From: a virus
DNA length: 36,678 bases
Virus record (IMG/VR): IMGVR_UViG_3300027983_000045
Coordinates: 1 to 36,678 of that record
Reading direction: 5' to 3' (one strand)
In this document: piece after piece, positions 1 to 36,678 of the stretch
Layout of the letters: each line of letters opens with the position of its first letter
How positions within the stretch are numbered: position 1 is the stretch's first letter
Position numbers and translations under genes: made by a program
The notes under the pieces: generated by a model
Databases searched by the model: none
Told to the model about the DNA's origin: nothing
What the model saw: the letters and a program-made list of their open reading frames with translations, nothing else

Positions 1-125
1 ATTGCTTGTGGATTTATTGCTATCTGACCTGCTACGATCCAGTCAGTTAATCACATTCAGTTGTTTCATAGTCTGCCATTCTCATTGGTTGATAGTTTAT
101 CCAACAAATATCTGTATCATTGTGT
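1..125. repeat. Left copy of the terminal overlap that closes the circle
   Basis: These bases recur at 36554-36678 with three substitutions (35 C/A, 54 C/T and 58 C/G, left/right). Both copies are in the same minus-strand frame, and translation runs smoothly from position 1 into 36553. The simplest reading is a circular assembly of about 36,553 bp closed over a region that varies in the population, rather than two biological terminal repeats, which would normally be identical. The differences change a few residues and introduce no stop. Confidence 0.9.
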
Positions 126-1766
126 TTCCTTGTTTATGTTTTTTAGGTTTACAAATCCATTGTCTTCTGCTATTTTGAATTGTCGATTTCTTACTGCACT
201 ATCAATATTTGTTGCTGCTTGTGATTTTAATCACATTGTCATATCTTTACCATATGTAAACTTATTATTTCTTTCATAATATCTTTTAGCTTTATTCACA
301 TCAGTTAAAGTAAGTCAGTCATCATTGTACTTTTTTAACATAGTATCAAGCCACTTTCTATCTGGTGATTTGGTTTGTGTTGCAAAATCTAAAGCATCAT
401 CAAGCATATCTCTTAGTGCATCTCATTCATAAGATACCACGTCTCAATCCCTTGTTGTGTATCCAACGGGACTATATTTGTGTTGTCCTTTGACTGCTGA
501 CAATCATTGTTCTGCTTTTGTTTTACTTTCCATAAATTTATCAGCTAGTTTAGCAACTGCATTATCTCATCACTGCGTAATTCATCTGTTATTTAAGAAC
601 TCTCATACATTTTCTCAAGCCATTTTCTCAAACTTCTCTTGTTGTCATTTGGTTATCCTATTCATATTTTGCAACATAGTGTTTGCTTTTTTATTTATTA
701 TTTTTTTAGCTGGCAATGCTCCCACTTTTGGAATAATGTCTTGAATAGTTTTAAGAGGTTGTATTGCTGTTTTAGCTACTGTTTTTGCCAGTCACTTTGC
801 GAGTGTAGCTGTGTTATCAACTACTTTAGTAAGTCACTTTCATGCTGGACCAAGACCAACAAGTTCAGCTGCGGTCATGGCTAAGTTGATGAAGAAATCA
901 GTCACTACTGCAGTGTCTGGATTTTCTGTTTTCCATTGATCATATGACTCCATTCACTCTGATACTTTGGACAATCAAAACTGTACTTCTGGTCTTGCCA
1001 TTGTAGACTCTGCCATTTCTCTGAACTCTCTCCTTGCTACATCTGGTAGTTTAGAATAAGCAAATTTTGCGGTCTCTCATATTATGGATCACGTAACGTC
1101 AGTGAATACTCACATTGCTTGTCATAGACTGTTCATTAAGTCTAATCACACGTCCTTTCATGTATCTCAAGAGAACCTGACTTGTCACTCTTGTATCTTT
1201 TGTGATCTTCTTGTAAATGACTCAGTTGCGGAGTTTCATATGTTCTTGAGTGACTCGATCAGTGTTGGATTAGATAATGGTCTTTCTCCCATCTGGAACT
1301 GTGGCTCTACTCTTTGAGGTGTTTGAGTTATTGTATTACCTATACTATAATCAACTCTATCTGCATATGTAGGATATTTTTGTAGGATCTTTTGAGTTAG
1401 TGTTTCGTTATCTATTCAATCATATTGAGGATATTGTTGTTTTATCTTTGTTGCAAACTGATCTACTGTTAACTTTATAGGCTTTTGTGGCTGTAGTGAC
1501 TCTTGTGATGTTGTGCCAGCAATAAGATTATCTCTAATTTGTTGTGGCATCTCTTGCTTAGGAGGTGTAACCACTGGGATCTCCTGACTCATTGGTCTCA
1601 TAAGTTGTTGTGGAGTCTGTATAGGTGAAGAAACCACTGGAGTCGTTAACTGTCCAGTAGTTGCAACCTTATTTCTTATGCTATTTATTGGGTTAGGATT
1701 ATTAGTAATTCACTGTGACACTAATAATCTAGGATCTATGCTTTTTTTTTGTGCGTATGGGATCAT
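1..1766 (-). CDS. Large virion protein, N-terminal part (continues across the join)
   Basis: First half of a protein of about 1,188 residues that starts at ATG 1764-1766, runs off position 1 and continues from 36553 down to 34753. The N-terminus is rich in Pro, Gln and Thr. About 90 residues in comes a pair of motifs (KIKQQYPQYDG and LQKYPTYADRV) of a kind seen in very large phage structural proteins. Charged helical stretches and a hydrophobic Ala/Gly-rich stretch around residues 270-330 (LAMTAAELVGLGPAG) follow. Many glycines are TGA. The gene starts 3 nt after the TAG of the upstream CHAP gene, in the same frame, so readthrough would fuse the two. A co-injected or tail-tip role is inferred from size and position. 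Confidence 0.8.
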
Positions 1767-1769
1767 TAG

Positions 1770-4271
1770 CTATAGATCAAGTCATAAAGGATTATCTGCT
1801 GTTCATCATGTTACTGCACTAGGATTAGCTAGGTTTGATACTGGTGGTGGTGTCGGTGTATCTCATTTTACATTAGTTGGTATTACTTTGGATCATATGT
1901 CAGATCAAGCGTAGTCGTTTATCCTTTTAATATAAGTGTCTCTTTCTATGTTATATTGTCATTCAGATGCCGAATACTTACTCTTGATTGTAGCTATCAT
2001 ATTCTTTCTGGCTTTTGGACTAATAAACTCTTGGTTATTAAGTACACGATTAACCTTCATTCCAAACTGATCTCATCGAGTCTGTGAGTATTTTTGTACT
2101 GTTGCATATTCTCATTCTCTTACTACGCTATCTGGATCCATCGCTTTTGCAAAAGCATATATTAATGCTTGATTGTCTGTTGAACTTTCTCATGCTCATA
2201 CTGTTTGCGAAAATCTATATGCCTCTTGTATTTTATTAAAAGTTTTTGCTGTCGGTGTTGCATAAAAATCATCTCACATTGAGTTTACTCTCTTTATCTC
2301 ATCATCATTTAATCAACTTTGTCGTCTATCTTCCGTCACGGTTGCTTTATAATTATATACGTCCTGTTCGTTTAATCACGCATTCTTTAACATCTTCATT
2401 TCTCAAGGAGAAATGTTTTTAGCGTCCATTTGTCTCATCATATTCTTTTGTGTATCATTGTATTCCTTTGGTCACTGATTTTGCTGTGGAGCATTACTAA
2501 AACTCATTCATGCACTACTACTGTATGTTTTAAGTCTAGGAGCTTCTCACGCTTTTGAGCCACTAGCGTTAGCCTCTAACACAGTGAAACTACCATCTGC
2601 ATTAACTGTCTGTACGATACCAGTATGTCACACCTTGTTGCCTAATGGGTTAGATACAAATATACCTCATTGGGTTGGTCAGTTACTTATTCATAGTGAT
2701 TTAAGTGCTGACATCTTTTGATCAAGAGTGTTTGCAAATCTTGAGCTACCTGTTGGATCTTTGCCTGTGACTTGTAATAGATAATCGTTTACCAATTCAC
2801 CACATTGTAATAATTGTTTTCATCTCTTATTAGTGGAGAAGTCTATTACTGATTGTGGATTAGTAATCTCATTAGTCTGTGCATTAGTATTATTAGTTGA
2901 TGCATTCATCTCATTGATCTTTGCTTGATCCAGTGGACTCAATTTAACATCTCATTGAAACCATTCTATATCTCCAGTTTTATCGTTTGTTCTTGCAATC
3001 ATTCATCCACCTGCATCAATGAAGTCAAACTCTTCTTTGTCTGGGATCGCTCATTTGATTTCTGCTGCTCTCTTTATTGCTGCACCCATTAGTCTTGGAT
3101 CAATTACTCATAGTATCTTTTCGTTTATCTGACCATCTTTGTCGATAAGAAGTTTAGCATATGAGTCTGCTTCTTGTAGTTGTTCCTCAGTAAGTTGAAC
3201 ATTAGGATCTATATAGTTTTGAGCATATTCAAGAATATTTTGTATAGCTTCTTGATATGATGCGTTGTTCTTTTCGTTAAAACTATTGATTTCAATTGCT
3301 TGTTCTGCCATGAACTTAGCAGAATCAGTTAGTAATGTATTAATTCTTATCTGATATGATTCTAATGACTTGCTATCTAATCACGCTAGCTTAGCCCTAT
3401 ATAACTCAATATCTAGATTTTTTGCTCTATCTAATATAGATAGGTTCTGATTAGTTTGCTCTTGTATTCTAACTTGCTGATCTGCATTAAAGGTAGACCT
3501 ACCTAGTCCACTAAATGACATACTTCTAGCTCATGCTTGTGATGCTCTTGCTCCTTGTTCTGTGGCTTGTTGTGATCTCTGTTGATATATTGAGTTTAAT
3601 CTTTGCTCCTCTGCTGTCATTAGTGTTTCAGATTGTGTTCTTAGTCTTGCAGCCTCTGTGTCTCTTGCCTGTTGCTCTGATGCTATCTGCTCATTATATG
3701 GATTAACTACTTGCTGTGCTCTTACATCTTGAATCTTATTGTTAGCCTCAACCAACAATACTTGCTCTTCGTAAGTTATCTCTTGTCCTCTACTTGCTTT
3801 TGCTTGTAGCTGAGTGATAAACCTCCTGATATCTTGTGGACTCATAGCATCTAGTCAACTAAAGTCTACAGCATCAAATGATTGCTTTTTAGCTTCTCTA
3901 ATTACTAGCGGATTTTCTGCAGTTGGTCTTGCGGGTTGTGCGGGTTGTGCAGTTTGTGCTATAAGACCCCTGGACGCTTGATCTGCGTTATTCGCACGAT
4001 CTAACCCACCAAATCTGTTCGCAAGTGTAGTTTGGGGTATGGCTGGTGTAGCCTGCCTTGTTGCGTCTCATGGTTGATTAGTACCGCCAGTTAGTAAGTT
4101 AGTAGGCCTCGCTACTCTATTCTTTATAGAACTTGCTTCATTAGATGCATTATCCTGAGCCCTGACTTGATCTGGCGTTCTGGCTGGATTGAATGAAGGA
4201 TCAAAACTTACATTTACTCATGGAGTGTATACGTCCCATTGTTTCGTCCTATCGTTTCGTTTTTGTGACAT
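1770..4271 (-). CDS. Virion-associated protein with CHAP peptidoglycan hydrolase domain
   Basis: 833 residues. The N-terminal third is Gln/Ala/Arg-rich and predicted helical. Around residues 485-560 is a CHAP-type NlpC/P60 amidase domain: the catalytic Cys lies in QCGELVNDYLL and the His in GHTGIVQTVNADG, followed by VLEANASG, which matches the core of the fold. Such domains in tail proteins cut peptidoglycan locally during DNA entry. The rest is helical. The ATG at 4271 has no Shine-Dalgarno sequence and follows the receptor-binding gene by 24 nt. The gene ends at TAG 1770-1772; the next ORF continues in the same frame. The domain call is firm; tail-tip lysin is inferred. Confidence 0.82.
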
Positions 4272-4295
4272 AGGTGTAAGTTATTTAAGTAATTA

Positions 4296-5552
4296 TTAAG
4301 ATGTAGTGTATGTGTAATTAGTAAATCACATATCGTATCTTACAAGATAAGATACTAGGTGTGAAGTATATCATCGATGCCTCAGTCACCGCACTTCTAT
4401 GGTTTGTCATGCCGTAGTGATTACATCAATAGAAAATGATGCATCTGAGAAATATGCATCAACGGTAGATCAAACTTGCGTACCACTAATGCGTATTTGC
4501 AATGAAGCGTTTGTTGAGACTCAAACTGATAGTGTTCAAGTAACCCTGTATGTTCATCCTCTTACTGGAGTTCATGAGCATATCATTACGTATGTTGTAC
4601 TACTAAAACCAGTAATTCCAATTGAGCTCGCTGTATAAACTGTCCCAGCAATTATTGTTGATGGTCTATTTCTTGCCTCATCGACCAATTGTTTTGCGTT
4701 TACAGCTCTGACTTCGTCAGTACCTGTTATTGCTTCAGCATCTGTTAGGATCTCAATAAATCACCTCTGTGCAGCACTTGCTGCGATCTGATCTCTTAGT
4801 AGGAGTTGTGTTATTCTGTTATCTACTCCGCCTTGATTGAGTACAAATTCGTTTGCATCTGCTGTAGTAGTTACACTTGCCTTAAGAGATATAGACTTCC
4901 TTTGTTGTACGGGAGTGGCTACAAGCTCTGCAGCTGTTTCTCCTGTTGCTGTTCCTGCTGTAATCTGTGCATCTGTTGCAATTTCTACTTTACCCGATAC
5001 AGTCTCACTAGCATTTGGTGTTGTACCCGTAGCAAATGACGCCCATGCTCCTCAGATGTATTGATTGAGTACTCCACTTGTAGTATTCAATATGATCATA
5101 CCATTAGCTCCTGTGAGTGCGTCTCTCTGTGCTTCTGTGAGAGACTTACCTGACATACCTGCATAATTAGTCGCTGCACTCCGTGTCCGATCGGCATCTG
5201 AATCTAGCTTAGATGAAATAGAGGACACAACGCCTTTCCAGAACTCATAGTTGTTACTGAGTCTAACTATTGAACCTATTGAGTGTGTTTTAGCTGAATA
5301 GTTCAAACTTGCTCACTTTTCCAACGTAACGTTGTTGATTGTGATTGTTTTAGCTCAAGCATCATATGCGTTAATTTCTGCTAGCTGGATTTTGTCGTTG
5401 TCTGGATTAATAATGATATATGTTGTAACTCATGCTGGAAATGTAAATCAAGGTGTATCATTCACGTTGATTGTACCTGTTGATCAATCCCACTCCTGTG
5501 ATAGTGTGGTTTCGAATCAGTCTACTAATGGATATTTAGATATATTTGACAT
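4296..5552 (-). CDS. Receptor-binding tail protein / tail fibre
   Basis: 418 residues. A beta-rich N-terminal domain (YPLVDGFETTLSQEWDG, then FTFPAGVTTYIIINP) is followed by a linker and a fibre-type segment, SETVSGKVEIATDAQITAG and AAELVATPVQQRKSI, a signature common in phage tail fibres. The C-terminal 120 residues form another beta-rich Ser/Thr-rich domain, probably the receptor-contact tip. ATG 5552 overlaps the upstream stop as TAATG, so translational coupling is likely. The gene lies between a neck protein and the CHAP virion protein, as expected for an adhesion device. The family is recognised from sequence pattern only; the receptor is unknown. Confidence 0.75.
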
Positions 5553-7078
5553 TACAATACGTTGTTATAATTAAATAGTTCTACTGGTTGACCATCAACA
5601 TTGATAGTTATCTTTTCGAATATGAACTGTACTGTTCAACTAATGTTTACTGCTATAGTAGATAGATACTGATACATTGGTACTTTGATTGTAAAGGGAT
5701 ATAGTTTAAGATCATTACCAGTATTAAGTCATCATATAGGATCTAATCATAGTGGTCTCTGTCCTAATGGTTGTGATCATGTTCTATTTATTGTTATGTT
5801 TGTATCTGTTATTGTTGCTTCCTGTACAACTCATGAATCTCATATGATTTTTATTGTTATCTCTCATCACTCTTGTTTAAATCATGTTATATCTACAAAT
5901 GATACTGAGTATGTTTGTCACGGGTCTCAGAAATCAAATGACTTTGTTTGTAGTTCTGCCTGTATTTTTGCTCAGTCGTCATCAAATCATACTTCTAGCT
6001 CATACATCTGTCATCATAGTGCTGATGTGAATACATGTTTAGCTATTCACTCGTCTGTTATGTACTCTCACATATCAAACATCGGTGGCAGTAGGTATTC
6101 TGACCATCATTGTGTACTACTTGAGTAGACTAGTGTTTTATCTGGTCTATCATCTCAGTCAGAATCATAACAAAAGTAATAATTATTTGTTGCTTTGTTG
6201 TAGTACGCTACGTTAGAGTTATAGAACTTTGGCTGTATAAGTTTTGTCAGCTCCCTCACTTTTTCTCATAAAGGTTTACTTTCTAACGCAGAAGCTCACG
6301 TAACTCAGTTTCTAAACTTGAGTGTATCTACTCATCTATCTGATAGGAATACAAGTGAGTTTTCCACAACTGATACTGATCTATCTGAATATCCTCATGA
6401 TTGTGTATCTAGCTTAGTTCCTGACTGTCATGGTAGATAAGCGTACACAGTATTATCCTTGAATAATAACACGGTCTGACCGTACTCATATAGTGCGTTG
6501 ATCTTGCCTCACTCTTCTCATCATATTACTACTGCATCCGTAGTTATTGTGTTGGCGTTGGCGGGCTGTACCGCAGTGTGGTATATTGTGATTGGATTTG
6601 CAATCTCTCCTGTACAGTAGATCGCATCTAATAGATATGATATATACTTACACTTTGGTTGTGTTGGATATTCTGTGTATGTTGTACCATTCCAGCTAGC
6701 GTAATTGTTATATCCATCGCACATATAGACTATGTTCTTATATACGGCAAAATCCCATCTAGTGGGATTGCCGTCTCAGTCTACTGCTGTGAGTCCTGTC
6801 TTGATGCTTGACCAGTTTGTACCATCAAACTTATACATCACAGTGCCTGCTACTCATAAGCATATGATAGCCCCTGTGTCATCTCTCTTGTGAAAGAAGT
6901 AAGAGCTGAACGGTGTTGATCATACGCTGTTTCCAAACTTAATATAACCTCTTCTTGTTTGTACTTGGTTTGCTTGGTTATACAGCATATTAGTCATGAT
7001 TGAAAAATCTCCATCACCTATAGTAGATGATTGTGTGAGATTAAGTCATCATGTGAATTTATTATATTTCTTTAGCAT
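5552..7078 (-). CDS. Neck/stabilisation protein, P22 gp10-like
   Basis: 508 residues. The N-terminus (KKYNKFTGGLNLTQSS, then MTNMLYNQANQVQTRRGY) matches the start of phage stabilisation or tail-attachment proteins: a GG-L-N motif, an Asn-rich stretch and an R-x-G motif. The body has repeated beta-strand units such as VMYKFDGTNWSSI, ENSLVFLSDRGVDTLKF and YYNKATNNYYFCYDSDG, suggestive of a beta-propeller. Aromatic and Gly-rich segments use TGA often. The gene sits between a head-tail connector and the receptor-binding protein, where a P22 gp10-type hub would be expected. No close homologue could be confirmed. Confidence 0.62.
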
Positions 7079-7128
7079 ATTTTTTTATAGTTTACTACAG
7101 AGTAATGTTCACTAATCGTGCTTAAGTA

Positions 7129-7740
7129 CTACCTACTTCTACTTGGCATATAATCGAAGTTTGCATCACCAAACAACAATACTTTTATCCTGTTGATCTG
7201 TTTGAAGTATTCTTGCTCATACATTTGTGCATTATCAAACTTAGCCACTTGCTTAAAGCATATTGCAGCAGTAAGATATTTGATTGCCTCATTAGCTTCT
7301 ACTGGTGTCGCTGTGTCCTGTGAATCAGACAGATCGGGTAGTTTAGCGTTATATAGCATCTGTGCCGTTTCTGACTTAATAGCTATCGGATAGAAGCCAA
7401 TCAGACCACCATAGATGTAGTATGCGTTAGATCATCATGACTGACCTGATGTATCTGACTTACTAATTAGATCAAGCTCATAAGAATAGTTTAATCAATT
7501 GATTATCCTTACAGACTCCGTTGATAAATAGTCACTAGGAAGTGAATACTCAGCCGTTCAAGGTATCAGTGATATGTTTGCTGACTTTTCTGATGTAGCA
7601 ATAAATCCAATCAAGTCTGACTGGAGTGTTTGATATGCTAAGTTTATCTGTCTTCTTAAGTTCAACAAAGACCAAACTCTATTGCTTGGGTCTCTTAGTA
7701 TATCAGCTGATATTTGTGTTACTAGTTCTGTGAGTGTCAT
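7129..7740 (-). CDS. Head-tail connector (gp4/gp6-like adaptor)
   Basis: 203 residues. The N-terminal half is helical (MTLTELVTQISADILRD, NLRRQINLAYQTLQSDLIG). A beta module follows: EYSLPSDYLSTESVRI, then NAYYIYGGLIGFYP and QMLYNAKLPDLSDSQD, then a helical tail (EANEAIKYLTAAICFKQ). This order, with LPSD and a Y-x-x-x-G-x-I-x-F-x-P stretch, is typical of small connectors that plug the portal. The ATG at 7740 is preferred to an in-frame TTG at 7773 because the homologous pattern begins there. 50 nt follow before the neck gene. Confidence 0.65.
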
Positions 7741-7773
7741 AAAAGATAGTACACTTGGTCTGATCAAAGTCAA

Positions 7774-7995
7774 TTAGTCATCACGCCTCTTACTCTTGGT
7801 CTCTGCTATATTCTGATCCTGTGTTTGTTTGTTGGCTCATCGCATTACATCAGGTGATCATACTTTATCGGATAGATATGTTTGAAACTCGTGCAGTGGT
7901 ATGTACTGCTTTCTTCACTCGTGTTGGTTTAAGAATTCAAGCAGTACATCATATGTGTGTTTATATCTTAGTGTGATAACTGCTTGCTCTCTCAT
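7774..7995 (-). CDS. Small hypothetical protein in the head-tail operon
   Basis: 73 residues, not recognised. It is charged and helical, begins MREQAVITLRYKHTYDVL and ends with a basic tail (TKSKRRDD). The ATG overlaps the upstream stop as TAATG, and the ORF uses TGA for glycine three times. Its place between the TerS-like gene and the connector suggests a packaging or head-completion accessory, but nothing in the sequence proves it. Confidence 0.6.
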
Positions 7996-8387
7996 TATTT
8001 ATTAACAATAGATAAAAGCTCTTCAATAGACATTACCTTAGTATCCTTTAGTCCTCAATCTTCATCAGTTAGGTTACCAATAAATATAGATCTTCTCTTG
8101 GCTGCTTGATCTACTGCAGTCAATATATCTCTATTGTTTATCTTGTCGTCCCTCATCCTTTCTACTAGTATCTTCTGTCATAATCTTGTTATCTCAGTGT
8201 CGTTACTGATGATCTCTTCTATGGTTTCACTTTTAGTCCCGCTTTGTCCCACTTCATGAATAGCTCTATTAGCAGTAGATAGCGGTATTCATGCAGACTT
8301 TGCTATCTCTCTCTGTGTTCATAGAGGATTGTTTAGTAATGCTACTGCTACTTTGTTGATGTTCTTCTCTTTGTCTATTCTAGTCAT
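7995..8387 (-). CDS. TerS-like HTH protein (small terminase candidate)
   Basis: 130 residues. Residues about 10-45 form a helix-turn-helix: NKVAVALLNNPLGTQREIA, then KSAGIPLSTANRAIHEVG. The C-terminal half (ILVERMRDDKINNRDILTAV, then DQAAKRRSIFIGN) resembles the oligomerisation region of small terminases, which select and present DNA to TerL. It starts the block of head-tail genes, though terL itself lies about 10 kb downstream around the circle. The alternative is a DNA-binding regulator of late genes. The DNA-binding call is firm, the TerS role moderate. Confidence 0.58.
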
Positions 8388-8400
8388 ACGATAGTTGTTA

Positions 8401-8445
8401 TTAGTAAATCTTCTTAGTCTTCTTTGGTTTGGTTTTCTTTGACAT
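8401..8445 (-). CDS. Very short basic ORF before the TerS-like gene
   Basis: A 14-codon reading frame of mostly Lys, Pro and Thr (MSKKTKPKKTKKIY) between the 64-residue gene and the TerS-like gene, 13 nt before the latter's ATG. It could be a leader peptide or chance. The surrounding 80 bases (8388-8467) hold nothing else recognisable. Confidence 0.25.
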   Translation of the reverse strand: MSKKTKPKKTKKIY

Positions 8446-8467
8446 GTTTGTTTTTGGTTATATAATA

Positions 8468-8662
8468 CTATATTACTGATATACAATTGTCTATAAACTC
8501 CTTCTCTGTTATGTCTTCACTTACTCAGTGTGTTGGTCGATAGATTGTGAAGGTCTTGTTACCGTTCTCTTTAGCTACCTTAGATCAGTGTTTATTGATA
8601 GGATCTATTAGATCTTGTCTGTTGCATATACATAGCTCTGTTACTTGTTGATGTGTTAGCAT
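8468..8662 (-). CDS. Small hypothetical protein
   Basis: 64 residues, not recognised. It begins MLTHQQVTELCICNRQDL and contains FTIYRPTHGVSEDITE. The stop is TAG and two glycines are TGA. It follows the zinc-ribbon gene by 24 AT-rich bases and appears to belong to the same transcription unit. Confidence 0.55.
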
Positions 8663-8686
8663 AATATAATATATTATAATAGTAAG

Positions 8687-8875
8687 TTAGTCTACATATT
8701 GTATATCTCAGCTTCATATCATATGTAATGCTCGTCACTCTTCATCTCAATCGTAACGATTATGGTCTGGGTGGTCTTCTGAACACGATACACACAAGTA
8801 TACTCATTCAGGGTCTTTTCTAAGTAATAGTCATCACCGTTCTTTATATCAGCACAATATACACTCTGTCTCCAT
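8687..8875 (-). CDS. Small zinc-ribbon protein
   Basis: 62 residues with two CxxC pairs, CILC near residue 5 and CVSC near residue 31, spaced as in a zinc ribbon, then an acidic, His-containing tail (DHPDHNRYDGDEE). Small phage zinc ribbons often bind nucleic acids or the host polymerase; the role here is unknown. The start lies inside the 3' end of the upstream gene (overlap to 8844) in a different frame, a tight coupling. Confidence 0.6.
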
Positions 8876-9179
8876 GGTTAATGTTATTAATAATATATCC
8901 AGTGAGAGAGACTATGTGACCTCTTCCTACTATTTTTATAATCTTGTCGTAGTCTACTGGCTTAAAATAATATCATTCAATTCATTCTTCATTACAATAT
9001 CTTGCTTTTAGTCAGTAGTTTCATTTTAAGTTCTGTACAATAGACTTTACGCTATTGTTTGTTTTTATTGTCCCGTTTAAGTATTTAGAATCGATGAAAA
9101 CTTCTTTTTCTTTGGGTCGTCATTCCATGATGATGTAATAGACGTATTTTATTAATTTAGCTAGTTGTTTATAGTTCAT
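8844..9179 (-). CDS. Hypothetical protein
   Basis: 111 residues, not recognised. It is Lys/Tyr-rich with a helical N-terminus (MNYKQLAKLIKYVYYIIM), a central VFIDSKYLNGTIKTNNSV and a C-terminal beta-like stretch IIKIVGRGHIVSLTGY. Several TGA glycines (N-Y-G, E-E-G, I-E-G) fit well. It overlaps the zinc-ribbon gene by 32 nt and follows the HNH gene by 15 nt. Confidence 0.6.
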
Positions 9180-9194
9180 TATGTTATAATAATA

Positions 9195-9449
9195 TTATAA
9201 AACTGGCTCTATTGATTGTTTTGCTATATGTTTGGCGTTTTGTTTCCACTCTCGTCATCATTTGTTAGTGTGGCAGTGTCTACATAGAAATATCATATTA
9301 TATGGATCATACATACGATTATCAATATTTCTTTTGCCTCATCTTCATAATATATGATCTACATCCATTGACCTTATTGATCTGCATAATTCAGATACTG
9401 GCATGTACTCTAGTTTTCTGCTATTTAGTGCAATACTTACATAATTCAT
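9195..9449 (-). CDS. HNH endonuclease-like protein
   Basis: 84 residues. The C-terminal half carries an HNH core: MDVDHILGRG (Asp-His), then DPYNMIFLCRHCHTNKGG with the conserved Asn and a C-x-x-C-H zinc knuckle. Only one CxxC plus this HNH is present, consistent with a minimal domain. ATG 9449 lies within the 3' end of rusA (13-nt overlap). Small free-standing HNH proteins in phages act in DNA packaging or as homing nucleases. Pairing with a Holliday resolvase suggests DNA processing, which is inference. Confidence 0.75.
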
Positions 9450-9784
9450 TTTACATCTATAGTAATACGAGGATTTTCTTTGTCATAATGCTTGTATAAT
9501 ATTAGACCTATTATCTGCTTATCGTCTTCATACAATATTCCACTTAGAGAGTCCATCCATAATTTGTTGTAGTTATCAATATCCCTAGTTCTCCTGTCTC
9601 AAAAATATATATTTGCTTCAATTACTATATCACAATATAATATTGATCATTTGTATTTGGAGTTTGCTTGTGCTATATAACTATCTTTTTGCTGTCTTGG
9701 GCGTTTTTTCATAAATCCAGACTTTCAATTCCTGAAGTAGATATTGTTAGTACTGTAGGGGTTTCATAGTAATTCTATTATCAT
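9437..9784 (-). CDS. rusA: RusA-family Holliday junction resolvase
   Basis: 115 residues, close to the usual RusA length of about 120. The start MIIELLGNPYSTNN matches the family N-terminus. The metal-binding acidic residues are present: RDIDNYNKLWMDSL (Asp68, Asp70, Asp78) and ILYEDDKQIIG (Asp87, Asp88). The C-terminus (PRITIDV) also fits. RusA is a homodimer that cuts four-way junctions symmetrically; in phages it clears recombination or replication intermediates before packaging. It goes with the RecT/exonuclease pair at 14154-15496. Confidence 0.88.
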
Positions 9785-9832
9785 AGATAACTTATAACCC
9801 AGGGTATATAAATTGCAAGCGGTTTATTGTTG

Positions 9833-10144
9833 TTATTCTTTATAATTGTTTGACCTATATTCAATTAGTGCTTTCTTAATTACTGATTTATCTACTTTCT
9901 CTCAGGTAATCTGACAATAGTTTGGTATGTTTATAAGGTTTCTTCTTCTATCTATATAGTCAGTTAATTTATATTCTTTGGATCGCATTATACTCATAAT
10001 GTGTTTTGGGTCATAAGTAATTCACATTCCTTTTTGTTGTTCTTTTGTTCTTTCAATAACTTCTAATAGGTATTTATTACTACATCTTATACCATTGTAT
10101 GCTCTTATAATTTCATCATAAATTTTTTTTTCTTTCGAGTTCAT
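9833..10144 (-). CDS. Hypothetical protein
   Basis: 103 residues, not recognised. Lys/Arg/Ile-rich and mostly helical: MNSKEKKIYDEIIRAYNG at the N-terminus and EKVDKSVIKKALIEYRSNN at the C-terminus, which could be a DNA-binding helix. Two TGA glycines. It lies directly upstream of rusA with a 48-nt gap. Confidence 0.58.
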
Positions 10145-10171
10145 GCGATATAGTAAAATAATAAATTAATA

Positions 10172-10344
10172 CTACATATTGTTACGCCTTGAATTATGTT
10201 TTTTAGCTCATATGTAGTTTATAGCGTCCATCAACTCCTCCTCCAGGTGAGTCAACCACTGATCATCGGTTAGATCATCACGATCTCATCCACCAATGAT
10301 CTGAATTTAGCTTGCTCGGTATGGTTCTTTATTTCGTTAGTCAT
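10172..10344 (-). pseudogene. Small gene split by a frameshift
   Basis: From ATG 10344 the frame reads MTNEIKNHTEQAKFRSLVDE and stops after 24 codons. A second frame covering the rest of the interval reads GGDRDDLTDDQWLTHLEEEL and ends at TAG 10172-10174, but has no start codon. Joined near AKF by a -1 shift they make one plausible protein of about 57 residues with a D-D-x-W-x-x-H-x-x-E-E pattern reminiscent of small MazG-like or DUF550 proteins. A sequencing indel, a decayed gene or programmed frameshifting would all explain it. Confidence refers to the split gene, not the function. Confidence 0.45.
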
Positions 10345-10360
10345 AATGTTTTATTATAAG

Positions 10361-10642
10361 TTAAATTATTGTTACTTTGTATCATAATTTATCTTCTATT
10401 TGTTTAACTGTCATTTCTTTTGGTGGCGAGAGTTTTCTTACATATTTATATATAGAACAATAAAACTCCTCTCATCTATCACGCTTATCTATTTCTTCTT
10501 CCCACGATATTATATAGGGTTCTAGGGCTCATTTTATCGTGGCAAGATGCACTCAATAAAAATAGCTTGAGAAATCTTCATCTTCACTAACCTCGACCAT
10601 TTCACCTTCAGTAAACTTTTTTAGATCTGTTACTTTCATCAT
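10361..10642 (-). CDS. Hypothetical protein
   Basis: 93 residues, not recognised. It begins MMKVTDLKKFTEGEMVEV and has an acidic, aromatic-rich middle (YIISWEEEIDKRDRGEEF) and a C-terminal PPKEMTVKQIEDKLGYKV that looks like a small helix-strand unit. The start is a double ATG. The 63 bases upstream (10643-10706) show no gene or clear signal. Confidence 0.58.
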
Positions 10643-10706
10643 ATTACAATTAGTAGTAAAATAATTTTCGATACTATAAGATATATTATTGGTAGATACT
10701 TTATCA

Positions 10707-10997
10707 TTATTTATTTATATTAGAACACGTTCCGTTTATTACATAATCATATGGTATCATTGAATAGTCGTTGCATAGGTTGTTAATTAGTGAGTCTGAC
10801 TGCTTCTGTGCTGAGTAGAAAGCCGTTTCTCTCGCTCTCTTCTCTTGTTTTATTTGTTCGATTTCAATTGTTGTCGCATCCATAGTATTATCGAGTGCAG
10901 AGTTCATGGTTTCAATCATTCTATTCTTATGGTGGATATTCAATCCTGATACTATAGTAACTATTAGTAGCATAGCTCGTCAGATGTATTTTTGCAT
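10707..10997 (-). CDS. Membrane-anchored coiled-coil protein, i-spanin candidate
   Basis: 96 residues. An N-terminal membrane segment (GRAMLLIVTIVSGLNI, about residues 6-21) is followed by a long charged helix (IEIEQIKQEKRARETAF) and a C-terminal tail with two Cys. This Rz-like architecture and the position directly after the lysozyme (ATG 10997 overlaps or abuts its TAATAATG end) suggest an inner-membrane spanin or other lysis accessory. No partner lipoprotein was found, so spanin is an inference from topology and context. Confidence 0.55.
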
Positions 10998-10999
10998 TA

Positions 11000-11644
11000 T
11001 TAAATATTGTTACAAATAAATACTTTGCTCTTTTCTTTTGGTCTAAATATGTTTAGTATTATTCACAACCAGCTGTCTACTTGGACGTACTGGTCTACTC
11101 TTACGTCAGCAACTCGAGTACATTCTTTTTTGTATCAGTCGTTTATTTTTATTCATTCATCTATTGCTGGGTTGTATATTAGTCACTCATTATACATATC
11201 TCGCTCTGCGGTTCTTCTTTTAGTGAGTCACCTAATAGGTGTACATACTCCGCCATTACATACTTTATCGTGAGCTAACCAATTATATTTGGTAGTCATT
11301 CTACTTATGCTTCTATAACAAGATGGACAGTTATAATAGAGTGATACAAGTGCTGATAGCTGATTTACGTTTAAGTTATTTTCTCACATTACCTTGTCTA
11401 CTCTCCGTTCTAATTCTTTGTTGAATCTTGTCCATGCTTGTTCGTGGTCTATAGTTTCTCCTGCATAAGACTTGGTTCAAAATCATATAGCGTGTCATGC
11501 TCAGTCTGGATATGCAACATACCTTACTCATTCGTATTTGCGTATAAACTCGGACGATTTCTCAATGACCTCACCTCTTAGGTCAGAAGCAAAACACACA
11601 TTACCAAGACTTACAAGAGCAAGTCAGAATAGAATAACTTTCAT
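11000..11644 (-). CDS. Endolysin: GH24 (T4-type) lysozyme with signal peptide
   Basis: 214 residues. A Sec-type signal (MKVILFGLALVSLGNVCFA, then SD) precedes a phage lysozyme domain: FIRKYEGVRYVAYPDGAG with catalytic Glu38 and Asp47, then HAIGFGT. Helical QLSALVSLYYNC and GLTKRRTAERDMYN follow as in the family. The position of the conserved catalytic Thr (T26 in T4 lysozyme) is Ala52, an unusual change that could alter the mechanism. About 45 extra C-terminal residues include a hydrophobic patch (DSWLGIILNIF). It hydrolyses peptidoglycan; the signal implies export by the host Sec system instead of holin-dependent release. Confidence 0.88.
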
Positions 11645-11726
11645 AGGTTGGATAAGGAATTAAGATACCTATTATAGGTATTAGACAACTTGTCTATTTC
11701 TACCACTGGGGTAGATTGTAGATAAG
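11645..11726. promoter_or_regulatory. Intergenic palindrome cluster upstream of the lysozyme
   Basis: Three short inverted repeats sit side by side: ATACCTA-TTA-TAGGTAT near 11663-11679, AGACAA-C-TTGTCT near 11680-11693, and CTACC/GGTAG near 11699-11714. No gene covers this stretch. They could form hairpins in the lysis mRNA or be protein-binding sites that time lysis. The repeats are visible; the function is a guess. Confidence 0.4.
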
Positions 11727-11909
11727 TTATACAAGCTCTCAATCAAAGGTATCTTTGACAGAATCTCAAATATCCTCTAATTTATTGAGCGTTTTTGATC
11801 TATCAAACGTGTTATTGTCTGTCACTGCATCTATAACATCTCATCCAATAGCTAGTGGTAGGGTTACTACATTCACAACTGTGGATAGTAATCATGATAA
11901 TAATCACAT
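11727..11909 (-). CDS. Small hydrophobic protein, holin candidate
   Basis: 60 residues. The N-terminal half is hydrophobic (MGLLSGLLSTVVNVVTLPL, then AIGGDVIDAV) and the C-terminal half charged (DRSKTLNKLEDIGDSVKD). Size, hydrophobicity and position immediately upstream of the lysozyme suggest a holin or lysis-timing membrane protein. A second candidate, BhlA-like, lies at 23562-23792. The family is not recognised. Confidence 0.55.
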
Positions 11910-11947
11910 AGTAATAGTTAGTAAGTAATTAAATATTAAGCATAGAT

Positions 11948-12036
11948 GCTTATATAAGTGCAATAGGAATTGAACCTATGACCACGCTACTGATTGTGGT
12001 GTAGCTCTACCACTGAGCTTATACACTTATATAAGC
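11948..12036 (-). tRNA. tRNA-like element with an extended acceptor helix and a poor anticodon arm
   Basis: On the minus strand a textbook T-arm (ATAGG-TTCAATT-CCTAT) and D-arm (GCTC-AGTGGTA-GAGC) are joined by an acceptor stem AAGTGTA/TGCACTT. The acceptor is prolonged outward by the perfect arms 11948-11960 and 12024-12036 to about 15 bp, and there is no CCA. The anticodon arm is poor. With canonical spacing the stem is CACCA/TAGCG with two A-C mismatches and the loop lacks U33; ACCAC/GTGGT or GCTAC/GTAGC can pair but leave 10-nt loops. The loop region includes TCA, the triplet that would read TGA, though not in a standard position. It may be a decayed tRNA, a tRNA mimic or a processing signal before the lysis genes. 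Confidence 0.5.
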
Positions 12037-12063
12037 ACCTCCCCTTAGTGAGATGATGGGTTA

Positions 12064-12525
12064 TTAACAATATTGATTAGTATTTTTTTTGTCTAGGTTT
12101 CTGAATAAATTTCTACGTTGTAATATGATTCTATTTATTTCTTTGTTCCTTTCCTTATTATTCTCTAGCTCTTCTTGTAAGTCCGTTATTTTGACTCAAT
12201 CTATACTATCTTTAGTTCGTGTCTTTCCATCATAGTTACATGATCGTACTGGTGATAATGGTTTAGTCTGACTTGGATTATGTTTAGTTCGTTTCTCTCG
12301 TTGATCGAGAGTGATCATGGTTGGGTTGTTTTTAAATGCTGTTCTATGGTAATGAACGTCTGCTCATAAGTCTGTAGTTCAATTATATCCGTAGTAATTC
12401 CAGATATCACCTCTAGTCTCATGATAAAATTTATTAAACCACGATAAAAAATCATCTCGTCTAGGATCTACTGAGTTTCTGATTACCCAGTATTTTGGGA
12501 ATCATAATTTTTCGTGTTCGGTCAT
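12064..12525 (-). CDS. Hypothetical protein with C-terminal coiled coil
   Basis: 153 residues, not recognised. The N-terminal part is aromatic (LGFPKYWVIRNSVDPRRDD, then FLSWFNKFYHETRGDIWNYY). The middle holds FKNNPTMITLDQREKRT, a motif almost repeated in the 44-residue protein at 12937-13071, and then NPSQTK. The C-terminus is a helical, probably coiled-coil segment (LQEELENNKERNKEINR). Located between the tRNA-like element and a membrane-protein gene. Confidence 0.6.
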
Positions 12526-12526
12526 A

Positions 12527-12826
12527 TTAGTTGGGTTCGTTAGTAAATCAAAGGCACAATACTTGCGTATTCATATAGCTAGGGTATAGCTTGTTTATTT
12601 TATATTGTATAACCATTTTTCTTAATCAAGTGGAGTATATCCACATAGACTGCAATCTTTGCATTTGATATGATTTTATTTCATAATTGAAGCAATCATA
12701 TCCGTTGTTTGTAATACGGGCATCTACGGTTTGAGCGTTAGCATGACCGAAGAATACAATTAGTCAGATCACTACGATAATAAAATATACAACGCAAAAT
12801 ACGATAAAGTTTTGTTTGTTTGTCAT
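12527..12826 (-). CDS. Secreted or membrane-anchored small protein
   Basis: 99 residues. An N-terminal hydrophobic segment (FIVFCVVYFIIVVIGLIVF) ending GHANAQTVDA looks like a signal peptide with an Ala-x-Ala cleavage site; the mature part holds several Cys and Tyr (NGYDCFNYEIKSYQ). Not recognised. A periplasmic or envelope role, perhaps in lysis or superinfection control, is possible. It is the first gene after the promoter at 12863-12891. Confidence 0.55.
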
Positions 12827-12862
12827 TTGTGTGTAGAATTAGTAATTAAAGTTACTGTATTT

Positions 12863-12891
12863 ATTATATCCCTATCACTTAAAAAAAGCAA
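12863..12891 (-). promoter_or_regulatory. Sigma-70-type promoter, leftward
   Basis: On the minus strand TTGCTT (12886-12891), a 17-base spacer and a perfect TATAAT (12863-12868). The flanking AATAGATTTGCTTTTTT is shared with the promoter at 15916-15944, which argues for a conserved phage promoter class. It precedes the membrane-protein, lysis and later genes. Confidence 0.8.
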
Positions 12892-12936
12892 ATCTATTGT
12901 TAATAATTGAGTAAGGTGGCTTGACAATTGGGATAA

Positions 12937-13071
12937 TTAAGGTGTCTGACTTGGCTCTTGTGTTCGCTTCTCCCAGTCATCGAGGGTGATTAGTGTGGGG
13001 TTATTTTGGAAGTTTTTTGAGAAGGTACAAACGTTCGATCATCATTTAAGTCAGATTAAATAAATACTCAT
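12937..13071 (-). CDS. Small protein sharing the NNPTxITLD motif
   Basis: 44 residues: a hydrophobic start (MSIYLIGLKGG), then FQNNPTLITLDDWEKRT and the C-terminal EPSQTP. The central motif nearly matches residues in the 153-residue protein at 12064-12525, so the two may be diverged fragments of one family. Function unknown. Confidence 0.45.
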
Positions 13072-13073
13072 AA

Positions 13074-13134
13074 GTTAATTAATACACCCTACCAATTCTA
13101 CAAACAAGGTGTATTAATTAACCCGTAAGGGTTA
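13074..13134. terminator. Large hairpins between an early gene and the OB-fold gene
   Basis: A perfect 15-bp inverted repeat, GTTAATTAATACACC (13074-13088) and its complement (13108-13122), encloses 19 bases. It overlaps a second hairpin, TTAACCC-GTAA-GGGTTAA (13117-13134), whose right arm contains the TAA of the OB-fold gene. The short one, with a GNRA-like tetraloop, resembles an RNA stabiliser or weak terminator; there is no strong U-tract on either side. A protein-binding operator is an alternative. Confidence 0.5.
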
Positions 13135-13428
13135 AAATGCAAAATCTTCTAGTTTGGGTTCACTAAGTGTTTCAATTATATATCAGTTGTTGTTCTGATA
13201 GAATCTGTAGTTGTATTCGCTTGTTCTAGCGTTAAAAGTTACGGCGACCTCTGAGCCTACTTCTAAGTGTTCTACTAGGGCAACTTTCTCTTCTCCCATC
13301 CAGTCAATCAATACACTTTCAGGATACATGTCTTTGATTTCTTCCACTACGATAGATATCTTAGGAGTATCCTTTTGTCATACAATAATTTTAGGTGTTA
13401 CTGCTTTTACGATTCATTGAAAATTCAT
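13132..13428 (-). CDS. OB-fold ssDNA-binding-like protein (DUF3127 type)
   Basis: 98 residues. The pattern GIVKAVTPKIIVGQKDTPK, VLIDWMGEEKVALVEHLEVG, SEVAVTFNARTSEYNYRFY, GYIIET matches the five-strand layout of DUF3127 proteins, small phage and Bacteroidetes OB-folds thought to bind single-stranded DNA. The acidic C-terminus (EPKLEDFAF), ending in Phe, resembles the interaction tail of SSB. Position beside the RecT/exonuclease pair supports a recombination-replication role. Family assignment is by pattern only. Confidence 0.68.
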
Positions 13429-13482
13429 GATTATAATAATAATAATATAATAAATTATTTTAGAGACTTTTCGGTCTTATTT

Positions 13483-13806
13483 TTATGATATTTCGAATAA
13501 TCAATACTTTTTAGAATACGATAGTTGATTTTTTAATGAAGAAAACAATCTAAAAAATCAGCTTGGTAATAAATCTATTTTCCGTTTTCTTTGTTTATTT
13601 ATTGATAATAATATCTCTAATATATCAGAAGATCCAAACACCATTCCAATTACATTAGTTCCTCTTACTATAATGATTTTCATATTCATAAATCAGCTAT
13701 CATGTTCTTCTTCTGTTGGTATCAATATAACACTATCGAATAGTCATATATCTTGACCTTCTCATATTTCAGGTGTAGCTAGTATTTCTTCTTTTGTTCA
13801 AAACAT
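13483..13806 (-). CDS. Hypothetical protein
   Basis: 107 residues, not recognised. An N-terminal acidic half (FGTKEEILATPEIGEGQDIG, DSVILIPTEEEHDSG), a beta stretch (MNMKIIIVRGTNVIGMVFG) and a basic C-terminus (INKQRKRKIDLLPSG). An RTCTGAYT motif (13830-13837) lies 24 nt before the ATG. The 54 bases after its stop (13429-13482) are AT-rich without a clear signal. Confidence 0.55.
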
Positions 13807-13836
13807 TTGTAGTTTATGATAATTAAATAGTCTGAC

Positions 13837-14163
13837 TTACATATCTTGTACTAACTTAGCGATTGCACTATCAATATTATCTCCTTTGCCTTGTCAGTCT
13901 CTCGCTTGATAATAAGTTTTGCTGACTTGTTTTTCGTTTGACTCTGCTTTGATTAGTTCCTCTTTTCGTGTTTGATAGAGGTCTCGATCTTCTTTGTGTT
14001 TTACGATGAATAATGCTTCAGCTTTTACTTTACTGTTTCAATCTATTACATATTGAGCTTCTGTCTCCCTGCGGATCTTGTTGGCTTTGTTAAACTCTAC
14101 TGCCACTTCTGTGAGGTGGCGTTCTGTAGTAGTTCGATAAATTAGTAATTCGTCTAGTGTCAT
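13837..14163 (-). CDS. Hypothetical helical protein
   Basis: 108 residues, not recognised. Highly charged and helical: LDELLIYRTTTERHLTEVAV, EFNKANKIRRETEAQYV, LYQTRKEELIKAESNEKQV. Length and style resemble recombination-cluster accessory proteins. ATG 14163 overlaps the 3' end of the exonuclease gene by 10 nt, so co-translation is likely. Confidence 0.58.
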
Positions 14164-14744
14164 AATTTATTGATAATTTCTAAAATCTGACTTTTTCACG
14201 ATACAAATCACTTTGCTAGCTTATCTTGAGCGTCAGGGTCAATATGTACCCTCTTGATCCGCAGTGATTGCTTGTAGTTTGGATTGTAAGCCACGAAGTC
14301 ACACCATTGGCGACCAGAGACGTACATTTGCATTTGCATCTGTCGTACGTATCCTGTGTCGATCTTACCGTTTAGTATCAGTTCAAAGTGTACTTTATCG
14401 CTTTGACATTTGATCTCCAGAAGTCATTCATTATTAACCAGTCCATCGGGACTACATCATACGTGTTCATCGTATTCAATAAATCAAACTTCTGTAACTT
14501 GATTTCCTGTTTCAAGCTCATACATTCATCTTGCAAGGGGTTCAAGCTCGTGTCATCTATCAGTGTGTGCATTGCTGTGGTGCTCTTTTTCTGCACTGCT
14601 GTAATGTTCTGACATCATCTCTTTAATGTATGTTTCTAATCATTTTCCATTAGATCCTATTGCCTGTGCGTGGCTTGCAGTCATTTTGAGTTGTCTGACT
14701 GCAAATCGTTCTGGAGTTCATTGATCTATGTTGTGGATTTTCAT
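14154..14744 (-). CDS. YqaJ/lambda-type exonuclease
   Basis: 196 residues, typical for the YqaJ family. It carries DRGHELEPLARGMYELETG (metal-site region), GCSPDGLVNNEGLLEIKC with the catalytic D and E-x-K, then YVRQMQMQMYVSGRQWCD with the Gln-rich helix. The nuclease digests the 5' strand of duplex ends to give 3' overhangs for the annealing partner, RecT, encoded directly upstream with an 19-nt overlap. The N-terminal HNIDQGTPERF also fits. Several key glycines (SGxG, GCS) are TGA. Confidence 0.9.
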
Positions 14745-15496
14745 TTGATAATTTTAGAACGTTCTAAAAGGTAATTGTCCAAATCTTTTCATTTTCATGT
14801 GTTGTCTGTTGCGTATTTTCTTAGTGCATCAATATCATCAATTAAATCAATTACAGATTTGTGGTCAATATCTATGTCTCAGTTATCTAATGAGTGGTTT
14901 TGATTATCTTGATCTTCGATTGTTTCAAATATATCGTTAAAGTGAGTTTTGCATGCTTTTTTCATTACCGTTTTCATACACATCTCGGCAAACCACGCAC
15001 TCCAGATATAATCTTGTTTTGCTGTTTTTCTGTGTTTTTCAAGATCTAACTTTCAAAGAGTTGTTAAAAACTCTCATCTTTTGTTTTTGATTACAACGTA
15101 AGCTCATACAATGTTATCATCTTTTTTTGCAAATGGATCAGCGATATTGTGTGTGTAGTTTATTGATCAACTAGATTTATCAAATTTGATATCATCTCAT
15201 TCGTGGACTAGTTCTATATCAACCATTGACTCGGGATATGCTAGTAGCATCATATTCTTAAGTGCTACGTAATCATAGCTTATTCATGTTGATTGTATAC
15301 TAATATGTTTTCAGTCTAGGTGTAAGCCTGTTTGCTTTACTTGCATAAAGTAGTTTATATATTGATCATCCAGAACATTCTTAGCTCGTGGGTTTATTAG
15401 AGTTCAATCTCTCTTTTTTTCTGTTTTGAGTTTTGTTACATATCTTATGTATAAGTCCACTAATTTATTGTCATATGATGATAGTTGTTTTTGCAT
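14726..15496 (-). CDS. recT: RecT-family single-strand annealing protein
   Basis: 256 residues, near the RecT norm of about 270. The core is GAYVVIKNKRGEFLTTLGKL, DLEKHRKTAKQDYIWSAW and FAEMCMKTVMKKACKTHF, matching the conserved block of RecT/Redbeta-type annealases. An acidic C-terminus (DIDIDHKSVIDLIDDIDALR) follows. It anneals the 3' overhangs produced by the adjacent exonuclease, driving phage recombination and concatemer formation. It is read from ATG 15496; its stop lies inside the exonuclease start region. Confidence 0.9.
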
Positions 15497-15520
15497 AATA
15501 TAAATATTCATAATAAATAA

Positions 15521-15793
15521 TTAGTCTCAATTATAACTCCTACTTGATACTTCTGTTGCTTTATATTTTCTGTGATCTGCATATTCTTTTTTCTTCCATT
15601 CTGGTCGTAATGTTTCACGATCATATTCTATCTCGTGTGCTTGTATTGGTAAGTCTCTAGTGTCGTATCACAATAGTCTTGATTGATATTCTCTTAGAGT
15701 TTTTCTAATATTTTGTCTTGCTTCACCTGTTACTTCTCGTTGTTTTTCGTCTAGTATGTGGCACTGTGCTTGTAGTCGTTGATCGTAGGTCAT
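15521..15793 (-). CDS. Hypothetical charged protein
   Basis: 90 residues, not recognised. Strongly charged and helical (MTYDQRLQAQCHILDEKQRE, NIRKTLREYQSRLLG, RPEWKKKEYADHRKYKA). An RTCTGAYT-type motif (15821-15828) lies 28 nt before ATG 15793, in the ACCAATG start context shared by several genes here. First substantial gene after the promoter at 15916-15944, upstream of recT. Confidence 0.57.
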
Positions 15794-15826
15794 TGGTGTA
15801 GAATTGGTAATAAATACTTGGTCTGA

Positions 15827-15901
15827 TTAGCTCGAGTGTCTTGCACTACTGGTGGCTGGTCAGAGATTATCAGGGTACTTCGTGCTGGGTAGCTCCTCCA
15901 T
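15827..15901 (-). CDS. Possible leader peptide
   Basis: A 24-codon ORF (MEELPSTKYPDNLGP and onward) that begins about 15 nt after the -10 box of the promoter at 15916-15944. It could be a near-leaderless message or an upstream peptide; there is no support beyond position and an intact frame. Confidence 0.3.
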
Positions 15902-15915
15902 AACTTGATGTTCTT

Positions 15916-15944
15916 ATTATACACATTAGGTTGTAAAAAAGCAA
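15916..15944 (-). promoter_or_regulatory. Sigma-70-type promoter, leftward (recombination genes)
   Basis: Minus strand: TTGCTT (15939-15944), a 17-base spacer and a perfect TATAAT (15916-15921). It shares AATAGATTTGCTTTTTT with the promoter at 12863-12891. It lies between the 70-residue gene and the recT block and should drive recT, the exonuclease and following genes. Confidence 0.82.
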
Positions 15945-15964
15945 ATCTATTTTATTTTTTATAT

Positions 15965-16177
15965 TTACTTATTATAATTAGAATATATAATCTTACTATC
16001 ATATCATAGATCGTATAGTTTAACTAGTGTTTGGTCATTTATTCATTTTCAAGAAAATATTCTTTTTCGCATTCAATACTCTAACTTTGTTCTTTTTTCT
16101 AGTTTAGATGCATCTATTGTCTCGTATAGATATTTTGTCTGTTGTAATAGATTATCTAAGTTTATTTTGTGGATCAT
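15965..16177 (-). CDS. Small hypothetical protein
   Basis: 70 residues, not recognised; Lys/Tyr/Leu-rich with a helical N-terminus (INLDNLLQQTKYLYETIDA) and a C-terminal DLGYDSKIIYSNYNK. An RTCTGAYT motif lies 21 nt before its ATG, overlapping the upstream stop. The stop is followed by the promoter for the recT block. Confidence 0.55.
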
Positions 16178-16193
16178 TTATTTTTATAAATAA

Positions 16194-16544
16194 TTAAATC
16201 TGACTTTCGTCAATGTTGGCTAAGAAGTAATCTAGTTTTTGATTTGCGGTGAGCATAGAAATCGCCATATAATGGTATTGTAATTCTTGTACCCGAGTAT
16301 CCTCGATATAAATAAATCCAAATGATTCGTCCGTTGGTGTTCTCCACTTGACCGCTTCCATGAGTCAACTGTCTATAGATAAAAGTTCGTGGTAAGAGAT
16401 AGATTTATGGTTTCAGTTTATGAAGTAAATTAGATTAGATGGATAACACTCTCGCTCATCGTATTTAGCAAAATCTAATAGTTTTCATTTATGAGATGAC
16501 TCGTACTTTTTGATGATTAGCTTTAGTTTTTCGTATTTATTCAT
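16194..16544 (-). CDS. Hypothetical protein
   Basis: 116 residues, not recognised. NKYEKLKLIIKKYESSHKG at the N-terminus, aromatic SNLIYFINGNHKSISYHELL in the middle, and SFGFIYIEDTRVQELQYHYM further on, ending ESQI. An RTCTGAYT motif (16571-16578) lies 27 nt before the ATG, with an ACCAATG start context. Sits just downstream of the PrimPol-helicase gene. Confidence 0.56.
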
Positions 16545-16563
16545 TGGTTGTATAAAAATAAAG

Positions 16564-16611
16564 TTATTTAGTCTGACTAGGTTGTGTTTTATTACTTATA
16601 TTAATTGGCAT
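16564..16611 (-). CDS. Fifteen-residue peptide ending PSQTK
   Basis: The frame MPINISNKTQPSQTK starts inside the stop region of the PrimPol-helicase gene and ends before the next gene. It is too short to be confident, but the terminal PSQTK recurs at the ends of other small proteins here (EPSQTP at 12937, KASQTK at 20473), so either the peptide or its DNA is conserved. Confidence 0.28.
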   Translation of the reverse strand: MPINISNKTQPSQTK

Positions 16612-16615
16612 TGTT

Positions 16616-18400
16616 TTAAGGGTTATAAATAATACGTTCTCTATTCTCTCGTCTGAAGTTAACTTCTGTTTTTTTAGTGAACTTATCTTTTGTTAGTATT
16701 GCCTTTGTATATCTTACATCGTCATAGTCATCGGTTTCCATAGTCATAGTTATTAATGTATTTGATAAGTTAAGTATCTTTTTGGATCACTCCATTACTC
16801 AACTCTTATTGGTGTGATGTAGTTGTACTATGGTTACTCATGTTTTCTGACATAGCTCTTGTAGCTTTATCATAGCTTTGTTCTGGTTACTGTATGCGTT
16901 CTCATCACTATTACCGTTTATCATTGAAAATGTATCAAGTATAATAAATCAGTATCATTCTTTATTTTTATCTAATATCATTTGAACTAAGTCATCAAGA
17001 TCTATTCATCAAGGTTTATTAGCATAATCGAAATTTCATAGATAGTTTTTAACATAAGCATTAAGTTTTTTCTGCTCTTCTGGACTTAATGGGTCAAGAT
17101 CAGTTATGTTTCTTTTACGCTTTCAATTCATAAATAACCAATTGTTTGTGGCTACTTGCTCGATTCCAAACTCTAAGTTTATGTATAGACACTTTTTACC
17201 TCTCTTAATGTTCCTTGCGATCATATCCATAGCAAATGTTGTTTTACCAGTGTTAGACTCGGCGACTATTGTTACAAGCTCACCACTCATAACACAATCA
17301 AAAGTATCGTCAAATATATCATCTGGGAATAAGTATCATTGTATCTCGAAATCCCTAGTTTCTATCTCTGTTTGTTCCGTAAGCTTCATAGATGTGTTGA
17401 TGCTATACTTACTAGCAAACCAATCAATTGTTGCTTTCCTGTCTCAGTCCATCATCTCAAAACATATAAGCTCAAACGGTGTAAATGTTGTGCGTGTAGT
17501 TTTTATCAAACTAGATCATTGATTGTACACTACGTTGTATGGTTTATATACGTATGCTCACATGTTCTTGTGTGGCTCTTTAAGAGTTATGACTTCTCCG
17601 TCGTCCTGCGTTGCAGTCACTCACCGTACATATTCTGCTATTTCTTGTACAGGTATAGAGTTGATCTCTGTCCACATATCGTCTGACTTCTTGTACGTTC
17701 CCTTAATCTCTCTCTTTGCTTCAACCTTTTCCTTTTTTTCTTTGGCTTCTTCTTCCTTATACATATCTGCAAGCTGTTCTAGCATATCAAACGTTTCACT
17801 GTCTTTGTCTTCGAACCACAATATCTCAGCTTCTGTTGGTCATAAATCATATTTAATTAACTTAGTCTCTTTCTTTCTTGGGTTTATAGTTCATGGTAAT
17901 CTCATTATTCTCGATAAGTTTGTACACGCTGGGTCACAAACAAATCATAGATCTTTTATAATGTGATTTATATTACTCTGTAATTGTTTTATTCAGTTTT
18001 GATAAACTGATCTTTCAAACTCTCTCTCTTTACCCGTCCAGTATATGTGTAATCAATTTCAGCTGTCCACTAATGCACAATAATCATCATATCACTTAAG
18101 TGAAAGCCTTACTACAATCTCACCAAACACTTTTCTCATGTCTTCTTGGCTAATAACCTCTCATGTTGCTAGATAGTGATCATTTCTTATGTCAATATCA
18201 ATAGCTAAATATTTCTTTAATCATATATCGCTATCATCGCAACGCTTATCCATTTGGCTTTTTATACCTCAGCAGAAATATATATTACTTTTACCATTAG
18301 TTTCACTAAACTTAACTGGAGCATTTAGGGTGCTCACTTGCATATTGCTTGTTCCTTTAAGGTGTTTGAGAAAATCAATCACTTTTTGTTTATTTTGCAT
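16616..18400 (-). CDS. PrimPol-type primase fused to a DnaB/RecA-fold helicase
   Basis: 594 residues. N-terminal archaeo-eukaryotic primase domain: YLAIDIDIRND with the DxD metal site (Asp68, Asp70), DSGNGLHIYW with the SGxGxH motif (113-118), and NLSRIMRLPGTINPRKK (about 161-177), the R-L-P-G-T-x-N motif of phage primases. A charged linker (EEEAKEKKEKVEAKREI) leads to a RecA-fold ATPase: GELVTIVAESNTGKTTF (Walker A, about residue 385), FIILDTFSM (Walker B) and GVTIVQLHHTNKSG. Together they should prime and unwind the phage origin. TGA supplies glycines inside SGNG, G-V-T-I and others. It overlaps the upstream initiator by 11 nt. Confidence 0.9.
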
Positions 18401-19241
18401 TGATTATGGAGTTATGCAATAAGGTTGTTTTTTCATCTCTTATTTCCTTAAATATTAATTTTCAATCAAACTGAGGAAAACTTTCGCCAAATCATCTCTT
18501 TGCTTCTGCATTCTTTCAATCAAGTATTAGTTTTCTACATACTTCTTTTATTCTATTTTTCATCATTACTGGATTGTGAACTAATCACTTAACCCATCTT
18601 TGACTTGCTTTTACATATTGTCAGCTAACTAATCAATAGATAATTTCAAATTGTAACAGTTTAGCTTCTTGTATAATAATTATTTTATCTACCTTGCTTT
18701 CTTTATATGAACTATATGTTTTCTTTTTGTCTCATGATCTTGCGTGGGGGAACTGCTTTCGGAAGCTTTCAAAATCATCTGAATAAGAAAACACACCTTT
18801 ATTAATTGTATTACTATCTTCTTTTTGTTCTTCTCATTCTTTACATTCTTTAGTTGTTGTTATTTGTTTGTTGTTTGTTTGTTGTTTGTTTGTTGGTTTG
18901 TTTGTTATTTGTTTGTTATTTTCACAATCTAAATCATTGTAATCGCAGTACTTGACTAGTGTTATCATAGTATATTTGTTTGTTGATTCCTTTGTTATTT
19001 CGTTTGTTACAATTAGCTTATCTAATGATAATCTTATTTTCTGTGGTGATAGTTTTAGATCAGTTGCCAGATGCTCAATACTAGTGATAAATGATCATCT
19101 TAATATTGTGATTCAACGCCAACTCTTATCGGAGTGATTAGCAAGTAAAGTACAATGTAAAAATAGTCTAACTGTATTTGCATCAGTATATCGTTCTCGT
19201 TCTGTGATCTTCCTATGTAGTTTAATTCGTCAGATACTCAT
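18390..19241 (-). CDS. Replication initiator / replisome organiser
   Basis: 283 residues. The N-terminal winged HTH (GRIKLHRKITERERY, LRGSFITSIEHLATDLKLSP, KIRLSLDKLIVTNEI, KYTMITLVKYCDY) is the classic start of phage replisome organisers that bind the origin. An Asn/Thr/Lys/Gln linker encoded by an 11-nt repeat follows. The C-terminal part (SDDFESFRKQFPHARSG, QRWVKGLVHNPVMMKNRIKE) resembles the distal domain of these proteins, which contacts the helicase or its loader. It sits directly upstream of the PrimPol-helicase and directly downstream of a structured leader RNA. Confidence 0.82.
18863..18918. repeat. 11-nt minisatellite in the initiator linker
   Basis: Five units of TTTGTTTGTTR on the plus strand, at 18863, 18874, 18885, 18897 and 18908; the third unit carries one extra G. 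The repeat encodes the Asn/Thr/Lys/Gln linker of the replication initiator. Because 11 is not a multiple of 3, gain or loss of one unit would shift the frame and truncate the C-terminal domain. Confidence 0.85.
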
Positions 19242-19260
19242 TTTTTTGTTCAAAAATAAA

Positions 19261-19384
19261 AGCCCTATGCACAATCCTTGCGAGAAAGCTATAGGGCTTT
19301 ATTCCGTTTGTTTAGATACCGTAGTGATCTAACTTTCATTGTGTCTACCCACAATTTTCAAACTCAAACGGGTGCAAGGATTGT
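19261..19384 (-). ncRNA. Pseudoknotted leader RNA ending in a terminator, before the replication genes
   Basis: Five helices can form in the minus-strand RNA. b: ACAATCCTTGC (19374-19384) with GCAAGGATTGT (19271-19281), 11 bp. c: CCGTTTG (19365-19371) with CAAACGG (19304-19310). e: 19350-19355 with 19338-19343. d: 19327-19332 with 19312-19317. a: AGCCCTAT (19291-19298) with ATAGGGCT (19261-19268). The order b5', c5', e, d, c3', a5', b3', a3' makes helices a and b a pseudoknot around a multi-hairpin core. Helix a is followed by a U-rich tract and, 20 nt on, by the initiator ATG. A TATAAG box (19400-19405) lies just upstream, with TTGCAA 14 nt before it. It looks like an attenuator or riboswitch; no known class was recognised. 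Confidence 0.72.
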
Positions 19385-19438
19385 TTTATCTGTTCCTATC
19401 TTATACAATAATTTATAAATTGCAAGTCTATTTTTGAT

Positions 19439-19648
19439 CTAGTCATCATCTGCATCATCTCAATCTACTGGTAATATTCTGGAAAAGCAAACACACGTTC
19501 AGGCGAAGGGTCAGAAAAATATAAACATAAATCTAGCTTCTTGTAACGAGAATATAAAAGCATAATCATTTGCTACATATGCGGTCATCAACCACAACAA
19601 ACAACACCACACAACAAATAATAAAAGTCAGATTAAATAATTTTTCAT
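19439..19648 (-). CDS. Small membrane protein
   Basis: 69 residues. Two hydrophobic segments (IGLLLFVVWCCLLWLMTAYV and ARFMFIFFGPFAGTCVCF) and an acidic end (DGDDADDD). Not recognised. It is the last gene before the structured RNA; the 3' end overlaps the region from which that RNA is transcribed. Confidence 0.5.
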
Positions 19649-19674
19649 GATAATAATATAATAATAAATAAAGT

Positions 19675-19890
19675 CTATTGTATGTATAATAAGATCATAG
19701 AAAAAATCAGTAATATACCTCAAAAAAACATAAAAGTCATAGATATAAGTGTACACAATTTCAACCAGTCAGGCATTTCTAACCATCCTCAAACGCAAAG
19801 CCTTGATACTATACAAAAAAACTCAAATAAAGTAACCAGAAAAATAAAGTAAATAACAAATTGATTAAAGGGTGAAATTAGATTTTCCAT
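19675..19890 (-). CDS. Small two-helix membrane protein
   Basis: 71 residues with two membrane segments, FVIYFIFLVTLFEFFCIV and LCTLISMTFMFFGGILLIF, joined by VGGWLEMPDW. Unknown family. The minus-strand frame is preferred to a 56-codon plus-strand ORF over the same bases (19682-19852) because it fits the direction and gene density around it and uses TGA as Gly. Confidence 0.5.
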
Positions 19891-19933
19891 AATAATATAA
19901 GAATAAAATAAGGCAATATAGCCATTACTACCA

Positions 19934-19960
19934 AGTAGGTAGTTTATGGGTAGGTTACTT
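19934..19960. repeat. 27-bp direct repeat, copy 1
   Basis: Identical to 20441-20467. It contains GTAGGT twice and the core TTTATGGG. This copy sits just after the stop of the 74-residue gene, within the 68-base gap (19891-19958) that otherwise holds nothing recognisable. It may be a regulatory site or the scar of a duplication. Confidence 0.8.
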
Positions 19961-20183
19961 AATTTCTTCTAAGTACTTTAAGTGTTATTGTGTCCGTGTT
20001 GTAGTTTAACTTGTTGTATACTACTATTTCTTCTGTTCCATTATTGAACATAGTGACTCGACAATATGTAGGCTTTCATGATCATTCTTTGCTTATTTTT
20101 CATTGGTCTATTGCTCTTTTGATGAATCCGAAAGCCTTTACGTCATCTATGTCGTCATCTATTTCGATTATAAATTTTTTCAT
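19959..20183 (-). CDS. Small hypothetical protein
   Basis: 74 residues, not recognised. Acidic N-terminus (MKKFIIEIDDDIDDVKAFG), then FIKRAIDQGKISKEG and a beta-rich end (RVTMFNNGTEEIVVYN). Its stop overlaps the first base pair of the 27-bp repeat. Confidence 0.55.
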
Positions 20184-20208
20184 TGGTGTTTTATAATATA
20201 TAATAAAA

Positions 20209-20472
20209 TTATTTTCTCCACACTCAGTCCTCATAATAGTATTCATCATATCATCCAGTTAGTATCTGACTCATTTCTTTAATAAAATGGGGCGTATGGC
20301 ATTGACCGTTAATCGATAAGAGGCGTATCAGTTGCTCTACTGGTGTGTCGTTGTCGAATACTCTATGAAAATTTACATGGAACTTCTCATCTATTGATAC
20401 CTTGTTTATTTTCTCGTTTGATCCGTTCTTAGATCTTGGGAGTAGGTAGTTTATGGGTAGGTTACTTGATAA
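20209..20472 (-). pseudogene. Headless ORF after a 27-bp repeat
   Basis: 88 open codons in the same frame as, and directly after, the stop of the 86-residue gene. They read LPINYLLPRSKNGSNEKINK, VSIDEKFHVNFHRVFDND, and further on FIKEMSQILTGGYDEY, which look like real protein, but there is no ATG, GTG or TTG until very late. The 27-bp repeat covers the expected start. The head may have been lost by recombination between repeats, or an unusual start or readthrough of TAA may be used. Confidence 0.4.
20441..20467. repeat. 27-bp direct repeat, copy 2
   Basis: Exact copy of 19934-19960, 507 bp away in the same orientation. It follows the stop of the 86-residue gene and, if the headless ORF is real, encodes its first residues. 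Bases flanking the two copies differ, so the repeat boundaries are sharp. Confidence 0.8.
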
Positions 20473-20733
20473 TTATTTGGTCTGACTTGCTTTTCGTATT
20501 TCCTTTATTTCTTGTAATGCTTTTTCTTTTTCTTCTTTGGTTGTATAACCTCAGCACAATATATCAAGATAGTCTTCTCTCCATTTTCAATGATCATTTA
20601 TCTTGTAAAATCATTTTAATTGTTTGCTGTAGGTTTTTTCTTTGCTTTTCCGTGGTCTGGTTATTTTGTATATAAGTATGTCTGAGGATATACATTTAGT
20701 TGCGACTTCTTGGATTGTCATTTGGTTATCCAT
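20473..20733 (-). CDS. Small hypothetical protein ending KASQTK
   Basis: 86 residues, not recognised. MTIQEVATKCISSDI resembles a short N-terminal helix pair; the rest is basic and helical (YKITRPRKSKEKTYSKQL, KEEKEKALQEIKEIRKAS). The end SQTK and its DNA recur in other small genes of this region. First or second gene of the early leftward unit. Confidence 0.55.
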
Positions 20734-20738
20734 AATAT

Positions 20739-21083
20739 TTACTTACGTGATAAAGAAGAATTCTGACCGTATCTTTTAACGTTGATTAGTGTCTTTGGGC
20801 TACTATGTATGCCCATTAGTCTCTCTAGCTCGTCCTGTGTCAGGGACTCACCTAGTAATGCGGGTTTTCAGCCCACTATTTTGTGGAGTGTATTCAGTTT
20901 AGTTTCAAGATTTATAGCTCTTAGGAACTTCCCCATTTTCATATAGGTGAATAAGTCGGATTTCCTAGAGTCGTCTCTAGTTCGTTTGTAGTTAGTTTTC
21001 ATTTGTAACTCATATAAACAATAAAGCGTCTTTAAAAAAAGAAAACCTTGGTTTGTGTCAGAATACTTTATATTCGTTTTCAT
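20739..21083 (-). CDS. First leftward early gene, unknown function
   Basis: 114 residues. Basic N-terminal half (KTLYCLYELQMKTNYKRTR, DDSRKSDLFTYMKMGKFL), then LGESLTQDELERLMGIHSSP, a stretch that could be part of a DNA-binding helix bundle, and a C-terminus KRYGQNSSLSRK. It is the first gene after the strong promoter at 21186-21214, a position often held by host-takeover or regulatory proteins. No family recognised. Confidence 0.55.
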
Positions 21084-21185
21084 CCATTGATTGGATAATT
21101 TTTACTACTCACCCTATATTGTAAATGTAAAGTGGTCAATCTACTTTTGTTAACATAATTATTTATTTAATAATAAAGTAATACC

Positions 21186-21214
21186 ATTATACACACACGA
21201 GCTTGATTTGTCAA
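21186..21214 (-). promoter_or_regulatory. Consensus sigma-70 promoter, main early leftward
   Basis: Minus strand: perfect TTGACA (21209-21214), a 17-base spacer and a perfect TATAAT (21186-21191). It fires towards the early genes and leaves a 5' leader of about 95 nt before ATG 21083. The strongest promoter match in the window. Confidence 0.9.
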
Positions 21215-21249
21215 ACATTTGGGCACAATTGATTTGTGGAGGTTGACAA
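21208..21249. promoter_or_regulatory. Inverted repeat between the divergent promoters
   Basis: TTGTCAA (21208-21214) and TTGACAA (21243-21249) are complementary arms, with an inner CACAA-TTGA-TTTGTG hairpin motif. One arm overlaps the -35 box of the leftward promoter, a natural place for an operator. No repressor gene was recognised, so this is inferred from position only. Confidence 0.4.
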
Positions 21250-21306
21250 CTGTGTTTTTAAGTACAAAAAAATCCCATCCAGATTAGTAGACGAGATTTA
21301 GTGTTT

Positions 21307-21335
21307 TTGCAAGTACAAAGTTATTGACTTATAAT
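21307..21335 (+). promoter_or_regulatory. Sigma-70-type promoter, rightward
   Basis: Plus strand: TTGCAA (21307-21312), a 17-base spacer and a perfect TATAAT (21330-21335). It is the only convincing rightward promoter and precedes the sole rightward gene by about 160 nt of leader. Confidence 0.82.
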
Positions 21336-21370
21336 TGTGTTTTATATTTGTAGACTATTTATCACGAAGT

Positions 21371-21470
21371 CTTTCTTTGTAAGAAAACTAATACTATTAA
21401 GCGGGGTAAGGTCTGGTAATCAATCAGTGGCTTACCTAACTCTCTGTGCCACTGGTGCGGAGTTTTTTTA
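21371..21470 (+). terminator. Leader with terminator and alternative stem (attenuator-like)
   Basis: After a small hairpin (TTTCTT-tgt-AAGAAA, 21372-21386), the leader has GGTAAG (21405-21410) pairing with CTTACC (21431-21436). It then has a terminator CTCTGTGCC-ACT-GGTGCGGAG (21442-21462) followed by seven U (21463-21469). Bases 21423-21430 (ATCAGTGG) can instead pair with 21449-21456 (CCACTGGT), which would break the terminator. This is the mutually exclusive layout of an attenuator or riboswitch. It could equally yield a short stand-alone RNA of about 130 nt. Confidence 0.65.
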
Positions 21471-21504
21471 TTTGCAATCAACAATAAGTTTATTATATTA
21501 AGTT

Positions 21505-21834
21505 ATGATTGAAAAACTAAAACCACTAATAATATTAGACGATCAAGCATACTCTAGTTATGTATGGGAGCTTGCTGCTACTACAGATATGTATAATGAA
21601 GTTATCAAAGATTTGATAGTAGAGAATTATGTATCTCATAAAATAGAATATCATCCATGATCAGAAGATGAACCAGCAAGAATAACTATTCCTGTTAACT
21701 TCTTAGGTAAGTATATTGTTCATCTTGTTAATGATATGGTTTCTCATGTTGGTCAATCTCAATGATGGGAGGGAACAGAAGACCTAATAAGAGAAACCAT
21801 TGGATTAAGTCAGGTTAAAAGATTTACTAAATAG
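21505..21834 (+). CDS. Only rightward gene; putative regulator, unknown
   Basis: 109 residues, not recognised. Acidic, starting MIEKLKPLIILDDQAYSSYV; includes WELAATTDMYNEVIKDL, ARITIPVNFLGKYIVHLV and SQGWEGTEDLIRETIG, ending with a basic KRFTK. The two TGA codons (HPG and SQG) show it too uses code 25. Solitary divergent position behind an attenuator-like leader suggests a control function, but there is no recognisable DNA-binding motif. It ends before a bidirectional terminator. Confidence 0.75.
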
Positions 21835-21926
21835 ATAAAATATGCTTCGATTGGCTTAGTTTAGTGGTCTTTTAACTTCTAACGGGCGTTTATAGTCTCC
21901 AGGGTATAATCTATCCTCTTGAATAC
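21835..21926. other. Gap between convergent genes
   Basis: 92 bases between the stop of the rightward gene and the shared terminator. No ORF. It has a superficial tRNA-like look (CTTCTAA loop) but no complementary arms; nothing further is supported. Confidence 0.5.
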
Positions 21927-21954
21927 AAAAACCTATCTCAGTGATAGGCTTTTT
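21927..21954. terminator. Bidirectional terminator
   Basis: CCTATC (21932-21937) and GATAGG (21943-21948) form a 6-bp stem with a 5-nt loop, preceded by AAAAA and followed by TTTTT. It can stop the rightward gene and the leftward late transcript, whose last gene ends two bases away at 21956. Confidence 0.85.
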
Positions 21955-21955
21955 G

Positions 21956-22798
21956 TTATTTCAATAGTCAGTTTCTTAAAAAACCTAATTCAGTTTGCAT
22001 CTTACCAACAATATCAGTCTCGTCAGTAGGATTATCAAATGTATAGATATTATATGTTGGCTTTCAACCATTATTGATATGTACTGATAATTCTGCCTTC
22101 CATGATTTCAATACTTCTAATCTCAAAGGTGTTGAAAAAAGTGTGCCGTGTTCTGGTAAATTATTCATAGGTATAATTATCTTAGGTATATAAAAGTAGC
22201 AATTATAAAACATGTTTCAAGATTTTATTTTCTCAGCAAGATCTGGCAACTTGTATATGTTTGTTTTTCTCTGCTTGTAGTTATCTACGGTAATGAGATC
22301 GGTTCAAGGTTGTTTTGCAAACCTAATACAGTGTCCATAGGTTCACTTACCCCAATCATTAGTTGCTACCGATCCATCATCGTCACGGTCGTCGTTATAT
22401 ACTTTATTTCAGCTATATCATGCTACTAAATGATATCACCTTTTGATTGCCTCCCAGAAGTCGTCAGATCATATCTTACAGCTTACGTATGATACATCAT
22501 CAAACTGGTCGTATATAAGTTTAACCGCCATACTTACCCATCGTCAGATACTTATATCTAGTCACCTATCGATAGATTGGTCTACAATGTCATATCTATG
22601 TATCTCAGATATATGATTACCAGTAGATGCAACATAGGAAGCCATGGAAGCATATACAGTGCAAGTGTTGCGTTGATACTCGTTTTGATCTAGCTCGACA
22701 AGTGTAGGTGTAATTGCTGGTACTTTATCCCAGTCAACCATCCCTCACATCCTCCGATCAGATTCACTGTACATCTCTAACGCTCATCATTCACTCAT
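21956..22798 (-). CDS. Putative papain-like/C39-type cysteine protease
   Basis: 280 residues. DQNEYQRNTCTVYASMASYV has the Gln and nucleophile Cys (C46) arrangement of papain-fold peptidases; GTYGHCIRFAKQPG provides the His and DLITVDNYKQR the Asn/Asp. DFWEAIKRGYHLVAGYSG fits the intervening helix and strands. Substrate unknown: a late-expressed protease might mature virion proteins or attack host proteins. It is the last gene of the leftward late unit. The catalytic triad is inferred from order and spacing. Confidence 0.68.
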
Positions 22799-22807
22799 TT
22801 AATTGTT

Positions 22808-22963
22808 TTATTTGATAAAAGCTCATGTTATAGGTAATACCCTACACAAGTATATTACTCTAGCTCTGGGGTTTTCATATACTACTCTAGTCTTTGGCGA
22901 TACGCTATAACCTATTATATAGAATATTCAGCACATTACAATCATAATAATTAGTTCTTTCAT
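22808..22963 (-). CDS. Small single-span membrane protein
   Basis: 51 residues: N-terminal membrane helix (LIIMIVMCGIFYIIGYSV) and a basic cytoplasmic-type tail (RVVYENPRARVIYLCR). Not recognised. ATG 22963 overlaps the 3' end of the HNH gene, and it lies before the cysteine protease. Confidence 0.5.
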
Positions 22964-23451
22964 TTGCTTAGTAATAGATAAATTTCTTTTGTTATTTCTT
23001 TTTTTACTTCAAGATACTTGCTGTGTGACTCATGAAACTTATATGATAGTGTGTTGCCTTTTGGTTCTCGTTCTCATAATATATTGTCATTTGACATCCT
23101 CATATATTGAGTAGCCCAGTATTGTACCATATTAAGCATCGAGTCCATATGTATTTTTTGGAGATGTCTTGGCAGTTGATGGATTCTTGAGAAATATTCT
23201 TTTTGTAGGTCTCACCATAGATCTATGGTTTCTGGCTTAGTTATGATATGGTGATTGGTTTTCTCTTTTATTTTTCTTACTTTATCACTGTAGAACCTCA
23301 TAGGTATATCCAGTGTGTCGTGTATTTGCTTATGATCTCGATCAATCACTCTAGCAAAGTTTTGTTTTAGGTCTTCACCGCCAGTGCTGATGGGGATGCA
23401 ATGATGCTTGTGGATCGATCAATTAGGCTTTATCAGATTGTTTTCAGCCAT
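22951..23451 (-). CDS. HNH-type nuclease-like protein
   Basis: 166 residues. The N-terminal part SIHKHHCIPISTGGEDLKQN, then FARVIDRDHKQIHDTLD, shows the H-H-x-x-P-x-x-x-G-G, Asn and distal His pattern of HNH nucleases, but without CxxC zinc pairs. A long helical, charged C-terminal part (EYFSRIHQLPRHLQKIHMD) follows. Function in the phage unknown. First gene after the promoter at 23518-23546. Confidence 0.62.
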
Positions 23452-23517
23452 TAACCTAAAGTAAGATATATAATACTTATTAAAACAATTCAAATATTAA
23501 TCATATCGAATACATCC

Positions 23518-23546
23518 ATTATACCCATTAGTGGTAAAAATAGCAA
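23518..23546 (-). promoter_or_regulatory. Sigma-70-type promoter, leftward
   Basis: Minus strand: TTGCTA (23541-23546), a 17-base spacer and a perfect TATAAT (23518-23523). It sits in the 110-base gap between the BhlA-like and HNH genes and would drive the HNH, small membrane protein and protease genes. Confidence 0.82.
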
Positions 23547-23561
23547 ACTATACTATTTGAC

Positions 23562-23792
23562 TTATTTGTTTTTGATTTCAACTAATGTATCTTCAATATT
23601 ATCAAGTCTTTCACCTATGTTTTGTGTTACTTTATCTACCGTTTCTTTGAAAACTATAGTCAGTATTCCGACTTGTTGTCTATGATCTTCATATACACGA
23701 TCCATAAATTTATAAAAAAAATAACTTACCACTATAAGTATAGTGAATATAGGTCATTGGCTTAATATCTCTGTTATAATTTCTGGTGTCAT
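23562..23792 (-). CDS. BhlA/UviB-like holin candidate
   Basis: 76 residues. N-terminal membrane segment (SQGPIFTILIVVSYFFYKF) followed by an amphipathic helix (YEDHRQQVGILTIVFKETVD, then QNIGERLDNIEDTLVEI). This is the layout of BhlA/UviB bacteriocin-associated and holin-like proteins. It lies in the tail-gene arm, far from the lysozyme, so it competes with the 60-residue protein at 11727-11909 for the holin role. Confidence 0.6.
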
Positions 23793-23853
23793 AATGGTTT
23801 AATATAAATAAATCATGTCCGTCCCTCACATATCAAGGAGCAAGATGATCCAC

Positions 23854-24291
23854 TTATAATCGTTTCATCCAGACTAGGTATCAAAACCATTTTACTCATG
23901 TGTACATCATGATGCGTTTCCGTTTTTTTACCGTGTCCGCTTCCATGGGTACATAAAACATGTGATAATCGACAAATGATCTGTAGCTCATGTTTGTAGG
24001 TATAAGTTGTTTTGCTTGCAATACAAGATATATTTTGTAGATTTTTTCTCTACCGTCTGTATATCCATAATCATGTAGTGCTGCTGACTTGATCGTGTCA
24101 GCCTCTACTTTTTGTAGTATCATGCCGAATATCTTGGGGATGCTTGCACCGTCAAACATAAACCCAGCAGGTACTTTGACCCAATATCCACTTCACTCAA
24201 AAAGTAACTCAAACCGTAGATCCTCATAAAGTAACCACAGATTCAGTTCCTTGACTGGAGTGATGGAGCAGTGCTGAGTAAATGCTGACAT
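23854..24291 (-). CDS. DUF1353-family protein
   Basis: 145 residues. WVKVPAGFMFDGASIPKIFG and IKSAALHDYGYTDG match the two conserved blocks of DUF1353 (x-V-P-A-G-F-x-x-D-x-A-S-I-P and H-D-Y-x-Y), small phage proteins found near tail genes and suspected to be peptidases. The rest is basic at the C-terminus (KKRKRIMMYTGVKWFG). The 61 bases downstream (23793-23853) show no clear gene. Confidence 0.78.
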
Positions 24292-24307
24292 ATTTGCAAG
24301 TTATAAA

Positions 24308-24787
24308 TTAAGCATCTTCCGCTCCAGAAAGTTCCCCTCTTGCTTTGGCGATGACATAAGAGAAATTAGCGATTACTGCAAGTAGTTCTTCTGCTAGTAC
24401 ATATTTATTCTCATTTATCCATATGTCTTCGTATTCTCCAGTATTTACGGTCTCAGTCCGAGCATCCATTGCTGGTACGGTGATCACTGGCTCTTCTGCT
24501 TCCTCTCATTCTGCTAGTTCTTCTGGCACAGAATACTGAGCAGGCTTTGCTGGATGATTTACTTCTTTCAGGATTTCTCTCTGCTTGTATCTTTTAACAA
24601 GATCTCATCTGAGTATCACCGCATCTCAAACACGGTTCCCTATTGGATCTTCGTGCATAGCTTCTTCTGAGAGATAACCCCAAAATACGATTACTCATTG
24701 CTTATTTTTGAAGTCGATATTGACCTCTGATAGCGACCAGTGTCATACTGATAATGGTCATTGACTTAATTGTTTTGCTAATCACAT
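24308..24787 (-). CDS. Hypothetical tail-arm protein
   Basis: 159 residues, not recognised. GPLSVGHWSLSEVNIDF and FWGYLSEEAMHEDPIGN at the N-terminus, a basic helix (DLVKRYKQREILKEVNHP), an acidic centre (PEELAEGEEAEEPVITVPA) and a helical end (LAEELLAVIANFSYVIAKA). Placed between an adhesin and DUF1353, it may be a fibre-assembly or baseplate accessory. Confidence 0.55.
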
Positions 24788-24813
24788 GATAATGTTGGCT
24801 AATAATAAATAAT

Positions 24814-26376
24814 TTATTCAAAGAATCTCAACCAATCTACTCTGTTATAGTTTTCATAATCGAATCAGTATCTCAGTTTCAATATCAAATCTTGTCACAA
24901 TCAAGCTGTAAATGTGGATCTATGTGTGTATGTTGATATATCAGTAACTGTTGTTGTATCATTGTATCTCGTGATTCTATAAATTCAATTATTGTAGTAT
25001 ATCTCATATACAAACCGTCCTGTAAATCATCATGAAGAAGAGTATTCAGATCATTGTGTCGTTCAATCTCATATTCCACTAGTTCATCAATAACTACTTG
25101 CAGTAGTCATATTAATATAGTGTCATGGATTTTTATTTCGATTTGTGGTTTCTTGAACTGGAAACATTCATCCATTTACATTGAATACTTGATCTCATCA
25201 TCGAGTACTAGACTGCAGATACATTCTTACTTGACACTTCCACTCTCATATTGCTGATATGTTTTTCTTGAGATGTCCTGCTCAATCACTTCATCATCAA
25301 GCTGGATATAATAGTCATCATGTTACTCATAATCCATTCCCATATGATATTACATTTGACCATCCTTCTGTTGTAAATTCTGCTGTACTATCAAAGTTTT
25401 TAGTATGAGCAGCGATAGTATGGTCTAGCAGTGTAGGACGCACAAAAGCAGGATCACTCACAGTATATTTTTTAGCATAGATCCAATCCCAAGTGGAGTT
25501 ATATCATTGTCATGATAACACATTATCATATCTATATCATATCGTTATGGGTTCAGAAGATACTGTATTTGATATACTTGTTATATCGTGTGATGAGACT
25601 CAAGTCGCATAGTTTTTTATATTTATCCTCACCAAGTTTGATTTTATTTTTATAGTTTGTAGTATATCTACATTATCTGCTATAGCAGGTGCTATATCTG
25701 GTCGACTGGAGTCGTTTCTATAGTAGACAGTTCAATTGTGATCTAAAATACCAATTCAATTACTAGAGCCTATATAAGTACCAAGTGACATATGTCAGCT
25801 AGTAGATTTGCTTATAGTTTTTGTAAGTGTAACCATTTCTACTCAATCACTCAGTGTAACTATCGAACTTAATCTACCTGTCGTATTGCTACCATTCAGC
25901 TTATCTCACGATACAGAAAATCAAGTGCCATTGACTACTGTTCGTTTTCAAGTATCTATTGACGCTCCTACAAAATCATCAAAGAATATAAAAGTATTTG
26001 TACCATTACACACATTGCTCGTGTCCCCAGTGACTCACATATAAATATCTTTTCCTGTGTCGAGATTTTCAGTAACTTTAACCCAGATCTTCGCTAACTT
26101 GTTGGATCAAGATCCTGTGACATTTTCTACCCAAAACGACAACGGTGTTGATTGGTCGCTGGAGTAAAATCTAAGACTACCACTGATTCATTTTCCAGTC
26201 GGAAATAGTGTAGCTAGTGAGTCCACATGAAACTGGTGTCAAGATGATCAAGATGATTGTCATATTAGTAGACTAACTTGATAATTCGTGCCTGCACCTG
26301 CTGATCAAGAAATTGACAACTTAGTTAGTCATCAACTTGTCGACCACATAAATGCTTGCATCAATCTCCTAGACAT
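24814..26376 (-). CDS. DUF2341/ConA-like tail adhesin
   Basis: 520 residues. The N-terminal module (GAGTNYQVSLLIGQSSG, LRFYSSDQSTPLSFWVENV, NKLAKIWVKVTENLDTGKDI, NTFIFFDDFVGASIDTG) is the DUF2341 pattern, ending in the FFDDF motif that leads into a concanavalin-like lectin domain (about 160-330). The C-terminal half has repeated beta strands and Gly/Ser-rich loops (TASSYGGTSGIGDGTTQG) ending LRYGFDYENYNRVDWLRF. Surface glycan binding is the known role of such modules. ATG overlaps the upstream fibre stop (ATGTCTAG). The TGA-rich frame is chosen over another open frame within it. Confidence 0.78.
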
Positions 26377-28903
26377 AGGCTTTTCAGATATTGAGATAAA
26401 AGTTTGTACCATCGTAGTATAATGTTGCTATATCTATTGCACTTGCGGTCGTAGATAATGTAGTTCATGATGGTTTCTTTACGCTTGCTGGTCGTGTTGC
26501 TGTTTTGCTACCAGTGACATCTTGAGTTAGTTTGAGTACATAAGTCTGACCTACTGTCGGATTATTCAGCGTGAAAGTACAGTTTCCTGTCATGCTTAGC
26601 TTTTGTGCTGTTCAGTTGTTGAGGTCGATTGTCTTAGTTGTTCCACTGGTTCAAGCATCATACTCATTGCCTGCTGACTCGCTGGGTACTCGTCATGTTG
26701 TACCTGTCCCTGTGGATTTCTTCCATAGATTACCATTGTTTTTATCTCTATAGACCGATCATATATTAGCAGTGACCACTCAGTTTGGTATTCCAGTTCA
26801 TACTGACTCAGTAGTTCAGTCTTGGGATATTGCTCAATTTACAATCGGAGTTGTTAGTGTTTTGTTTGTTAGTGTTGATGTACTTGATACCGTAGGAATT
26901 TCCACACCACCAACAGATAGTACTCACGCTGATGTGACTCTCATTTTCTCTCATAGGACTGAAGCCAAATGAGTTGAAAATACTAGATCTCAGTTTCATG
27001 CTGATGTTCTAACAACATGAACTCCTCACCAAGCAGCTCATGTGCTTCCAGCACCAAATACCATTCAAGTATAACAATTAGGGTATGTGGTGGTATTGGT
27101 TACGTCTCTCATTACAAACTGCTTTTTGTCGTTGATTAGATTAAAGGTTCAAGTTCGGTTTGCATCTGAGTTAGAGAGAAGAAATTGTGTGGAATTGGGG
27201 AGGACTTGTGCGGGATTGATTGTTCAAACTGTTATTGTCGTTCAGAATAGTTGATCCTCTGTAAATGTATTAGTACTAGCAAGATTAGCTTTGAGATTGT
27301 TTGCGGTGGTTGCAAATGCTGTAGTAGCTATCTGTGTTGTGTTAGTTCCTGCTGTTGCTGTTGGTGCTGTTGGAGTGCCTGTTAGTGCTGGAGATGCAAT
27401 ATTGGCTTTTAGATTAAGAGCTGTTTGTTGTGCAGTAGATACTGGTTTATTTACATCAGTTGTATTGTTCACGAGATCTAGTGTAAGTGCACTAAGAAGT
27501 CAGGTCCTTGTTACTGACCCAGTGAGACCAACAACCGCTTGAACCGCATCTGTTTGATCGTGTTTGCTCCGGTTAGGGGCGTAAGTGGTAGTAGATGCGT
27601 TGTTTACCACGGATATAATATTGTCTCCTATCGCAAACTCCACACCATTGACTGTACCAGCCACAGACACATAATAAAACCGCCCAATTTTAGCAGAACC
27701 ACCTCATGGAAATGTGCCCGCTGAAGCATTCCAATCTCCCTTGTAGATCATCCCGTTTGCAAGAGCCGCAATGTCTGCATCCATTGTATCGAGGTTGACT
27801 GCTTGAGTTACGGTAATATGTCATACTTTTGTACTTGCAGTCGCATCAAATGATATTTTATCGTTGTTTGCTGTGATATCAGATGCTTGACCTGCTGTGA
27901 TACCTACTTTATCGTTGTTTGCTGTGATATCAGATGCTTGACCTGCTGTGATACCTACTTTATCGTTGTTTGCTGTGATATCACTCTCCATTGTATCGAG
28001 GTTGACTGCTTGAGTTACGGTAATATGTCATACTTTTGTACTTGCAGTCGCATCAAATGATATTTTATCGTTGTTTGCTGTGATATCAGACACATTTATT
28101 CCAGAGTCTTTGATCAGCTTTCCTGTGGCTCAATCATAGAGTGTAATATTATTATTGACTGAACTTGCTGGTCAGGTTACATCTCATGATCCTACTCATG
28201 TTGCAGTCACTATCGGGTTTGCTGGGTCTGCACTATCTACAGTTATCCCTGCACCAGCTACGACTGAGGCTACTCATCCTCCTCAACCAGATCCTCATGA
28301 CCTTCATGGTATAACTATCTTATTTAGTTTACTTTTAACATAATTTCTAGTTTCTTCTTTTGTGAAAGTATTATCTTTAGTCACAAAGTTCTTATCCATC
28401 GCTCCCGAAACTTCATCCCTTGTAGGACGATCACTGATTTCATCTTTTATGTTAGCAAATTGTTTATCTATCCCTTTGATTTCTGACATCTCATGACTAT
28501 GTTTTTTCTCCGCTTTCTTAGCGAGGTTTTGTAGTGTCTTGGTATTATATACCTTTTGATCTTCTTTGATGCTCCTGAGCTCTGAGTCAACGGATGCAAG
28601 CACCTTTGAGGGCATCTTATCCAACTCTTTCTTAGTAGATTCGAGGCTTACAATCTTCTTATCAATATCTTTTACTTTTTGACTTAGTCACTTAGACAAT
28701 CAAGTCATATACTCTCATTCTCTTTGTGCAGAAAAATCTGATCTTTTGCCCTTAAATCAATTAAGAACAGCGTATCAGAAATTGTCAAGTTCTCACAACT
28801 CATAGCTAATATTGTTTCTATCCAATAGTTTGTTGAGTTGTTCTCTTGTAAGTTGAGAACTCGCAAGTTCTTTTATGTACTCCGCAGAGGTCATCTTAGC
28901 CAT
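26369..28903 (-). CDS. Long tail fibre with internal repeats
   Basis: 844 residues. The N-terminal 200 residues form charged coiled coil (QKVKDIDKKIVSLESTKKE, LQNLAKKAEKKHSHEMSEI), then a Gly-rich hinge (PGRSGGSGGGGGVASVVAG). A repeat region with SDITANNDKVGITAGQA units follows, then the fibre motif KANIASPALTGTPTAPTA. The C-terminal domain is NGVVTANIGSVYRDKNNGNL and NPTVGQTYVLKLTQDVTGS, ending ATLYYDGTNFYLNIGKAYV, a very common phage fibre tip. Its stop overlaps the adhesin start. A trimeric side fibre is likely. Confidence 0.85.
27780..28090. repeat. Nested 104-bp and 51-bp repeats in the fibre gene
   Basis: A 104-bp unit occurs at 27780-27883 and again, identically, at 27987-28090. Between them a 51-bp unit is present twice in tandem (27881-27931 and 27932-27982). 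The 51-bp unit is 17 codons, so copy number can change without breaking the frame. This looks like recent duplication within the fibre shaft. Confidence 0.9.
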
Positions 28904-28907
28904 TAGT

Positions 28908-29288
28908 TTATTTGATTAGTTCTAAAATTTTAGCTGTTAGGTTTTTACCGTTATGAATCAGAACATATTCCCATTGGTCTATATACTCGCAGTATTTACC
29001 AGCGATAATCTCTTCAGTCTCTACTTTATCCTTACCCTCGATAAGTGCAGCATGTTCTATCTCCTGCTCTTCCATCTTATCACTGTTTTGTGTGTAGAAA
29101 TAAATCTTATTATCTTTGATATTATATTCAAAAGGCTTGTCAGTAGCAGATATACGAATACTATAGTCGTTTGGAAACACTCAGCCTCTGTGACTTACGG
29201 GTAGTTCTGTGATCTGTATAGAAAGATCACCATCTACTGATAGTATGTTTTTATCTGTTTTGATCTCGTTTGTAATATATATAGCCAT
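28908..29288 (-). CDS. Hypothetical protein upstream of the tail fibre
   Basis: 126 residues, not recognised. It begins MAIYITNEIKTDKNILSVDG and is beta-rich and acidic: DKPFEYNIKDNKIYFYTQNS, EEQEIEHAALIEGKDKVE, QWEYVLIHNGKNLTAKILEL. Its length, beta content and place immediately before a coiled-coil fibre suggest a fibre-attachment or baseplate adaptor, which is inference. Confidence 0.6.
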
Positions 29289-29310
29289 AATTTTAATCTT
29301 AGAATTAATA

Positions 29311-29336
29311 AAATAAAGAGGAGGGTTAGCCCCTCT
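29311..29336 (-). terminator. Terminator after the major capsid gene
   Basis: On the minus strand AGAGGGG-CTAA-CCCTCCTCT forms a GC-rich hairpin (one bulged base) followed by TTTATTTTATT. It lies in the 55-base gap behind the capsid gene and would lower transcription into the tail-fibre arm, giving more capsid than fibre mRNA. Confidence 0.8.
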
Positions 29337-29343
29337 TAGTTAT

Positions 29344-30567
29344 CTAGTAAGTACTAGAGTTTAATTGCACATCTACCATCATCTTTGCTTGATCAGAGTA
29401 TGTGTTTACTCCGAATAAACAAGTCATTTTAGCAAATGATCCATTTCTAGCTTCAGATTCTACGATACTTACGTTAGGAGTCTGTTGCACGACAAGAGCT
29501 GGTCCACTTCCTGCTACGAATAGACAGTGTTGTTTCTGAGCTGTAGCTGTCCATGTGTCAGTTCCATCAGTTAGTGCTTCAGTTACTACGATAGTACCAG
29601 CACCCTTGTGTGTAACTGTCATTGTGTTTGCTGAGTTGTCATTTACAGCTGAAATTCTAGCTGCAAATAATTTAACAACTTCAGACGTAGCTGTACCTAG
29701 TGCAACCTGAGTTGAGCTAGTTGTAGCTGGATCGTTGATCAATGCTGCAAGAGTAGCTCTTGTCACATCAACATTTGCTCCGATCAGGTAGTTACCAGCA
29801 GTTGTACCGATAGTAGATACTGCAGTAAATGTCTGTCCTGCTAGAGTGATTACATCACCGTTAGTAGGTTGTGTAGCCATAGCGAGTACAGCAGTTCCAG
29901 TAGTATTGTTGGTCTCATAAAGATCAACACCACTGAACTTACCGAAGAACCCTCTGCGGTTTACATCGTCACCCATTGATGTATCTCTTTGTGCACCATA
30001 TAGTGTCAAGAATTCTACGAACTCTGGAGAGATTGCACCCTTCATGTTATCAGTAGAAACATTAAGTTTCTTGAATTTCTTTCTTACTGCTGCAACAACA
30101 TTGATTACATTAGAACTAGATAGTGAGATACCTTGTCCACCTGTACCACCAAGATCTCCTGCATCTACAACTGAAGCTGAGTTTAGTGTTTCGCCAAATA
30201 CAGTAAGGTCTATTTGACCTTTCATTTGTGCTCCAAACTGTTCACCGTAGTAACCTGCAAGTGAAATATCTGATTGAATCTCGTCGAATTTTTCAACAAA
30301 GAAACGAGTCGAGAACTGAAAGTCAATAGACATAGTCTCATCGCTTGCTGTGTAGAAAGATTCAGCAATATCTGCACCTCTTACGTGTACTCCTGGAGCA
30401 CCATTAGGATCGATATTACCAAATTGTCTGTGGAGAACATCTCCTGATCTTAGAGATGAACTATAAGAAGTGTCAGCAAATTTCTCTGCTTGATTCTCCT
30501 TTTTGAAAGTCATCTGCATTTTCTTTGCCCAGATCTCTGGAAAAGTTGGTTGTACTGAATTAGCCAT
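29344..30567 (-). CDS. Major capsid protein with inserted domain
   Basis: 407 residues. The coat core (PTFPEIWAKKMQMTFKKENQ, then VHVRGADIAESFYTASDETM, DISLAGYYGEQFGAQMKGQI, KKLNVSTDNMKGAISPEF) resembles P22/N4-type coat proteins. Residues about 235-345 are an inserted beta domain (GDVITLAGQTFTAVSTIGT to TIVVTEALTDGTDTWTATA), like other phage coat insertion domains. Remarkably, all 36 glycines use GGN codons and TGA never occurs. The gene follows the scaffold by 30 nt and precedes a terminator, as expected for the most abundant protein. Confidence 0.85.
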   Translation of the reverse strand: MANSVQPTFPEIWAKKMQMTFKKENQAEKFADTSYSSSLRSGDVLHRQFGNIDPNGAPGVHVRGADIAESFYTASDETMSIDFQFSTRFFVEKFDEIQSDISLAGYYGEQFGAQMKGQIDLTVFGETLNSASVVDAGDLGGTGGQGISLSSSNVINVVAAVRKKFKKLNVSTDNMKGAISPEFVEFLTLYGAQRDTSMGDDVNRRGFFGKFSGVDLYETNNTTGTAVLAMATQPTNGDVITLAGQTFTAVSTIGTTAGNYLIGANVDVTRATLAALINDPATTSSTQVALGTATSEVVKLFAARISAVNDNSANTMTVTHKGAGTIVVTEALTDGTDTWTATAQKQHCLFVAGSGPALVVQQTPNVSIVESEARNGSFAKMTCLFGVNTYSDQAKMMVDVQLNSSTY

Positions 30568-30597
30568 TGGTTAAATTGTTTTTAAGTTAAAAGGGTA

Positions 30598-31134
30598 TTA
30601 TGTCCCTGATACTCTATATTTGTCCATCTTTGAGTTCTTGCTGATATATTCATCGACTTCGTCATCTGACATAGTTCATATAGACTTAGGTCATGTGCCG
30701 TAATCTCTGTCTCAGAGTAGTCTTGATTCTTTTGCTTTCTTTAACTTCTCTGATTTACCAAATCAATAGTCATCGATAACATCATATGGAGACATTCAAG
30801 TCTGTTCTACTAGTTTTCTAATTGCTTTCTCGTATTGTTTAAGTTCTGGACTAGATAATACATCGTTGTCGAACTCTCTTTCTGCCAGTCTTTTTGCTAC
30901 GATACTATCGATATATGGTTGCATTTTAGCTTCTACTACTGGTACTCGTGATTCATCTTCTTCTTCTCTCGGTTCGCTCTTCTTTAACTCTTGTGTTTTA
31001 CGAGTGTAGTCTGATTGTCTCATGTAACCGCTCTGTAGTTCATCAAGTGTTAACTGCTCGCCGTTTACTTCGTATAGCGTTTGTCAGTCCTCCTGAGTCA
31101 GACTTTCGTCAGTTGTTCAATTGGTTGTTGCCAT
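30598..31134 (-). CDS. Scaffold-like protein
   Basis: 178 residues, acidic and helical, directly upstream of the coat gene as scaffolds normally are. LYEVNGEQLTLDELQSGYM then RQSDYTRKTQELKKSEPREE is the N-terminal pattern of a common phage scaffold type. A basic, helical C-terminus (GKSEKLKKAKESRLLGDR) could bind coat subunits. It guides procapsid assembly and is removed before DNA entry. Assignment by pattern and synteny. Confidence 0.72.
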
Positions 31135-31152
31135 TTTGCTGGGGTTTTAATG

Positions 31153-31437
31153 TTAAATGACCTCCTCAGAGGTTATGTTATCTAAAAAGTTCAAGAATCA
31201 GATAGCACAATTATAATTAGCTTGTCGATACGGAATGTTTGCACACTCTTTATTGGCTAGCATATTTATTGATTTATCTGCTTCAAGTTCTCGATAGCTG
31301 ATAACATAAGCAAACTCATTAAGTGATTTAAGTTTTGTGAATGCACCGACCTGACTTTTATAATAACCTGACTGATCCTTTTGCCCAGTTATCTTTTTCA
31401 TTAGTGCTTTTACGCTCTTAAATACTTTCAATGACAT
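31153..31437 (-). CDS. Small hypothetical protein between portal and scaffold
   Basis: 94 residues, not recognised. Basic N-terminus (MSLKVFKSVKALMKKITG), helical middle (LKSLNEFAYVISYRELEAD) and a C-terminal FLNFLDNITSEEVI. Its position suggests a head-assembly accessory. The stop is 18 nt before the scaffold start. Confidence 0.55.
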
Positions 31438-31463
31438 TTGGTTATGTTATCAGCAATAAAGAT

Positions 31464-33227
31464 TTATACTGGTGGTTGTGGTAATTGTTGTTGTCACATC
31501 AATCATCACAATTCTCACATAGGTATCTGTGGCTTAATAAGTTTCTTGACATCTATCTGCTCAAATAGTCAAAGATTTTGCTTTGCTAGATATTCGAGGT
31601 CAAATCACTGGAATCACATCCCCATATATACTCATGCAATGTTTGCTACTGCTGCTGCGTCATCTCTTTTGCTCTGTTGGCTATCCCATCAAGTGGATCA
31701 TATCTCAATACTAATGTTGAATCTATTTGCTGCGCTTATAAAAGTTTCTTTTCTCATATCCACAACTCTTCAATCTTCTAGCTTAATACTAATAATTCAT
31801 TCCATCTTGTCTGCTGCGACTTGTAGTATTTTATAGGCTGACCTAATAAACCACTGTTCGAAATGCCTCTTATGTGCATCTGATACTACATTGCTTTCAG
31901 CATAATCAATCTTTGCACCAGTTGCCGTATTAGTTAACGCTCATGTAGATTTAGTATTAGCCGTATCTACTGAGAAAGTTACTGCTTGTATCTGTCTCTC
32001 TTGATCTTGTAGATTGCCAAAGTAATCAGACGACAACTGTCTATGTGGTAGCTCATACAAGTTTTCTTGTGCTGCTGCTCCACCATTTGATGCTAGTATG
32101 ATAGGATCATTAAGTGTAGATGGATTAACTCCACTTTGTGGACTTCGTACAAACTGTCTAGTAATTGCTTGATTGATATACTTAGCTGCACTTGTCTTTT
32201 GGAAGTTCATCTCTTTCTGAAGTCCTAGCATAGGCTCTACTAGTCCTACTGCTAGAAATGACTCTGTATCGTAACTACATCTCGCATCCTCAAATGGAAT
32301 ATGTGTTATTTCTTCCGCATATACTATTACTAGATTGTTTACCACCCAAAATTCATATAGTTTTTCTCAGCTTTGGTCTTCTTTTTTAGTAAGGTCGTAA
32401 TATCCGTAATAACATTTAATGTCTAGTGATCTTGCGTTGAATTTACTTGGATTGTCTACTCAGGTTATACCTAGTATAGACTCTATCTGAGATCTGTATC
32501 ATCTTTCATCTGAAGATTTATCGCTTGATGCCGTACAACACTGTACAAGTTCCTCAATATTCATAAACCTCTCAGGGCTTTTGGTGAAGTACGATAATCT
32601 AATTTTATTATTTGTCTCTATGATACAAGGGAAGTCTTCCAGTCTGGTGTATCTTGGATCGAAATATATATCACTCCACGACTTAATATCAATACAAGGG
32701 TATGAGTCAGATACTTCTTCGTCTACTGAGTCTACTATGTCTGTGTATTCTCCATCATCTGTTTCAGTGATTTCTTCTTTTTTACCTTTATTTCTTGATA
32801 ATTTGTACTTATATGATATTTTTGATAGACATAGTCCATAAATACAAAAAGCTTTAGCTACTAGCTCAGCTGTCTCAATCGTATCTTGTTTTTTGTATAT
32901 TTTTGTGAGATATGCTTTGATACCTAATGCTGCATCTTCTTCTGATTTCTGTTTTGCCTCATCTTCGATGTCCTTGTTAGTACTAGATACTATCCAAGCA
33001 GGAGATCAAGACATTATCTTTGCTGTTGCTTTTTGCACAATTTCGTGGGCTTTGTTGACCTTAAAATCTGGAGTCCATTTATCACTAGTAGGTGTTCTAA
33101 ATGTTGAGTACTCTTCCAATATATACAACATCCTTTCTTTTCGTGGAGTAAGACGATCACTATAATCATTATAGGTATCTTCTACGTGTTTAGCAATATC
33201 GTTTTGTTTTTCTGGGGTTAGTTTCAT
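31464..33227 (-). CDS. Portal protein
   Basis: 587 residues, a usual portal length. It begins KLTPEKQNDIAKHVEDTYND, contains IKSWSDIYFDPRYTRLED, the D-I-Y-F-D-P motif of P22-like portals, and PFEDARCSYDTESFLAVGLV with a long helix pair (LVEPMLGLQKEMNFQKTSA, YINQAITRQFVRSPQSG). The C-terminus is Gln/Pro-rich (LMGQQQLPQPPV). It forms the ring through which DNA is packed, and overlaps terL by 10 nt. Confidence 0.88.
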
Positions 33228-34753
33228 ATTAGTGTAGGTAAACCATTACTGTCATAGGAAAATTTTAGTGTTGTTTCTACTTTTGTTCATGGTGTCAGGT
33301 TTATCATATCGTATACCATTTGCAGTGAGTCAATAATATCGTCATGCTTACCTCTTGGAAATCTCTTGAGTTCTAGCTCTAGCTCATCCATTCAGTGCTT
33401 ATGAAATATCTGTCCTCTTCTGTACGGTGCGATCAATCTTCTGATCTTAGTTAGCTTATCACCTGTTTGGCTTATTTCGTCTATACTTGCATAGATATTT
33501 CTTCTCTGCAACTCTAGTCTAAGATGCTGTGCGATCATAGTTTGTGCTTGAAAAGCCTCAATACCTACTTTCTCTGGATTCCATTTCTGTACATGATAGA
33601 TTATTTTGTCTTGTAACTCAACAGCCGAATACTTACCTGCCGTATATTCTAATATATATACTTGGTCTGATGAAAGTCAAACAGTGATTATACTTGTCTG
33701 ATCATTGTGTTGTCACTTTTTAAACGCTGGATCTACTGATGTAAATATCCTTAATGATGTTGGTGTTTTATTCTCTGTTCACTCTCAATGATACTTAAAC
33801 CATTCCTCATGGAACTCTTGTGTTTCCTTGTTGACTGGCTCTTGTTGATATTGGGTAGATCGTGCGGACATTCATCACTCTCAATTCATCATATCGTTTT
33901 TTAGTATTTCTAGTGTTGACAATGAAAATCTATTCTCATCTAATGCTTCGCCTTTTGCTCTAGTAATAGTTCAATATTTTTCAGTCTCCCATACTTCGTC
34001 ATGTTCAGCTATTGCTGGCATACTAATTATTTCGTACTTGGATCAACCATTTGTCATTCTATCTATTAAGTATCAACATAGATCATTATCGTGTGTTCTC
34101 TGCATTATGATAATAATTGCATCTTTCGCTGGATCAAATAGCCTACTGGGTACTGTTGTTAAAAATAGGTTATTTACTCAATCTCTAATAACGTCTGACC
34201 TGTCTGCTTCTTTTGGTTTGATTGGATCATCTATTATAAATATATTAGATCTTTTACCAGTAATTGATCAATCAAATCATGTTGCATAATATGCTCATCA
34301 TTCAGATGTCTTCCAGTGTTCTTTTGTGTCTTGTGATTTGTCTATGCCATTGCTTCTTGGGAATACAGACTTAAATGTATCTGATTTGTAGTAATCTTTT
34401 GCTTCGCTTGAAAATCATTGAGTAAGTGTCGTGGAGTATCATGTTGCTATTACTTGTAGATAAGGATTGTTTCACATTGCATGTACTGGGAAGCTCTTAG
34501 TTATTAGCTCTGTCTTTCAGTGTCATGGAGGTATGTTTATGATTAGCCTTGTAATCTCTCATTTGATTACCTTTTCTAGCCTATCTGCTATTACTTTATG
34601 AAAAGGTGAAACGTGAAAGTTAACTATTCCTTTTGGTTTTTCATTCTTAAAATATAATTGAATAAACTCAAGAAGCGACTCCCTTTGTGGGGCGTGTATC
34701 TCCTCAAGTCTTCTTATGGCTAGTTCTTTATAAGCTTGTTCTTTTAGAGTCAT
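33218..34753 (-). CDS. terL: Terminase large subunit
   Basis: 511 residues. ATPase domain: RLIINIPPGHGKTELITKSF with Walker A PPGHGKT (K80, T81) and NIFIIDDPIKPK with Walker B D175-D176. Nuclease domain: FTSVDPAFKKGQHNDQTSI, VGIEAFQAQTM and RGKHDDIIDSLQ provide the metal-binding acids. About two dozen of roughly 35 glycines, including both in the Walker A G-x-G-K, are TGA, the best single proof of code 25. The start overlaps the upstream stop (TAATG). It cuts and pumps DNA through the portal. Confidence 0.95.
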
Positions 34754-36678
34754 TATTTTTTGTTTATAATGTCTTGAATAGTTTTCTTCTTGTTTGCATC
34801 TTCTCGGATCTTACGTAGTTGGGATTCTGTCGCAGCTTGAAACAATGGTAGTCAATCAATATATATTTCTCTCATCCTTTCGTCTCGTTTTCTTGTGAGG
34901 TCTTTATATTCTTTACTATCTATTTTTTTTTTGGCAAAGATCAAATTGTCCTTTTTATCTTCCAATTCGTTTAGTTTTGCATCATGTCTTAAGATTATAT
35001 TGTTTATTGATTCTCACTTTCGATATTGTATAAACTCATCAGCTGTTTTGTATTTCTTAGTATCAATAGATAGTTTAGTCATTTCAGGTGATTGAGGAGT
35101 CTGACCTGCTGCTTTTCTTGCTCATATTTCACTTGGTTGTTCTGCATATCATTTTTGTCATGGTTTTAATGATGGTTTTTCTCGTGAAGTTTCTCATCTT
35201 TTTTCTTGTGCTACGTGTTCTAGTTCGTGCCTTAATACTTGGTCTCTTATTGTTTTATCTCAATTAAATACTTTAGTATCAATAGCAATATGATCTCAGT
35301 TGTAATATCCCCTACCCTTTCATTTAAGATCTGTTACAATTACTATTGTTGATCAAGCTCAGTCTATAAGTTGGTCTGCATTATAGAATCATTTTACATC
35401 TGATACTTTCTTTATAATTGGAGATGTGGTAATATGATTTAATATCATTTTATCTCATTGAACATTATATAGCCTTTGTGATATTCAGGACAACTTAACA
35501 TCAATATTACTTTTCATTTCAGATGGTTTAGGAGATATTTTCTCCATTATACCCTTGTCACTTGCTTTAGGCAAATCTTTAGGCTTGATAATGTCTTGAG
35601 GTCTGACTTTCGTCGTTACTGTAGGCTTCGTTTCACTTGCTTTAGGCACAATTGTACCCTTTGGCTTAATAACATCGCTTACAGTCTTTTTAGGCGCTGA
35701 AACGAGCGGTTCTACTGGTGGTTTAGTATAATCTGCTAGTTTATTCATTGCCTCGTCTGTTCGTTTCCTCTTATTCACTAGTTCAAAGTAATCATCTACT
35801 TGTTTTGGAGTAAGATCGTCAAATGATTTACCTCACATCAGTTCTTGTAGATATGACCATTTACGTTGTCATTGTTTTTTATATAGCTTTAATGAGTCGA
35901 GTTTTAGTTCTTGCTCTGCTGTGTATTTCTTAGCAACTACCAGCTGTGGTGCTTCTTTTGGTTTGAATATATCAATCTCTCAGTATTTGTATGTTTTACC
36001 TCACACCTCATATGTCTCTCTGCCCCTATCGAAAACAACCTTATCTATCAGTCAATATTGAGTCTGCATTCATTTTTTTACATTATCGTTAAATATTGTT
36101 TTTTGTAGGTTTGGATCTGACTCAAGTGATTTTAGTTTATCTGAGATTGTTTTCTGTTCTAGGATTTTCTTATCTGCTTGTTGTTTCTTAATTAGTTCTA
36201 TTGGATCAATAGTGTTTGCCTTTGTTGTTCAAGGTCCTTTTGCTGTATATGTATTCTTTTTGATCATAGGCGTATTTAATCTTGCTTTTGGTGGAACTGC
36301 GACATTAGTTCATGCTATCGCTCATTTATTGCTACTAGTGTTATTCAAATCAAGAGAAGTAATATTAACATCTTTATTGTATGGAAGTCATAAAAAGTTG
36401 TTTAATCATTTCTGATCTTGTATTTGTTGTATTCTTCACAAATCTAAAGTCAACTCTCATTTTGTCTTATGTGAGGATAGTTTATTTAATACTTTTACTA
36501 CACCACTTCTAAACCAATTAGATTCTGCGACTTTCTTTCCTACTAATCGAGCTATTGCTTGTGGATTTATTGCTATCTGACCTGCTAAGATCCAGTCAGT
36601 TAATCATATTGAGTTGTTTCATAGTCTGCCATTCTCATTGGTTGATAGTTTATCCAACAAATATCTGTATCATTGTGT
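34753..36678 (-). CDS. Large virion protein, C-terminal part with HELEH metalloprotease motif
   Basis: The second part of the protein that begins at 1766; the stop TAA (34753-34755) overlaps the terL start. Mixed basic helical segments (LTPKQVDDYFELVNKRKRT) lead into a Pro/Lys-rich stretch (about 35530-35760). A compact domain follows: VSDVKGFYNADQLIDGAGST, GDHIAIDTKVFNGDKTIRDQ and VLRHELEHVAQEKRGE (about residue 1029), an HExxH zinc metallopeptidase signature. A highly charged coiled coil ends the protein. Virion proteins with peptidase domains may be injected into the host; this remains inference. Bases 36554-36678 duplicate 1-125. Confidence 0.82.
36554..36678. repeat. Right copy of the terminal overlap
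   Basis: Repeats 1-125 with three substitutions and the same coding frame; see the left copy. The variant here encodes NSIGLTDWILAGQ where the other copy encodes NGMGLTDWIVAGQ, conservative differences typical of closely related co-occurring genomes. Confidence 0.9.

What the first reader, a model, noticed from the sequence alone, without database searches (positions are those of the whole stretch)
19261..19384. Pseudoknotted structured RNA ahead of the replication operon
Five nested helices, including an 11-bp long-range stem and an 8-bp terminator stem whose loop carries the partner strand, make a pseudoknot ending in a U-tract 20 nt before the initiator ATG. This is far more structure than chance in AT-rich DNA. 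It could be a riboswitch, an attenuator, an antisense-controlled replication switch or part of the origin.
Basis: partly seen in the sequence, partly recalled or inferred. Interest (0 to 1): 0.8.

Follow-up and report, generated by a model that had tools for sequence, protein, structure and literature searches.

The report
Pseudoknotted RNA terminator before phage initiator
Phages that read the stop codon UGA as glycine carry a knotted, self-terminating RNA directly in front of their replication-start gene; its letters change almost completely between phages while its shape is kept, so it is probably an RNA gate on when and how much the phage replicates.

Summary
The window is a virus record using TGA=Gly (code 25; host presumably Gracilibacteria/Absconditabacteria), and the downstream gene is a DnaD-like replication initiator (ATG 19241). 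The RNA has an 11-bp stem A, nested stems B/C, and a 10-bp terminator stem D whose 22-nt loop carries A's 3' strand (pseudoknot), then a U-tract. Given D, helix A has p about 5e-5. No Rfam family fits.

In four code-25 phages the initiator region could be read, and all have a structured RNA ending in a terminator just before the initiator ATG; about ten standard-code relatives lack the pseudoknot. In the nearest code-25 relative (initiator 72% identical over 127 aa) the RNA sequence is mostly replaced, yet D aligns without gaps with 10/10 pairs kept (4 double, 2 single changes), the loop is again 22 nt, and helix A is re-formed (9 bp): compensatory change, from one relative. A phage with 92% identical terminase has a different initiator and a different RNA of similar kind.

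Best explanation: an attenuator in the leader of the replication operon, possibly also releasing a small RNA. It works like P4 CI/IsrK or type III toxin-antitoxin leaders but is a member of none tested. Mechanism is inferred, not shown.

The parts
19398..19425 (-). candidate promoter TTGCAA-N16-TAAGAT of the RNA
   Evidence: sequence; TTGCAA-N16-TATAAT (at most 1 mismatch in the -10) occurs 12 times in the code-25 phage sequences at spacing 16, mostly 1-4 (maximum 9) at other spacings; the window's own -10 is 4/6, so weak
19374..19384 (-). helix A 5' strand ACAAUCCUUGC
   Evidence: p 5e-5 given D
19365..19371 (-). helix B 5' strand CCGUUUG
   Evidence: fold
19338..19355 (-). hairpin C1
   Evidence: fold
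19312..19332 (-). hairpin C2 (UUAGAU...AUCUAA)
   Evidence: fold
19304..19310 (-). helix B 3' strand CAAACGG
   Evidence: fold
19291..19300 (-). terminator stem D 5' strand AAAGCCCUAU
   Evidence: 10/10 pairs kept in L081 with 4 double changes
19271..19281 (-). helix A 3' strand GCAAGGAUUGU, inside the loop of D (pseudoknot)
19259..19268 (-). terminator stem D 3' strand AUAGGGCUUU
19252..19258 (-). U-tract UAUUUUU
   Evidence: sequence
18390..19241 (-). DnaD-like replication initiator / helicase loader, code 25, ATG start, no Shine-Dalgarno
   Evidence: phrog_2514 E 8e-22; 72% identical to L081 initiator over 127 aa
18857..18921 (-). 11-bp tandem repeats inside the initiator gene, candidate origin iterons (inference)
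   Evidence: TRF
16616..18400 (-). primase/helicase, next gene
   Evidence: phrog_239 E 2e-27, Pfam AAA_25

Best explanation
A transcription attenuator in the leader of the phage replication operon. RNA polymerase starts at a promoter just upstream (or arrives from the early operon), makes the about 140-nt pseudoknotted RNA, and mostly stops at terminator D just before the initiator ATG; only read-through makes initiator and helicase. Helix A is completed before D's 3' arm is transcribed and holds the terminator loop, so whether D closes (and termination occurs) depends on A; the released RNA, carrying the loop-complementary segment, may also act in trans on new transcripts. Shown computationally: the structure, its conservation in shape but not sequence, the terminator, and the lack of a convincing promoter or Shine-Dalgarno between terminator and ATG. 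Inferred: the promoter, read-through, the switch, any trans action, and timing or copy-number control of replication.
For: Pseudoknot far above chance. Compensatory change in L081: D 10/10 pairs kept with 4 double and 2 single changes, 22-nt loop kept, A re-formed with 9 bp, while the gene start just downstream is 48/60 nt identical. All four code-25 phages where the initiator region could be read have a leader RNA plus terminator before the initiator (window, L017, L080, L081), with pseudoknot p 5e-5, 0.05, 4e-4 and 1.5e-4 in that order. In the sequence blocks of G001, L080 and L081 that hold the leader it is the most stable 130-nt segment. Only two terminator-like sites were found on the coding strand of the window, and this is one. 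The relative G001 with about 92% identical TerL has a different initiator and a different RNA of similar kind. 0 of 34 long ORFs in the window have an SD-like motif before their first ATG, so control by hiding an SD is unlikely. If A and D excluded each other, their folds would be nearly equal in energy (-38.2 and -36.1 kcal/mol), which suits a switch.
Against: No transcript data. The window promoter is weak by consensus. L081 is the only relative where pairs can be aligned; in G001 the A pairing is marginal (p 0.05) and competes with a stronger hairpin; in L080 the pseudoknot has another topology. The direction of A's effect on termination is not known. A free-standing small RNA gene would look much the same.
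Confidence: 0.5

Rival explanations
1. A free-standing trans-acting small RNA gene (for example an RNA decoy or antitoxin-like RNA against host defence) whose terminator happens to lie before the initiator; the initiator is expressed by leak or from another start.
For: In L081 the same intergenic region appears to hold two more terminator-ended RNA units, one with an abiF-like core (25.3 bits, E 0.055, below the gathering score of 37). A promoter-RNA-terminator-gene order with read-through is shown for the AbiF antitoxin RCd22 (PMC12373285). The window has another possible promoter-RNA-terminator unit on + 21307-21470.
Against: The element sits directly before the initiator in all four phages and differs where the initiator differs; the window RNA has no abiF or other credible Rfam match; no toxin or defence gene among the ten early-region proteins scanned; the L081 extra units do not fold much better than chance (z 0.04 and -1.84).
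Confidence: 0.22
2. A plain intrinsic terminator of the upstream early genes, with incidental extra structure.
For: Standard-code relatives L002-L004 have a simple terminator at the same place.
Against: Helix A is far above chance in two phages and re-formed after sequence replacement; no convincing promoter follows the terminator, which would leave the initiator gene unexpressed.
Confidence: 0.15
3. Part of the replication origin or a replication primer RNA.
For: Position beside the initiator and candidate iterons.
Against: The repeats are inside the gene; U-tract terminator fits transcription control; no sequence shared between leaders that an initiator could bind.
Confidence: 0.08
4. Metabolite- or protein-binding riboswitch.
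For: A pseudoknot overlapping a terminator is a common riboswitch layout (general knowledge).
Against: No conserved core between the leaders of homologous initiators; no credible Rfam match.
Confidence: 0.05

Closest known systems
P4 CI RNA / C4-type phage leader RNAs and Gifsy-1 IsrK
   Same: Small structured RNA made from the leader of a phage regulatory or replication operon, terminator, read-through into the operon; in P4, pairing between CI RNA and leader segments causes premature termination and blocks the replication genes (as described in PMC4825925)
   Different: No Rfam match of that kind here; the complementary strands lie in one RNA and one of them is the terminator loop; no lysogeny evidence gathered; unrelated phages and hosts
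Type III toxin-antitoxin leaders, e.g. RCd22-AbiF
   Same: Promoter, structured RNA, Rho-independent terminator, then an ORF reached by read-through (PMC12373285)
   Different: The ORF is a replication initiator, not an RNase toxin; no abiF motif; no repeated antitoxin units
Plasmid pT181/pIP501 rep attenuators
   Same: Conditional terminator in the leader of a replication initiator (general knowledge)
   Different: Those use a convergent antisense RNA; no opposing promoter was listed here

Membership tests
abiF RNA (RF03085) | covariance model match | tested here: not met
   no abiF hit in window 19200-19450 at E<=5
Type III toxin-antitoxin | downstream endoribonuclease toxin | tested here: not met
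   downstream gene is a DnaD-like helicase loader; no PADLOC hit
Type III toxin-antitoxin | promoter-RNA-terminator-ORF order | tested here: inconclusive
   terminator and ORF order met; promoter is only a weak consensus match
P4 CI / C4 antisense RNA | match to a described RNA family | tested here: not met
   no Rfam family reaches its gathering score in the region
P4 CI / C4 antisense RNA | leader RNA ahead of a phage replication or regulatory operon with premature termination | tested here: inconclusive
   position and terminator met; termination itself untested
Plasmid antisense attenuator | convergent antisense promoter over the leader | tested here: inconclusive
   none listed on the + strand over 19240-19400 by consensus scan, which is weak evidence
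Riboswitch | conserved ligand-binding core across homologues | tested here: not met
   18/47 identical positions over the terminator half between window and L081, the rest not alignable with confidence
Intrinsic terminator | GC-containing hairpin followed by U-tract | tested here: met

The most novel reading that the evidence does not exclude
A new class of pseudoknotted terminators, conserved in shape but not in sequence, that gate replication in phages of UGA-recoding CPR bacteria and are exchanged as a module together with the initiator gene.
Probability: 0.3. Interest if true: 0.75.

Novelty: new variant of a known kind. Interest (0 to 1): 0.55.

Why it matters
Little is known of gene regulation in phages of Gracilibacteria and Absconditabacteria (my assessment; the one phage survey read, PMC10746230, does not use the term non-coding). 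A leader RNA that keeps its shape while losing its sequence, and differs where the initiator differs, would give a testable handle on how such phages time replication, and shows that RNAs of this sort are invisible to sequence searches. It can be tested in vitro with a purified polymerase, without the host.

Tried and rejected
Standard code (short ORFs only), TAG=Q, TAA=Q and ciliate codes: rejected; TGA=Gly scores better than TGA=Trp in Pfam for helicase and RecT and recovers the TerL N-terminal domain. Exact search for part of the RNA in viral contigs and a blastn search in phage records: none. Concatenated RNA query against 353 Gracilibacteria-class genomes: the listed hits were almost all in T-rich low-complexity parts, uninformative. 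A 16-nt match of the RNA in the L080 phage is antisense to a coding gene: chance. Hit L078 in a class genome is normally coded with a purine-rich ribosome site: probably contamination, not used. Genome scan with TerL: no relatives; class search with TerL found one 34% match with 11 in-frame TGA, so no host assignment. L082 is GC-rich and probably standard code, not used. Weak Rfam hits (mir-454, U1A PIE, trpB) are far below gathering scores: chance.

Full report
Check. The element lies on the minus strand. The window is one IMG/VR virus record of 36,678 bases. Under table 11 it has almost only short ORFs; reading TGA as a residue opens long ORFs nearly all on the minus strand. Gly scores better than Trp in Pfam for the primase/helicase (50.2 against 40.7 bits) and RecT (50.4 against 45.2), and the TerL N-terminal domain is found only with Gly, though its C-terminal domain scores slightly better with Trp. 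Code 25 is that of Gracilibacteria and Absconditabacteria, many of whose phages share it (PMC10746230); the host itself is not shown.

Anatomy. Helix A 19384-19374/19281-19271 (11 bp) encloses B and hairpins C1, C2; stem D 19300-19291/19268-19259 (10 bp) has a 22-nt loop containing A's 3' strand, so A and D form a pseudoknot with linkers of 73, 9 and 2 nt; U-tract to 19252; ATG 19241. Nested folds are 3.6 to 3.9 sd below shuffles. With D fixed, A is matched in 0 of 20,000 shuffles. The motif scan finds this one site in the window and none in 20 resampled sequences. A caution: that scan's null rarely makes terminators at all, so one search is the fairer test.

Surroundings. The downstream gene is a DnaD-like helicase loader/initiator (phrog_2514) followed by a primase/helicase, RecT and a YqaJ nuclease. 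Tandem 11-bp repeats lie inside the initiator gene, as in other phage origins (general knowledge; inference). A full-consensus promoter at 21214 (minus) could drive the early genes through this RNA. On the minus strand only two terminator-like sites were found, at 21274 and 19262. SD-like motifs were absent in 34 of 34 long ORFs (a crude count that takes the first ATG and includes ORFs that may not be genes).

Relatives. Viral-collection and phage-record searches gave two groups. Standard-code phages with related initiators (L002-L004, L019-L026, about ten records, L002 and L003 nearly the same) have short upstream gaps or a simple terminator, and the motif scan finds no pseudoknotted terminator before their initiators. 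Patterns demanding in-frame TGA, and TerL, found code-25 phages: G001 (L016/L017), L080 and L081. All have a leader RNA and terminator right before the initiator ATG. G001: A GGGUGGU/ACCACCC, D 9 bp. L080: two crossing helices of 8 pairs each (one with a G-U) inside a 14-bp terminator stem (p 4e-4). L081: A UCACCCUCC/GGAGGGUGA, D ACGUGG/CCACGU. The leader is the most stable 130-nt segment of the sequence block folded (about half a genome each) for G001, L080 and L081, but not in the window.

Covariation. Window and L081 initiators are 72% identical over 127 aa and their gene starts are 48/60 nt identical. Just upstream, the terminator halves align without gaps with 18/47 identical positions, yet all ten D pairs are kept: four double, two single changes; both loops are 22 nt; A is 11 and 9 bp with six of nine pairs (counted from the outer end; A is shifted by 1 nt against D) doubly changed. 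This is one pairwise comparison, not a family-wide test. G001 shares several structural genes at 85-92% protein identity with the window but has an initiator with no detectable similarity and a different leader RNA, so RNA and initiator appear to be exchanged together.

Mechanism. I favour a leader attenuator with possible release of a small RNA. P4 CI RNA and IsrK (PMC4825925) and RCd22-AbiF (PMC12373285) show that such layouts exist: RNA, terminator, read-through. Which way A acts on D, and whether the RNA acts in trans, is open. The free-standing RNA gene is the strongest rival, because L081 may have two further RNA units beside it, one abiF-like below threshold.

Limits.

Noticed in passing
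window 11955-12028 (-): tRNA found by Rfam (41 bits) but not by ARAGORN; by eye the anticodon loop is about 10 nt and contains UCA, which could fit a UGA-reading tRNA. Not resolved.
   Followed up: partly
L081:8432-8560 (+): abiF-like RNA core (RF03085, 25.3 bits, below cut-off) in a phage; whether this phage has an AbiF gene was not checked; possible orphan antitoxin-like RNA.
   Followed up: partly
L118, L119 (genomes of the Gracilibacteria class searched): abiF RNA above the cut-off lies beside an ORF that looks by eye like AbiF/Abi_2, in 2 of the 3 genomes with a hit among 288.
   Followed up: partly
window 21307-21470 (+): Promoter-like site, RNA and terminator unit; its terminator loop GCCACUG can pair with CAGUGGC upstream; the fold itself is not exceptional (z -1.4).
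   Followed up: partly
window 8844-21101 against G001 21483-33465: The replication module is in opposite orientation relative to the structural genes in the two related phages.
   Followed up: no
code-25 phages (L016, L017, L089-L092, window): TTGCAA-N16-TATAAT is enriched as a promoter form, 12 sites at spacing 16.
   Followed up: partly
window 27857-27983: Perfect 51-bp tandem repeat, 2.5 copies, in a tail-fibre-like gene.
   Followed up: no

Follow-up and report, generated by a model that had tools for sequence, protein, structure and literature searches.

Why does the major head (coat) protein gene of a phage that freely uses TGA for glycine contain not a single TGA codon? The window, that is, the whole 36,678-nucleotide stretch of viral DNA analysed here (IMG/VR record IMGVR_UViG_3300027983_000045), carries coding frames that are open only when TGA is read through, as in a genetic code 25 phage. 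In this phage TGA encodes glycine, as the TGA columns of its terminase large subunit gene (terL), when compared with a standard-coded homologue, align with glycine (9 of 20) and never with tryptophan (0). UGA-glycine was reportedly described in SR1 by Campbell et al. in 2013. The genes concerned are the following:

28908..29288, (-) strand: 126-aa gene after the coat gene; TGA at 1 of 6 glycines, which are too few to judge
29344..30567, (-) strand: major head (coat) protein gene, 407 aa, phrog_267, the subject of the codon counts and codon signature below
30598..31134, (-) strand: scaffold gene, phrog_3927 head scaffolding protein (E = 8e-10); TGA at 7 of 12 glycines (58%)
31464..33227, (-) strand: portal / head-tail adaptor gene, phrog_332 head-tail adaptor (E = 3.5e-8), adjoining terL; TGA at 17 of 31 glycines (55%)
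33218..34753, (-) strand: terL, phrog_38 (E = 1e-96), Pfam Terminase_6N/6C; TGA at 24 of 35 glycines (69%)

The coat gene was recognized by its match to the phrog_267 major head protein profile (E = 1e-17, residues 3-274), and the gene order is terL, portal/adaptor, small ORF, scaffold and head protein. No Pfam match was found for it, and its AlphaFold2 model (mean pLDDT 35) is unusable and says nothing for or against an HK97-like fold. Part of its C-terminal half (residues about 220-345, the LAMATQPTNGD region) is common to the standard-code Manatee Spring phage MW202577.1, the identity being 31% across residues 171-361. Profile searches of the 126-aa gene (PHROG, Pfam) were without match. 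Upstream regions of 17 window genes, including the coat gene, are A-rich and mostly without an obvious Shine-Dalgarno sequence.

The coat reading frame spans 407 codons followed by a TAG stop, and its 36 glycines are encoded by GGT (21), GGA (13), GGC (1) and GGG (1), which reproduces the all-GGN count of the first-pass annotation. TGA in contrast accounts for 460 of 757 glycine codons (61%) in the remaining annotated window genes (Fisher p ~1e-14); at a rate of 58%, the probability of finding 0 of 36 is 3e-14. Both the improbability of this outcome by chance and the share of about two thirds TGA in terL had been stated at first pass, and both were borne out. Among annotated window genes with at least six glycines, only the coat gene has zero TGA (the next lowest being 1 of 6 at 28908-29288 and 1 of 7 at 20739-21083), so that no other long TGA-free gene is present among them; the coat gene is also the sole window ORF of >150 aa that the standard code leaves open. 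The replication genes are TGA-rich (dnaB, 24 of 36; recT, 12 of 13). Of the long genes, the one richest in TGA (43 of 65 glycines) lies near the tail genes and encodes a 532-aa protein with a DUF2341 domain (24814-26412, (-) strand).

The loss of TGA from the coat gene is a frame-specific codon effect, and composition is not its cause. A constraint acting on DNA or RNA, whether directed against TGA as a trinucleotide or arising from base composition, could appeal only to a slightly higher overall GC (.41) of the coat stretch; it is refuted by the frame-specific counts and keeps practically no probability, as the other two sense frames contain 29 TGA triplets and the opposite strand 26, and coat GC3 (.26) equals that of the rest of the phage.

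Codons other than those of glycine are shifted too. ATA encodes 1 of the 17 coat isoleucines versus 51% elsewhere in the window, ATC rises to 65% versus 22%, TTC to 57% of phenylalanines versus 27%, and AGG and CGA are absent from the coat gene. Host-like codon weights were derived from EF-Tu versus the genomic background in nine code-25 genomes, and the most depleted codons in them are ATA (log2 -2.8) and TGA (-2.2). When genes were scored with these weights and glycine was excluded, the coat gene ranked first among 40 window genes; over the other window genes adaptation showed no correlation with TGA fraction, a point against selection of this kind.

When EF-Tu was compared with its genomic background in 12 code-25 genomes, its TGA fraction proved significantly lower in 11 (2 of 41 versus 68% in G003, for example), and uL2, a gene of the ribosomal-protein type proposed for checking at first pass, is likewise depleted in most of them. 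EF-Tu of these likely hosts matches the coat bias in avoiding both TGA and ATA. Together with the ranking of the coat gene, this match supports the suggestion of the first-pass annotation that selection favours rapid or faithful translation of the protein made in the largest amount. A class-wide EF-Tu search gave mostly standard-code genomes and led to a second search on lower-ranked genomes; of another 67 genomes in the class, 44 have between 1 and 24 TGA in EF-Tu and none has more. The one exception among the 12 is G007 (EF-Tu, 35 of 38 TGA; background, 86%), a code-25 draft (L161-L170, L235-L239, L322-L361) where TGA predominates among the glycine codons of EF-Tu itself and of uL2 (15 of 16).

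A further suggestion at first pass, that the TGA-reading tRNA sets decoding limits, is compatible with these data and finds no support in gene copy number: G003, G010 and G031 each carry one tRNA-Gly(UCC) and one tRNA(UCA). In G007, one divergent tRNA-Gly(UCC) and two tRNA-Trp(CCA) were found, and a UCA tRNA was not found in the 600 kb of incomplete assembly. Gene copy number as the cause of TGA avoidance was therefore set aside, no difference being seen between regimes with the G007 draft incomplete. Trp and CGN codon usage was likewise dropped as an indicator of conflict with UGG, since G003 and G007 use TGG to a similar extent.

The age of the depletion was read from related coat genes spanning 43-90% identity. 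TGA is absent from the coat of L002 (90% identical; 0 of 37) and near-absent from that of the code-25 phage L128 (46-47% identity; 3 of 33), and all but one of the relatives found by search from L128 are also TGA-free (L315 and L316, each 0 of 35; L317, 0 of 37; L318, 0 of 32; L319, 0 of 34; L321, 0 of 33); the TGA share in the rest of each related record is 29-60%. The sole exception among related coats is L320 (13 of 35), though its coat ranks first in adaptation. At conserved glycine columns of eight related phages, the TGA/GGN counts are 13/190 for the coat, compared with 34/52 for the portal, 60/84 for terL and 15/20 for the scaffold, and 14 of the 16 coat columns with GGN in every phage contain more than one GGN codon. 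Moreover, glycine sites that are GGN in the window are TGA in L128 at 3 of 24 positions in the coat versus 12 of 22 elsewhere (p = 0.004), and 34 of 62 four-fold sites differ between the two coats. These alignments show that the TGA depletion is old and kept by selection over deep divergence. A turnover comparison of the window with L002/L004 (42 of 209 shared glycine codons switching class in other genes versus 0 of 34 in the coat) was discounted, since those two coats have diverged too little for it to count (11 of 118 four-fold sites differ). The terL genes of L005 (419-1897) and of L004 (8454-9986) are nearly identical over the C-terminal 40% and very different over the N-terminal half, a sign of recombination within terL.

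Depletion extends to other head-protein families. Code-25 phages were gathered by a terminase motif with in-frame TGA and prophages by head-protein profiles, and head proteins were called by PHROG profiles regardless of TGA content; the TGA background of the records in this tally is 39-85%. Coats of other profile families were found depleted in L110 (0 of 26), L133 (0 of 28), L138 (6 of 31), L139 (4 of 26), L126 (2 of 16), L107 (6 of 16), L082 (13 of 33), L091 (6 of 29) and L092 (9 of 34); in L080 (10 of 28) the depletion is not significant. PF03864 coats in the class, of which none has TGA, were looked at and set aside. Coats without depletion are those of L088 (19 of 28), L089 (21 of 29), L090 (25 of 34), L140 (24 of 30) and L171/L172 (28 of 30). 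Some coats elsewhere are thus TGA-rich, a finding that the first-pass annotation had named, for related phages, as telling against its reading; they comprise prophages with weak adaptation, a single partial exception and cases of a regime that favours TGA, and most coats are depleted. Over 18 phages, coat TGA depletion did not correlate significantly with coat ATA depletion (rho 0.41, p 0.09), a relation weakened by two TGA-favouring phages.

Very probably, then, the coat gene is under translational selection and follows the preferred glycine codons of its host, a pattern that looks like ordinary codon adaptation, pushed to its limit with a codon of second rank. Support comes from the depletion itself, its restriction to the reading frame, the wider adaptation, the deep persistence, the other coat families and the EF-Tu bias. 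The coat protein, which we infer to be the most abundant of the virion, would be pushed to the codons that code-25 bacteria, the presumed hosts, use in their most expressed genes. In most of these bacteria GGT and GGA are the preferred glycine codons, with TGA common and second-class; in other phage genes TGA and GGN exchange freely, and the coat would be purged of TGA because decoding of UGA is proposed to cost speed, accuracy or both.

Most of the exceptions fit such selection, though in part by explanations made afterwards. L088, L089 and L090 tell against universality, as these prophage coats are TGA-rich despite the TGA-avoiding EF-Tu of the same genomes; because they are weakly codon-adapted, weak selection or decay may lie behind them, an after-the-fact account. 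The coats of L140 and L171/L172 are the most adapted by host weights (ATA 3 of 33 and 0 of 27) yet 80-93% TGA, and would fit hosts resembling G007, a host link that is assumed. L320, with 13 of 35 TGA and top-ranked adaptation, fits neither account.

Whether accuracy counts for more than speed is a question within translational selection and not an alternative to it. If UGA were error-prone, being misread or terminated upon, a coat assembled from hundreds of copies of one subunit would tolerate no such errors. Proteomics has detected rare UGA misreading (PMC4032931), UGA-Gly and UGG-Trp have been noted to conflict through wobble (PMC8629427), and when terL, portal and scaffold of eight phages are pooled, conserved glycines are preferentially GGN (Mantel-Haenszel odds ratio 1.85, Z 3.4, the Z being inflated by kinship). 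Yet the scaffold alone trends opposite to terL and portal, the coat also avoids ATA and TTT, codons that carry no such risk, and TGA is the main glycine codon in G007 and in the coats of L140 and L171/L172. An accuracy component is hinted at by these data, and its primacy over speed seems a real possibility that falls somewhat short of even. More tentatively still, UGA might be a still handicapped glycine codon in code-25 bacteria, with tRNA-Gly(UCA) perhaps kept scarce against reading of UGG (Trp); coat genes and EF-Tu would then record the handicap, and G007, L140 and L171/L172 would represent a later stage of completed reassignment. If so, coat TGA content would tell the decoding regime of an uncultured phage's host.

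Two histories that dispense with translational selection were weighed against the same observations. A recent import of the coat gene from a standard-code phage, leaving too little time to gain TGA, draws on the existence of standard-code coat relatives (L003, L006/MW202577.1, L106) and on a run of TGA-poor structural genes in L134/L135, where import may act even if not here. These relatives are merely 20-31% identical to the window coat, and among those found none is closer than the code-25 relatives; coat GC3 does not differ from that of the remaining phage genes, and non-glycine preferences like those of code-25 EF-Tu are not expected of an imported gene. Because near-total TGA absence is old and common to code-25 coats that have diverged down to 43-47% identity, recent import is very unlikely. 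Marginally less credible again is the idea, also raised in the first-pass annotation, that the coat must be readable outside a code-25 state, either before a code switch or in a second, standard-code host. Read in the standard code, the coat gene is indeed the one long ORF that stays open, and dual-code-compatible phages have been proposed for Gracilibacteria (PMC10746230). A coat alone would be useless under the standard code, however, because the partner and replication genes (scaffold, portal, terL, dnaB and recT) are TGA-dense and unreadable there; in addition, no tRNA genes were found in a search of the window, and the coat gene shifts codons unrelated to stop. Translational selection on the coat gene accordingly stays the preferred reading.

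Its closest precedents lie in other systems. Phage structural genes favour the codons that strongly expressed genes of the host prefer, to a degree that amino-acid content and GC3 do not explain (Lucks et al. 2008, PMC2266997), and the coat gene resembles them in its host-preferred codons; the shifts there are graded and concern ordinary codons, whereas here a reassigned stop is almost totally excluded from the coat but not from portal, scaffold or terL. In Blastocrithidia, a gene has fewer in-frame reassigned codons the higher its protein abundance and CAI, and genes for cytosolic ribosomal proteins contain few of them (PMC12153298), a similar depletion of reassigned stops from highly expressed genes; that system is a eukaryote with UAR as Glu, UGA as Trp and UAA still serving as stop, unlike bacteria and phages with UGA as Gly, and outside the coat TGA is often the most used glycine codon here. 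Code-25 phages of Absconditabacteria/Gracilibacteria (PMC10746230, PMC13059738) share the code, the kind of host and the genome-wide in-frame TGA. In the available portions of these reports TGA is handled genome-wide through coding density, with no gene-to-gene or coat account, and one such phage has a tRNA-Gly(UCA), which the window lacks. For code-15 phages, recoding of late-gene stops has been suggested to hold back the structural genes when the host has the standard code (PMC9523058). In-frame reassigned stops in phage genes are common to both cases, but here the coat is free of the recoded codon and the adjoining late genes are full of TGA; a late-gene code switch is not the pattern of the window, where the replication genes are TGA-rich, the main structural gene is TGA-free and no tRNA was found.

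The literature searched contained no report, for code 25 or its phages, of host-preferred codons in structural genes or of loss of reassigned stops from highly expressed genes; a mention in Campbell et al. 2013 is possible. These coats show that the codon used most often for an amino acid can be a reassigned stop and nevertheless a poor choice, and that phages with this code follow the host preference in the protein they probably make most. They offer a sequence-only readout of UGA decoding quality in uncultured code-25 bacteria. In practice, standard-code gene callers would recover the coat gene of such phages intact and break most of their other genes.

Further genes were also noted in code-25 phage records, the first two of them kept out of the coat tally for want of head-protein profile support. 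A 394-aa coat candidate in L134/L135 is TGA-free (0 of 34) at the coat position, and L134 itself carries a tRNA gene with anticodon UCA (1342-1417, (-) strand; called SeC by ARAGORN), probably a tRNA-Gly for TGA. A 449-aa gene of L136 (8568-9917, (-) strand) has no profile match and no TGA among 50 glycines, and may encode the coat or another abundant virion protein of its phage. In L135, a 328-aa gene (5366-6352, (+) strand) with weak tail/baseplate matches has TGA at 0 of 28 glycines and possibly encodes a second very abundant virion protein.
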